64,000 bases of DNA from Isoetes taiwanensis (taxonomy: Eukaryota > Streptophyta > Lycopodiopsida > Isoetales > Isoetaceae), in NCBI GenBank assembly GCA_021234155.1, contig JAJEKV010000095.1:3422621-3486620 (forward strand), read 5' to 3'. The position numbers and the translations under genes are program-made. The number at the start of each line of letters is the position of its first letter. The first letter of the stretch is position 1. Of this stretch, positions 1 through 64,000 are shown in pieces. Under the pieces are notes generated by a model that was given only the letters and a program-made list of their open reading frames with translations, was not told the DNA's origin and did no database searches.

Positions 1-355
1 ACAAGAAAAAGATGGGGAGGACGCTGAGCCTTTAAAAGATGAGCTACACATAATTGGTCTGGATGAAGAGGTAAAACACAATTGAACTTTTTGATTTCAC
101 AAAATTTCATTTTCGTTTAAACCTTTTATTGTTGCTATGTATGACAATGAAGAAGAGGCAAGTGAGAAGGAGACAAGTGGGTCATCTGATAGTGATGGCA
201 GCACTAATTCATCAAGTGCGTCACATGAAAGCTACTCAAGTAGCGAAAATGGATCTGAGGGATCGCGAGTAAGACAATCACCATTGAAAAAAAAGAAAAC
301 ATGTCATGATATTGCTTGTGAAATATATCAGCGGCGTGGAGAACATGAGCCTTGA
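1..355 (+). CDS. 3' end of a serine-rich acidic protein gene (partial)
   Basis: Not recognised. A first partial exon (2-70) reads QEKDGEDAEPLKDELHIIGL and ends before a GT at 71. An exon that stays in phase from about 158 reads SEKETSGSSDSDGSTNSSS and ends with the basic stretch PLKKKKTCHDIACEIYQRR before the TGA at 353-355. The putative intron (71-157) is short and AT-rich; its AG is a choice made for phase, because earlier AGs lie close by. The acidic Ser-rich segment followed by a basic tail suggests a disordered nuclear protein, which is inference. The rest of the gene lies left of the window. Confidence 0.4.
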
Positions 356-1440
356 GCCGTCTATGTCAAGATGACTCTTTAGCATATTTTATTTTAGTTT
401 GCTAAACTACGTACTTTCAATCTTCTATGTTTGTTTGCAAAATGTTTGTTTCGGAATTTGAATATCAATATAAAGTTTTCTTGGATACATGAATCCACTT
501 GGAATGCTTTAATATGGTTTGAGTTCTTAGATATGAAGCAAAATATTAATAAATGGCAAAGCTCGAAAATTAAAAAATCAAAATAAATAAAAATAAAAAT
601 TTATACAAAAATAAAAAATAAAAAACAAAAAACAAAAAATTAAAATAAAAAAAGAAAAATTAAAAAATACAAATTAAATAATTAAAAATACAAAAGGAAA
701 ATTGAAAAAGATTTGCAAAATGTTATTAGAGGTGACACTATTGGAGCACCTAAAATGCTATTAGAAGTGATACTATTGGACCACTATAAAGGTTTCTAAT
801 ATGACTATAAATATGACACTATCAAATGCTAGTTATGACTTTAGAAGTGATGTAAATTGTGTTACTATGTTTGATACTATTTGATATACTCTATGACCCT
901 ATACATGATATTATATTTGACATAGTTATGACTTTAGGAATGATGTTAATTGTGATACTTATATGTTCAATACTAGTTGGTATATTCTCTGACCATAAAC
1001 ATGGTATGATATTTGACACTATTAATGTTGTACTTTCTGTCTCTTTAAGTGATATTATATCTGGCACTGTCATCAATATGGTTGATACTAGCCATGGTAC
1101 AAATGTTGACATAATAGATGATGTTAATTATAATATTAAGTTGGTATTAATGATGATATAAGTGATGCTATAGGTGACATTATTATGTCAAGGTGGATAA
1201 CACAATCAATGATACTAATTTCGACGTTACAATTGATGTTAACAATGACAATATCACTGATGATATCTCATCAACGGGTTTAGTCATTCATTGTATCAGT
1301 TTTCTAAAAGTTTTCAATACATGATTATAAGTATACAAATGATGAAATTCATAACTAAAATTGCCCATTCTCTTGTAGTGTTGCTACCTCCTTAAACCAT
1401 CCACTGCCTATGAGAATGTGTGACTTTGCTGACTCGATGA
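356..1440. repeat. AT-rich spacer with A-run simple sequence and degenerate tandem repeat
   Basis: No gene seen. Bases 540-715 are a low-complexity tract of AAAAAT/AAATA words. From about 720 to 1300 a strongly degenerate repeat runs with the recurring words GATACTAT, TGATGTTAAT and GACATTAT. Open frames here on both strands have the composition of the repeat (Ile, Asp, Met rich) and are not believed. Confidence 0.5.
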
Positions 1441-1471
1441 TTACAATACTTGATAGCTTCCCTTGGTGATC

Positions 1472-2905
1472 TCATGCATTGTCCTTTATTAGGTATCTGA
1501 TGGTCCTCTCCCATGCTCTCACCTCCATTGGTTTCTGCCCAGTTTTAAGTATCATGATTGTTAGTGGTGTATTTGCCCATACCTTAAATTCCTGTTTGTG
1601 CCATTGTCTGAGGATTCCTTCCTGTTTGTCCCACTTTTTGCCTGTTAAACCTGGCCCCCAAGCTTCAGCCCCGTATAATTGCATCGTGGCTACTACTGCA
1701 TTGAATAAGTAACACTTGATGTCCCAGTCAATTATTCTACTTTTATTGCAGAACTTTTTCATATTGAAATAGCTCCCTATGGCTGATTGGAACCTCATGT
1801 CTGTGCCCTTAGCCCATTTCCCCGTGCTCTGTGCATCATACCCCAGATACCTGTATTCCGCTGATTCCTCTATTTCTGTCTCCATATACCTGAAGGGTCT
1901 ATGCTTACTCTTATGCCCGAAGATGACTATCTTGGTTTTTGCTAGATTTACTGTTAGCCCTATTTTTTCACAGAAGTTTTCCAGTATCTTTAGTAGTCTG
2001 TGCATCCCCTTATTCTTTGTGGCCATCATGCTCAGATCATCAGCGTACAGCATAATAGGTACCTTGGTATCTCCTAGTATAGGGGCGTATTCGTCCCCCT
2101 GCTATTCTGCTATGTATCCCTGTAGTGCATCTATGTATATCCCGAATAAAGTCGGGGATAGAGGGCATCCCTGTTTGACGCCTGTATCACAGTCTATTGC
2201 CTGCCCTCCCTGTTCCATCTTTGCATATACCCTATGGTACAGTCTTGCAATTGATCCTACCATGTTTCTTGGAGCATGCATATCTATCAACCTTTGTAGG
2301 AGCTTCTCCCTCGGGACTGTGTCGAATGCTTTCCTAAAATCTACAAAGCAGCAAATTATTTTCTTTCCCTGTGCTTTGTTCTGCTCTATTAATATACGGA
2401 GGGTTACTAGATGGTCTGTGGTTGAGTGTTCCGGTCTAAAACCCGCTTGTCCCTGTGCCCTCAGATTTCCCGCTTCTACCCATTGTTTCAATTTGCTGTC
2501 CAGGCTTTTCCGAACCATTTTGCGAAGATGGAACTCACCATTATTGTCCTATAGTTTCTGGGATCTTTGTCTGCTTCCCCCCTTGTGTAGAGGTATGACC
2601 CTGTTGTATGTCCACCTGTCTGGGAGCCCGGTATATATTATGCCGTTGAAAATGTCTTTGACTTGTTTCCCTATTGCTCTTTCAGCACACTTTAGTAATT
2701 CCACTGTTAGTCCGTAGAGATCAGGGGCTTTGTGATTAGCCATCCCGTTTAAGGCTATCATTACTTCCTGCATGTTGAAGCACAGTTTATCCATATTCTG
2801 CAATGTTAGTATTGGCATTGGAGATGCCCCTATCCTGTATAATTTCTCCAGATATTTCTCCCATCCGACTGCTCCAATGGTGTCCTGCTCATTCTCTGTT
2901 TTCAT
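1472..2905 (-). pseudogene. LINE reverse transcriptase
   Basis: Three minus-strand frames cover the enzyme. 2905-2549 holds the N-terminal fingers (NHKAPDLYGLTVELLK, RVIPLHKGG). 2518-2102 holds QAGFRPEHSTTDHL, CCFVDFRKAFDTVPR and GCPLSPTLFGIYID. 2053-1472 holds the active site MLYADDLSMMA and the thumb region (YGAEAWGPG). The YADD box is intact. The frame breaks lie near 2530 and 2090. Antisense open frames of up to 312 codons in this interval are shadows. Confidence 0.85.
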
Positions 2906-2958
2906 ATTCCCACCTCCCCTCCTTTTAAATCCCTTCCAGAATCTTCGGGGTTGCCTTT

Positions 2959-4240
2959 TCAGCAGTCTGGCGCTGCACCAAGTTTTTGTTCCGTTTTAAC
3001 TTCAGCAGTCTCAAGTATGCTGCTCGTCTCCTTTCCTATATGTTCTTTGACCCTTCTTTTTTGTTCCCTGCATTCCTCATCATACCATACAGAGGCCTTA
3101 AAAGCATTGCTCTTCCTGGGTCTCTTTCCTTTCCTGAATACCACTGTTGCCACTCTAACCATAATGTCATTAAGGCTATTGCCGTTGTCATCTGCCTTAT
3201 GCTTTCCCCATTTCCATCTTCCCATTTCTGCCCTGGCCAATTGTATTAATGTATCTGTATACTTTTCCTGAAATTGGATTTTTATCTTCGCCTTCTCTTT
3301 TTCCTTTTCCCCTGTGTTATCAGCTTGTGTCGGCTCTCCCCCTTTGAGTGTTAACTGTATAGGTATGTGGCTTTCCCTTTTCCCAGTTGGCCATTCCAGT
3401 AGCATAAACCCTGCGACGATTTCCACTGCTTGGTTATTCATAATTACATAATTACATAACTGCTTGGTTATTCCCGTATGTATTCTGGCTCGTGAAGTTC
3501 CCTGATCCTCCCCATTTTTGCACCCCATTAGCTATGATTACCCCTGTCGCCGTACACATTTCGAGCAGTAATTCACCTCTGGCATTGATCTCTGCCTTGT
3601 CTTCTGTATCTCTCTTCCACTCCTGTGTTCTTGGTGTATATATCATCTGTCTCATCAGTGTTTGTGTTTTGTGCTTGTTCATGTCCTGTTCTGGCATTTA
3701 AATTCCCTGTTAGAATCATTGGTCCTTGTTCTTTCCATTTCATCATGTCTCCCTCAGGTCTAACAGTTCTAGCTTGTCACTGTTTGGTGGGTAATATGCT
3801 ATGATCAGAATTAGGTCTTGTTTGTTTTGCAATTGAATGTTTAAGACTATGTATCTTTTATTGATATCTGAATGTAAAATACATGCACTGTTAGCTACAC
3901 TATTCTTCACATAACAGGCCAGGCCTGCACTTCCCCTCCTTATCTTGAAATCTTTATCTTTCCAGCACATGAATAGCTGATACCCCTCTTCCTCCGGCAG
4001 CCTCTTGACGTTGTGCTCCCATGTCTCTACTAGACATATTATGTCGCAGCTGTGGGCTCCCTCGAGCCTCGCTCTGTCGTCCCACGGGTATCTGGTACAA
4101 TTCCAGTACCATATTGTCAGCGTCTCTTCCCCCGAGGTGGCTCCTTTGGGGTCTCCGTGTATTCTGTCCCATTGCCTGCTCTTCTCGGTCTTCCTCTGGT
4201 CTTCATTGTCGTAGTTGGGCCCATGACCCCCGTTCGTGGT
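2959..4240 (-). pseudogene. LINE AP-type endonuclease and linker
   Basis: The endonuclease begins near 4115 with LTIWYWNCTRYPWDD and the catalytic-type VETWEH, followed by RRGSAGLACYVK and IIAYYPPNSD. The later parts (below about 3700) sit in other frames. The linker ends with WYDEECREQKRRVKEHIG at about 3050-3080, a motif common between endonuclease and reverse transcriptase in LINEs. This domain nicks target DNA to prime reverse transcription. Frames are broken, so no intact enzyme is encoded as written. Confidence 0.75.
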
Positions 4241-4329
4241 GTTCGGTCTTCGTCGACCCTGTTTCCGTTTCTTTCTGCTCCTCCGTGCTGACTCCCTTCT
4301 AAGGTTATCGCTTTTAGCGCCCCCAAAGA

Positions 4330-5003
4330 CTACGCTCTCTCCGCCCTGCTTGCATGGTCGTGAGGGTTTATATTTTCCTTCTCCAATTCTATTGCTTTTG
4401 TTAATCCCTGTGCCCCCATATTTTGTTCTTGCGTCAGGATCCTCTGTTCCCTTACACTCTTGTGAAGGTATACTTTGCCGTTCCTGACACCCGCGTGTAT
4501 TCCTGCTTGATTCAGCTCCCTGGCCTTGGCTAATTCCCTGTGCAGCCCCTGGCGCTGCATAACTGTTAGAGCCTCTTGTACTTTGATCCCATTCCTCAGC
4601 CTGGATCCCATCCGCAGTATTCTCTCTTTGGCTACCAGGTCCCTCAGTGTCAGGTTTATGTGCCTCGACCGCCCTCTCCATTGGCCTGCCCGCACTGCTT
4701 TGACAATGATGCTACAGTGTTCCTTGAAAACTGTCTCTATTATCTCTGCAGTCACTCGATATATGTCCTCATTAGGTTTCTCCGCTACTCCTATCAATCT
4801 AACGTCATGCTTAATTCTATTCTGCTCCTCAAATTCCATGATATATGGCTTTATCCTATCAAATGACTCCCATGCATCTAACTCAATTTGATTTCTCTAA
4901 TTCAACCAACCTCTGCATAATTTTAGCCTTCTCTTCTTCAATCTCGTCCATTCTGCGCTGCATCTCCTCGCTTGTCCTCTCGACCCCTTCTATCCTCACG
5001 TCC
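4330..5003 (-). pseudogene. LINE ORF1-like RNA-binding protein
   Basis: A likely ATG lies at 5003. It opens a charged coiled coil (TSEEMQRRMDEIEEEKAKI), then the frame shifts near 4885 and continues as KHDVRLIGVAEKPNEDIY with the later segment VQEALTVMQRQGLHRELAKA. The coiled coil, RRM-like part and basic C-terminal part match the plan of L1 ORF1p, an RNA chaperone that coats the LINE RNA. In this copy it runs straight into the endonuclease region, so whether it was one or two proteins is unclear. Confidence 0.6.
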
Positions 5004-5555
5004 ATACTGTATTTTGTTGCGGTTACACGTAACAAATTTTTTATATAGGATGGTGATATAAATGGCTTTAAAGCAGAGTTTCATTAAAGTTGGAAATTTC
5101 GTGATTCCATTTTCGCTCGAAATGAAATTGTTCGTTGTTTTTTCACACATTCAGCATTCAAATCTGCGCTATTTACTTAAAAATGCACAAGGATTAGCTT
5201 GAAAACCGCTCTATTTGACACGAAATGGGGCGGAAATCGACGGGCGAAACAACCTGGTTGCGCCATTTGAATAAAAATTGTGGAAAAAAAGCAATAAAGT
5301 CGCTGTATTTGAAGTGAATCATAAGGACAATACACGGAAAAAAGCAAACAAATAGCGCGGCCGCGCAGTCTGTTGCAATATATTCATATTGCAAATGGCG
5401 CTGCTGCGCTATTTGCTTTACAAGTAAGATATACAAAAGGGGCAAATACATTAGGATCGTATGTGTCATCAGTATTCAAAAGATTCATCAGTACAGTAAT
5501 CATTAATACCACAGAGGTAAATCTTATATACAAGTATGATATGCAAATCAGTTTT
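5004..5555. other. spacer between LINE 1 and the ParB-methyltransferase-like gene
   Basis: No gene seen. AT-rich sequence with scattered short CG-rich words. It holds two hairpins listed separately (5355-5366 and 5391-5416) and a half-site GCGCCATTTG near 5259. This is the 3' flank of the minus-strand gene that ends at 5556. Confidence 0.4.
5355..5416. repeat. two GCGC hairpins (family AAATGGCGC), 3' flank of the methyltransferase-like gene
   Basis: 5355-5366 is the perfect palindrome GCGCGGCCGCGC. 5391-5416 is GCAAATGGCGC-TGCT-GCGCTATTTGC, 11-base arms with one mismatch. These are the leftmost members of the hairpin family that is dense up to 10.7 kb. Confidence 0.8.
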
Positions 5556-7118
5556 TCAATATTGCTCACCAAAAACATTATCATCTGCTTTATCAATATC
5601 ATCCGGGTTAATCTTACTTCGGTCAATCTGCGTTTCTGTGTCTTGCACCACTTTTTCCCCGGATCCTGTGGCCTCTCCTGCACCAGCCTGTGACCCCTCT
5701 CCTCCACCACCATGTGATGTCTCTCCTCCACCACCATGTGATGTCTCTCCTGGAGTAGGCCCAGTCAGTGTCAAAACTCGACGAGAGTCCATGGCTGCTG
5801 GATCAAGCAAGGGATTAATGACGTTGTCAATTCTTCCAAGAATCCCTAGCATACATTGGATCATGCTCATAGGCCACACTACTCCTTTTTAACTGCAATG
5901 ATGCCCTAGTAAAAGCCCCACCAGAAAAAAAGTCCAGAACAAAGTTACCTGGAGGGCAGAGCTTATCGACAAGGTATGCTGTTGTAGCAGGACCAACCTA
6001 CTTGTGAACCACGTATTCCCCTTCCATACCTTGCCAACTGTATTTGAACCTGTCCCTCAGGAGCTTGTTAGCCAGATTCTCTGGCTCGGCACCAACTGCA
6101 TCTTTATGGGTCTTAGGAACTTCAGGTGCTTTCCGGGGATGTTCATCATAAAACCTGAGATCCAGGTGTTCATCAGGCTGTGCTTGGGCTGAGATCCTGG
6201 TGGCTAGACCATAGCTGTTGGCTCTTTTATGCCACCACTAGGTGCCCACCCATTTTCCTCTTCATACATGCCTAAGTAAACTCTAGATCTGGATTCTAGT
6301 CTCTCAAGGGCAGTGCCGAAGAGACTCGTATGTTCCGGCCTAGCAAAACATATTATCCAGTATGTCTCAACATTTGTCATCTTAGAAGCAGCATCAAAGA
6401 ATTTGGCCAGAGTGGGGGGATCCCAAATCGGAGTAATTTGCCTCGCATCCAAACAGATCATGCTGGCAGGCAACACGATCGGATCCTGGACAATCCCACC
6501 ACTAGAAACGCACTCCACATGAAATCTTTTGAACTCGTCCTCGGCCTCGGGCTTTAGAATCTTACGGATGGATCTGCCTAATGAGAAGGGCACATTACCA
6601 TGGACGCCCTCTTTCAGTATTCCGTCTGAGACCCACTTATTATGTACCACACCCCACGATAGGAGGGTTGAGTCTGGGAATCCGTCGGACACCTTTCTCA
6701 AGTCCTCGAACTTTCTGTACTTGATTCCAAGTTCATCATGGATGTAGTTGAGAATCTCCTTCTTCATGTAGGCAAGAATCCTCAAGTTCTGTGCTCTCGT
6801 CTTGAAAAAATTATCACCCTTATAATCCGATGTGACCTTAACATAAATGTCCCCTCTGATGGCTTCCTGCAGGACAGTTCTGCAATCTTCATAATCCAGG
6901 CCTGTCATGCATCTGAGGTAGTTCTCGCTAAAATAGTCCTTATCCTTTGCCCAATTGACTGCTATTTGTTGGCCCCTGTTATCTTTCAGCTCCCCCTTTT
7001 TCCATTTATTCCACATTTGGCGAAAGAGAGCGTAAATGTCGTCTGGCATAAAAACGAACCTGTTGACATCCTTAGTATGCTTTCCCCTGAGAATCTTGTC
7101 AACCATTTCAAGATAATG
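5556..7118 (-). pseudogene. C-terminal exon of ParB-methyltransferase-like gene: permuted N4/N6 amino-methyltransferase fold
   Basis: The exon opens after a good acceptor (GCCTTTCAG) with HYLEMVDKILRGKHTKDVNR and stays open to about 6204. It contains CLDARQITPIWDPPTLAKFF, which I read as the catalytic DPPY-type motif IV (here DPPT), then TYWIICFARPEHTSLFGTAL. A frame change near 6215 leads to YGLATRISAQ and EYVVHK, an in-frame TAG (5997-5999), then LCPPGNFVLDFFSGGAFTRA and VAYEHDPMYAR. That last part is the SAM-binding motif I (VLDxFxGxxF...E.D..Y). Motif IV before motif I is the class beta order of bacterial and phage N4-cytosine/N6-adenine methyltransferases. Another frame change near 5845 leads to a Gly-rich tail with two GETSHGGGG repeats, ending at 5556. 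The Thr in DPPT and the breaks may mean loss of activity. Family call is from motifs only. Confidence 0.6.
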
Positions 7119-7239
7119 CTGAAAGGCAAACCAAATATGTTAGAGCTTGAATGCAGCAAAGTAGTATCAAATGGCGCCGCTGCGCCATTTGGCATCAAAT
7201 GGCGCCGCTGCGCCATTTGCTTCATACGATGGTACATAC
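7119..7239 (-). other. intron carrying two identical hairpins
   Basis: On the minus strand the donor is AATACAAG|GTATGTACC and the acceptor is TTTGCCTTTCAG|CATTATC. The exons on both sides are joined in phase 0 (...SRSDEYK / HYLEMVDK...). Of the 121 bases, 50 (7169-7218) are two copies of the AAATGGCGC hairpin at a 28-base spacing. The correct borders and kept phase are the best evidence that the surrounding gene is or was a real spliced gene. Confidence 0.7.
7169..7218. repeat. two tandem AAATGGCGC hairpins inside the intron
   Basis: 7169-7190 and 7197-7218 are identical: AAATGGCGC-CGCT-GCGCCATTT, perfect 9-base arms and a 4-base loop. Confidence 0.9.
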
Positions 7240-7776
7240 CTTGTATTCGTCACTTCTTGATTGGCCTTTTCCTGCTGGTGCTGGCTTGCCGCACTCCTGG
7301 TATTGCCTACGCAGGTGGTGTATCTGATCTGCGTATGGTTCCTTAAACACCGTCCTGGCTACGATGTCATTGAGATCCACACCGAAATTTGAAGAAGGTC
7401 CAAGTCACTTTCGGTGCTCGGAAAGAACTCTGCCAGAATCTATAAGTGTAAATCTTTTCGAAGTTTTATTACGGCATCTTCGTCCCCAACCCGACCACGA
7501 CGAAGTTGTGCGGTGAGAGACGAATGGTTGCCATTGATGATGTAGAACCTCATACCGGCCGGTCGATTCTTGTGACCATGGTACTAGGCGCTTTGTATCT
7601 GGATCAAAGGGCACCACATCTGCCGGCGTGAAGACTGGATGGGGATCTTCAGCAAATGACTTGCACAGTTTCCTAACATGTTCAGGATTTACAACTCGTG
7701 CTGTCATGTTAGGAGGTGCCTCTTCCATATCCCAGATGGATATTTTTCTGATATATGTCACACCTAGAGGAAACAT
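7240..7776 (-). pseudogene. ParB-like domain exon of the same gene
   Basis: After TTTCCTCTAG (a good acceptor) the frame reads VTYIRKISIWDMEEAPPNMT, ARVVNPEHVRKLCKSFAEDP, then VFTPADVVPFDPDTKRLVP. After a frame change near 7565 it reads MRFYIINGNHSSLTAQLRRG. This is the ParB/Srx-type pattern: P-N-x-R, then L-x-x-S-F/I, then a Tyr-x-Ile-x-x-G-N-H-x-x-x-A box. A stop (TAG, near 7440) and another frame change precede GVDLNDIVARTVFKEPYADQ and the exon end SRSDEYK at 7240. In bacteria and phages ParB-like domains are found in front of DNA methyltransferases of the type seen in the next exon. The exact function of this plant copy is unknown. Confidence 0.55.
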
Positions 7777-8729
7777 GTGACCAGATCTTTCTTTGTTTTT
7801 TTAGAGTTTCTTCTGCCAACTCCTCCTCGGCATCACGATCCATCTTCAACTCCGAAAGCACCTCTAGACTTTCCATTTTCCTCTGCTTTCTGACCCTCGT
7901 CTCCTTCTTTGTTTCCCTCCTCCTTTTATGCGGAATGCTATCAGCCGTCGATGCAGCGCCTTTACCTCTCCGTTGTGGGGAGGATTTAGTATCACTAATG
8001 GTTCTCTCTGAATCCTGTTTATCCGGGGACTTGATAGGAGAACCGATAGGTGTCCTGATAGGAGGAGACTTGGGAGCTCACTTGGGAGGAGACTTGGGAT
8101 TTTCCTCGTCTTTCTTTTGATTCTCTTCCTCATGCTCTGTCCCTTCTATTTGGACTGCTCCTTTCTTTGGTTTGGCTTGCCTAAGGTTTGGCTTTCTCTT
8201 CCCATCCTTCTTTGTAATCTCCATTTGAAGCGGTCTTTGTCCATTAGAGCAGGCATATTACCGAAGGTCTTGGCTCGACAATATGTGACACTTGAGTTCT
8301 TTGATCGTCCATGGCTGAGCGGAGAATGCCAAATCCTCTAAGTAGCTCGGCGCGGTGCCATTAATAGCAGCTGCCTCTACGCTTTTCATTATGAAGGCAG
8401 CGGCCGACCTTTTCTTTTGGCGTAGATATGCGGTCCTTGATCTTTGGATTCCATCATCGTGGATCATAAACCTGCCGATCCATGCAAGTCTGGATCAATG
8501 GTGCAATTCACGGGATCCTCCACTGTGCAACCAAGGAAGTCTAATCTTCCCTGCTTTTTCACCTCCCGCATGTTGACAATGATGCCAAGCTGCATCACAA
8601 CGTCCTGTTCACCACTTCTCGACTTTGTGAGGAGGCAAAGTTCTCTCCTCTTGTCCCCCTTTGTGGGGTCGACCCTTCCTCCAAGGGAATTGCCCTGACA
8701 ATTTCCATGCACCATGGCCTTCCAGCCAT
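7777..8729 (-). pseudogene. N-terminal and linker part of the ParB-methyltransferase-like gene
   Basis: The likely start is the ATG at 8729 (MAGRPWCMEIVRAIPLEE); a second frame offers VNMREVKKQGRLDFLGCTVE and CTIDPDLHGSAG. Continuation in shifted frames gives FMIHDDGIQRSRTAYLRQKK, IKELKCHILSSQDLR, and then a long Lys/Glu/Ser/Pro-rich linker (KSPPIRTPIGSPIKSPDK; KRRRETKKETRVRKQRK). The linker looks disordered with nuclear-localisation-type basic clusters. Stops at TAA near 8270 and TGA near 8080 interrupt it. No known domain was recognised. A short intron ending at the TTTCCTCTAG acceptor near 7770 probably joins it to the ParB exon. Confidence 0.4.
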
Positions 8730-8848
8730 GACCACGGTCTTCTCCGTCACAACGTTTTGGGCCTTGGACAACGAAGCTTCACAAGAAAACAACTAATCAA
8801 CATTCAAATCATGAAACCCCAACCCAACCCACTACGCCATTTGCATGT

Positions 8849-9244
8849 AAATGGCGCAGTGGCGCCATTTTCTCGACTGGCGAATGGGGAATCCCTCAAC
8901 CAGCCAACAATCCAGAGTGTACACTCCCTATTCTCGCCTCGCGAGTCGAGACATTCTCGACACGCGAGTCGATAATAAGGCCTGTACTTTCTAGATTGTT
9001 GGCAAGCTGAGGGAGAGGCGACTTGCCAGTCGAGAAATGGCGCAGTGGCGCCATTTGCATTATACTAACCAAATGTAAATGGCGCCACTGCGCCATTTGC
9101 ATTATACTACATCAGCTCTAAACAAACTACAAAACTAACACATCCCAAAGAAATGGCGCGGACGCGCCATTTCTTGCAGACGGGACCACAGAAACTCACT
9201 ATCCTAGACACCTGGACACATGAAACAGCGCGGTCGCGCTATTT
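8849..9244. repeat. cluster of five AAATGGCGC hairpins upstream of the methyltransferase-like gene
   Basis: 8849-8870 and 9035-9056 have loop AGTG. 9077-9098 has loop CACT, the same sequence in the other orientation. 9151-9174 has 10-base arms and loop GGAC. 9223-9244 is AAACAGCGC-GGTC-GCGCTATTT with one mismatch. A half-site lies near 8834. All arms are perfect or nearly so although the loops differ, so the stem is what is kept. Confidence 0.9.
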
Positions 9245-9399
9245 ATATACCCATGACCCAGAAAACAACTAAAAAAAAAGATTGAACTAACCGGGAACCC
9301 GAGGCCATCGTGATATGCTAATCGCACAGGATCGCATTAACGGACCGTAGAAATTGTACTCCAACTTTTTGTCTGGAGCTCCTGGATCAACAGGCGCTA

Positions 9400-9500
9400 C
9401 TCGAAGGCGCTAGAGAGAGAAACACAAAGGCGCTAGAGAGAGAAATTTAAGGCGCTAGAGAGAGAAGGCGGAAGGCGCTGGGCGCTGGCGGAGGAGAAGG
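9400..9500. repeat. GGCGCTAGAGAGAGAA short tandem repeats
   Basis: The word GGCGCTAGAGAGAGAA occurs three times within about 60 bases and decays into GGCGCTGGCGG to the right. Confidence 0.7.
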
Positions 9501-9579
9501 CGCTGGCGGCGGATAAAATGAAATGAGAGAAATGAAATGAAGAGAGAAAATGAAACCGTCGAAATTAATGGCGCGCAAG

Positions 9580-9765
9580 GATTTGTCCGCCCGCCACTTG
9601 AATTTCTTTGCATCCGTCAGCGTCCGCCCGGCGTCCGTCCGTCCGTCACTTGAATTTTAAAATTTGAATTTGAATTTCCTGCCCGTCCGCCAATTGAATT
9701 CTAAAAATTGAATTCCCCGCCCGTCCGCCACTTGAATTTTAAAATTTGAATTCCCCGCTACTTTT
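9580..9765. repeat. CCGTCCGCC plus TTGAATTTTAAA block
   Basis: Alternating CGTCCGCC words and ACTTGAATTTTAAAATTTG words, repeated about four times. Similar CCGTCCGCC words occur just inside the left end of the inverted-end element at 60.1 kb. Confidence 0.55.
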
Positions 9766-9989
9766 CGCATATATTGTGCCAGTCCCTGTCTCAAAGCTGT
9801 TTATAAAATCTGCGGGTACAGATATGGTAAGCGTATATGCGCTTTCGTCTTCAGATTATTCCGTGTTGCGATTTTACGCTCCCCGCCCTCGCTCAACATT
9901 CGCGGTACTTATACCGAGAGGACTTGGCCGCCAAATCGACGCGTCTATTCGCCTTAGGCATTGGTTCGGCCAGGCGCTTTGGGCGCTAC

Positions 9990-10195
9990 CCAACCCGATT
10001 CTGGCGCTTTAGTTGGTTGGCGCTTCACTTGGTTAGCGGGCTTCTTCATTTCATACTTGGCGCTACCTTGATTCTGGCGCTTTAGTTGGTTTGCGCTTCA
10101 CTTGGTTACTTGAGCGCTTCTTCATTTCATAGCAGGCGCTTCTTCATTTGATAGCAGGCGCTTCCTCTATTTTGAAGGCGCTTACTTGATTCAAG
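9990..10195. repeat. GGCGCTT-rich interspersed repeat
   Basis: Blocks such as TTCTGGCGCTTTAGTTGGTT and GCAGGCGCTTCTTCATTT recur with variable spacing. The GGCGCTT core is seen about ten times. Confidence 0.6.
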
Positions 10196-10294
10196 GCTCT
10201 TCCCTTCATTCAATGGCAGATTCTCGATCTACAATGACCCCAAGGTTAGTGACTGTTCTGTTTTAGTTTAACTGTCAGCAATTTCTCCTATAAG

Positions 10295-10520
10295 TGCAGA
10301 ATAATGTTTCTACTCTGTAGTAATCTGTAGTAACCTGTAACAATCCAGGAAATAATCTGTAGTCTATAGTAATCTGTAGTAATCTGTAATGATCTGTAAT
10401 AATCTTGTGCTCTGCAGTAATCTCTACTAATGTGTAATCTGTATTCTTTAGTAATCTGTAGTAGCCTGTAGTTATATGTAGTAATCCGTAGTAATCTGTA
10501 ATGTGTAATCTGCTTTCATA
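10295..10520. repeat. TAATCTGTAG tandem repeat
   Basis: A degenerate repeat built on the 10-base word TAATCTGTAG, with variants TAACCTGTAA, TGATCTGTAA and TAGCCTGTAG. Confidence 0.75.
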
Positions 10521-10550
10521 AGTTTTCCTGTTTTGTTTCCTAAGGAAGCC

Positions 10551-10709
10551 AAATGGCGCTGGTGCGCCATTCGCCTCAAAATAGTGCAGTCGCGCCATTT
10601 GCCTCAAATAAGCGCCAAGCGCCATTAAGGCAAATGGCGGTTTGTGCTATTCGAGGCAAATGGCGCGCCGGGCTGCTATTTGAACAAATGGCGCTTTTCA
10701 GCGCCATTT
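10551..10709. repeat. cluster of AAATGGCGC hairpins, some decayed
   Basis: 10551-10572 has loop TGGT. 10579-10600 is AAATAGTGC-AGTC-GCGCCATTT. 10607-10652 holds two decayed forms. 10658-10681 is AAATGGCGC then a variant right arm GCTGCTATTT. 10686-10709 has 10-base arms and loop TTTC. Five or six stems in 160 bases is the densest cluster in the window. Confidence 0.85.
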
Positions 10710-10782
10710 ACTGTTTTTTGTCAATATTTTCTCGTCATTTCCGCGGGTTTTCTAACAATGTGTGTGTCATTGTATGCTTGCA

Positions 10783-11454
10783 GGAAAAGGACCTTGCAGA
10801 ACTTCCTCTGTGGTGACATGGTTGTTGCCAGGGGGCATGAACTGCATAGAGGGCACCTACATGAAAGAACATTGACTACTTTAAGAACGTCGTCGTGGAG
10901 GTTACTGAAGCCATAATTCCATCCCATGTGCTTCCCATTCCATGTGCAGGCGCAGATAATGTTGCTGAAGCCGTAGGCACATTGATCGAATGGCCTAGAC
11001 GTGACGTGAGAATCTGTCCAGATGCTTCACCTGTATCATCATCTGATACGGAAACCCCCAACCTGCCTAGTAGTTCCTCTACATCGTCATCACACAGTTC
11101 TCCTTCATCTCAGCCAATGAGCAACACGGAGAACTTGGTGAACTTATGCAGTGACAATGTTGTTGTTGGCAGTGAATAGAAGTATCATCCATGGGAAGGA
11201 TGTGGATGCACAGAACGTGGTTGTGCAAGTTACCGAGGCTGTGGTGCCAACTCACGTGCTTCCGATTGCATGTGCGGGTGCAGATAATATTGCAGAGGCT
11301 GTGGGCACATTCATCGAATGGCCTCGAAGCGATATACGTTTTCATGGCATTGATGCAGCCCATGATGAGACACCAAGATCAGACATGGGGACACCTACCT
11401 CACACAACTCATACATAGAATCTGTGGAGGCAGTATCAGATGCAGATGAAGAGA
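10783..11454 (+). pseudogene. tandem DUF8039-like modules (plant transposon-associated protein)
   Basis: After the acceptor at 10782 the sequence reads GDMVVARG, then, with a frame change near 10885, NVVVEVTEAIIPSHVLPIPC and VAEAVGTLIEWPRRDVR. A second copy at 11205-11345 reads NVVVQVTEAVVPTHVLPIAC and IAEAVGTFIEWPRSDIR. The pattern V-x-V...LPIP...EA.G..I.WP is that of the DUF8039 domain, found in plant proteins tied to En/Spm-type and other transposons. The first copy is followed by a Ser-rich linker (SSSSTSSSHSSPSSQP) and a stop at 11177. The second is cut by the inverted-end element that begins at 11455. Family assignment is from pattern memory only. Confidence 0.55.
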
Positions 11455-12603
11455 TAACCATCATTCATTTATTTTGGGATTATGTCTATTCCAAAATCGC
11501 GCCACATAAGCATTGTTTTCAGTGCATTTAGTGTTTTTTAATTCCATTTTTTGCATTTAAAAAACTGTAGTGTATGTTGTATATTTTATTATTTTCTTAC
11601 ATTTGCATTAAACAAGGCAAGGGAAAGACCCATTTGCTTGAAATTAACAGCAACAAGATATAGCATTACAACAACAAATATACTTGAATTAACAAATTCT
11701 ATATTGACATTACAACGAAAATAATCACTTATTTAACTAAATCAATCAAATATTAGAATATGTAAAACATAAAATCACTCTAATATATAAATATATTCAA
11801 AACAAATAATGGGATGTTTATACTTAATGGGATGTTTATATCTTGTTTTCTGGACCATCGATCTGGGGAATATTCTCAGATCAAGGGCCCTTAATTTTTT
11901 CCATACGCACCCCACGAAAAGTTTCAATGGTGCAAAACGAACCAATGGTTCGTGCCAAAACCAAAAAAAAAAAAGGAAATAAAGAATTGCAGAACCCACT
12001 GAAGGCGGCTATGGACTGCCGGAATGGGGCTTCTAACATGCAAATCGGGCCTTCGGGTCTGATTGCCGACACCCTCAGACTAATTTTAAGCTACTTTGGT
12101 GCATATCCGGCTTGGGTTGCTGCAGATCTGCACCTCCGATTATGGCGGCTATGGCCCCTTCCAGATTCTTGTGTGGCCCTATTTCCTTCAGGTCAATCCT
12201 CCTGAACCTATTTCGGCCAGTTTCCAGGCCAAACCGAGCTGCTTTAGATCGCCTCCCTTGATACCATCTTCGCTCCATGCCACAGCCCTGCCATCGACCT
12301 GCACACAAATCACAGATGGAATCGGCTAATTGCAACTCAGGCCCTGTCTCAGATCGAGGCAATGCAGCTCCTCAAGTCACCATGCCGGTCTGCTTCAACA
12401 CACAACCAGCCCAGACCTCCCCTGCGTTTGCCCTGTGCCTGCCTCTCCTCCGCTGCCCTTGCCAAAAAAAGAAGGGAGCGTCCCTTCTCATCCACGCCCT
12501 AAAAAAACGCCGCCAATTTTTTTTAAACTATTGAGCTCACTTAAAAAAAAAAGCACAAACGCATCACCCAAATAGAAACTTGACCCCCGCAACAAATAAG
12601 CAG

Positions 12604-12719
12604 CTCTCACCTGCACAAACATACCATTTTGAATACAATACCATACCAGAATCTTAGTCCCCTCTCACCTGCACAAACATACCATTTTGAATACAATACC
12701 ATACCAGAATCTTAGTCCC
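12604..12719. repeat. 58-base tandem duplication
   Basis: 12604-12661 and 12662-12719 are essentially identical, each beginning CTCTCACCTGCACAAAC. Confidence 0.95.
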
Positions 12720-14167
12720 CACCATTGCCAGAAAACCCTCCCCAAATACCAAACGAATTGGGCAAACATAATCACATCTTTTTAACAATCCCTTGTAGCA
12801 TTTTAGCCAAATAAAGCTGCAATATCTCTACAAATTAACAAAGGTGATGTCCTAAAAAGAGAAAATTGTGATAAGACGTGAGGGTTAAATCGCGCCAAGC
12901 ACGATTTCATGAGCTATGATAGTGCAGCTACACAAAAAAATCACACTTCTACGTGTAGCTATGCAGTAACGCTGCTTTAGAATGTAGAAAAGTTTGAGAC
13001 CGTTGTGCAATATTGAACCCACAAACTGCATCGTTTTCAGATCAACAGAACTGCGGCTCTTATTCAAGCACCATCTTCTTCACCAACCTTAGCTCCAATA
13101 CTTTCCACTGCAATAATACCCCGATGGATCTGCTCCAACCCCTGTTTGAGACAAATGGGCTATGGATGGCAGTTCCAGACTACACTTTTTTATCTCTTTT
13201 CTTTGGAAGTAACAGAAACCAACTAATTCCTTCTGCAGTATTCATCAGCAGAAGCATTAACACCAGATTGTGTAAACTATTATATATGCATATGTCTAGC
13301 CCTGAACATGCTTCCCTTCCTTATACTGGAGATATAGAAGAGCTACAGATGCCACAAGACTCAAAAATAGCTGCAAAATTTGCATCTGAGTTACAAATTT
13401 CTTCCATGGTGTGTTGAATCCCAGACTAGAAAGAAAGAAATAACCATATACAAAGGTCCTGAGCGCGGTACATGCAAGCAATATGACAACTTGAGAAGAT
13501 TGAATATATTCAGGCTATGAAAAGGGTATCAAAATCACATGAAACAGAGTAATATGACACTTTGGCAGCACCACAATCAGTGTACCCAAAATCTCATAGA
13601 TCTTTGAAAGATGATACAAAATAAGGCCAAAAGAAAACCTTACCAAAAGCTCAAAATCTGACCAGAAAATAGAGCAGCCAAGTTGCCCCATTTTCTTTGA
13701 TCTCTGCCGCTTGAATCTGCTCCAAAGCCCCTGTTTCTTCATCTTCTTCAGCTCTGGCATTACTATACTAGCTCCGGACAAGAACTTCATCTATAAATTT
13801 CGTCTGAAAATCTATAACTGTATAACTTGAAAATCAAATAGACTATGAATCTTGTAACCCCATCAAATATAGATTTCTATTCTGTTCTGCTCACCTGCGC
13901 ACCTGTGATTGCCATTGTTGATGTCTGCAATGAGGGCCGTATCTACATAGTCTTTCCATATTTTTTTTTTATCTAAGCAAGCACAAAAGTACAAACCACC
14001 AGAGTCTAAGAGACACCAGAGACTGCCCAACATGCTGCATATCTTGGTCACTGAGAAAAGCATATATCTTTTGAATAGTAATCCCCTGCTATTTGAAGAA
14101 GCACATGAAACCACCGGCTCATTGCAGTTCTATTTTCCACCTAATTCTCTTATAGAAGTGGCTAAAA

Positions 14168-14266
14168 AAGGCTTATTAAACATAGGCTCCAATTCCATAC
14201 AAAAAGCTGTCTTCAAATGGCTTATTAAACATGGGCTCCAATTCCATACAAAAAGCTGTCTTCTAG
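14168..14266. repeat. about 48-base tandem duplication
   Basis: Two adjacent copies begin GGCTTATTAAACATRGGCTC and end AAAGCTGTCTTC. They differ at a single A/G site. Confidence 0.9.
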
Positions 14267-15136
14267 TGCTAGAATACGCAGAAGCATGCTCGGGCATATT
14301 GCTAACACTGCAAAACCAAATCCTACAGAAAGAGCATGATTATTTAGAACTTGAAGGTGAAATTAAAAAAAAAAATAGAAGCAAATCCTATATAAGAGCA
14401 AAACTCATTTAACAATCTACTGACGAATCATCATAGGTGTTAGTTAATCATTGACTATAATCCAAGCAAGTATTCTGAAACAAAACTGCACAAAACTCCC
14501 CTGTCCAGGTCCAATTTTCTATGTTTATCGTTTGCTCCAAAATCCGACCATCTTTTTCTGCTGTTTGCAAAATCCACCTTCTTCTGCCGTTTTGCACATG
14601 CTATTTCATGTCATATTTTATACTGCAGCCATATTCCGTACCCTTTTCATGCCATATCCGTTGCTTTTCATGCCATATTCTTTGCTGTCCACATCCGCTA
14701 CTTCATGCCATATCCATTGCATTTCTATATCTCTCTAGTTGCACCTCACGCTAGGGCAGAAAAGAAAACGAAATGGAAGAGGGAAGCCACACTCTGGCGG
14801 AAAAGGAAGGGAAGCCACGCTCGCTCTGGCGGAAATGGAAAATAAAATGGAAGAGTGAAAAAAACGAAATGGGTGGGAGAGGAAAGAAAAAAAAAGGGGA
14901 GGAAAACAAAAGTGAAAAAAGGAAAACGGCTGCACCCAGGAGGACGCGTGAAAAAAAGAAAACCGATGCACCCAGGACGCACGACGCGAGGGAAATGAAA
15001 ATCAAATTAAGCACACGGGCGGGAAAAGCAAAAGCGGCAAAAGATGGCAACGACCGCAAAAAGTGACAATCTAATTTTGTCCCAAAATTAAGACATATTC
15101 TAAAAATATTTGAATGATGGTTAGATTGATCCATCA

Positions 15137-17985
15137 GTGGATTTAGCTACTCGGTTTGCTTGCAGAATACCATCAGATGATGATGAGCCACCACCTAGTT
15201 ACTCAAGAACAGAACTCTTGGAAATGCAGTGCCACATTCTCCATTCTTGTACTAGAACTAAATATGCAGAAGCTATAATTCTATTCAGTGATCCACAGGA
15301 TGCTGTTGATGATGAATTCTTAGGAGACATAAAGGTTGGCCTTTGTGTTGGAAAGGTGCTTCCTGAACTAATGAAAGAGGATCTGAGATGTCATGCTTGT
15401 GCAGAAAGGCCAAGTGACAATGCACTTGTTCGGTGGGAAAATAGCGATGTGATGCTGCTGGATGGAAGGACTGTCTCACAACATCTGCAAGCTCGAGAAG
15501 CTAAAGAAAATGAGGATATAGAGCTAGAATCATTTGAGGACAACATTCAGGCTCAATTCAAACGAAAGAGGAAGTATACTTACACACATAGGATTCCAAG
15601 AGAGCCCAAGGGAAAAAGCAAAGAGGAAAGGCTATGCTCCACAACTTCAATCAATAAGTTCATGAAGTCAAGCTCTTTGCAAAAAATACTTGCAACAAGA
15701 AACTTACCAAGCATCAAGTACGTGAATTAAGAAAAGAATTTTTATCCCAACCATACAATGCAAGGGTTACGTTTTTTTTTTACGTGCTGAGTGTGACTTA
15801 CACAGGAGAAGGAGAGGACAGGATAGTGCTCAAGGGGATGGAATTCTGTCTGGCTGGGTGGCGCATGGCTTTAGGTATCAGTCAGTCAACATTTTACAAT
15901 TGGAGAAACAGATTTGAAGCGGGTGCAAAGGTAGTGAACATGGTAATACCGGGCTCTAAGAAGCCTAGATCCACTACACCGCCACCAAATGTGTGCTAGA
16001 TGATTCATTCGAGGAGAATGTTGAAAGTACTCCCCATAGGAGCAAAAAAAGAGGTAGAGATGATGTAAGAGAAAACGTCACATAAAGCTTCCTTCCATTC
16101 TTAATAAGAAGCTTATACATAAAGAAGTTGGTGCAGTCGTTGAAGAGCTTACAGGAACAACTGTAGCCTTGAACTCTTTTTATAGTATATGGAAAAGGGA
16201 ATTTCCAGATGTTAGCATTGCAAAAAATACAGCCTTCTCTAAATGCAACATCTGCGTGGTAATTAAGCAAAAGCTGAAAAAAACAAAAGATACAAGAGAG
16301 AGACGAAATCTTGCAATTCAACGTCGGCCTCATATGCTAGAGCAACATTCTTGCAGAAATCAATATTGGCATTGGAGAGCATTGTCACAGCAGTCTCCAG
16401 AAAATCATCTATGTATAATACATGATAAGATGGATCAGGTTAAGACTTTAGTGCCTAGAAGTCATCATCTAGCAAAATCTGTATGGAGAGGTGATCACTT
16501 GAAGAAGAGTTTTTGACAGAGCTCGACTCATGGGCATGGTGGTCGTGCCTATGGTCATTTCTCACTTGATTTATGGAAAGATGATTCAAACTTCCACATT
16601 GGTTCACTTTCTAGAATATTGCATAACTTGGAATTGGTACAAGAGGACAAGATAGGTGACTTATGTGGAAGTAAGCCTACAGATTGCAAATGGATGCAAG
16701 CAGTCAAGGATACCAATCCTTTGAAGAACAAACTTGCTTCTATGGCAGAAGTATTGCCAAATGCTTCAACTACAACGAATCCTGAGGTGTTCAACCCTCT
16801 CCCCCGAAATCTCTATTTGCAACTTGATAATGCATCAGGGCAAAACAAAAATAGGTATGTCTTCTCATACTTATCTTATTTGACTTGGCTTAAGGTCTTT
16901 GATGAGATCCAAGTGGGCTTTATGATGGTCGGCCACACCCATGATGATATTGATGCTTTATTTGGAAATTTTTCAACCTTGATGAGTTCATCGGATGCTT
17001 TGACACTACCAGAGCTACTTTACTTGTTCAGCAAGTGCAATGCAAAATCTCCAATTCCATACTTTATTGATGAAGTTCCAAATTGGAAGGCTTTTGTGAA
17101 GGGATTCATCCCTGATAAGGGCCAACGCCTGGTTGGGCATACTGAACCATTGCTCTTCAAATTTAAGATGGCAGGAGATTGGCCTGTTATGCAATACAAA
17201 ATCGCCCTACACATAAAGAGTGGCTTCAGCCAGATTCTCCAGGAGTTAGAATGTGGAAAGAGGATGAACATGGTCAGCCAATGCTACCAAGTGGTGTGCC
17301 ACAAAATATTCCTCCTAGACCAACATTGAAGGATCTTCCAGGGTTGAAGGATAGCATCAACAAATACATCTCCCTATGGAAGGACATATGTAAGAATCAA
17401 GAAAGTAGCTTGTTTGCAAGGCAATACACGGCAAGTGTTGAGTATTGGAGCCAGCTTCTTATCTCTTTGGAGGATGTTGCTCCAGGACGTCCTCAAAATG
17501 ATGCATTTTGGCCACAAACAAGACAAGCTCCTCTAGAACAAACAGCATTTGTTCCAGAGGTCGACGTATCTGCCTTGGTCACACGACCTTTACCATCTTA
17601 TTGTGGCCCGTCAGATGGCCGTCCAGTGTTGCCTCTTGAAGAGTTTGATCCTCGCGTACATGTGACAAAGGGTATGTTTGTTCTAGTCAGACCTGGAGAT
17701 GATAACACTGCCACTTGGTTAGGATATGCAGAGGAGAATGCTGTTCTTGATCCAGAATCTACATATTTTGGCCATATTTTTGTATTGTGGTGGAAGCCTA
17801 CTGGAGGGGACTACAAAGACTGCTTGACTAAGCATTGGCGGCCTAATCCTTCCGATCCTTCAAGGTATGAAAATTTAGATGCTATTCATTATGCCTGGGA
17901 TGCCAATGGCAAGAGGCCGAAAACAGTCCAAATTCCGAAATATATTGTAGACATGTGGAAAGACATAGCACATTGTTCATCTTAA
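15137..17985 (+). pseudogene. DUF7869-type transposase-like gene, frame-broken
   Basis: Successive plus-strand frames read like one protein. 15137-15730: N-terminal region (LATRFACRIPSDDDEPPP) with a basic end. 15784-15999: a helix-turn-helix-like part (GISQSTFYNWRNRFEAG). 16080-16515: FYSIWKREFPDVSIAKNTAF, the Cys pair CNICVVIKQKL and HDKMDQVKTLVPRSHH. 16619-17200: LPRNLYLQLDNASGQNKNR and VGFMMVGHTHDDIDALFG. From 17179 in another frame: a C-terminal domain to 17985 (VTKGMFVLVRPGDDNTATW). The LDNxxGxNKNR and VGHTHDDID boxes with DxMDQ look like the acidic sites of an RNase-H-like transposase; DUF7869 proteins of plants carry these boxes. Frame changes near 15740, 16000, 16080, 16515 and 17195 break it. 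Exon 1 seems to start after CATCAG at 15136. Confidence 0.7.
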
Positions 17986-18149
17986 TACATGAGATCTTGT
18001 ATTTGTAATACATATCTTTCATCTTAATACATAAGATCTTGTACATTACTATATTTGTGATCATATATAACTGCTTACATCTTTAATATATAAATGCATA
18101 CACGATTCATAGATAAGATGGTCAGAAGTGCTTATATGTTGAACAGGTG

Positions 18150-18390
18150 ATTCATTCATCTTCAGGATCTGTAGTAGTGATCCCTGATATCTCATAGCTC
18201 ATGCGCGCCGGGAAGCCAAATCAAATGGATCATAACACGAATTGACGGAGGGCAATGAATCTCGGCCAAAGCTTTCTCTTCGGTAGGGATCAAGAAGAAG
18301 ATGTCTGTCTAGGCAACCAACAAGATCAGAGTGGCTCATTGAGCACTTGATCGCCTCGATGTGGTGAACAGAAGAAGGCAAATAATCCAT
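18150..18390 (-). pseudogene. tiny gene, copy A
   Basis: Unknown family. ATG at 18390 (MDYLPSSVHHIEAIKCSMSH...) in a good plant start context (CTCCCATGG). The first half aligns with copy B: IKC-x-MS-x-x-DL-x-x-C and a later MDP/LDP. One frame change near 18240 would restore the second half, RVMIHLIWLP and a tail ending DPEDE, matching RVVIHLYWLP and VDDE in copy B. About 78 residues if the frame were kept. It lies 266 bases from copy B, same strand, with a nearly identical 5' flank. Confidence 0.45.
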
Positions 18391-18426
18391 GGGAGATGAA
18401 TGACCTCTAGCCCCGAATGGAGCTGT

Positions 18427-18433
18427 TTTTATA
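18427..18433 (-). promoter_or_regulatory. TATA box of tiny gene A
   Basis: TATAAAA on the minus strand, about 40 bases before the ATG at 18390. About 75 bases around it are shared almost exactly with the region before copy B. Confidence 0.55.
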
Positions 18434-18655
18434 GTGAAGTAAAATTATTGATGTGAATTATTGGGGTGGACCGGTCATGCCATCGCTGAGCCGTATACAA
18501 GTATCATGTAATGCAGGTATGATTCTATCATGTACTCGATTCTATACATCACCTAATATTCACTATGCTTATATTATATATATCCTTATCGGATACACAA
18601 ATCATAAGTGCTTATATTATTATATCCTTAACGGTGTATCTGGATCATCACCGAT

Positions 18656-18898
18656 TCACTCATCATCAACACCGAATGAGGTAATGGCATTCAGCTCATA
18701 GATCTCCTGATCAGGAAGCCAATATAGGTGGATCACAACACGAGTGAGCTTCCTGCAAGCACTTGCAGGACCATCTGCTTTGGATTGCGGCCATGGATCC
18801 ATCTTGACACCCTTTATTGCGCAATCATACAGATCATTGTAGCTCATGTAGCACTTGATGGTTTGGATGTTCTCCGGACGATCAGGCAAGGAAGCCAT
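18656..18898 (-). CDS. tiny gene, copy B (intact, 80 residues)
   Basis: Intact frame: MASLPDRPENIQTIKCYMSY, NDLYDCAIKGVKMDPWP, LTRVVIHLYWLPDQEIYELN, ending GVDDE. No known domain, signal peptide or membrane segment. The same plan is seen in copies A and C: I-x-C-x-M...D in the first half, V-I/V-I-H-L-x-W near the end, and an acidic C-terminus. ATG context is CTTCCTTGCC after CTCCCATGG. That three diverged copies keep the same peptide pattern and the same TATA-to-ATG spacing supports a real coding gene. Function unknown. Confidence 0.55.
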   Translation of the reverse strand: MASLPDRPENIQTIKCYMSYNDLYDCAIKGVKMDPWPQSKADGPASACRKLTRVVIHLYWLPDQEIYELNAITSFGVDDE

Positions 18899-18934
18899 GG
18901 GAGATGAATGACCTCTACCACCGAATGGAGCTGC

Positions 18935-18941
18935 TTTTATA
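18935..18941 (-). promoter_or_regulatory. TATA box of tiny gene B
   Basis: TATAAAA on the minus strand, 43 bases before the ATG at 18898, inside the block shared with copy A. Confidence 0.6.
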
Positions 18942-19031
18942 GTGAAGTAAAATTATTGATGTGAATTATTGGTGTTCATTGCCATTATACGAGTACCATA
19001 CATGTATATGATCCAATAATTTCTATGTATA

Positions 19032-19113
19032 TACTATTAATAATTTTGGTGAGTATATACCATCAATAATTTTGGTGGGTATATACCATCAATAATTTTG
19101 GTGGGTATAAATA
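19032..19113 (+). promoter_or_regulatory. 26-base repeat array and TATA box in front of tiny gene C
   Basis: About three copies of AATAATTTTGGTGGGTATA lie end to end; the last runs into TATAAATA (19106-19113), about 30 bases before the start region of copy C. Confidence 0.5.
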
Positions 19114-19139
19114 TACATCAAATTGCCGTCGAAAGCAAC

Positions 19140-19402
19140 ATTGGCCTCCCGATCTAGCTATGACGATTACGGTCTTGAACGTGATTCTATCACTTGCAAG
19201 ATGAATCATGAGGACTTCAAGCGTGTCGCATGGCGAGATATACCGCTTGAAGGCGGCTCACCACCTTGTTGCTCTCAATCCTCGCCATTATCCTGATCCC
19301 GTCGATGTTATCATCCATCTCCTATGGAATAGAGAGTATCAAATGTTCATGATCGAAAGGATCTCTGGAGCGCCTTCTGCTAGTTCTGATCATTCAGAGT
19401 AA
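19140..19402 (+). pseudogene. tiny gene, copy C, start and frame damaged
   Basis: Same plan as copies A and B on the other strand. The place of the start codon reads ATTGGC where copy B has ATGGC, so one inserted T removes the start. The first half reads DDYGLERDSITCKMNHEDFK (compare IKCYMSYNDL). After a frame change near 19230 the second half reads YPDPVDVIIHLLWNREYQMF and ends SSDHSE (compare RVVIHLYWLP). Inverted to A and B. Confidence 0.45.
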
Positions 19403-20851
19403 TAGTAGAAGAATAATAGTACTTGTTATCTTATTGTAATCTGGTTGTGTTAGTATACAACAGGTATACATAACCTTTTGTGATACACATAACCGTAATA
19501 TATGTATTGATGTATACTAGTATACACATGTATACATAACCTTATGTAATACACATAACCATACTATAAGTATTGAGGTATACATAACCCTCCAAGTATA
19601 CTATATAAAAATTATTCCAACTTGTCTTCAGAATTCCAACTTTAATGAAACTCTGCTTTTTAGTGAGTTGGCATGATGATGGCTTCAATTTTTTTTTTTT
19701 TTTTTGAAGGAACGAAAAACATTTATTCAAAAAATTGGAAGAGTTTAAACAGAAGTAATCCCTCAAGGATTAGATAACAATACAACACCATTGCATCTTC
19801 CTTGGAAAGATTACTATAGGAGAAACTCAACATCTTCATCTTTCCAATTCCAATGCAAGATATAAAGACCCTTTCTAGTCAGATAGAATGCAGCACACGG
19901 TGTCCACTACAAAAGCTAAAGGATAGAAAGAAGAGTAACCAAATCTTGAAGTTTGCCATGCTGATTCACATCCTTCAAAAACAAATCTTGTAGCACAATC
20001 CTCAAATGCTGCCAGATACTAAGGTATAGCATTGTCTTAGCAGAAATAGGCATTCTGAGGCATATCAGTACCTGAGTGATGTTGGGCATATCAGAACCCA
20101 AGATAAGAACATATTGGGCATATCAGTATCCCATTTTAGGCATAAGAGCACCTGAATAGTGGTAGATATAGTATCAAGATTAAAAAGAACTCAAGCATGG
20201 CAATACTTGAGTTAAATATGGGCATATTTTATCTGTCATCATGCTTTAGAGTGCTGCAAGAAAGGCTCTAGAAGATTGTTCATCATCAAAACAGAAACAA
20301 GCTTTGCCATTAATCATTCTAAACTAAATAGCTGATCTTTCTCGCTAGGTAAGAAAGAATGGAGCACCTAGCCAGCATAAACCATCTTGCTACCAAATCA
20401 CATAATAAGATAATCCCTGCTTATAGAAAATATCATGGCTTTTCTTCGTGATGACCTTCATTTGCAGCTTCTTTTCTTCGCCTTATAGGCCAATATCCCA
20501 TACACGGGCATACCCTTTTGGCATGACAAAATCCGAGGAAGAAGTCATAGCAATTCACAAAAGATAGTGAATCACCAAAGAAAGAGTCCACGTTAGTGGA
20601 ATACCTACTGTAAACAGAGGAAAAAGATCATGACCACCTGAGAAAAATCGAGATACTAACTGCAGCAGATTAGAAGCTTTGATTGTGGATAGCAGGATGG
20701 AATCGCTACGCTCGCATCAGAAGAAACCTCAATCGGTGCATTTTCCGCTATAAGGTTCAGCCAAGAAAGGGAGGCTGTCGCCTACCTAGCCGCTTCCGCT
20801 CAGCGCCATGAAAGAAAACCATCCCATCATTTTTAAGTTTTGCCTCAAATA
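19403..20851. other. spacer with TA-rich repeats and a retroelement-like poly-T
   Basis: No gene seen. 19450-19600 holds two copies (about 68-base spacing) of GTATACATAACCTTNTGT plus TACACATAACC. A T-run at 19689-19706 followed by GAAGGAACGAAAAACATTTA looks like the tail of a minus-strand retroelement. From 20020 to 20220 the word GGCATATCAG recurs. Confidence 0.4.
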
Positions 20852-21505
20852 TTAGAATAGAATAGAATAGATTTTTAGCGTCCACGGAGACCAATTGGCG
20901 TATGGGACCCAAACAAAAAGAGAGCAGCAAGCGTATTACTGACAGGATTAAAAAACCCCCGCCCCGAAGGGTTTTCGAGGGAAAAACCTTAGCAGTAATA
21001 AGCATGCTGGCACACTGTACAATTGCATAGGACAGTTTAAGACCATCCCATAGGACACAAACGAGTCCGTGCATCCATAACCTCCTGGAGATATGGCCCC
21101 AACAAACCCACTGACGCCGTAGTCAATAACTGATGCAACGGCTGGCCAGGCACTAGTAGTCAAACATACCTCTCTCGGATATGGGCAAATGCCGGGAATA
21201 TCTGGAGGGTATGACATTCATCCTCAATCGCACCCTGGTGGCAACACTGGCAAAGCCTTTGTTCTCGTGCTTCCCGAGCCCAACGCCCTGTTTCAATGCG
21301 GAGGCGATGTGCACCGTGCGAATGGAAGCTTCATGGGCAGCTAGGTGTACAAGTACTGGTATGGGCCTCTTGTGAGCCTAGGATTGACTTGCTGCTGATA
21401 GTGTGCCAGCTTAACGTGCGTCAGAGCCTCTGCATCCCAGAGCTTGTGAAGGAAAGTAGCATCTAGGTACAGTTTAAGTGCCTCACGATCTTTCTTTGTC
21501 CTGAC

Positions 21506-22738
21506 CTAGACGCATCTGTTTGCCTGCATGCCCCAGCGTGAGAACCACTGAGCTTGCTTGTCTTTCCAGCAGGATTTCAGGCATTGGGGACCCATCGCTG
21601 TGGCCAAAGCAAGATGGGGCAAGCGTGTATCAGCCATAGCGACCACCTTTTGGAAGTAAACGATATGGCATTCCAATGCATCCCGTTGAAGGGGTAGAAA
21701 GCCTGTCTCCTGGAGTAGGATCTGGTACGGAACTGTGGACTTCACCCCCAGGGCCCATGCCAAGAAGGCCTTCTGCACTTGCTCGAGGTCATTCCAGGTG
21801 TTGAGGGATATGACCGGACCCCACACTTCTGCCCCATACAAAAGGACCGGCTCAACCAAGGCCCGAAACAAATGTGACTGGTGGCCCCAGGCGTACAACT
21901 CTGCCTTGTGGCCATTGTTCTGCATGGCGTATAGTGCTTTCCAACCCACCGTGACCCGCAACCTGATAGCCGCATCCCAATGGGTGGTAGTTGAGAACTC
22001 AATCCCCAAGTACTTGTAGGTCGGAGCCACCTCTACCTCTTGCCCCTGGTAAGTGAAGGTGGGAAGCCTTGGCTGACGGGACGATGCAACTAGCAGCACC
22101 CTAGTTTTGGCCAAGTTAACTCGCATGCCGGTGAATTGGCAAAAGTGTCAAGAGCATCCAGTGTGTATTTGCATGTCCTCTCGAGTATAGGCCATGAGGT
22201 TGACATCGTCAAGATATATGAGTTGCGGATTGTGTGATGCATGAGATGTGCGTGCGCCTCCATGCTCAGAAAGCCAATCTTCCAACTGATCAATGTATAG
22301 GCCAAAGAGTGTGGGGGAGAGGGGGCAACCCTGACGCACTCCAATGCTACCGATTCTTGGTTGTGCTGCTGATGTGATACGGCCCGAGCATGCCTCAGAT
22401 GCAAGCCTATATCTCGCATTACGCAAGTCCGGGGGGTCCCTACCGCTGCAGTCGATCCCCGAGCTTGTTCTTCGGGTGAATCGCGGTCGAACGCTTTTGC
22501 AAAATCGGACGAAACAACAAGAGACAAGTTCTGCCGGGCGATTCTCGCTATCCTCAATCAATGTGCGCAGAGTGAAGATATGATCAATGGTGGAATGTCC
22601 GGTCCGAAAACGCCTTTGTAAGAGCTCGCACCTCCGTTTCCTCTCGCCCATATTATTGTCACCGCCGCTCAAGGATGCCACCAACAGTTTTGCAAAGAGA
22701 GAGTCGACGATAATAGTATGCGGTAGTTGGCCGGGCAT
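21506..22738 (-). pseudogene. LINE 2 reverse transcriptase
   Basis: 22738-22148 holds RRFRTGHSTIDHIFTLRTLI, GVRQGCPLSPTLFGLYID and the active-site box LIYLDDVNLMA, where the usual YADD reads YLDD. 22126-21506 holds the thumb: MRVNLAKTRVLL, YKYLGIEFSTTTHWD and LLYGAEVWGPVI. A frame change near 22450 breaks the palm (CCFVRFCKSVRPRF in place of an FxDFxKAFD-type box). Not active as written. Confidence 0.8.
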
Positions 22739-23396
22739 TGAGGGTCCCTTGCTTTGTATATGGGCACTACTCGCTAGTGGTCCATTGCGTAGGGAAGCCT
22801 TCGCAATGCTTTATTGAACAATGCCGCGTGAGGACGGGCACCCGATGGAGGCCCGACCCATTTCAGAAGTTCGCCGCATGCCATCCAAATGTGTTGCCTT
22901 CCCATTAGCTAGGGATTTGTAGGCCCATGATAACATCCCCTTCGCGGATAACCGTGAGCCATGACTGGTGCCGGCCCCGAAGCCGGTCGCATGCAACCAT
23001 TGCAAGCACTTGTACCCAATGCGGAGGTGATGTTCCTCGTGGGTCGCGTGGGGCTTGTCAAGACCCTTCTCGAGAATGTCCTAGGGTGCGGTCCGGAGAC
23101 CAAACATCATTCTTTGAAGCTTCTGCGAGGTATCCGCCTTCTTGTTCTTGAGAAAGGAGCGGTATTGACTGATGGCCTGTGGGCGGGAGATGGGATCAGT
23201 GACTTGCCGGAGTGTGCGTTTGAGCTCACGACACTCATCATCAAACCATTTGTTGCGGGGAAAGGTGGTAGTGCCGATGGTTCGTCGTGGGCGGCCTCTG
23301 CCAAAGCATCTTTCAGCAGCCGTCAGAAGCAGGCGAGTCAGCTCAGTAGATTGCTCTTGAAGTGTGGGGAGTTGCAGCAGTCCCGCCAGATCATGC

Positions 23397-24340
23397 TCAA
23401 GCAGCTGGGCATACATAGGTCCCTGCACGGTCGTAGTCCAGGCGCAGCTGGGGCACTCGGTGTGTTGAAGCAGCAGGTGCACGGGAAGCCTCCCAATGGA
23501 GATGCATGAACAGGGGCCGGTGGTCTGAATCTACTTCCTCGTCCCGAGTGTCTGTCCCGATGGAAAAATGAGTAACCAGGTGCAGATCCCGTTCCTCAAC
23601 CAGCAGATAATCCACCACACTGGAGCCGCCCCCTTGGTTCTCCTGTCTACAAGTGTAGCAACTGGAAGACGGCCATTGTGCCAACCCATTACAAATAACC
23701 ATGTCAAAGATACTACCCAGCAACAACAACTGCCTGCCATAGCGCGAAATATGGCTATCATCTGATATCCTTGACCAAGCCACCTCTGCGGGGTTCAACT
23801 GCAAGACGTCCTCTGCCAGGGGGTCAAATTTTGGAACTTTCTCAGCTCCTGTGCGTGGATTAAGGTCGCCAAGCAACATAACCCTGCCCAATTGTTTGTG
23901 CTGCTGTATGTCATCATATAGATCGACATAGGGCTCCAATCGATCCACATCCAAATGAGTGTTATAGAAGTTGCTCTCGGCATGTGGAAAGTAGCATGCT
24001 GCTATGAGGAGAGTGTCGCCACTGTCATGCTACACGTGCACCCACAAATAGCGATTGTGCATGTCTGTTTTGTGCAACGAGACTGAGTGCCTCAAGGTTA
24101 CACGGTAGTAGCAGGCAACGCCGCCATGCCCTCGCTTGCCTGTGCACTCATTGAACAGAAATGCGAGATAGCACGGGAGGTCCGGTGTCAGGTGCCTGCA
24201 TGCTCCCATGTCTCCATGAGGAAAATGAGATCCATATCTGGTGCAATAGAGTCGAGACTCTCGCCTTTCTGCCAGGGGAAGCCCCGACAGTTCCAAGACA
24301 CCATCCGGAGGCACAGTTCCTATTTGTTGGCATTCGATGT
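23397..24340 (-). pseudogene. LINE 2 AP-type endonuclease
   Basis: In changing frames: WNCRGFPWQKGESLDSI, the catalytic LMETWEH (about 24205), GKRGHGGVACYY, then in the frame 23954-23397 VMLLGDLNPRTG, GGSSVVDYLL and EEVDSDHRPLFMHL. The GDLN, SxVDY and SDHRP boxes are the usual motifs of this nuclease. It cuts target DNA for integration. Confidence 0.8.
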
Positions 24341-24643
24341 GGGACTTTCGATGATCTGCCCGGTTCGAGGCGGCGATTAAAAGCGGCGTCCCGAGCAACG
24401 ATCGGGCGGGCGGGGAGCAAGAGGTGCGAGGGGTATGCGGCAACAAAGCTAGAGGGCAGGAGTGGCGGCGGCGGCGCATTGCATCGGCGACCTCGGTGGC
24501 GCCAGGCTTGAAAATGCGAAGTTTCCCGGACAAGGCTGCGGCCCCCCTCTACGACGGACGTCCCGACTGGGCAGTGGCGCGGCGGGACTCTGTTGCATCG
24601 GGGGTGAGATCTGGTCGACATCTGAGCAGTCCCCTTCAATTGC

Positions 24644-25289
24644 CTACTCGGACGCGGGGATGGCCTCGCGTACTCGCATATACGCCTTTGTGAAGGTAAC
24701 AACGTCGGGTGATAATGCGGCGTTGAGTCCCAAAGCGGCTTGCTCTAGCAATGTGTACATGATCGGGAATGCCATTCGAGATAGGATCTCATATTGAATG
24801 CGCTTGGCGAGATCTTCTCCTGCCTCCTCAGAGTCCACGCACCACCACATTATGGCGTCGGCGGCTCTGCTCTGCTGCTCACCGAGTCGAGGGCAACATT
24901 AGCCGCCCCGCCGGTGATGCCTGTTGTTTTGGAGCGTGTGGGCTGCTCACAGTGAGGGCGATGTGGTTTGTGCGGTGGAGGAGGTGGTGTCTGTCTGCCT
25001 GTTTGGCGACCTGTGGGCTGTGGGGCACATGCGCTCGGCTGTCCCTGTGTTGCGGCCTCTGCTGCCTGGAGTCGGGAGCCTAGCTCCTGTTGGAACCTCT
25101 GCTGCTTGGCCAACTCACTCGTGCAGTGCCGCAGGTGTTCATGGACCTCAGCATGGAGGCCGCTGCCTTGCTGAGCAATGGTTGCTTTGAGCTCCTGAAT
25201 CTCCCCCGATCCTGTGTCTCTGCCCTACTCTGCAGGGTTCTCAGCTCTGCCTGGCTGGCTTCGACGAGGGCTTGGACGTTTCGTATCAC
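24644..25289 (-). pseudogene. LINE 2 ORF1-like part
   Basis: A coiled coil (VQALVEASQAELRTLQSRAE; LAKQQRFQQELGSRLQAAEA) is followed by a Pro-rich stretch (TGRQTPPPPPHKPHRP) and WWCVDSEEAGEDLAKRIQYE. Position before the endonuclease and the coiled coil fit a LINE ORF1 protein. No RRM or zinc knuckle was recognised. Confidence 0.45.
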
Positions 25290-25379
25290 GGTGGCATACC
25301 CCTCTGTTTCTGACTTGAGACTTAGAATAATTATGCACGTGTTTTAAATCATGGCTTTTTGGCCCAAGTGCACACGTGC

Positions 25380-25592
25380 TGCTTGACATTACATATGGCC
25401 TTGGAAGCATAATTTGGAGTATAAACAATGTTTTTCATCAAAAACTTAGTTTTTGCAATGGAATAAAATTCAAATGATGGAATAAAGAGGGATTCGATCG
25501 AAAAGATAAAATATAATGCCAATGGCCACCCAAAAAAAAAAAAAAAAAAAAAAAGAAAATTCACACTGGCATGGGTTTAAAGTTACCAAAAA
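25380..25592. repeat. dispersed repeat R, copy 1 (left half)
   Basis: Contains CTTGACATTACATATGGCC, GGAAGCATAATTTGGAG, an A-run (25532-25554) and CACACTGGCATGGGTTTAAA. Its right half is missing here and is found after the 3 kb array, at 38469. Confidence 0.75.
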
Positions 25593-25956
25593 GAAAGTTT
25601 CCATGTGTGTGTAGCAGCTTTCACTCATCCAACCTTAAAGCATTCTTCAGATCTTTATCCTGGTTATCCTGGTTAACATTTTCGTCATCACCATCCACCA
25701 TATTTTACAGAATCAATCTACATGTAGCTTAATTTTACCATTTCCTTAAGACATTAGTGATCATTTTATGCTGCAGAAGAACGGTCTATAAAACTATGAG
25801 TTAAATGTTAGTTATAAGTAACTAATTAGTAGTGAGTCCTTCTACAAGCCTACAAACTTGTACCTTGTTCAGATCTGTCCTAATAATAGCAAACATCATG
25901 GGATTCTAACCAATCTAAGATCCAAGTAGATAGAATCAATTCTAAACAGTAATGCA
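25593..25956. other. spacer, nothing recognised
   Basis: AT-rich with no open frame worth calling and no clear repeat. Confidence 0.4.
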
Positions 25957-25962
25957 TCAGAC

Positions 25963-26277
25963 CTGATTCGCTTTGTTGGTCTCATTATCCAGCATGTTTT
26001 GAGCAATGTGCTTCTCCTTTTGTTGATACTTGTTAGCAATATTCCCAACTTTGGGATTATCCTTGATTTCGGTATGCTGAGTATGGAGCTGTGCAGATCC
26101 AGCTACTTGGGCTTCCACGTTCTCATTTCCATCCTTATCTTTTCCACTGGGATCTGGGGCTTTGGTCTTGGCAGACTGATGGAAATCATAAATTTTCTTT
26201 CTCTTGGCAAAATTTTGCCTTTCTTCTTCCATCTTCCTGACTGTTTCTTTGTTAAATCCTCCTTTCTTTCGACCCAT
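25963..26277 (-). CDS. probable first exon of an unknown nuclear protein
   Basis: From the ATG at 26277 the minus strand reads MGRKKGGFNKETVRKMEEER, QNFAKRKKIYDFHQSAK and then a hydrophilic stretch up to NETNKANQ, followed by GTCTGATG as a possible donor. A start further upstream is open to 26448 but is hydrophobic and lies in a duplicated block. The basic, Glu-rich start suggests a nuclear or nucleolar protein. No partner exon was found to the left before LINE 2, so it may be a fragment. Confidence 0.35.
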
Positions 26278-26388
26278 TCGGTGGCAAATCAGCCTCAGAA
26301 ATCCATTCCGGAAGTAGACGTCAGATAAGAAGGAATGAAGCCCAATAATAAATCTTTGCCTGGATAAATACAATAGGAACTGTACTAA

Positions 26389-26880
26389 GCATGCGAAGCG
26401 TTTGCAATTCAGCAAAAAATCCATCTGGCCATCAACGGCAGTTAGCATCGTTGGTCTGTGCCGTCGAGAAATGTTAACCCTAAATTTTTTTTTGGAAAAG
26501 CTTTAATGGTCTTGCAAAGTTTTAGCAATGGAAACCCATGGTCAATCCCAACCTTGTGACATACATTTATTAAACAAAAGGAATCGTCTAGTTAAGCTCC
26601 AACAAAAAGGGTTCTGCTCTGGAAATTATTTTTTGTGCATGCGAAGCGTTTGCAATTCAGCAAAAGAAATCTATCTGGCCATCAAACGGCAGTTGGCATC
26701 GTTGGTCTTTGCCATTAGAAAACCGTCGGGAAATGCTAAACCTAAGTTTTTGGAAAAGCTTTAATGGTCTTGCAAAGTTTTAGCAACAGAAACCCATGGT
26801 CCATCCCAACCTTATGACTTACACTTATTAAACAAAAGGAACCGTCTAGTTAAGCTCCAACAAAAATCCTTCTTGTTAGA
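26389..26880. repeat. 248-base tandem duplication
   Basis: The words GCATGCGAAGCGTTTGCAAT, CATCTGGCCATCAA and TGGTCTTGCAAAGTTTTAGC recur at an offset of 248 (26389 and 26637). The copies differ by point changes and a few indels, so this is older than the 3 kb array. Confidence 0.85.
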
Positions 26881-26922
26881 AAATCAGTATTAATATCGTT
26901 CAAAAAAAAAAAAAAAAAAAAA

Positions 26923-29919
26923 CACTTTAAAATCTGATAACAGACTTTCATCCTTAGTACTCCTTGCAGGAATACCAAGTCTGCAATTAGCAGCCCTAGG
27001 ACAACTTACAGGCACAGTTACCTAGGCCAAGACTAGATTCAAGAACTTTAATTTTATCATTATATATCATAACTGGAACATGTCAAAATGAACGCATAAT
27101 GTCAATTTCAAATAACACCTTTGGAATTAATTTCTGTTTCTAATATTCAGCATACATGACAGGCTTAAACTAGAATATCAGTTAAGAGTAGACCTGTGTA
27201 TCCTCTTGATATCAATATTAAATGATTTTTCATATTCAAAACATTAAATAACACATAAGTTTCAAGATTGACAATTTGATTCAAGCAGAGACTATATTCT
27301 GCTGTAAATATTTCCCATTTTCCTTTTGGAACGTGCTTACTTGCTTATTTGAAGTCTTGTACATCAAATTTGAAAATGTAAAGAGCAATCCATCAAAGCA
27401 TGGAGCAAGAAACCTGGTTACTGCAGAAGAGAACCAAAGGACAGTTAGCCTTAATCGGGTAAGAGCCTAAGCTACTAACAGGTAAGCATTAGGTTTCTTG
27501 GGTATTCCCCTTCACCATGACTTTAATGGTACTAGTGTCAGTATGTAGTCATTGAGAAAAACTCAGATTTCGGGACTTATGCACAGCAAATTCATATACT
27601 TGTCCTAATTACCCGGCCAGATTACGCCTAGCATGTAGTCATAATTGTCCAGCAAATAGTCACAGGGTATTCCCTTACCATGGAGTTATATCTGAAGCCC
27701 AACTAAACATTTATACTTACTGTACACATACATCATTATTGCAGCAAGTGTAGTGCAGTCCGTAACCACCTATGCAGTTGTATCAGCCAGCATTTACTGC
27801 TTATGCCCACACTCTATGTGGCTTGGATCTATAATTTATTTGTTTACCATCTAGTTGTGTCAGTACATAAAAGCCTTATCCCTAATGGTAAGAGTCAGCA
27901 ACTAAACTTCCAGCTCATATATGGTTCAGTAAATAAGGGATCCAGCTAATTTCTCCAAGTTTAAAGTTATAATAACCCATTAAATCTTATATGCCAATCA
28001 GGGTATACCACTGACCAATGCATTATCTCTTCCCAACTTCTTAAAAGCAAGATGTCATTACATGTTTTATTCCTGCACAAATTTGCATCTAACATTTGTG
28101 CATCTAACAACCATTCCAATGACCTAATCTCCATGCATGCATTAGCAATAACTTGAATAAATTTCATATCAACACTTATTTAGTGAGTAACAGATCCAGC
28201 AATCTTTAAACTCAGCCAAAACCTTAAAAAAGGAAATACAATGAATATATTAATTCCCCTATTTCTTGCTACAATCTTCATTTGCCAGATCTATAAGAAT
28301 ATTCAAATCGTAAAAACCAGCAAAGAACCTGATTATTGTGCGCTCTCGGATAGCTCCAGTTGTCTTGTTGTTATTTTCATTGCCTTCTAACTTCATCTGT
28401 CCATGGCATGCCCTCTTAGGATCATTTCTTTGGCATGTTTTGGTCAGCTTTTTCTCTGCTTCTCACTGCGACAATGGCAAAGGCAGATACAACGAAATTG
28501 CCAAGGGAGATGCCAGCATCTTCAAGAGAAAATATGGGCCAAATAGAAGAGCGAAATGCAGCAGAACTTGGTTTACCACATGCAACGATCCTTCTCGCAC
28601 AAAGGAATACCTCTTTCTAGTGGAATCCACTTTGTCTTATAGCACCGCCATGGCCGTTCATGTTGCACAAACAGCAGCCGGCTATCCACTATTTGAACGA
28701 AAACCTAACTTCGAACCCTAAAATGAGTTCGTCTAAGGTAAAAATGAATTAATATTTTCAGAAAATACAAAAGGCAGAATATGCCCTTTCCCTTTTTTTT
28801 GGGAGATTATCAGGTAATCCAAAAGTGAAACATAGCATACTGCAACTCAAGATTCATACAATATACATGGCAAAATAAACATCCCAATATGTTAACATCT
28901 ATGTAACAAAACCAAGGGGAAAGAAGGCATGACAATTTTAGACGTGCATGTACAAGGGCTAAAAATATGCCATGCATGTGCATGCAACAAAGCCTTTTAG
29001 GCAAATGGCAACTTGCATGTAAGGAGCACATGCTGTTTTCCAAAACGTGAGCCATAATGCAACCATAAGTCAACTCCAATTTTAGAGTCCAAAAGTGAAA
29101 TTTCCATATTCCACATGTTAATGTCAACATCAATTTTGTTTAATCAAATGACTATTTGTTATTTGCCATATTGCTACAAGAACAACCTAGTTTATTCATC
29201 TGAAACCTTCAAACAGGCACAACCCTATGGTTTATTCCATGCCTGACAAACTATCATATTTTACCATAACATGGCCATTTTTTCAGAGATATCAATTACA
29301 TGGCACATATGCCTTCATTGCATATTCTGGGATATCATATATTGGCCATTATGTTGGCAACCTCATGTGCATCATATTTGAGCTAACTATATAATTTCTA
29401 CTTTAATAAAAAAACCCACCCTCCAACCGAGGTTGCGGGGGCCCATGCAGGTTTAACTTCTTTTAGCATAGCCTATCTTAAGAATTTAAACCTAAAGGTT
29501 ACAGCAAGGGGTGCAGGACCTTGTTGTGAACGCATGTGCCCCCCGCCTTCCCCATGTAAATACTTTTTGCACAACATAAAAATCTTTATGCAAAAGAACT
29601 TACCATATTTTTTTCGTCTGGACTTTGTCCCAAAGGTTGTACAGCAGTCCACTTTTTTGAGAACATGTCACATTGAGTGTCATAAATCGCGAATGCATGT
29701 TTGGACAAATGTCATATTCTACTGCAATAATAGCATAGAATCATTGTGATACTTGCACACAGTCCATCTCAATTGGTGTAATATCCTCCAATGAGGCCAT
29801 GCCATTCCTTGTCCTATATATTGACCAACAAAGGGATTAGTATTAAGCATCACCTGTCAAATTATCCATCTTAGTCCTGGTTTCTAGTATAACTAGAAAA
29901 CTGAATTTAAGAAAAAAAA
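26923..29919. repeat. array unit 1
   Basis: Begins after an A-run of about 21 (26902-26922). Carries TCGGATAGCTCCAGTTG at about 28346 which the other units lack, where they instead repeat a GATCTTCATTTGCCAGATC word. Confidence 0.9.
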
Positions 29920-32900
29920 CACTTTAAAATCTGATAACAGACTTTCATCCTTAGTACTCCTTGCAGGAATACCAAGTCTGCAATTAGCAGCCCTAGGACA
30001 ACTTACAGGCACAGTTACCTAGGCCAAGACTAGATTCAAGAACTTTAATTTTATCATTATATATCATAACTGGAACATGTCAAAATGAACGCATAATGTC
30101 AATTTCAAATAACACCTTTGGAATTAATTTCTGTTTCTAATATTCAGCATACATGACAGGCTTAAACTAGAATATCAGTTAAGAGTAGACCTGTGTATCC
30201 TCTTGATATCAATATTAAATGATTTTCCATATTCAAAACATTAAATAACACATAAGTTTCAAGATTGACAATTTGATTCAAGCAGAGACTATATTTTGCT
30301 GTAAATATTTCCCATTTTCCTTTTGGAACGTGCTTACTTGCTTATTTGAAGTCTTGTACATCAAATTTGAAAATGTAAAGAGCAATCCATCAAAGCATGG
30401 AGCAAGAAACCTGGTTACCCGCAAAGAGAACCAAAGGACAGTTAGCCTTAATCAGGGTAAGAACCTAAGCTACTAACAGGTAAGCATTAGGTTTCTTGGG
30501 TATTCCCCTTCACCATGACTTTAATGGTACTAGTGTCAGTATGTAGTCATTGAGAAAAACTCAGATTTCCAGGACTTATGCACAGCAAATTCATATACTG
30601 TCCTAATTACCCAGCAGATTCTGCCTAGCATGTAGTCATAATTGTCCGAAGAAATAGTCACAGGGTATTCCCTTACCATGGAGTTATATCTGAAGCCCAA
30701 CTAAACATTTATACTTACATGTACACATACATCATTATTGCAGCAAGTGTAGTGCAGTCCAGAACCACCTATGCAGTTGTATCAGCCAGCATTTATCGCT
30801 TATGCCCACACTCTATGTGGCTTGGATCTATAATTTATTTGTTTACCATCTAGTTGTGTCAAGTACATAAAAGCCTTATCCCTAATGGTAAGAGTCAGCA
30901 ACTAAACTTCCAGCTCATATATGGTTCAAGTAAATAAGGGATCCAGCTAATTTCTCCAAGTTTAAAGTTATAATAACCCATTAAATCTTATATGCCAATC
31001 AGGGTATACCACTGACCAATGCATTATCTCTTCCCAACTTCTTAAAAGCAAGAAGTCATTACATGTTTTATTCCTGCACAAATTTGCATCTAACATTTGT
31101 GCATCTAACAACCATTCCAATGACCTAATCTCCATGCATGCATTAGCAATAACTTGAATAAATTTCATATCAACACTTATTTAGTGAGTAACAGATCAAA
31201 GCAATCTTTAAACTCAGCCAAAACCTTAAAAAGGAAATACAATGAATATATTAATTCCCCTATTTCTTGCTACAATCTTCATTTGCCAGATCTATAAGAT
31301 CTTCATTTGCCAGATCTATAAGAATATTCAAATCGTAAAAACCAGCAAAGAACCTGATTATTGTGCGCTCTTGTCTTGTTGTTATTTTCATTGCCTTCTA
31401 ACTTCATCTGTCCATGGCATGCCCTCTTAGGATCATTTCTTTGGCATGTTTTGGTCAGCTTTTTCTCTGCTTCTCACTGCGACAATGGCAAAGGCAGATA
31501 CAACGAAATTGCCAAGGGAGATGCCAGCATCTTCAAGAGAAAATATGGGCCAAATAGAAGAGCGAAATGCAGCAGAACTTGGTTTACCACATGCAACGAT
31601 CCTTCTCGCACAAAGGAATACCTCTTTCTAGTGGAATCCACTTTGTCTTATAGCACCGCCATGGCCGTTCATGTTGCACAAACAGCAGCCGGCTATCCAC
31701 TATTTGAACGAAAACCTAACTTCGAACCCTAAAATGAGTTCGTCTAAGGTAAAAACGAATTAATATTTTCAGAAAATACAAAAGGCAGAATATGCCCTTT
31801 CCCTTTTTTTTGGGAGATTATCAGGTAATCCAAAAGTGAAACATAGCATACTGCAACTCAAGATTCATACAATATACATGGCAAAATAAACATCCCAATA
31901 TGTTAACATCTATGTAACAAAACCAAGGGGAAAGAAGGCATGACAATTTTAGACGTGCATGTACAAGGGCTAAAAATATGCCATGCATGTGCATGCAACA
32001 AAGCCTTTTAGGCAAATGGCAACTTGCATGTAAGGAGCACATGCTGTTTTCCAAAACGTGAGCCATAATGCAACCATAAGTCAACTCCAATTTTAGAGTC
32101 CAAAAGTGAAATTTCCATATTCCACATGTTAATGTCAACATCAATTTTGTTTAATCAAATGACTATTTGTTATTTGCCATATTGCTACAAGAACAACCTA
32201 GTTTATTCATCTGAAACCTTCAAACAGGCACAACCCTATGGTTTATTCCATGCCTGACAAACTATCATATTTTACCATAACATGGCCATTTTTTCAGAGA
32301 TATCAATTACATGGCACATATGCCTTCATTGCATATTCTGGGATATCATATATTGGCCATTATGTTGGCAACCTCATGTGCATCATATTTGAGCTAACTA
32401 TATAATTTCTACTTTAATAAAAAAACCCACCCTCCAACCAGAGGTTGGGGGCCCATGCAGGTTTAACTTCTTTTTAGCATAGCCTATCTTAAGAATTTAA
32501 ACCTAAAGGTTACAACAAGGGGTGCAGGACCTTGTTGTAACGCATGTGCCCCCGCCTTCCCCATGTAAATACTTTTTTGCACAACATAAAAATCTTTATG
32601 CAAAAGAACTTACCATATTTTTTTCGTCTGGACTTTGTCCCAAAGGTTGTACAGCAGTCCACTTTTTTGAGAACATGTCACATTGAGTGTCATAAATCGC
32701 GAATGCATGTTTGGACAAATGTCATATTCTCTTTGCAATAATAGCATAGAATCATTGTGATACTTGCACACAGTCCATCTCAATTGGTGTAATATCCTCC
32801 AATGAGGCCATGCCATTCCTTGTCCTATATATTGACCAACAAAGGGATTAGTATTAAGCATCACCTGTCAAATTATCCATCTTAGTCCTGGTTTCTAGTA

Positions 32901-32930
32901 TAACTAGAAAACTGAATTTAAGAAAAAAAA
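29920..32930. repeat. array unit 2
   Basis: Full unit, joined to units 1 and 3 through GAATTTAAG plus an A-run of eight. Confidence 0.9.
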
Positions 32931-35900
32931 CACTTTAAAATCTGATAACAGACTTTCATCCTTAGTACTCCTTGCAGGAATACCAAGTCTGCAATTAGCA
33001 GCCCTAGGACAACTTACAGGCACAGTTACCTAGGCCAAGACTAGATTCAAGAACTTTAATTTTATCATTATATATCATAACTGGAACATGTCAAAATGAA
33101 CGCATAATGTCAATTTCAAATAACACCTTTGGAATTAATTTCTGTTTCTAATATTCAGCATACATGACAGGCTTAAACTAGAATATCAGTTAAGAGTAGA
33201 CCTGTGTATCCTCTTGATATCAATATTAAATGATTTTCCATATTCAAAACATTAAATAACACATAAGTTTCAAGATTGACAATTTGATTCAAGCAGAGAC
33301 TATATTTTGCTGTAAATATTTCCCATTTTCCTTTTGGAACGTGCTTACTTGCTTATTTGAAGTCTTGTACATCAAATTTGAAAATGTAAAGAGCAATCCA
33401 TCAAAGCATGGAGCAAGAAACCTGGTTACCTGCAGTAGAACCAAAGGACAGTTAGCCTTAATCAGGGTAAGAACCTAAGCTACTAACAGGTAAGCATTAG
33501 GTTTCTTGGGTATTCCCCTTCACCATGACTTTAATGGTACTAGTGTCGGGTATGTAGTCATTGAGAAAAACTCAGATTTCCGGGACTTATGCACAGCAAA
33601 TTCATATACTGTCCTAATTACCCAAGCCAGATTCTGCCTAGCATGTAGTCATAATTGTCCGCAAATAGTCACAGGGTATTCCCTTACCATGGAGTTATAT
33701 CTGAAGCCCAACTAAACATTTATACTTACTGTACACATACATCATTATTGCAGCAAGTGTAGTGCAGTCCGTAACCACCTATGCAGTTGTATCGGCAAGC
33801 ATTTATCGCTTATGCCCACACTCTATGTGGCTTGGATCTATAATTTATTTGTTTACCATCTAGTTGTGTCAATTACATAAAAGCCTTATCCCTAATGGTA
33901 AGAGTCAAAGAACTAAACTTCCAGCTCATATATGGTTCAGTAAATAAGGGATCCAGCTAATTTCTCCAAGTTTAAAGTTATAATAACCCATTAAATCTTA
34001 TATGCCAATCAGGGTATACCACCGACCAATGCATTATCTCTTCCCAACTTCTTAAAAGCAAGAAGTCATTACATGTTTTATTCCTGCACAAATTTGCATC
34101 TAACATTTGTGCATCTAACAACCATTCCAATGACCTAATCTCCATGCATGCATTAGCAATAACTTGAATAAATTTCATATCAACACTTATTTAGTGAGTA
34201 ACAGATCCAGCAATCTTTTTAAACTCAGCCAAAAACCTTAAAAAGGAAATACAATGAATATATTAATTCCCCTATTTCTTGCTACAATCTTCATTTGCGG
34301 ATCTATAAGATCTTCATTTGCCAGATCTATAAGAATATTCAAATCGTAAAACCAAAGCAAAGACCTCGATTATTGATTATTGTGCGCTCTTGTCTTGTTG
34401 TTATTTTCATTGCCTTCTAACTTCATCTGTCCATGGCATGCCCTCTTAGGATCATTTCTTTGGCATGTTTTGGTCAGCTTTTTCTCTGCTTCTCACTGCG
34501 ACAATGGCAAAGGCAGATACAACGAAATTGCCAAGGGAGATGCCAGCATCTTCAAGAGAAAATATGGGCCAAATAGAAGAGCGAAATGCAGCAGAACTTG
34601 GTTTACCACATGCAACGATCCTTCTCGCACAAAGGAATACCTCTTTCTAGTGGAATCCACTTTGTCTTATAGCACCGCCATGGCCGTTCATGTTGCACAA
34701 ACAAAGCAGCCGGCTATCCACTATTTGAACGAAAACCTAACTTCGAACCCTAAAATGAGTTCGTCTAAGGTAAAACGAATTAATATTTTCAGAAAATACA
34801 AAAGGCAGAATATGCCCTTTCCCTTTTTTTTGGGAGATTATCAGGTAATCCAAAAGTGAAACATAGCATACTGCAACTCAAGATTCATACAATATACATG
34901 GCAAAATAAACATCCCAATATGTTAACATCTATGTAACAAAACCAAGGGGAAAGAAGGCATGACAATTTTAGACGTGCATGTACAAGGGCTAAAATATGC
35001 CATGCATGTGCATGCAACAAAGCCTTTTAGGCAAATGGCAACTTGCATGTAAGGAGCACATGCTGTTTTCCAAAACGTGAGCCATAATGCAACCATAAGT
35101 CAACTCCAATTTTAGAGTCCAAAAGTGAAATTTCCATATTCCACATGTTAATGTCAACATCAATTTTGTTTAATCAAATGACTATTTGTTATTTGCCATA
35201 TTGCTACAAGAACAACCTAGTTTATTCATCTGAAACCTTCAAACAGGCACAACCCTATGGTTTATTCCATGCCTGACAAACTATCATATTTTACCATAAC
35301 ATGGCCATTTTTTCAGAGATATCAATTACATGGCACATATGCCTTCATTGCATATTCTGGGATATCATATATTGGCCATTATGTTGGCAACCTCATGTGC
35401 ATCATATTTGAGCTAACTATATAATTTCTACTTTAATAAAAAAACCCACCCTCCAACCGAGGTTGCGGGGGCCCATGCAGGTTTAACTTCTTTTAGCATA
35501 GCCTATCTTAAGAATTTAAACCTAAAGGTTACAGCAAGGGGTGCAGGACCTTGCTGTAACGCACAGGCCCTGCCTTCCCCATGTAAATACTTTTTTGCAC
35601 AACATAAAAATCTTTATGCAAAAGAACTTACCATATTTTTTTCGTCTGGACTTTGTCCCAAAGGTTGTACAGCAGTCCACTTTTTTGAGAACATGTCACA
35701 TTGAGTGTCATAAATCGCGAATGCATGTTTGGACAAATGTCATATTCTACTGCAATAATAGCATAGAATCATTGTGATACTTGCACACAGTCCATCTCAA
35801 TTGGTGTAATATCCTCCAATGAGGCCATGCCATTCCTTGTCCTATATATTGACCAACAAAGGGATTAGTATTAAGCATCACCTGTCAAATTATCCATCTT

Positions 35901-35947
35901 AGTCCTGGTTTCTAGTATAACTAGAAAACTGAATTTAAGAAAAAAAA
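32931..35947. repeat. array unit 3
   Basis: Full unit. An indel at about 34704 (ACAAAGCAGCC against ACAGCAGCC in the others) shifts the long frame and makes it read 159 codons here. Confidence 0.9.
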
Positions 35948-38442
35948 CACTTTAAAATCTGATAACAGACTTTCATCCTTAGTACTCCTTGCAGGAATAC
36001 CAAGTCTGCAATTAGCAGCCCTAGGACAACTTACAGGCACAGTTACCTAGGCCAAGACTAGATTCAAGAACTTTAATTTTATCATTATATATCATAACTG
36101 GAACATGTCAAAATGAACGCATAATGTCAATTTCAAATAACACCTTTGGAATTAATTTCTGTTTCTAATATTCAAAGCATACATGACAGGCTTAAACTAG
36201 AATATCAGTTAAAGTAGACCTGTGTATCCTCTTGATATCAATATTAAATGATTTTCCATATTCAAAACATTAAATAACACATAAGTTTCAAGATTGACAA
36301 TTTGATTCAAGCAGAGACTATATTTTGCTGTAAATATTTCCCATTTTCCTTTTGGAACGTGCTTACTTGCTTATTTGAAGTCTTGTACATCAAATTTGAA
36401 AATGTAAAGAGCAATCCATCAAAGCATGGAGCAAGAAACCTGGTTACCTGCAGTAGAACCAAAGGACAGTTAGCCTTAATCAGGGTAAGAACCTAAGCTA
36501 CTAACAGGTAAGCATTAGGTTTCTTGGGTATTCCCCCTTCACCATGACTTTAATGGTACTAGTGTCGATATGTAGTCATTGAGAAAACTCAGATTTCCAG
36601 GACTTATGCACAGCAAATTCATATACTGTCCTAATTACCCAGCAGATTCTGCCTAGCATGTAGTCATAATTGTCCAGCAAATAGTCACAGGGTATTCCCT
36701 TACCATGGAGTTATATCTGAAGCCCAACTAAACATTTATACTTACTGTACACATACATCATTATTGCAGCAAGTGTAGTGCAGTCCGTAACCACCTATGC
36801 AGTTGTATCAGCCAGCATTTACTGCTTATGCCCACACTCTATGTGGCTTGGATCTATAATTTATTTGTTTACCATCTAGTTGTGTCAGTACATAAAAGCC
36901 TTATCCCTAATGGTAAGAGTCAGCAACTAAACTTCCAGCTCATATATGGTTCAGTAAATAAGGGATCCAGCTAATTTCTCCAAGTTTAAAGTTATAATAA
37001 CCCATTAAATCTTATATGCCAATCAGGGTATACCACTGACCAATGCATTATCTCTTCCCAACTTCTTAAAAGCAAGAAGTCATTACATGTTTTATTCCTG
37101 CACAAATTTGCATCTAACATTTGTGCATCTAACAACCATTCCAATGACCTAATCTCCATGCATGCATTAGCAATAACTTGAATAAATTTCATATCAACAC
37201 TTATTTAGTGAGTAACAGATCCAGCAATCTTTAAACTCAGCCAAAACCTTAAAAAAGGAAATACAATGAATATATTAATTCCCCTATTTCTTGCTACAAT
37301 CTTCATTTGCCAGATCTATAAGATCTTCATTTGCCAGATCTATAAGAATATTCAAATCGTAAAAACCAGCAAAGAACCTGATTATTGTGCGCTCTTGTCT
37401 TGTTGTTATTTTCATTGCCTTCTAACTTCATCTGTCCATGGCATGCCCTCTTAGGATCATTTCTTTGGCATGTTTTGGTCAGCTTTTTCTCTGCTTCTCA
37501 CTGCGACAATGGCAAAGGCAGATACAACGAAATTGCCAAGGGAGATGCCAGCATCTTCAAGAGAAAATATGGGCCAAATAGAAGAGCGAAATGCAGCAGA
37601 ACTTGGTTTACCACATGCAACGATCCTTCTCGCACAAAGGAATACCTCTTTCTAGTGGAATCCACTTTGTCTTATAGCACCGCCATGGCCGTTCATGTTG
37701 CACAAACAGCAGCCGGCTATCCACTATTTGAACGAAAACCTAACTTCGAACCCTAAAATGAGTTCGTCTAAGGTAAAAACGAATTAATATTTTCAGAAAA
37801 TACAAAAGGCAGAATATGCCCTTTCCCTTTTTTTTGGGAGATTATCAGGTAATCCAAAAGTGAAACATAGCATACTGCAACTCAAGATTCATACAATATA
37901 CATGGCAAAATAAACATCCCAATATGTTAACATCTATGTAACAAAACCAAGGGGAAAGAAGGCATGACAATTTTAGACGTGCATGTACAAGGGCTAAAAA
38001 TATGCCATGCATGTGCATGCAACAAAGCCTTTTTAGGCAAATGGCAACTTGCATGTAAGGAGCACATGCTGTTTTCCAAAACGTGAGCCATAATGCAACC
38101 ATAAGTCAACTCCAATTTTAGAGTCCAAAAGTGAAATTTCCATATTCCACATGTTAATGTCAACATCAATTTTGTTTAATCAAATGACTATTTGTTATTT
38201 GCCATATTGCTACAAGAACAACCTAGTTTATTCATCTGAAACCTTCAAACAGGCACAACCCTATGGTTTATTCCATGCCTGACAAACTATCATATTTTAC
38301 CATAACATGGCCATTTTTTCAGAGATATCAATTACATGGCACATATGCCTTCATTGCATATTCTGGGATATCATATATTGGCCATTATGTTGGCAACCTC
38401 ATGTGCATCATATTTGAGCTAACTATATAATTTCTACTTTAA
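35948..38442. repeat. array unit 4 (right-truncated)
   Basis: About 83% of a unit. It stops at TACTTTAATAAAAAA, where other units go on with ACCCACCCTCCAACC; here an A-run of 18 leads into repeat R. Confidence 0.9.
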
Positions 38443-38468
38443 TAAAAAAAAAAAAAAAAAACATATTT

Positions 38469-38704
38469 TTCACACTGGCATGGGTTTAAAGTTACCAAAA
38501 ACGTGTCTTCACCATGTAGATTGTACACTCTCCAAGAATTTTGAATAGAACTTCTATGATTGATCCTTCGTGATCTTAAGTTCTTCAGTTCTTAAATGTG
38601 CTAGATGCTTGACATTATATATGGCCTTGGAAGCATAATTTGGAGCCTAAATAATGTTTATCAAAAACTTAGTTTTTCCAATGGAAAAAAATTCAAATGA
38701 TATA
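38469..38704. repeat. dispersed repeat R, copy 2
   Basis: Starts with the same 33 bases as the end of copy 1 (CACACTGGCATGGGTTTAAA), goes on with CGTGTCTTCACCATG and AGTTCTTCAGTTCTTAAATG, then enters the next unit (TATGGCCTTGGAAGCATAAT). It is interrupted at about 38700 by a truncated LINE. Confidence 0.75.
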
Positions 38705-39070
38705 GATAGATAGAGAGATAGAGAGATTTTAACGTCCGCGGAAAATCAATCGGATTATGGGGCCCAATACAGAAGATGGGGCATAAGCCCGATGACACTA
38801 ACGAAACAAAAACACAGAACACATGCACATGAGCTAAAGGTAGCCAAGCCATGGGTTCTGAGGCCACTGGTCTCGAATGATAGCCGTGCCACCCCGGTAC
38901 GCTGCCCACTTCCGCTGTAACCTAGCCTCTTGCACTTTACACAATTCCTGGCGTCGTCTGGTCAGGTGGAGCGGAGAGAGATCCTCCTGAACCGAGTGCT
39001 GGGTGTCTTTCAGATGACTTTGAAGGACATAGAGCCTGTCTTGTGGGCTATTGAACCGCACAACGAATCG
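38705..39070 (-). mobile_element. 5'-truncated LINE copy with (TATC)n tail
   Basis: Minus-strand 3' end: GGACGTTAAAATCTC then (TATC)n, as in LINE 2. It interrupts repeat R between ATTCAAATGAT and CGATCGAAATGATAAAA, which are near neighbours in copy 1. The inside reads RRRQELCKVQEARLQRKWAA on the minus strand, of unknown domain. Confidence 0.6.
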
Positions 39071-39074
39071 ATCG

Positions 39075-39270
39075 AAATGATAAAATATAATGCCAATGGC
39101 CCAAAAAAAAAGAATATTTTTCACACTGGCATGGGTTTAGAGTTACCAAAAACGTGTCTTCACCATGATGATTGTACACTCTCCAAGAACTTTGAAAAGA
39201 ACTTCCATAATTGATCTTTTCTGGTCTTAAGTTCTTCAGTTCTTAAATGTACTAGATGCTTGATATTTCT
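39075..39270. repeat. dispersed repeat R, copy 3
   Basis: GATAAAATATAATGCCAATG, an A-run of nine, CACACTGGCATGGGTTTA and CGTGTCTTCACCATG in one piece. This copy shows the order of R before the array split it. Confidence 0.75.
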
Positions 39271-40544
39271 TAATGCATGGAATCTATTGAAAAGAATGCT
39301 GAAATAATGTCAAATCTGACAACAACAACCTCGCTAATTTCTTGTATACAAAATAAATTACTCCATAAGATTTATTGTCAGAGTTATCCCTTCTCCTTTT
39401 ATTGTTTTCTTCTTTTTCTCTCTCATTGTTTTTGCATGTTGGCCCTTTTTTCTTTCTCCCTTTATAGCTTTTTGCAATTTTATTGCAAGAAACAAAAAAA
39501 TATGCAGTTCTATATCTTTGCCCTTTAAGATGGTTTCAAGGGTAGCATGGCTACCATGACCATCAATTACCAGAAAGTGTATTTCAGAAATAAACCAGCC
39601 AAGCACAAAACAGTTCATCAGTCATCCATGCAGATTTCTAATAGCTCATTATGGTATCTTAGAAGTTGCACTTTGGTCTGACACTTGTTACTTTGATCGA
39701 GAATTATAGAGGGTATAGTGTCACATGGTTTATCTCAGATGCCTCTTCACCTTTATATAATCTATTTATACTATCTATCTATCTATCTATATAGTTTTAA
39801 ATCAGTCTAGTCAATAAATAAATAGAAAGCATACACGTCCCAGCCATTTGATATAATTGAGACAACATATGAAAGGTCCACAATTTGTAGACCAATTCAA
39901 TATACTTCAATACAAGATTCTAAAACTTGTATACCAAATCCTACACTTGTCCATATTAGATTCAAAAAACCTGCATTAATAGCGTGGTTTCATCCAGTCT
40001 ACTTATTTGGCTTTTCGATAATCAGTCTGATGCCCTGGGCGGTTTCATCTAGTCTACGTATTTGGTTATCTGTAATCACCCCGATCCATTCAACAACCAA
40101 TAATTAAACAAAAAGGTTAGCCCAACATTGTTTGATGATGATGTGTAGTAAATTTTTTCTAGAGAATAAGATATCTTTATTACGTAAGAACAATAACGGA
40201 ATAGGAAAGGAAGTCTTGTAATATCACTTATAGAAAAGAAAGAATGTTTGATCCCTTTCAACAGATGATGGTGTGTGTCGAATGACTTCGAATTGAGTTG
40301 AATAGAATTGGACGAAGGGAAAAGTCATGGCAGCAATAAGACTGCTGGGATACATATTTTTTAGAAGATTAGTTATTAATGCACTTATAGAAAAAAGGCA
40401 AATTTGTTCTCATCTTCATCTTCCATGCAAATGTCCATTTCCTATCCTTCTTCAATTAAGATTCCCTTCATTCCACTCCATCTACAAAGATGATTATATA
40501 TATGTAATATTTTATTGCACTTGCAAAATTTAGTACCTTGAATC
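39271..40544. other. spacer with CTAT microsatellite
   Basis: No gene seen. (CTAT)n lies at 39771-39793. Two similar phrases with TTTCATCYAGTCTACNTATT occur near 39990 and 40045. Confidence 0.5.
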
Positions 40545-40690
40545 CATTCGACACGTGATACGAGACATGTGGTGTGAGATAGAAGCCACATGTCTATGTA
40601 GGCATGGTGGAAGCAATGGCCACACTGAGGAAGCATTCTCAACGATTTATTATCCTCAAATTCAGCCAAGAGATCTGGCATATCAGATTA
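40545..40690 (-). pseudogene. decayed RING-H2 finger fragment (ATL-like E3 ligase)
   Basis: The minus strand reads LAEFEDNKSLRMLPQCGHCF, HHAYIDMWLLSHTTCLVSRV. The spacing and residues are those of the ATL-type RING-H2 finger (LPxCxHxFHxxCIDxWLxxHxTCPxC), but the zinc-binding Cys before IDMW is Tyr and the last Cys is Ser, and the first Cys pair is not kept. So the domain cannot bind two zincs as written. No neighbouring exon was recognised. Confidence 0.65.
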
Positions 40691-41059
40691 AGGAAGGAAA
40701 GAAAATCAATCCTATACTTAATATACTGAAGCAAGAAGGAACTTATGCCATCCTCTTTTATATCAATCATAAACCCTTCAAAGGAGAAAAACAAGAGAGA
40801 AAAACAAGAGAAAATATGTGGTAACTGTTGTAGTCCATGGCCCATCTCGCATGTTCTTACTTGGCTAATCGGTGTCACATGGACCTCCGAAGAAGCTATT
40901 TTCAGCTGGTGTAACAGAGCATTACCCCTTACCAGATCTTATTAAGAAAGTGCGCCAGCTGAGTCTTTACTATTTAATTGTAATTAAGGTCCCCAGCATT
41001 CAATTTCATATACCTTAGTTGCATTCTTGAAGATGAAGATAGGGATCTTTCAGTTCATT

Positions 41060-41110
41060 TAAACGAGAAAGAATAGAATAGAGTTTTTAACGTCCACGAA
41101 GACCAAGAGG
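41060..41110 (-). mobile_element. LINE 3' end fragment with (TATTC)n tail
   Basis: Minus-strand GGTCTTCGTGGACGTTAAAA followed by CTCTATTCTATTCTTTC. The same terminus as LINE 2 and the copy at 38.7 kb. How far the fragment goes to the right is unclear. Confidence 0.55.
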
Positions 41111-41150
41111 CTTTTGCGACATGCATATCGTGAAGGCACTGAACAAACAA

Positions 41151-41242
41151 GAGCTAGGAAGAAGATAAAGATGGACCAGATGGTGGAGACATGATCGAGC
41201 TAGGAAGAAGATAAAGATGGACAAGATGATGGAGACATGATC
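41151..41242. repeat. 46-base tandem duplication
   Basis: Two copies beginning GAGCTAGGAAGAAGATAAAG and ending GGAGACATGATC, with two differences. Confidence 0.9.
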
Positions 41243-41494
41243 TAAAATGGCAAGCAATACATAGCAAGTGAGATATGCATATACAATCTTAGCACAACTT
41301 TTTTTGGTACAATACCTTCCTCATCGATACAACACTAGATTAACAAAAAGTTTCCTTTTGTTTCAATTCAAATAACTTAAAAAATTCAAAAGGCAACAAG
41401 TATAGATGCTTGAATTCACAAGCTCAAAGAACGTTTTAAGAGACTTAGCTATGACGATGCATCCGCTATCTGACATGAAAAGAAGGGTTGCACC

Positions 41495-41660
41495 GTTAAA
41501 GCTTATGGACTATTATTTCTACATGCATGCATCCAAGTGAGCATCCAAGGGTTTTGCGCGGTTAAAGCTTAAGGACTTTCATTTCTACATGCATGCATCC
41601 AAACGAGCACAATTAAAGCTTATGGACTATCATTTCTATATGCATGCATCCAAGCGAATT
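41495..41660. repeat. three tandem copies of an about 55-70 base unit
   Basis: Each has TTAAAGCTTATGGACTAT-like sequence and ATGCATGCATCCAA. Unit length varies. Confidence 0.8.
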
Positions 41661-41710
41661 GCCGCTCACTGGTTTATAAGAGGGTTTATAACTTCTAAGG
41701 CTTTACAGAG

Positions 41711-41913
41711 GGATGTCCAGGCCTCTAGATTAGATTTTGCTTAAACCGGCAAAATGCCGTGCTTTGTTGCTACTTACCGGATTTTTCAGAAAATATCCTC
41801 TAATTTGCCGGATTTAACAAGCATTTTACAAAATTTTGACCGGAAATTTGCCGGCATCTATTAAAGAAACTGGATTTTAACAACTTCAACCAGAAATTCT
41901 AGGAGGACCCCCC
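41711..41913. repeat. fold-back repeat F, left arm
   Basis: Contains AAACCGGCAAAATGCCGTGC, TTGCTACTTACCGGATTTTT and TTTAACAAGCATTTTACAAA. The reverse complement of 41711-41837 follows the gypsy element at 52866-53000. The remaining part pairs with 53160-53250. Confidence 0.85.
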
Positions 41914-41916
41914 ATT

Positions 41917-44374
41917 TGCCCATTTCTGGCAACATGGACTAGCATCTATTATCAAAAACTTTTGTTTCATCCATATTTCCTCTAAGGAAAAGTTTCAGGC
42001 TATTGTGATCCCATTAGAGTTTGGAAGACATTTGACCAAGTTTGGAAGGCATTGGGGATCTCCTTTTATAGCCTAATCTTTTCCTTGAGGTAAAATACCT
42101 TTTAGACACATTCCCATTTGTTTAACATTTTCCTTTGATTTGAAGACGGGTGCAAAGGCTATAGCAAGATTATCAAGGAAGCACAAGATGTTTTACCAAA
42201 GCTCAACCTTATGAAGCTTGCTTGAGTTTCATTAGTAGTTTGAAGTCACACATATAAGGATGCCATCTTGGAAGTGAAACATGCTCTTATTCTAGCCTCG
42301 AAGTTTGGAAGACCCTTATAGAAGTTTGGAAGACCCTTAGGCTTTGAGCAAATGTATCTTCACCATGAGGTATGATTTGAGCATTAGAGACAATCGAGAT
42401 GAAATCAAGTGCTACTGAGAGGTACCCATCTTGTCTTCATTCCATATCCACCTTTTTATGTCCTATGAACCTTTTATAACCTTTCTCTCACCATGTTTTT
42501 CACTTTTGAGACCTTTTCCCATCATTTCACTACCCATTTTTTATTGATCCTACCTTCAATTGAGAATTGCCCCTAATGATCTTGAAAAACTTCAAAGGCA
42601 AGAAAACTCTTTTCTCTTTCTCATTTCATCTTCCTAAACCCTAGTATAGCCTATTTACACCCTTTTCCCATCTTTTCCCATGACTTTTTCACCATCCCTA
42701 TGTTGCAATATTCATTGACCATGGGTCAAAATGGACAAAAATTTAAATGTTTCAGTTTGACCTGAAAACCTTCTAGATGGAAAGCTTGGCAAAAAAGAGC
42801 TAACATGGCCTTTTTAAATTTGAAAAAAACCCTTGGGAAGGCCTTCAAAATTGGATTCTTGGGATGCGTGCCAAAAAAATAAAAAACCTATTCTAGCCTA
42901 TCTACCCTATCTATTTCTGCATAGTTCGTGTCACCCCCCAATTTTTCCACGTGGCGGCGTAGGCGTGGGGGGGGGCGGTTTCTGTTGGGTGTCCCCTCTG
43001 CGTGTAACACGTAAACTTAATAGTGGGGTCAACACTATTCCTTGTATACGTTTGCCGGACTTCGTTTGTGCCACGTGGGATATATCACCCTTAAGAATTT
43101 TTGATGAACCCTAAGAAATAGGGGAACCTGCTAAATCCGGCCAATTCGTGCCTAAATTTGATTGAATCCCGCCAATTTTCCCCCGAGATCAACTCCTGAA
43201 CCTTTTCCGAGACCTTGGGGACCCTCTGTGGCATTTGATCCGTGAGAAATTGCTCAAATTAGGCCTAAAATCACTCGGCCGAGCTAGTTTTGTGAGAGGA
43301 ACAGTTCTTAAACCAGCATTACAGATCAAATCGACACGCCCCTCAGAGATATACCTCTGTGATTTTGGCGCACTGAATATTTTGATATCATTTTGCGCGC
43401 TCGCTTTCAGATTCCAGCTCTATTTCGTTCGAGATTGAAGTCCCAGTTGTGACTGTTCAAAGATCGAAGCACCTCGATTGCAAACTTAAATAATCATTCC
43501 ATATTACTTCATTGGTATTTTTGAAGCACTTTCGAAAGACTCATCAGATCTTGAAATTGCTCTCAAGCATTATTACTCAAGCATTATTATTTTCGAAACT
43601 TTGGTAATACCCTGTTGACATTATCAAACTTTCTGTACCACATTGCTATAATGCATAGTCTTTGCCTGAAAAATCGTTTTCATCATTGTACATCCATTTT
43701 TTGTAATTTTGCATTGCTCTTTTAAAAAAGCAAAAAACCAAAAACAAGACAAAAACACTTACTCGGAGATTATATCCTCTTGGATAGTTGTATTTCATCC
43801 TTATAGGAATCCTAGAAACCTATACATTCGGAGAAAACATATAAAAGATTTCTTTTCATAATCATTATGAGTTTGTTCTTTTCTTGAGGTTTTGTTTACT
43901 TACGGAAAACTAAAACATCCTTTTGCTATTCAAACCTTTTGCACGTGATCTAGAGGCTATTTTGAAGTTGTCTGCACAGATCCCAACCCAAAATTTCCCA
44001 TCAAACTCCATCTGCAAAATTTGGCTCTCTGTTTTGGCACTCGCCAACTTTTTGACCTGCCTTTGACCTCGATTTTCTTGACCCTCCCTTATTCAAATCA
44101 AGTCAAATCTTCTCCACCATTTTCCTCTGCTTGTTGACCACTTATAACACCAATCAGATCTTCAAAATCTCTCAAGGTGTGTCAGCAAGTTCAGTTTTTG
44201 CTCGGCGGTTTTTTCGGGCCGGGGACTCTAGTGATTTTGAAAAACTAGCACTTCAAAAAATGAATTTTCTGGTTTCATATGACAAGGATTGATCACCCTA
44301 AGTGATCCGGAGGTTCTAACCATTCGTTTAAGATTCCTTTGAGGTTAGGCTAAAATTCCGGTTTTAGGCTAACA
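41917..44374 (+). repeat. 5' LTR
   Basis: 2458 bases, nearly identical to the 3' LTR. The left edge is slightly damaged (TTTGCCCATTT where the right LTR has TGTTACCCATT). Ends GGCTAACA at 44374. Confidence 0.9.
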
Positions 44375-44377
44375 TTT

Positions 44378-44390
44378 TGGAGGTTCTACC
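44378..44390 (+). other. candidate primer binding site
   Basis: TGGAGGTTCTACC starts three bases after the 5' LTR. The TGG fits the CCA end of a tRNA. I cannot name the tRNA. Confidence 0.35.
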
Positions 44391-44519
44391 GAGATTTTCA
44401 CCTGGAAGTTGAACTCCATGGCACCAAGGAAGACTGCTGAGCCCTGCTGAGCAACCTGAGGTAACAGGTCAACCAGATCTAGTAGGGGTAAGCATGAAAG
44501 TGGCTACCAGTTCCACAGC

Positions 44520-45540
44520 AAATGTTACAAATGTTTCTGCTTTGCCTTTTCCTCCACAAGCTCCTTACCAATTTGAGCTCACTATACCATTTCTTCCCCT
44601 TGTTATGATTCTTCCATGAATGCTAACCATTTCTTGAAGAATTTTGAAGAATATTATGAGGAGCATGGAAAGAAGAAAGGTACCAGATTTCTTTGAGTTT
44701 ATCAAATGCATGAAAGGTGATGAGGCCGGATCCCGGTTGGACTTTGAACTTTCAATAGGTACTAAGTGGGATAAATTGGAACAAAGGTTTCATCCAAGGT
44801 TTGGTAAGACTACTTCACCCCGGGACCTTGTTTTTGAGCTCAATTCCTTTTCTATTAAATCTGGTGAAAGTGTGAAACAAGATGTGGAAAGATTTAACTC
44901 TTATTTCTTTGGTGTGTAATAGGAACCATGTTTCCCACCCAACTTTGCATCCGGTTGCTTCCTTTATCGAGGTCCGATGTCCAGCCTAAGATTTATAGAA
45001 AGTTATTAAAACTTCAAAAGTTTGGTGAGCTAGATTCAATCCATAAGACATTTGTAAAATTTTGTAGATTTAGTAGAAATGCTAAGCTATGCGCCTCGAT
45101 GATGAAATCGAGATCCATTCTACCCTCCTCATCATGATGATCTCGAGCATGAGCCACACTATGCTAATGTTGCCCCCGTGGTATGCAGTTCGGAAGGAAA
45201 AGAAGAAGCCAAAAGTTGAAGAGCTAGACCCTCGGGTTTTTGAAATGAAATCGAGATAAGTAAGGTATCTCAAGCTCTCTTAGAAGTTACCAAACAACTC
45301 ATGGAGTTAAAAATAGTAATAATGCTCCTTCTTCTAGCTCTGCCATACCTGAATGCACAAACTGTGGTAAACCCTATCATAGGGCTGAAAATTGCTTTGC
45401 AAGATCTTGTCCTAAATGCCACAAAAGGGGCCATTTTGGTAGAGAATGTCCTGTTTGTTCTTTTTGCAAAGAGATAGGTCATGAAGAGAAGTTCTCAGTA
45501 GTTGTCAAGAATTACCTTGCAAAGCAAGAAAAAGGTAAAA
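44520..45540 (+). pseudogene. gag with three CCHC zinc knuckles
   Basis: 44644-44919 reads a gag core (KWDKLEQRFHPRFGKTTSPR; SIKSGESVKQDVERFNSYFF). From 45352 comes CTNCGKPYHRAENC, CPKCHKRGHFGREC and CSFCKEIGHEEKF: two complete CX2CX4HX4C knuckles and a third whose last Cys is lost at a GTTCTCAG site. The frame changes near 44920, 45120 and 45280. Confidence 0.8.
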
Positions 45541-45899
45541 AACAGTGTCCAATATTAGTTTTATTGAGACTTGAACAAGAAGAACAAGAAGAACAAGAAG
45601 AACAAGATGTTATGGTTGTGCAAACACGTGCTAGGCTCCATTGTGTACATCTCCAAGTTCTGTCCCACCAAGTGTAGCTCCTAAGGTAACATTTCAGCCA
45701 AACCCTCAGGATCTCCCCCTGCTCAAAGGTATAAACGAAGGATTTCGAGCTTGATGAATTTGAATTGCTTATGAAAAAACTCCAAGGTTATTGTAGACTT
45801 ACTAACTTTACTAAGGATTGCACCATCATACGGGGAAAAGCTCATCAAGAATACCCAAAATGTTGAAGAAATTGCTGCAGAAACTTGCAACAACATTTT

Positions 45900-46258
45900 C
45901 AGTAGCCTTACCCGAAGCACACCGAAGATCCGGGTGCTTTTATTTGTAGTGCTACTATAGGTACCTCCCATTTAGATAAGGTTTTGTTGGATGGAGGTTC
46001 CTCCCTAAATGTCATGCCTTATCATGTTATGAAAACATGAATCTCAAAGTAGAAGACAACACTTCTATTGTTCTAAAATCCTTTTCCAATGCTAAGGTAG
46101 TACCAAAGGGAGTGGTGAGAAATGTGTCTAATTATCTGAGGGGAATCATTGTCTTAGCTACATTTGTGGTTGTTGACTTTGAGAATGTTAATCATGCTAA
46201 CATTTATGATTTATTCTTTGGGAAGAAGGTGGATGAAAACAGTAGATGCTAGGCCTAT
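45900..46258 (+). pseudogene. retroviral-type aspartic protease
   Basis: GAFICSATIGTSHLDKVLLD then GGSSLNVMPYHVMK (about 45935-46035). The usual active site is D-S/T-G-S-S; here it reads DGGSS. It is followed in another frame by LKSFSNAKVVPKGVVRNVSN, up to 46252. Confidence 0.65.
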
Positions 46259-47151
46259 ATGGTCGAAGGTATTTGCACTATTTCAAATGGAGCAACTTCC
46301 ATTAAACTGGTAAACCAAACTGACCCTTCTGCTAACATTAGATTTATAGATGTGGATATCTTGCAGGAAGAAGAGTTAGGAGTTTACAGTTTAGGTCTAG
46401 ATGTTGATATAAATGCAGAAGTTATCAACTTTGCTCATGTAGAGTCCCCCGATCCAAAAGAAAACAAGGCCTACCTTTGGTTTGATGGAGGTATGTCTAA
46501 GAAATTAGGGATTGCTTCTTCCGCCGCTATTTCAAGGATGCAAATCTTAAGTCGATGACTAAGATAGGGAGAATTCATCCTAATATTTCTTCTAATGCAG
46601 CAGAATATAGGGCCCTCATTGCAGGCCTACAGGAAGCAAGGTTCATGAATATTTCCCATATTGTTATCTATGGAGACTCACAACTTGTTTGCAAACAGAT
46701 TTTGGGAGAATACCAAACAAAACATCAAGATATGGAGGATCTGAACACACAAGCTCGAGAATTGCTAACTTTTTTTGATCATTGGGAAATTTATCATATT
46801 CCAAGGTCTAAAAACTTTGAGGCTGATTCTTTGTGCAGGAAGACACTCTTAGAGCATCTCTCTGAGGGAGCTATCAAGGAAGATGTCCTAGATGAAGATG
46901 AACTCTCTCAGTTTCATCCTATCTTGACCATCAACCTAGCACAAGAGGAATCACACAAAGAACTTGAAGTACACAAAGGAGGTATGTCCAGGACTTTGCA
47001 AATGGGAGATCTATATGATGAAGATTGCAAAGGTAAAATGATTAAGTACTTTGAAGATTGGGTGGATGTTTTTGCATGGGAATATTCAGAATTGAAAGGG
47101 GTTGATAGGAGCATTTGTGAGTTTGAGATAAAAGTTCGTGGAAGATACTAA
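46259..47151 (+). pseudogene. extra RNase H domain placed before the reverse transcriptase
   Basis: 46259-46558 ends with KAYLWFDGGMSKKLGIASSA. 46555-47151 continues with SSNAAEYRALIAGLQEARFM, IVIYGDSQLVCKQILGEYQT and IYHIPRSKNFEADSLCRKTL. The acidic set D (FDGG), E (AEYRAL), D (GDSQLV) and D (EADSL) is complete. GDSQLV and AEYxALIxGL are typical of the archaeal-type RNase H found as a second RNase H in Tat elements. It is preceded by the protease and followed by the reverse transcriptase. There is one frame change, near 46555. Confidence 0.75.
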
Positions 47152-47209
47152 AACCTGTCATGCAGAGATTGAGAAGAATTAATTCCTCACTTTTAGATCT
47201 TATCAAGGT

Positions 47210-47660
47210 GAATTATTCAAAATGCAGGAGTCGGGTTTGATAGTTGACATTGTGAACCCTTCTTGGGTTTCTTGTATTGTTCCAGTTAAAAAAAGAATGG
47301 TTCTCTAAGAATATGTGTGGATTATAGAGATCTAAATAAAGCTACTTGTCAAAGATTGTTACCCTTTGCCTTTTTGGAAGAAATACTTTATGCAATTGGT
47401 CGGCAAGTCTATGTACTCATTTTTGGATGGTTTCTCCGGTTTTAATCAGATTAGCATCAAAAAAGGAAGATCAGCCAAAGACATCCTTCATTACTCCATG
47501 GGGAACTTATGCAATGAAAAGGATGCCTTTTGGCTTAATGAATGCCCCCGCTACATTTCAGAGAGCTATGGATATTGTCTTTGCAAACATGACTCCGAGC
47601 AATTCAGAGTTTATCTTGATGATTTATGCTTAGGTACTGGTACAAGTGATCATATTTTGA
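47210..47660 (+). pseudogene. Ty3/gypsy reverse transcriptase
   Basis: The pieces are PSWVSCIVPVKK, FLDGFSGFNQI, TPWGTYAMKRMPFGLMNAPA, TFQRAMDIVFANM and YLDDL. Motifs of fingers and palm are clear, but the enzyme is split over two frames that overlap at 47346-47665, with stops near 47305. Confidence 0.85.
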
Positions 47661-47825
47661 GCTAACAAGGATATTTACATTGTGCGCATAAACTGGAGTT
47701 AATCTAAACCCAAAGAAGTGCATCTTTTGGCATCCAAAGGCCAGCTCTTAGGCCATGAGGTTTTCGCTAAAGGCCTTCAAGTAGTCTGAAGAGAAGATCA
47801 TAGCTTTAAAAAGCTTCAAACACCC

Positions 47826-48586
47826 GTGACAATTAAAGAAGTCAAGGGATTTATGGGAATGACCTCTTTCTTAAGAGTGTATGTGCCTAATTTCTCTCAC
47901 CTTATTAGTCCTATCTCTAAGTTGACTAGAGTAGGCCAAGTTAGTAAAAGAGAAAGTAAATATAGGCCTGTTGTTTGGACTGATGAGTGTGAAAAAGCTT
48001 TTTTGCAGATCATAGAGGCTATTTGCCATTCTACACTTTTAAAAACTCCAGACCTTTCATTACCATTTAAAGTTTACATAACTATCACTAAAAAGGCTGC
48101 TGGAGTTGCCATTTTGCGTGATAGACACCCTATTGCTTTTGCAAGCAAACAATGGTCTCAAACCAAGAGAAGTATGCTAAGATAGAAAGGAGTGCTGCTG
48201 CTCTCATCTTTTTGATCGAGAGACAGGGTCATCTTTTACAAAAATCCCAAGCCACTATCTACATGCAGCAGAACCCCATGCCCTTTTTGTATGGTAAGAA
48301 ATTAGAAAAACCTAAACTTCATAGGTGGGCTTGTAGGCTTCAATCTTATGATTTAAAGGTAAAGGTTATTCATGTATTGAACAACCCGAGTTTATACTTG
48401 CCTCACTTTGCCTACTTTGAACATGAGGAGTTGATACAAGAAGAAGAAATGACTAACCTTGTTGTAAATGAACAGGACTTGTCAACTATACCAGCTCAAG
48501 GTTGGCAACAACCTATTAGGAGGTTCCTTGAAGATCGGGAGATACCTTTCAATTTTCAAAAAGCCAAGCTTACAAGTTTAAGTTAA
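47826..48586 (+). pseudogene. Ty3/gypsy connection and resident RNase H
   Basis: TIKEVKGFMGMTSFLRVYVP is the conserved connection motif. WTDECEKAFLQIIEA and PDLSLPFKVYITITKKAAGV follow, then HPIAFASKQWS and, in the next frame, KYAKIERSAAALIFLIERQG. This is the resident RNase H; its first acidic residue seems replaced (YITIT where LxTDAS-like sequence is usual), so it may be inactive. Confidence 0.75.
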
Positions 48587-48689
48587 AATGTTTGACTTAC
48601 TCCTTGGTTGGTGACATCTTGTGCAAGGTAAATAGGGATGGTGTACTCTTAAGATGTGTTGATGAAGATGAAGCTGCCCCGGTACTTCT

Positions 48690-49698
48690 TTGAAAATCAC
48701 AAAGGTGTTTGTGGTGGTCATTTTGCGCGAACATAACCGCCAAGAAAATATTGAGGTCCGGTTATTTCGGCCTCATTTATTTAAAGATTGTTATGATATT
48801 ATAAAGACTTGTCATCAATGCGGATCTTTGGCAAAAGAATCTTGCATCCCGCTCCTCTTACAGAATTGTCTCCCTGGTCCATTTCAAGTTTGGGGATTGG
48901 ACTATGTTGGCCCTATCAATCCCCATCCTCAGCCCAAAGATGAATACATTGTTGTGGCTACAGATCTGTTCACTAAGTGGTCGGGCGGCACCTTTAAGGA
49001 AAGCAAATGCTCATACTACTGCTAGATTTTTGCATGAGAATATTTGCTCTAGGTTTGGCATTCCTTTTAAAATTTCGACTGATAGAGGCTCTACTTTTAT
49101 TAATGAAGTTATTAATTTCCTTGTTTCAAGCCTCAAGATCAAGCATGTGAAAAGCTCAGCCTATTATCCTCAAGGAAATGGCCAAGCTGAGTCTACTAAC
49201 AAAGTGCTTAAGGGTATTTTGCAGAAAACAGTTTGCCAAAACCAAAGGGATTGGCACTTGAAATTATATGATGCTCTTTGGGCTCATAGAATTACTTCTA
49301 AAGCAGCTACTAATGCCTCACCTTTCAGTTTAGTATATGGAGTAGAGGCAGTTATTCCAGTCGAGTTAGAGATACCTTCTTTAAGGATGGCACTCAAGCT
49401 TGAGTTGGAGTTTTCTGAAGCCTTGAAGCACAGGTATGAAGTTCTGTTAAAATTAGATGAAGAAAGGTTTGTTGCAGAGAATTACAACTTGCTGAAGAAG
49501 GCTAAGAGTGCAGCAGCTTTCAAGGCTGCTCACAAACTACAAGACAAGTTTGCACCTATGGAATTAGTTTTAAAGTGGAATGCTGCAGATGAAGGGAAGC
49601 TTTCAAAGTTTGAAAATCCTTGGGAAGGTCCCTATCAAATTTTAGGAGATCTTTGGTCTGCTCATCTTATAGGTTGGCAGATCTTGGTACAGGATTAG
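48690..49698 (+). pseudogene. integrase
   Basis: Zinc part: IIKTCHQCGSLAKESC. Catalytic core: WGLDYVGPIN (first Asp), KISTDRGSTFINEVINFL (second Asp) and YYPQGNGQAESTNKVLKGIL (Glu). Then DALWAHRITSKAATNASPFS, LVYGVEAVIPVELEIPSLRM and a C-terminal region with KFENPWEGPYQI. The frame shifts once near 49000. The D-D-E triad is complete. Confidence 0.9.
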
Positions 49699-50374
49699 AA
49701 CTTCCAAATCCCATTAATATTCAACACCTTAAAAGATATTGGCCTCAACATGCCTGCTTGAGCCTCTTCACTTCTATATAAGCATTTGTTCTAGCTTAGA
49801 ATAGGTTAGTTTATAATTTCAAAGCTGAGGTTTTAATATTTCTTTTAATTAGCATATTTCCTTTGAGGTTTAATATTGTGATTTTTCTGTTTAGCTGCAG
49901 GAATGTGACCACAAGGGATGAAGACTTTGATTATTACCTATTAATGGGCTCCATGTTGTCATGACAGGACCATTTGTTAAAACATTTCATCTGTCTTCTA
50001 AACTGGCCTATTCTTCATAAGACCTTGCTTCTCCATTGGAGTTCTAGAGTGCTATCCATACATAAATTTCCACATCTTGCTTGGCACTCATGCTAACCTT
50101 GATTTACTGTCATATGCAGGTTCATTCTTTTCTCCTCCATTTTCATCTGCCTATAAGTTGCCTTACATTCCATTTCAGCCTTCTATCCTTTTATTTTCAT
50201 TCCCTACAATGCTCTCGCACCACATTTCCACCATAGCGAGTTCATATTACACTCATACCACTCATTTCATTACTCTACATCATTCTCACACCGCACCATA
50301 TTTGAAGATCCTCGCCTAAGTCTACATCCTGTTAGGGTCGAGGGGACCAAAATTTATTCTTTCCTTTGAGGAGA
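49699..50374 (+). other. gypsy 3' untranslated region with polypurine tract
   Basis: No coding sequence. It ends GTCGAGGGGACCAAAATTT ... TTTGAGGAGA directly before the 3' LTR; TTTGAGGAGA is the candidate polypurine tract (50366-50374). Confidence 0.6.
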
Positions 50375-52843
50375 TGTTACCCATTTTCGCAACATGGACT
50401 AGCATCTATTATCAAAAACTTTTGTTTCATCCATATTTCCTCTAAGGAAAAGTTTCAAAGCTATTGTGATCCCATTAGAGTTTGGAAGACATTTGACCAA
50501 GTTTGGAAGGCATTGGGGATCTCCTTTTATAGCCTAATCTTTTCCTTGAGGTAAAATACCTTTTAGACACATTCCCATTTGTTTAACATTTTCCTTTATT
50601 TGAAGACCGTGCAAAGGCTATAGCAAGATTATCAAGGAAGCACAAGATGTTTTACCAAAGCTCAACCTTATGAAGCTTGCTTGAGTTTCATTAGTAGTTT
50701 GAAGTCACACATATAAGGATGCCATCTTGGAAGTGAAACATGCTCTTATTCTAGCCTCGAAGTTTGGAAGACCCTTATAGAAGTTTGGAAGACCCTTAGG
50801 CTTTGAGCAAATGTATCTTCACCATGAGGTATGATTTGAGCATTAGAGACAATCTGAGATGAAATCAAGTGCTTCTCTGAGGTACCCATCTTGTCTTCAT
50901 TCCATATCCACCTTTTTATGTCCTATGAACCTTTTATAACCTTTCTCTCACCATGTTTTTCACTTTTGAGACCTTTTCCCATCATTTCACTACCCATTTT
51001 TTTATTGATCCTACCTTCAATTGAGAATTGCCCCCTAATGATCTTGAAAAACTTCAAAGGCAAGAAAACTCTTTTCTCTTTCTCATTTCATCTTCCTAAA
51101 CCCTAGTATAGCCTATTTACACCCTTTTCCCATCTTTTCCCATGACTTTTTCACCATCCCTATGTTGCAATATTCATTGACCATGGGTCAAAATGGACAA
51201 AAATTTAAATGTTTCAGGTTTGACCGAAAACCTTCTAGATGGAAAGCTTGGCAAAAAAGAGCTAACATGGCCTTTTTAAATTTGAAAAAAACCCTTGGGA
51301 AGGCCTTCAAAATTGGATTCTTGGGATGCGTGCCAAAAAAAATAAAAAACCTATTCTAGCCTATCTACCCTATCTATTTCTGCATAGTTCCAGGTCACCC
51401 CCCCCAATTTTTCCACGTGGCAGCAGGGCGTGGGGGCCAGACACGGGCTGGGTGTCCCCTCTGCGTGGCACGTAAACTTAATAGTGGGGTCAACACTATT
51501 CCTTATATACGTAAGCTGCGGACTTCGTTTGTGCCTGTGGGATATATCACCCTTAAGAATTTTTGATGAACCCTAAGAAATAGGGGAACCTGCTAAATCC
51601 GGCCAATTCGTGCCTAAATTTGATTGAATCCCGCCAATTTTCCCCCGAGATCAACTCCTGAACCTTTTCCGAGACCTTGGGGACCCTCTGTGGCATTTGA
51701 TCCGTGAGAAATTGCTCAAATTAGGCCTAAAATCACTCGGCCGAGCTAGTTTTGTGAGAGGAACAGTTCTTAAACCAAAGATACAGATCAAATCGACACG
51801 CCCCTCGGAGATATACCTCTCGTGATTTTGGCGATGAATATTTTGATATCATTTTGCTCTGCTCGCTTTCAGATTCCAGCTCTATTTCGCTCGAGATTGA
51901 AGTCCGGTTCGTTAGACTGTTTCAAAGATCGAAGCACCTCGATTGCAAACTTAAATAATCATTCCATATTACTTCATTGGTATTTTTGAAGCACTCGAAA
52001 GACTCATACAGTCTTGAAATTGCTCTCAAGCATTATTACTCAAGCATTATTATTTTCGAAACTTTGGTAATACCCTGTTGACATTATCAAACTTTCTGTA
52101 CCACATTGCTATAATGCATAGTCTTTGCCTGAAAAATCGTTTTCATCATTGTACATCCATTTTTGTAATTGCATTGCTCTTTTTAAAAAGCAAAAACCAA
52201 AAACAAGACCAAAAACACTTACTCGAGAGATTATATCCTCTTCAGGATAGTTGTATTTCATCCTTATAGGAATCCTAGAAACCTATACATTGGGAGAAAA
52301 CATATAAAAGATTTCTTTTCATAATCAATTATGAGTTTGTTCTTTTCTTGAGGTTTTGTTTACTTACGTGAAAACTAAAACATCCTTTTGCTATTCAAAC
52401 CTTTTGCACATGATCTAGAGGCTATTTTGAAGTTGTCTGCACAGATCCCAACCCAAAATTTCCCATCAAACTCCATCTGCAAAATTTGGCTCTCTGTTTT
52501 GGCACTGGCCAACTTTTTGACCTGCCTTTGACCTCGATTTTCTTGACCCTCCCTTATTCAAATCAAGTCAAATCTTCTCCACCATTTTCCTCTGCTTGTT
52601 GACCACTTATAACACCAATCAGATCTTCAAAATCTCTCAAGGTGTGTCTGCAAGTTCAGTTTTTGCTCTGACAGTTTTTTCAGTTTCAGGGACTCTAGTG
52701 ATTTTGAAAAAACTAGCACTTCAAAAATGAATTTTCTGGTTTCATATGACAAGGATTGATCACCCTAAGTGATCTGGAGGTTCTAACCATTCTGTTTAAG
52801 ATTCCTTTGAGGTTAGGCTAAAATTCCAGGTTTTAGGCTAACA
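50375..52843 (+). repeat. 3' LTR
   Basis: 2469 bases, TGTTACCCATT ... GGCTAACA. Differences from the 5' LTR are mainly small indels at CAG/CTG/CCGG sites. Confidence 0.92.
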
Positions 52844-52848
52844 CCCCC

Positions 52849-53000
52849 AATGCGGAGCTCTAGTCAAATTTTTGTAAAATGCTTGTTAAATCCGACAAAT
52901 TAGAGGATATTTTCTGAAAAATCTGATAAGTAGCAACAAAGCACGGCATTTTGCCGGTTTAAGCAAAATCTAATCTGGAGGCCTGGCCCTGGGGATGTCC
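52849..53000. repeat. fold-back repeat F, right arm 1
   Basis: Reverse complement of the left arm: GTAAAATGCTTGTTAAATCC, GCACGGCATTTTGCCGGTTT, AAGCAAAATCTAATCT. Before the gypsy insertion it was only about 90 bases from the left arm, so the two could fold into a hairpin of about 130 base pairs. Confidence 0.85.
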
Positions 53001-53149
53001 TCCGTTATTGCATTTGAGCGCTCATTAAAGCTTCTTTGTCAAATATGCACTTTCAAGTTTCGACTATGGCATTTAAAAGTCGAATATTTAATGTTGGTCA
53101 ATGTCAAATCGACATGTCATTTTAATTCGCAGGATACTCTGTGTTCCCA

Positions 53150-53297
53150 GAGCTCCAGATTGGGGGGGTTCCTTCCCAAAATTTCCGGTTGAAGTTGTTA
53201 AAATCTGGTTTCTTTAATAGATGCCAGCAAATTTCCGGTCAAAATTTTGTAAAATGCTTGTTAAATCCGGCAAATTAGAGGATATTTTCTAAAAAAT
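53150..53297. repeat. repeat F, further copy in the right-arm orientation
   Basis: GAGCTCCAGATTGGGGGG, then GGTTGAAGTTGTTAAAATC, GTAAAATGCTTGTTAAATCC. It covers the part of the left arm that reaches the gypsy junction and so shows how the site looked before insertion. Confidence 0.8.
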
Positions 53298-53328
53298 TTA
53301 ACTTCCACGCTGCGTATGGAAGTTAAAT
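53296..53328. repeat. perfect hairpin
   Basis: ATTTAACTTCCA at 53296-53307 and TGGAAGTTAAAT at 53317-53328 with a 9-base loop. Confidence 0.85.
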
Positions 53329-53397
53329 GTTTTTCTAACGTGGCATTGCCAAACCTATTTTTAAAGTCCAGGCGATATTGGCTGGCCCTAACAAATC

Positions 53398-54248
53398 CGA
53401 AATGTTAGGGTAGGCCACATTTCTCCTTATTATCATCATTCTTACATCCTATAATTTTCCTAAGACTTTCCTGTCGTACCTGGCAGGGTGCTAGTGCCAG
53501 CTGTCCTAGCTAGTGCCATCTGGCAGTGCTTGTGCCAGCTATATATTATAATTCATAATACATTTAAATTCAAATTCACAATAGAATTCACCTAACGAAT
53601 ACACCAAAATTTTATATCAATTTCCATTCAAAATTTGCAGTGCTTCAAGCAATCTGCAATTCATTACAAAAGTCTCGTTCAAAAGCATAAGCTCTTAACA
53701 TATCTACAAGGCTGACACTCCCAGAGGGATTAGGTCCTGCTCCAACCCCTGGACCACTATTTCCAAAACCTCTTGCACAATGATCAGTCATATTTTCCTA
53801 TAAACATGCAAAAATAACAAGAACTCGTCATTTTACCTGAAGATGTCGCCAAGATATCAAAATCTTTCGCAAGAAATGATGCTCCACTGTTCAGCCGACG
53901 AAATCTGCAAGAAAAACATGTTAGGACGCATGCATTTCAGAAAAATCATTCCAAAATCGAAAGATAATCATCAAAATCGAAAGATAATCATGCTAAACCT
54001 GTTCAAATGCTGTCAGAAAATGCTGAATCAACACCAAAGATGCAGGCGCCACTGAAAATGCTCCAAAACCGAGGCGCCAGCGCCAAGATCAACGCCAGAC
54101 ACTCCGCAACACACAAAAGACGACTGGAGCAAGCAAAAAGGTCGACAAGGAAGCCAAGCAGCTAACGGACCGCCATAGCCGACCTCGCCATAGCCGGAAA
54201 TGTGGACTGTCCAAAATGTCCGAAATGTGGCCTACCCCTAACATTTCG
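53398..54248. mobile_element. MITE-like element with 26-base inverted ends
   Basis: Left end CGAAATGTTAGGGTAGGCCA, right end (reverse complement) CGAAATGTTAGGGGTAGGCC. 851 bases with no coding content. A second inner copy of TGTCCGAAATGTGG lies just inside the right end. Superfamily not clear. Confidence 0.65.
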
Positions 54249-54273
54249 AGGGGGAATGTTCGGGTGCAGGCCA

Positions 54274-54311
54274 TTACGCGGGGGGCTCGCTAGTGGCCGC
54301 ACCCCGCGTAA
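54274..54311. repeat. GC-rich hairpin
   Basis: TTACGCGGGG at 54274-54283 and CCCCGCGTAA at 54302-54311, perfect 10-base arms and an 18-base loop. Confidence 0.8.
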
Positions 54312-54440
54312 CCCCTAACAAAAATTGCCTGCTGGTCATTCTTCGCCACGTGGTCAAGGAAGCCCGCCAAACCCTCTTCTCCGGAAGGTCTAGATTTTGA
54401 TTGATTTGTTGTTCTGGCGCCAATCAGCTAATTTTCTCTG

Positions 54441-54449
54441 TATATATAT
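54441..54449 (+). promoter_or_regulatory. candidate TATA box
   Basis: TATATATAT with CAATCAG 20 bases upstream and a CT-rich stretch with CTTCTGCATTCAATTTCTCC following. It may start the transcript that contains the exons at 56.3-57.8 kb; the link is a guess. Confidence 0.3.
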
Positions 54450-54697
54450 GGCCATCGTTTATTCTCTTCTGCATTCAATTTCTCCAGGGAACAATCGTAT
54501 GGCTTTATAATCTTCCTTTTCTTTTCTTTTTTTGCAGCGATCTTTGCTTCAATTGCTAAAATACGTGCTATTACAGGTAGTGCAAAACGAAAACAAGGAC
54601 CAAAATATACAAGGTACTAGGAACTGCTCACGATGGAGCATACTTAAAATGGTAATATTTTTTTCTGGCTCTGACTTCTGCTCAATTAATTTACCCA

Positions 54698-54760
54698 GAA
54701 AACAGCTATGGATACACAGGAAATAGCTATGGATACACAGAAAACAGCTATGAATGAGAG
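54698..54760. repeat. 21-base repeat, three copies
   Basis: RAAANAGCTATGGATACACA three times in a row; the last copy decays to AGCTATGAATGA. Confidence 0.85.
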
Positions 54761-56258
54761 GCAGCAAACCTTCATGTACAGGTGAGTTTGCAAATCTAAT
54801 TAACAACGTTTTTTCTAAAGCTTTGTCTCTAGAATCTTCTTAAAGATTAGCTCACAGTTAGTTGTTCCATGACATGCATACTTATGCACGAGGCTTCTGT
54901 TTGTCACCTTCTTTCTTGGCTTTTAACCTATCTTAGGTTTCACTACTTTCCCCTATCTGATTTTAGAAAGGTATATGTTTTTGGTGTTCTGGAGTTTGGT
55001 AGATGTCTTAAATAGATTTTTAGAGCATCCTCTTATTATTTCTGCAGTTTAAGGATTGTACATTTATATTCTATCATTTCAAACAAGTTGCTAATTTCCA
55101 GAGATGCTTTAAAGTTCAACTTAATGGACGCAGTACTGGTATATTAGACTTTCCACCTCTGTTAACGACTTCTTGCTCCCCTCTTATATACGGAGTTCCC
55201 CTCTTATATGCTTTAAAACTGCCTTGGATTTAGACATATCTCCTATGGTCACTATCCTTTTCTTACCAGTGGTATTGGCCTAGTTTCGATCTGTCAGATA
55301 AAATAGGCGAGCACAGAAGAGTGAAACGTATTCCAGTAGAGATAAATTAGAAGTTGTCAGGAGCATACCTTATTAAGTCAAATGAAGACTAGTAACGGTG
55401 CCCAGCGTTGCTGGGCATAAGTTGGGGACTTGTCAATGATCAAGTAGCAGTGATACCGAGGTGCTGCTCACCACTCGATGCATTATCCTTTCTTTCAATG
55501 CTTTAGCTTGCTTTCTAATTCTTTCCTCTATTAGAAGCTTTTGCATTTATGGTTTTGGGCCTAGAATAGCTTGATGCATTGACAAAGATTTTTAATGGCT
55601 TCCATGTTTGTTAGAGTTGAAGCATTAGAGGTTTGCAAATGCATAATTAATGCATTGGAGGTCCTGCTAGATTGAGTCCAGACTACCCTTTTCCTTCATT
55701 TTCCCTCTTCTTTTTTTTCGCTTATCTCTCGCATTAACTCACGTTGTTAGATGGTGTTTTCCTTGAATCAATTCTGGGCTGTATTTGCTCTAAAATTTGG
55801 ATTGTTGATCTATCATCTTTCTAGTTTGCAGTTTCTATATTCGTATTTTAGAGCTACTATATATATTCGTATTCGTATGCCCATGTTTCTATAATCTTAT
55901 TTTATAGCTATATATAAAATATAAACATATCCATGGTTCTTTTGAATCCGTTGTGTTCACTCTGCATGGCTTGGGACCATAAAACTAATGTTTGAACAGC
56001 TCTTATGGTACACATCTTGATTATGGTCTTAAAATGGGGCACCAAAGAATTTCCACCAATAGATACCACAAACAACCACAACGAATACAATGCATTCACA
56101 ACCTAAATTTAAAACCACTTTTGCATACAATTTTTTGGTCCATCAAATCATAAAATATTTGAAACCTAATGAACTCTGAATCAATGACTCTGCAGATATA
56201 TATACTCAGTCTCTGCAGATATATATACTCGTCTCTGCAGAAGGAATTGGTATTGCAG
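54761..56258. other. probable intron sequence, no gene seen
   Basis: T-rich sequence with many T-runs, compatible with a long intron. A small hairpin GCCCAGCGTTGCTGGGC lies near 55400. 56205-56240 holds a tandem duplicate of TCTGCAGATATATATACTC just before an acceptor. Confidence 0.4.
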
Positions 56259-56450
56259 GATGAACCAAGGAGGCCATCCTTTTCAAGCATTCGAGAAATG
56301 CTTGGCATTGATTCTGCAGATGAAAATTGTGGAATCAATTTTGGGCTTGATGAAACCTTGGACAAAGTTACCATTTTAGACAGTGGGGAAGTGAGGTATG
56401 GAGTAGAATCGTGCACCGAGGATTACGAAGATGACTGCTCAACAAATGAC
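56259..56450 (+). CDS. exon of an unknown gene with C-terminal membrane segment
   Basis: After GTATTGCAG the frame reads DEPRRPSFSSIREMLGIDSA, DENCGINFGLDETLDKVTIL, DSGEVRYGVESCTEDYEDD. A donor GTGAG|GTATGG lies at 56396, but it does not keep phase with the next exon; a later donor near 56450-56475 would. The composition is that of a plant cytosolic or nuclear regulatory region. No known domain. Confidence 0.45.
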
Positions 56451-56660
56451 GTTGGATCAGTGCTTGCTGTATGGCTTATCTGTCCTCAAATGTTTGAATC
56501 AAAATGTCTGGAATACAGGAAATAGAAGCAATAAGGTGCAGCATGCCATATCGAACTTATAAATGTTAGGAACAGAGAAGGCAGTCACATAGTTAATCTA
56601 CTCAGAACACATTGAGAGAGCACCAGCTTCTGAACCCATGATTTTGTGTTTGCTATAGAG

Positions 56661-56727
56661 GCAGGCAGAGGAGGATTCTGGGGAGATAAAAGTGAAATAT
56701 AATACAACTGAGGCAAAACCAAAGAAG
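56661..56727 (+). CDS. short middle exon of the same gene
   Basis: In the open frame it reads EDSGEIKVKYNTTEAKPKK and ends at the good donor AAGAAG|GTAAGT. It joins in phase 0 to the next exon at 57115. Confidence 0.45.
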
Positions 56728-57114
56728 GTAAGTGCACATGGAGGTAGCTGTCAAACACACATGGTTTACTCTTTGTTCATGGAAGCTTCAATCCCTCCAC
56801 ACTGTCATACCATAGCTTGTATTTAACACAAATGGGAATATGGTCAGTATAGGAACAGTTCAGAAGGAAGCCCAAATTTTTCATGTCAATAATGCCAGGG
56901 ACACGTATGTTCTCTTTTCCTTAATTGACATGTCTGTTAGACATTATCTGCATTTCAGATTGCTTAGTAACAAAATGCCAATGCATAATTTAGTGTCAGA
57001 ATGAATAAGGAGGAAATGTACTATAGTAAAAATAGAATGAAGGTGACTCAATTGAAGAGTGTGATGTTCAACTAAGTGGTGCTCTGGTTCTGATACTCCT
57101 TGTGTCCCTACCAG

Positions 57115-57846
57115 GCGGACTCCAAAATCTCATATGCGGATATGCATGCAAAACGGGCGTCCCTCTGCTCGCCTCCAGCAAGATCTGTCTTGAGGAAACC
57201 AGTGACCAACAAAGCCAGGAAAGATAGCTCTGGTGTAGAGGCAAAAAAAGATAGCCTAAGCTTAGTGGGTGGAGATACAAAAGCTTCCAACCAGACTTCA
57301 GGAACTGGTTCATCAGATCGTCCTTTAGGCGGTCCAAAGACAACTATCCCATCTACAGACAGTTCAAAGAAATGTCAGTTACCCAGAGCTCAAGAAAAGA
57401 TAAAGGCGAGTGAGACTCAATATCCATCATATACAACTTCCAGTCATTACTTACAGGCATCTTCTGCAGCGTCGATGCATTCTTTCTCTCACACTTCCAC
57501 AATTTCTGGCCAGGCAATACCACCAGGTCACTCTGTTGCATCAACCACCATTCCAATAATGAATACAACTTCAGCACAAGGGCCTGCTAACAATTCTGTT
57601 CCTAATTCACTGAATCCTTCATCCGGGAAGTCTACATCAGAATGCACAATAATTCGGAAAGAGGGTGGTGCCCGTCTCAAAAGAAAAGCTCCTGTAGTTG
57701 TGAAACATCAGAGCTCTTCATGGTCACGCAGGCGCTGGATGTGCCTCATGTTCTTCATAATTGTTCTGTTTGCAGCGCTTTCTTCAGGGGCAACAGTTTG
57801 GTATCTTCAGCAACTGGAGAAGCGCAGGCAACGAAGCTGGTGGTGA
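57115..57846 (+). CDS. last exon of the same gene: Ser/Thr-rich region and one C-terminal membrane segment
   Basis: After CCCTACCAG the frame reads ADSKISYADMHAKRASLCSP and continues for 244 codons. It is rich in Ser, Thr, Pro and Asn (disordered), then has a basic stretch (GGARLKRKAPVVVK; SWSRRRW) and the hydrophobic segment MCLMFFIIVLFAALSSGATV followed by WYLQQLEKRRQRSWW and a stop. One membrane span close to the C-terminus suggests a tail-anchored or single-pass membrane protein with a long cytoplasmic part. Not recognised. Confidence 0.6.
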   Translation, partial: ADSKISYADMHAKRASLCSPPARSVLRKPVTNKARKDSSGVEAKKDSLSLVGGDTKASNQTSGTGSSDRPLGGPKTTIPSTDSSKKCQLPRAQEKIKASETQYPSYTTSSHYLQASSAASMHSFSHTSTISGQAIPPGHSVASTTIPIMNTTSAQGPANNSVPNSLNPSSGKSTSECTIIRKEGGARLKRKAPVVVKHQSSSWSRRRWMCLMFFIIVLFAALSSGATVWYLQQLEKRRQRSWW

Positions 57847-60071
57847 TTTTCAAGTTATTGCATCTCAAGGCACAGCTGAATTATGGAAACTGATGTATGT
57901 CGAGGCCCTCATCAAGCATTACTCCTTGCAGATTAAAGCTGATTGCATGGTCCATCACTTCAACCAAAGTCTTATCATGAACATGATACAAATGAACAGG
58001 TCTTCTACTCAAATTCAACATTGATTCCCAGTTCCTTATTCTTTGGGGCTGTGGCAGTGATGCTTATATTATGTATATTGCATGACTCCCTAGTCAAAGA
58101 AAGAAAGAAAGCTTATGCACTTATAAAGAATATAGAGCCAAAATTATATGCACAAATGAAGAATGCGGAGCCAAATACAAAATGCTGGCTAAGAAAAGCA
58201 TTTTGATGATCAAAAAGAAAGAAAGCTATAAGGCTAAGAAAGCCAAAGCCCATGTGCTCATAGAGAATGGAGAAGAAAAGCATGAATAAAGAATGGAGAG
58301 CGGAAGCCCATGGAAGCATAGAGAATGCAGAGCAAAGGCGTATGCATGCTAAGAAGATTATAAAGCCAAGAGCCTATGCGTGCATAGAGAATGCAGAGCC
58401 AAGCTAAGCTCAGCCAATGCATGCATGGACAATGCAAACCCACAAATAGTGGAGCCTATGAGCACAAAGCAGATGCCAACAGATCTTGATCCTATGCGCA
58501 CAGGCTATGTTGCCAAATCTAAGAGAACATCTTATCTAATTAAGTCACGAAAGCTAAATTTTGCGCAGTTGCCTTTACTTTCTACTTAGAAGCCAGCAAA
58601 CATTTTGAAAAAGGACACAAAGTGCAAATTTAAAGGCCTACAAATAAACATGGAATTTCACTGCAATTCAAACGAAGAAATGAAGTTTGACTACAAAAAC
58701 ATGTAATTTCACTGCAATTCAAACGAATAAATGAAGCTTGACTACAAAAACATACCTGTCGGCAGCCAATTTTCACTGCTTATGCAAAAACTTGTAGAAA
58801 GCTCTCAGCGCATGGAAGAATGTAAGCCAGAGCAATCGTTTAGAGGTCTTTATGCACAATGACCTCAGATGTTCCTGCATTTGTAGAACACGATAGTGCA
58901 GTTCTCTGTTCAGGTGATGGTCTGATGTAGAAAATTCTGCGATGATGGTCTGATGTGGAAACGATGCAGAGAATTGGTGATGGTGTGATGCTATCCCCTC
59001 AGAGCAACGGGAGTCCCGCTTATCTTTTTTGCTCAGAAAGACCACTTTTGCGCTTTTGACATGCTACGCCATACCACGTTGGTTTCAGAGCCCTAATTAC
59101 CATGCTTCAATTTACTCCTTTCATGAACCATCCGACTAAACCCGAGTAATTCTTAGCTCACCTTAGGAAGGATGGCGTTTCAAATTCAGCTGAAGAAGAG
59201 CTCCACTCCTCCAAGGCAGTGCCGCATGCCAGAACTATGGATCAAATCAAGGAAGGATTAGCCGAGAGCAGAGACAGCTTTGATAGCCCTTCTGGCATAG
59301 CATTCTCACCAACTGGTGAACAACAGTGTTCCCATCGCTGTCTTTGTGGAATATGTACCGGAACTTGGAGGGCTCCAAATGAGAAGCAAAGCTAGATGCG
59401 ATTCAAAAGCTCTGGCACAATGGCTTCAACTCTTCTGGCAAAACTCCTAGATGGTTGCTCTTCTAACCTAAAAATGATGGATCTGGATTTTGTTACAGTG
59501 CCCAGTTTGCACTGAGAATTGAAAGGGATGCTTGCAGATCCCCGAAATTAACCTGGGCAGTCTTAAAGGATTCGGTGCACCTAACTGCTGGTCTCGATCG
59601 GGCTCACAAATTTTAAGAGCGGGAGTAAAACGAACGATGACCCAAAAAAAAATCCCAAGTTATTTTAAGAATATGACGTGGCATCATCTCCTCCATTGGC
59701 TAGATCAAATCTGGAGCGTCCAAATTAGGGCTGGGTCCAACACTTACACAATAACATTATAATATAAGATGACCAGCAGCTTGCCCGTGTATTTTTCCAA
59801 CGTTTTGCCATCCGATCAATAAGCCTAGAAACAGAGTCTTAGCGCAAACACGTGTAGGCTATCATCTGCTGTCTCTCAAGAATGTAAGATCCTGTCTCTT
59901 ATATAAAATGTCTTGCTCATGCATTCTTGCTAGATAGCATTCTGGCCACTATTACTGTTGCTGCTGTTGTTGAATATATTGCGGCCATCAAGATATTTCT
60001 CCAAAATATGCAGGTGTTTTTCTTGTAAATCTTCTCCTGCTCTAAAGTGAAATCGGAGTAGATTTGCAATA
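57847..60071. other. 3' flank and spacer with imperfect repeats
   Basis: No gene seen. 58090-58440 has a loose repeat with the words GAATGCAGAGCCAA, CATAGAGAATG and AAGCCCATG (about 60-base period). 58650-58760 has two copies of ATTTCACTGCAATTCAAACG. 58910-58990 has repeated GATGGTCTGATGT. Confidence 0.45.
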
Positions 60072-61731
60072 TAACCATCATTCAAAAAAATTGAGAATAT
60101 GTCTTAATTTTGGTACTTTTTTCCGTCCGCGTTTTTTTTGTTTTTTATTCCCCGTCCGCCATTTTTTTTGTTTTTTCTCTCCATCCGCCTTTCTTGTTTT
60201 CGTTTTCAATTTTCAATTTTGATTCCCTCGTCAGTTTTCCCCCTTTTTTAGATCTCCTATTCTTTTGCTCCCTCTCCTTATTTTTTTTTCCCTCCTCTAA
60301 ATTCCCTTGGTCCCTTTTCTTTTACTCCCTCTTCGCTTTTAGTTGCTCGCCTTCGGTTTTTATTTTGTGTTTCTTCGTTTCTCAACAAAGAGGTCCACGC
60401 CTCTCTTACCATATCGGGTAGGTTTTCTCACGAGGGCTTTCCACATCGAGCTTTTCCACGGGGTTTTCCATCGAGCTTTTCCACATCGAATCAGCGGGTG
60501 GGCGCTTGGAGCACTGGGCGGATGGAATTTCTTGGTGGATGAAGCACTTGGAGCCACCGACCCGGGACTTAACAATACAATACTCTGTTATCTCTTACGG
60601 ATATCGCTAGGTATACTACCAATATCTCATCTGTTATCTCTTCTAGATATTACTCTGTTATTGCTAGGTAGACTCGGGGGATGGTAATAGTCAGATTCTT
60701 TGGAGAGAAGCCCTTGTAATTTTGACTTGATTCACGGTTGCTTTGGCGCAATACAAATTCGATGTTGAATCAGCCCAAAAATGCTCAAAATCACAATTAT
60801 TGAAGGGGCTTTGGGGTTGGGCATGATCTAAGCTGTCAAATCCGACCTACTTTGAAGTGTTACAGCTGCTAATTTCAAGATCAAAGCAGAAAATTTGCTC
60901 AATTTCGTGATGTCGCAGGATTAAAATTTGCTCAATTTCGTGATGTTGCAGGGTTTTGTGAAGAGCTCATAGTTGAAATCGCGACTGGCGCGATTTGAGG
61001 TGAGTCTGCAAAAAAAAAAAAAAATTCAAAAAAAAAAAAAAAAAAAAAATGGAAAGTGGAAAATGAAAACGCGCCGCCAGCGATTTGAGGTTAGCCTATT
61101 CCTTATTTTTTGTCATTTTTGGACATTTTAAGGACATTTGAGAGTGATTGTCCTTGTTAAATCGCTTTGTTGTATTTACTTTTCCATAAAAGTTGTTCTT
61201 TTTAACTGTTTTGTAGGATGTTTTTGTTATTATTTTTCTCTAAAACTGGTTTTTTTTAACTATTTTGTAGGACATTTTAAGTATTTTGGGCAGGATAAAA
61301 TCGCATCAGGAGCATTATAAAGACTCTTCACGTTTGTAAAATCGTCTGTTTTGACCATTTTGTAGGACATAAATTTTATTGTTTGTATAAATATTTGAGT
61401 TGAATCTGCATAAATGTAGTATGTTTATGTCCACAAAATCGCGCCAGGCGTGATTTTCATTTCGAAAATAAGGACTTGCTTGCAGTTAGTTATTCAAATA
61501 TACTTGTTATTTTACTCTACAAATTTCGCGGTTGCGGATAATTGTGTTTAAAATATGCAATTTTTTAGGTTTTTATGTTGCCAAAACATAAAATTTTTAG
61601 GTTAAATTCCATCGTATTTTACAAGTTTCATCAAATTCAACACATGGTTATATAGCTAAAATGGCCTATAATAAGCCTATTCGGCGCGATTTGGGACCAG
61701 ACATAATCCCAATTTAATTGAATGATGGTTA
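60072..61731. mobile_element. inverted-end element 2 (1.66 kb)
   Basis: Left end TAACCATCATTCA then GAATATGTCTTAATTTTGG; right end (reverse complement) TAACCATCATTCA then GGGATTATGTCT and CCAAATCGCGCC. The left end matches the right end of element 1 and the right end matches its left end, so the two are inverted relatives. Inside: CCGTCCGCC words (60120-60190), and stems AAATCGCG-ACTGG-CGCGATTT (60977-60997) and AAAATCGCGCC-AGG-CGTGATTTT (61435-61457). No transposase. It seems to lie in an intron before the exon at 61761. Confidence 0.65.
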
Positions 61732-61760
61732 TATGTATATGATGTTGCAAAATGGTGCAG

Positions 61761-61850
61761 GGTATTACAAGCACAGCTGGAGCCTTGTCAGGCATTCTGG
61801 GTATTGCTCTATGCGGATATCTTTATGACCAATCACATTTCTGGGGTGTA
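61761..61850 (+). pseudogene. single exon of an SLC17/PHT4-type MFS transporter
   Basis: After AATGGTGCAG the frame reads GITSTAGALSGILGIALCGY, LYDQSHFWGV. This resembles the G-x-x-N/S-T-A-G-x-x-x-G-I-x-G segment of the late membrane helices in PHT4 (anion/phosphate) transporters. No other exon of the family was found; upstream is element 2, downstream is unrelated sequence. Either a fragment or a gene with far-off exons. Confidence 0.5.
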
Positions 61851-62447
61851 ACTGCAGTTTTAGAATATCATGTTTTAACAACGGAACCTGTGATCTGTCC
61901 TACAGCTAGAAACAAAAGATCTTATATGGTGAGATTCCACTACGCTGATAATCTCCCCTCCCGCCCAAAAAGGACAAAGCTTTTTTTAGTAGAGACGATC
62001 CAAAGGTGACATAACTCTCGTTTCAGGAGCCTTTAGCAAGATAAAGATGTGAAGTATAAGGCCCAGATTCCACTGGGCCGGCAGTTGCTGTGAGGACAAA
62101 TCGATGGGCAACAAATAAGCAACTGACGCTGTTGTTGGGATTCCACTGCAGGGTGGAAATTCCTGAGGTGGAGTCAGTTACAGGGATTTTTTGTGACGGG
62201 GGATGTTGCCCGGCAGATGGCTGGCAGATGCAGGAAAACTTGCCAGCTAAGCTGAGAAAGCTTCAATCTGAAAACTACCTTCGACTTCTGTGGAATGCAC
62301 TTTGTATCAAACAACCTGGTATTTGTTGCAAGCAAGATTAAAATCTGCCGGCCTTGTGGAATCTGGGCCTAAGTTAGAAGGTAGAGACGTTGTGAAAACA
62401 TTATTCCACAGGAGAGAAGAATTATTCCACATCCTCCCCGTGTGCAG
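61851..62447. other. spacer between transporter exon and thioesterase-like gene
   Basis: Nothing recognised. The open frame at 62090-62341 is Cys-rich by chance and has no family features. CCCGTGTGCAG at the end is a good acceptor for the next exon. Confidence 0.35.
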
Positions 62448-62654
62448 GAGCCAGTTTCGGAGCACAGTCACACAGTCATCTTTCTCCACGGAGGCGGCAG
62501 CGATGGCCCTCAATTATGGAGAGCGATTAACCGCATGCAGCCCAGCCTCTTTGCTTCCTTCCCCACCTTCCGTTGGGTCTTCCCCAGCGCATCTCTGCAG
62601 TGGTCCACCTCGCTGGAGATGGAGCGTAGCCAGTGGTTCGACGCATCGCCACAG
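62448..62654 (+). CDS. acyl-protein thioesterase-like hydrolase, first recognised exon
   Basis: Reads EPVSEHSHTVIFLHGGGSDG, PQLWRAINRMQPSLFASFPT, FRWVFPSASLQWSTSLEMER, SQWFDASPQ. HTVIFLHGxGS is the oxyanion-side strand, and RWVFPSA and QWFD are marks of the phospholipase/carboxylesterase family (Abhydrolase_2), which removes acyl groups from proteins or small esters. The exon has a good acceptor (TGTGCAG) and donor (CACAG|GTTAGT). Upstream exons, if any, were not identified. Confidence 0.7.
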
Positions 62655-63074
62655 GTTAGTACATATATTTAGTTTTAGTTTTAGGATGCTCTGAGAGGTT
62701 AAAAGAAAGTCCAAGCATTCAGCTTTTGCCTCGCAAAGGGCTCTAATTGTAATTAGGTCAAGGATTCTGTGAGTTTGGATCTTTTCGCAGAGTGCCCAAG
62801 TCTCTGATTCTGATTCTGATCTACATGTGACCAATTCTGCCAATTCTGTCACTGACCAATTCCAGTTCTGGAAAAGAGGCATGCCAGCTCTGTCTCAGTC
62901 TCATATACATGCCATGCCAGCTCTGCCTAATAACTTATACAATACACCCCATGTTCTTATATCTTGCTTAAAATGATGATTCTTATATGTTGCTTAAAAT
63001 TATATTCATACGATGATTCTTATCTGTTCTCAAGATGATTCGTAATTCTTATATGTGCATTATGGTTATTCCAG

Positions 63075-63576
63075 GACAGTAGCCAGAACTTGGAGACCAT
63101 CTCGGGCCTAGGCGCCTCTGTGAGGTATGTTTTGGAACTCGTTGATGCTGTGAGGTATGTTTTGGAACTCGTTGATGTGAGGTATGTTTTGGAACTCGTT
63201 GTTGCTGGGAGCTTTTTTTGGGATGAGCGGATGGCTGCCTCTTGCTCATAAGCTTGAAGGCATGGATTTTGGTACAGCTTCCAAGTACCTGAGGGAGCGG
63301 CTTGGACTATCAAAGGACCAAACGGACACAGATGTATTCGGAGGAGCAGGAACTCCTGTGTTCTTGGGACATGGCACCCATGACCGCAAGGTACCCCTCA
63401 ACCTTGCTCTTCGAGCTCGCCATGTTCTCACGTCCATGAACATGGACGTCTCTTGGCGTCAATATGTCGGTGCTAAGATTGACGGGCATTGGATTAAGTT
63501 GCCTGAGGAGCTTGATGATGTTGTGCAGTTTCTAGATTCTAAGCTCAAGATTGACATCGATCAGTCCTCTGAATAG
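63075..63576 (+). pseudogene. acyl-protein thioesterase-like hydrolase, 3' part without nucleophile elbow
   Basis: After ATTCCAG the frame reads DSSQNLETISGLGASVRYVL. A 27-30 base unit that contains GTGAGGTATGTTTTGG is then present three times (63120-63206). The family would now continue to the GxSxG nucleophile elbow, but the next family-like sequence, in another frame, is already GAFFGMSGWLPLAHKLEGMD, which normally follows the elbow by 20-30 residues. The Asp (GHGTHDRKVP) and His (KIDGHWIKLP) of the triad are present, and the end at 63576 is normal. So the catalytic Ser segment is missing from the sequence. Either an internal deletion in the plant or a collapsed assembly. Confidence 0.65.
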
Positions 63577-64000
63577 GAAAATTATCTCCTGTTTGGTTTT
63601 TAGCTTCCCTTTACTGAATAAAGAATTCAACATTATTCTTGCTCAAAAGGTTGGCGCAGTCTTATTTGTTTTCGTCGTCTTGAACGAAGTAGATTTAATT
63701 TCTTATCTTTTAAAGATAGATTGTATTTTGCAGGGCATTTCTTCTTTTAAAGATAGATAGATAAGTAGTATTTTTCACGGCATGCCATGCCACGCCTATC
63801 TGCATAGCGTTGGGATCTAGTAGCTCCAATTGCTTGCGGTGCAAGGAAAGTTTCTAGCCAATGGACAGGTTTTATGATAACAGAAGGAAATCTGCTTTTT
63901 GTCTCTTGAATAACATGTGGTTTCGGTGGACAGATTGTTATTTATATACTCACAAAGAAGCTAGAATCGTGTGCTTGATATAAAGAAACTAGAATGTGTG
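63577..64000. other. 3' flank of the thioesterase-like gene
   Basis: No further gene seen. A T-rich 3' region with AATAAAG at 63618 as a possible polyadenylation signal, and AGATAGATAGATAAG at 63752. Confidence 0.4.

Follow-up and report, generated by a model that had tools for sequence, protein, structure and literature searches.

The broken gene at positions 8776-5556 (minus strand) of the window, by which we mean the whole 64,000-nucleotide stretch of Isoetes taiwanensis DNA analysed here, belongs to a DNA transposon as its accessory gene. Judged from its sequence, there is about an even chance that its product binds DNA as a catalytically dead descendant of a methyltransferase, reading the element's own palindromes and playing a VANC-like role. 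The broader proposal, which we hold tentatively and at less than an even chance, is that, in one lineage of plant transposons, a bacterial-type methyltransferase gave up catalysis and came to read a 22-bp palindrome spread through the element's own introns, shared promoter and one end. This would amount to a self-recognition and anti-silencing system, analogous but unrelated to VANC, its DNA site staying unchanged between copies with only about 43% protein identity. An earlier, sequence-only reading of positions 5556..8729 had seen a host modification gene there. The peptides that it quoted do lie at the minus-strand positions it gave, across all three frames, but this span is just one gene of a mobile element that extends from 5071 to 19658.

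Structure and copies of the element

The element, a DNA transposon with terminal inverted repeats (TIRs) at 5071..19658, is delimited by a sharp end common to its relatives, an inverted copy of that end and a target-site duplication (TSD), TTTA. The TIR AAGCAGAGTTTCATTAAAGTTGGAA at 5071..5095 (plus strand) matches the opposite end at 19634..19658 (minus strand) in 25/25 bp (5071-5095 compared with 19658-19634), and the duplicated TTTA is found at 5067..5070 on the left and at 19659..19662 on the right. Target duplications of 4 bp (TTTA, AGTT, TAGG and TTGT) were present in 4/4 elements with both ends located, the window's included; in three of the six additional copies sought (L048, L049 and L053), no far end could be located. 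The same terminal base, with unrelated flank beyond it, was observed in 15 of the 16 copies compared, again counting the window's. The window's copy is split by a 3.67-kb nested insertion foreign to the element (11456..15122), which has 12-bp terminal inverted repeats and the TSD AGAT; once this is removed, the transposon is 10917 bp (about 10.9 kb) long.

A search of the I. taiwanensis genome with the longest exon of the accessory gene gave at least 130 match rows, among them the window copy, from 127 scored candidates, and among the matches listed the other copies were 49-97% identical to this exon. For a second subfamily, at least 92 match rows were obtained from 82 scored candidates; the two match lists (130 and 92 rows) share members. 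The gene family comprises over a hundred copies with dispersed unique flanks, and both long exons are still open in 2 of the 20 copies examined (L030 and L034). The locus is a DNA transposon with an accessory gene rather than a stand-alone host modification gene.

The accessory gene, on the minus strand, begins with a predicted mini first exon at 9292..9308 (MASGS-, before a GTTAGT donor), which is one base longer than in copy L030. Exon 2 (7240..8776, exon start predicted) encodes an N-terminal region, a charged linker and a 'ParB-like' region (7240-7770), and is followed by an intron with GT-AG borders and two palindromes inside (7119..7239) and by exon 3 (5556..7118), which encodes a helical region, a permuted methyltransferase-like region and a low-complexity tail. 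The intron had been described as properly bordered, and natural copies indeed keep one reading frame through identical borders (7239-7119). The gene had also been called broken, correctly: exon 2 of the window copy is disrupted by frame changes and stops, and the path read between 8729 and 5556 contains 7 frame changes (intron excluded) and 4 in-frame stops. Assembly error, offered earlier as a possible cause of this damage, is unlikely because the family has open members, the second gene is also broken and a nested insertion is present; the window copy is a decayed member of a large family. Between subfamilies, the accessory protein shows many silent and few amino-acid changes, with a dN/dS of about 0.08 in the 6 pairs with estimable dS, although dS in these pairs (2.57-2.76) is near saturation and was not estimable in the remaining between-subfamily pairs. 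Within subfamilies, dN/dS was 0.24-0.77, with one pair at 1.21.

A second gene (10213..17984, plus strand, start predicted), which was compared with copy L044, diverges from the accessory gene and is both broken and split by the nested insertion. An open frame within it (16517..17326, plus strand) carries a DUF7869 domain (E 5.2e-38), the putative transposase core. The gene also shows HTH similarity (E 0.00014), and a natural copy has an 861-residue open frame. From these features, the DUF7869 protein is probably the transposase; it matched no solved transposase, and its single-sequence fold was unusable. Among the matches listed, a divergent DUF7869 row lies within 25 kb of 35 of the 130 accessory-gene rows, where 0.56 pairs would be expected by chance, and 23 of these 35 are 4.8-6.9 kb away. 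The same linkage was seen in 14/92 rows listed for the second subfamily, and a different two-gene arrangement in six rows among those listed (3/130 and 3/92).

The accessory protein and its relation to amino-methyltransferases

Motifs X and I of a methyltransferase are located at 5830..5997 (minus strand) and read VGPATTAYLVDKLCPPGNFVLDFFSGGAFTRA...VAYEHD. This segment matched the N6_N4_Mtase profile (PF01555) at E 0.00054 and 20.4 bits, under the curated cut-off of 26.7; its match to a PHROG family of DNA methyltransferases had E 0.00011. The N6_N4_Mtase profile gave weak matches in 6 of 12 natural exon-3 members (best E 0.0017), and a PHROG methyltransferase matched 4/12 (best E 0.00032). 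Alignment of the family with eight phage methyltransferases by hhalign scored 90.6% (E 1.3e-6) over 71 columns covering motifs X-I, compared to 1.1% for the best of 30 column shuffles. In addition, the exon 3 profile found RsrI among solved structures at E 0.069, and tblastn searches of phages with exon 3 of L030 and L039 returned 9 records at E 0.7-9, six of them annotated as DNA methylase or methyltransferase. Structures predicted from single sequences for two window pieces had low confidence (mean pLDDT 30 and 40); the weak exon 3 fold has a strand-helix-strand-helix-strand pattern at residues 226-293, which fits a methyltransferase half but is no proof of one. The presence of motifs X-I of a class-beta amino-methyltransferase in the accessory protein family is supported. 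The earlier description is also supported as far as it concerns an amino-methyltransferase-related sequence in permuted order within a plant gene that has introns and a long charged linker.

The proposed counterpart of motif IV is LDARQITPIWDPPT at 6411..6452 (minus strand), a presumed equivalence; [DNS]PP[YFW] is missing in the copies read. The wider pattern [DNSE]PP[YFWH], which includes it, did not occur in any of the 14 exon-2 and 17 exon-3 natural frames read, which include truncated ones. The WDPPT stretch, previously proposed as a motif-IV candidate, lacks conservation: the 16 readable relatives have WDPAT, WDSAT, WNSET, WDNTT or WDKTT at this place and none has WDPPT. The glycines of FxGxG are also partly substituted in relatives (FSGGAF, FSAGAF, YSDGAF, FSCGSF). 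Most likely, the accessory protein derives from a methyltransferase and has lost its enzyme activity. The loss of catalysis is unproven because the aligned part covers only motifs X-I, the motif-IV half having been placed by order and pattern.

The other half of the earlier description, a ParB/Srx-like domain, fared differently. The region contains NGNHSVSAAQL and then LSDLDLLQLSVDVND, which we take to be a loose pattern reminiscent of a ParB box, but the ParB profiles of three libraries were silent, with 0/11 natural members matching in Pfam and 0/11 in PHROGs (E<=10), and 0/5 in NCBIfam (E<=10). A profile of the ParB-like region found nothing under E 0.28 among solved structures. We dropped the ParB domain reading because of the missing match in all three libraries. 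Neither Pfam, PHROGs and the NCBIfam ParB profiles nor the low-confidence folds revealed a DNA-binding domain in the accessory protein. A remote bacterial origin of the gene's ancestor is possible. The bacterial or phage derivation suggested earlier is unproven: no protein relative was found among 5.8 billion proteins at E<=0.001, or at E<=10, and none turned up in viral contigs, in phages searched by tblastn with the ParB-like region or in plasmids searched likewise with exon 3.

The 22-bp palindrome and its candidate readers

Copies of the element carry a CpG- and GCGC-rich 22-bp palindrome, AAATGGCGC-N4-GCGCCATTT. We counted 208 palindromes in 112,310 bp of 17 element copies and 0 in 57,690 bp of flank, where 0.15 were expected. 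This count omits L031, L032 and L033 (of 20 copies), because their ends are interrupted, and the flank is mostly 3' flank, since everything upstream was counted as inside where the 5' boundary was missing from the piece. Genome-wide, there are 2,385 exact palindromes, as compared to 0 for the reversed pattern; 29 of 50 listed genome-wide palindromes lie more than 15 kb from any gene match among the matches listed. In all DNA examined for flanks, the palindromes are confined to the element. Each copy has 6-28 of them, often spaced at 26-28 bp. Three viral contigs contain one exact palindrome each.

In the window, one palindrome lies on the 3' side of the accessory gene (5393..5414, 1 mismatch) and two exact ones in its intron (7169..7190 and 7197..7218). 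The upstream region shared by the two genes holds four exact palindromes (8849..8870, 9035..9056, 9077..9098 and 9151..9172) and one with 3 mismatches (9223..9244), and the 5' region of the second gene (predicted intron 1) holds two more (10551..10572, 1 mismatch; 10579..10600, 2 mismatches); a variant with a 6-bp centre is found at 10686..10709. In 11 copies, 117 of 119 palindromes were outside exon ORFs, 85 being upstream of both genes and 19 in the accessory gene's own intron. Introns, the shared promoter and the 3' end are the locations used, also in copies only about 43% alike in protein: palindromes are kept in L041, with an exon 3 that is 44% identical to that of L030, and in L042, where this value is 42%. 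They are conserved between subfamilies, the remaining non-coding DNA of which gave no alignment.

In the mechanism that we favour, an ancestral amino-methyltransferase would have lost catalysis and become a predicted binder of the clustered palindromes. Their reader, we infer, is the accessory protein and not the transposase. This protein would occupy sites in the intron of its own gene, in the upstream region that the two genes share, in the first intron of the second gene and near one end, so that the element stays expressed or is marked for the transposase, while the rest of the genome would be left untouched. By binding its palindromes, the element would recognise or protect itself, and by analogy the outcome may be sequence-specific control or anti-silencing of the element.

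There is a modest chance that the transposase (or its HTH) instead reads the palindromes like subterminal repeats and that the methyltransferase-like protein serves otherwise. Transposons often carry repeated transposase sites, and the second gene has both the HTH similarity and DUF7869. However, the sites are one-sided in the regions covered: none occur at 15123-19658 of the window, in L044 past 5411, where the main frame of the second gene lies, or in the second-gene-side pieces L045, L046, L047 and L051. Their presence in the accessory gene's intron (19/119) also argues against this explanation.

Somewhat less probable, in our view, is a still-working 4mC or 6mA methyltransferase that modifies the palindromes, so that the element's DNA is flagged as self to the transposase or host silencing is blocked. 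The recognisable motifs X and I, the scarcity of amino-acid relative to silent changes between subfamilies and the CpG/GCGC-rich palindromes are consistent with such an enzyme, and algal-virus transposons with methyltransferases are reported in the excerpts of PMC3627910. In contrast, its catalytic pattern is absent from the 14 exon-2 and 17 exon-3 natural frames and the FxGxG glycines are partly substituted; according to the excerpted text of PMC8885841, changing the SPPY of N4CMT abolished 4mC addition.

Unlikelier again is the notion that the palindromes are host-factor sites or promoter or hairpin elements, conserved by chance and independently of the accessory protein. The 85/119 palindromes upstream of both genes would suit it, but not the sites in the intron and at the 3' end, the 6-28 sites per copy or their conservation across subfamilies with otherwise unalignable non-coding DNA. 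Finally, although motifs X-I resemble phage methyltransferases, the idea that the plant took up one bacterial or phage modification gene, which later broke, is highly improbable and is refuted as an account of the locus by the more than 100 copies, the element ends, the target duplications and the linked second gene.

Few proteins encoded by transposons are known to recognise their own element and so escape silencing. If the accessory protein does bind the palindromes as we propose, it would be an independent case of self-recognition, built on a methyltransferase fold. The site is sharply defined and has about 2,400 genome copies, so that binding, methylation state and expression are directly testable. 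Caution is also advisable elsewhere in non-seed plants, where genes that look like bacterial methyltransferases may belong to transposons and lack catalytic motifs.

Comparison with known systems

The VANDAL/VANC system of Arabidopsis, as described in the excerpts of PMC5735166 and PMC10398659, resembles the Isoetes element in being a plant DNA transposon with an accessory gene beside the transposase and with a short motif repeated many times in introns, between genes and in terminal non-coding DNA. VANC21 is located at these three kinds of region within the element that encodes it, where it binds a short motif (PMC5735166, excerpts). In the Isoetes element, clusters of an element-specific motif occupy the same three kinds of region. 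In the excerpts, the VANDAL motif is short (YAGTATTAY) and its repeats diverge fast, whereas the 22-bp palindrome is conserved across far-diverged subfamilies. Unlike VANC, the accessory protein appears to be methyltransferase-derived, and the likeness is one of motif layout.

With class-beta amino-methyltransferases (PF01555; RsrI and phage methylases), the accessory protein shares the order of motif X then I in its C-terminal part. It differs in its sub-cut-off score, the lack of [DNS]PP[YFW], the altered FxGxG, and an extra helical region and linker. N4CMT of bdelloid rotifers is also a eukaryotic amino-methyltransferase of bacterial type that is linked to transposons; the excerpts of PMC8885841 describe it, however, as an active enzyme of the host, which has SPPY and marks transposons for silencing, whereas the Isoetes gene is transposon-borne and without the motif. 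The available portions of the open-licence literature on 4mC in Marchantia, ParB-methyltransferase fusions, DUF7869 and transposon-borne N6_N4 methyltransferases yielded no description of the element.

An accessory gene beside the transposase is also found in a mariner of algal viruses and in Sola2, carriers of a methyltransferase or Fanzor (PMC3627910, excerpts). The Isoetes element differs from these transposons in that no Fanzor/TnpB or C5-methylase was detected by Pfam in the pieces scanned. Sola2 also produces 4-bp duplications according to the same excerpts, and target duplications of this length flank the Isoetes element, the likeness to Sola being one of TSD length.

Structure and copies of the transposon

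Peptides that a sequence-only reading had assigned to a ParB-methyltransferase fusion were present on the minus strand between window positions 8729 and 5556. They are spread over three alternating frames that include stops, and thus this copy of the accessory gene, the broken methyltransferase-like gene at 8776-5556, is very likely dead. Using a 311-residue exon as the query against the plant's own genome (1,658,258,908 bases, 1110 contigs), we obtained at least 130 match rows from the 127 of 3399 first-look candidates that were scored; the window copy is included and a few copies appear as two rows. Besides the window copy itself, the matches showed 49-97% identity, and many had open frames of more than 500 residues.

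We fetched 20 copies of the element together with their flanks. At the 3' end, 15 of the 16 copies compared (window copy counted) shared the same terminal base, followed by unrelated DNA. The terminal 25 bases, AAGCAGAGTTTCATTAAAGTTGGAA, recur inverted at window 19658-19634, so that the element spans 14.6 kb (5071-19658) and has TTTA on either side. A search of six further copies for the far end located it in three, all with matching 4-bp duplications (AGTT, TAGG and TTGT); it was not found in L048, L049 and L053. The accessory gene is a transposon gene. In another copy, L025, the counterpart of window 11455 joins directly to that of window 15123, an uninterrupted join that reveals a 3,667-bp nested insertion in the window copy (11456-15122; 12-bp inverted repeats AACCATCATTCA, target site duplication AGAT). 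This insertion was absent from the host-element relatives compared at that site.

A second gene, also broken, starts at about 10.2 kb on the plus strand, divergent from the accessory gene, and shows HTH similarity (E 0.00014) and a DUF7869 domain (PF25273, E 5.2e-38). Its counterpart in the relative L044 is an open frame of 861 residues, in which DUF7869 scores E 2.9e-34 and the HTH matches weakly. No mention of DUF7869 was found in the open-licence papers searched. The place of this gene in the element, the residues D...QNKN...HTHDDID and the HTH suggest that its product is a transposase. A divergent DUF7869 row was observed within 25 kb of at least 35 of the 130 accessory-gene rows (23 of them at 4.8-6.9 kb; 0.56 pairs expected), and near at least 14 of the 92 rows of a second-subfamily search, with three other arrangements of the two genes in each list; these counts are lower bounds, and rows do not equal elements. 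The genome may carry the putative DUF7869 transposase type more widely than the accessory gene; first-look candidates numbered 11,526 for the DUF7869 protein vs 3,399 for the accessory exon.

A palindrome confined to the element in the copies examined

The palindrome AAATGGCGC-NNNN-GCGCCATTT, with four variable central bases, was matched at 10 sites of the 64-kb window when up to 3 mismatches were allowed; all of them fall within 5393-10600, and chance predicted none in the window. Across 17 relatives, three fetched copies with interrupted ends being left out, the element sequence (112,310 bp) contained 208 palindromes and the flanks (57,690 bp) contained 0, against 0.15 expected. Spacings of 28, 26 and 27 bp were the most frequent. 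In the 11 copies in which both long exons were recognised, 85 sites lay upstream; the intron accounted for 19, the 3' end for 13 and the frame of exon 2, the N-terminal long exon, for 2; these last two both belong to L025 and precede the conserved coding start in that frame. The same half sites are kept in L041 and L042, whose last exons (exon 3) are 44% and 42% identical to that of L030. Genome-wide, there were 2,385 exact palindromes, compared to 0 for the reversed control. Among 50 listed sites, 44 had a neighbour within 2.5 kb; 21 had a listed gene match no more than 15 kb away and 29 had none in that range. The viral contigs L021, L022 and L023 carried one exact palindrome apiece. Besides palindromes, window 9394-10180 contains short GGCGCT-containing repeats directly upstream of the putative transposase start.

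Because the palindrome has stayed fixed while other non-coding DNA and half of the protein changed, and because it occupies the intron and upstream region of the accessory gene and is confined to the element with respect to all flanks examined, it is best read as a predicted site to which a protein encoded by the element binds. The better candidate for its reader would be the accessory protein, since no palindrome was found in the half belonging to the second gene in any stretch examined.

The accessory protein and its proposed role

Both long exons are open in L030 and L034, in which a predicted mini first exon (MASGS) is followed by a stretch of approximately 510 residues that includes a charged linker, and then by a last exon of approximately 520 residues. 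In an alignment of 12 natural last exons (42-97% identity to L030), dN/dS was 0.24-0.77 inside subfamilies, with 1.21 in one pair. Between subfamilies, the six pairs with estimable dS gave dN of 0.21-0.23, dS of 2.57-2.76 and a ratio of 0.08, while dS was saturated in the remaining pairs, with dN up to 0.55. These ratios indicate that the accessory protein was under selection, the low ratio depending on near-saturated dS.

When the C-terminal part was compared with a profile of eight phage methyltransferases, motifs X and I aligned with a probability of 90.6%; as controls, 30 column shuffles reached no more than 1.1%, and the alignment of the ParB-like region scored 0.1% with that profile. In the window copy, the proposed N6_N4_Mtase similarity was recovered at 5830-5997, weakly (E 0.00054) and short of the family cut-off, and this segment also matched a PHROG methyltransferase family in a profile search (E 0.00011). 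The proposed ParB box lacked profile support, searches of Pfam, PHROGs and NCBIfam yielding no ParB family match. Nor did WDPPT hold up as motif IV, as it reads WDPAT, WDSAT, WNSET, WDNTT or WDKTT in 16 readable relatives. The pattern [DNSE]PP[YFWH] was absent from 14 exon-2 and 17 exon-3 natural frames, some of them truncated. A conserved LD[AT]R..[TN]P.W (LN or LH in two copies) occupies the DPPY place expected by order, and FxGxG takes the form FSGGAF, FSAGAF, YSDGAF or FSCGSF. The missing pattern and altered motifs make it likely, though not proven, that catalysis has been lost.

The layout of the palindromes resembles that in VANDAL21, for which passages of a published study (PMC5735166) describe VANC21 sites likewise located in introns, intergenic and terminal non-coding regions, and loss of DNA methylation caused by VANC21. 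Based on this likeness and the motif distribution, we propose that the accessory protein may derive from a methyltransferase, is probably non-catalytic and may serve in anti-silencing or self-recognition.

Other features of the window

Two LINE-like reverse transcriptase regions were recognised by eye on the minus strand, at 1475-4896, adjoining the transposon's left end, and at 21509-24548. A tandem array at 26912-38450 comprises nearly four copies of a unit of about 3.0 kb (97-98% identity). The region 41916-52843 is probably an LTR retrotransposon: a pair of direct repeats, each of about 2.46 kb (96% identical), surrounds ORFs that by eye resemble a gypsy-type polyprotein. Plus-strand ORFs at 62272-63573 resemble, also by eye, an acyl-protein thioesterase or carboxylesterase gene.
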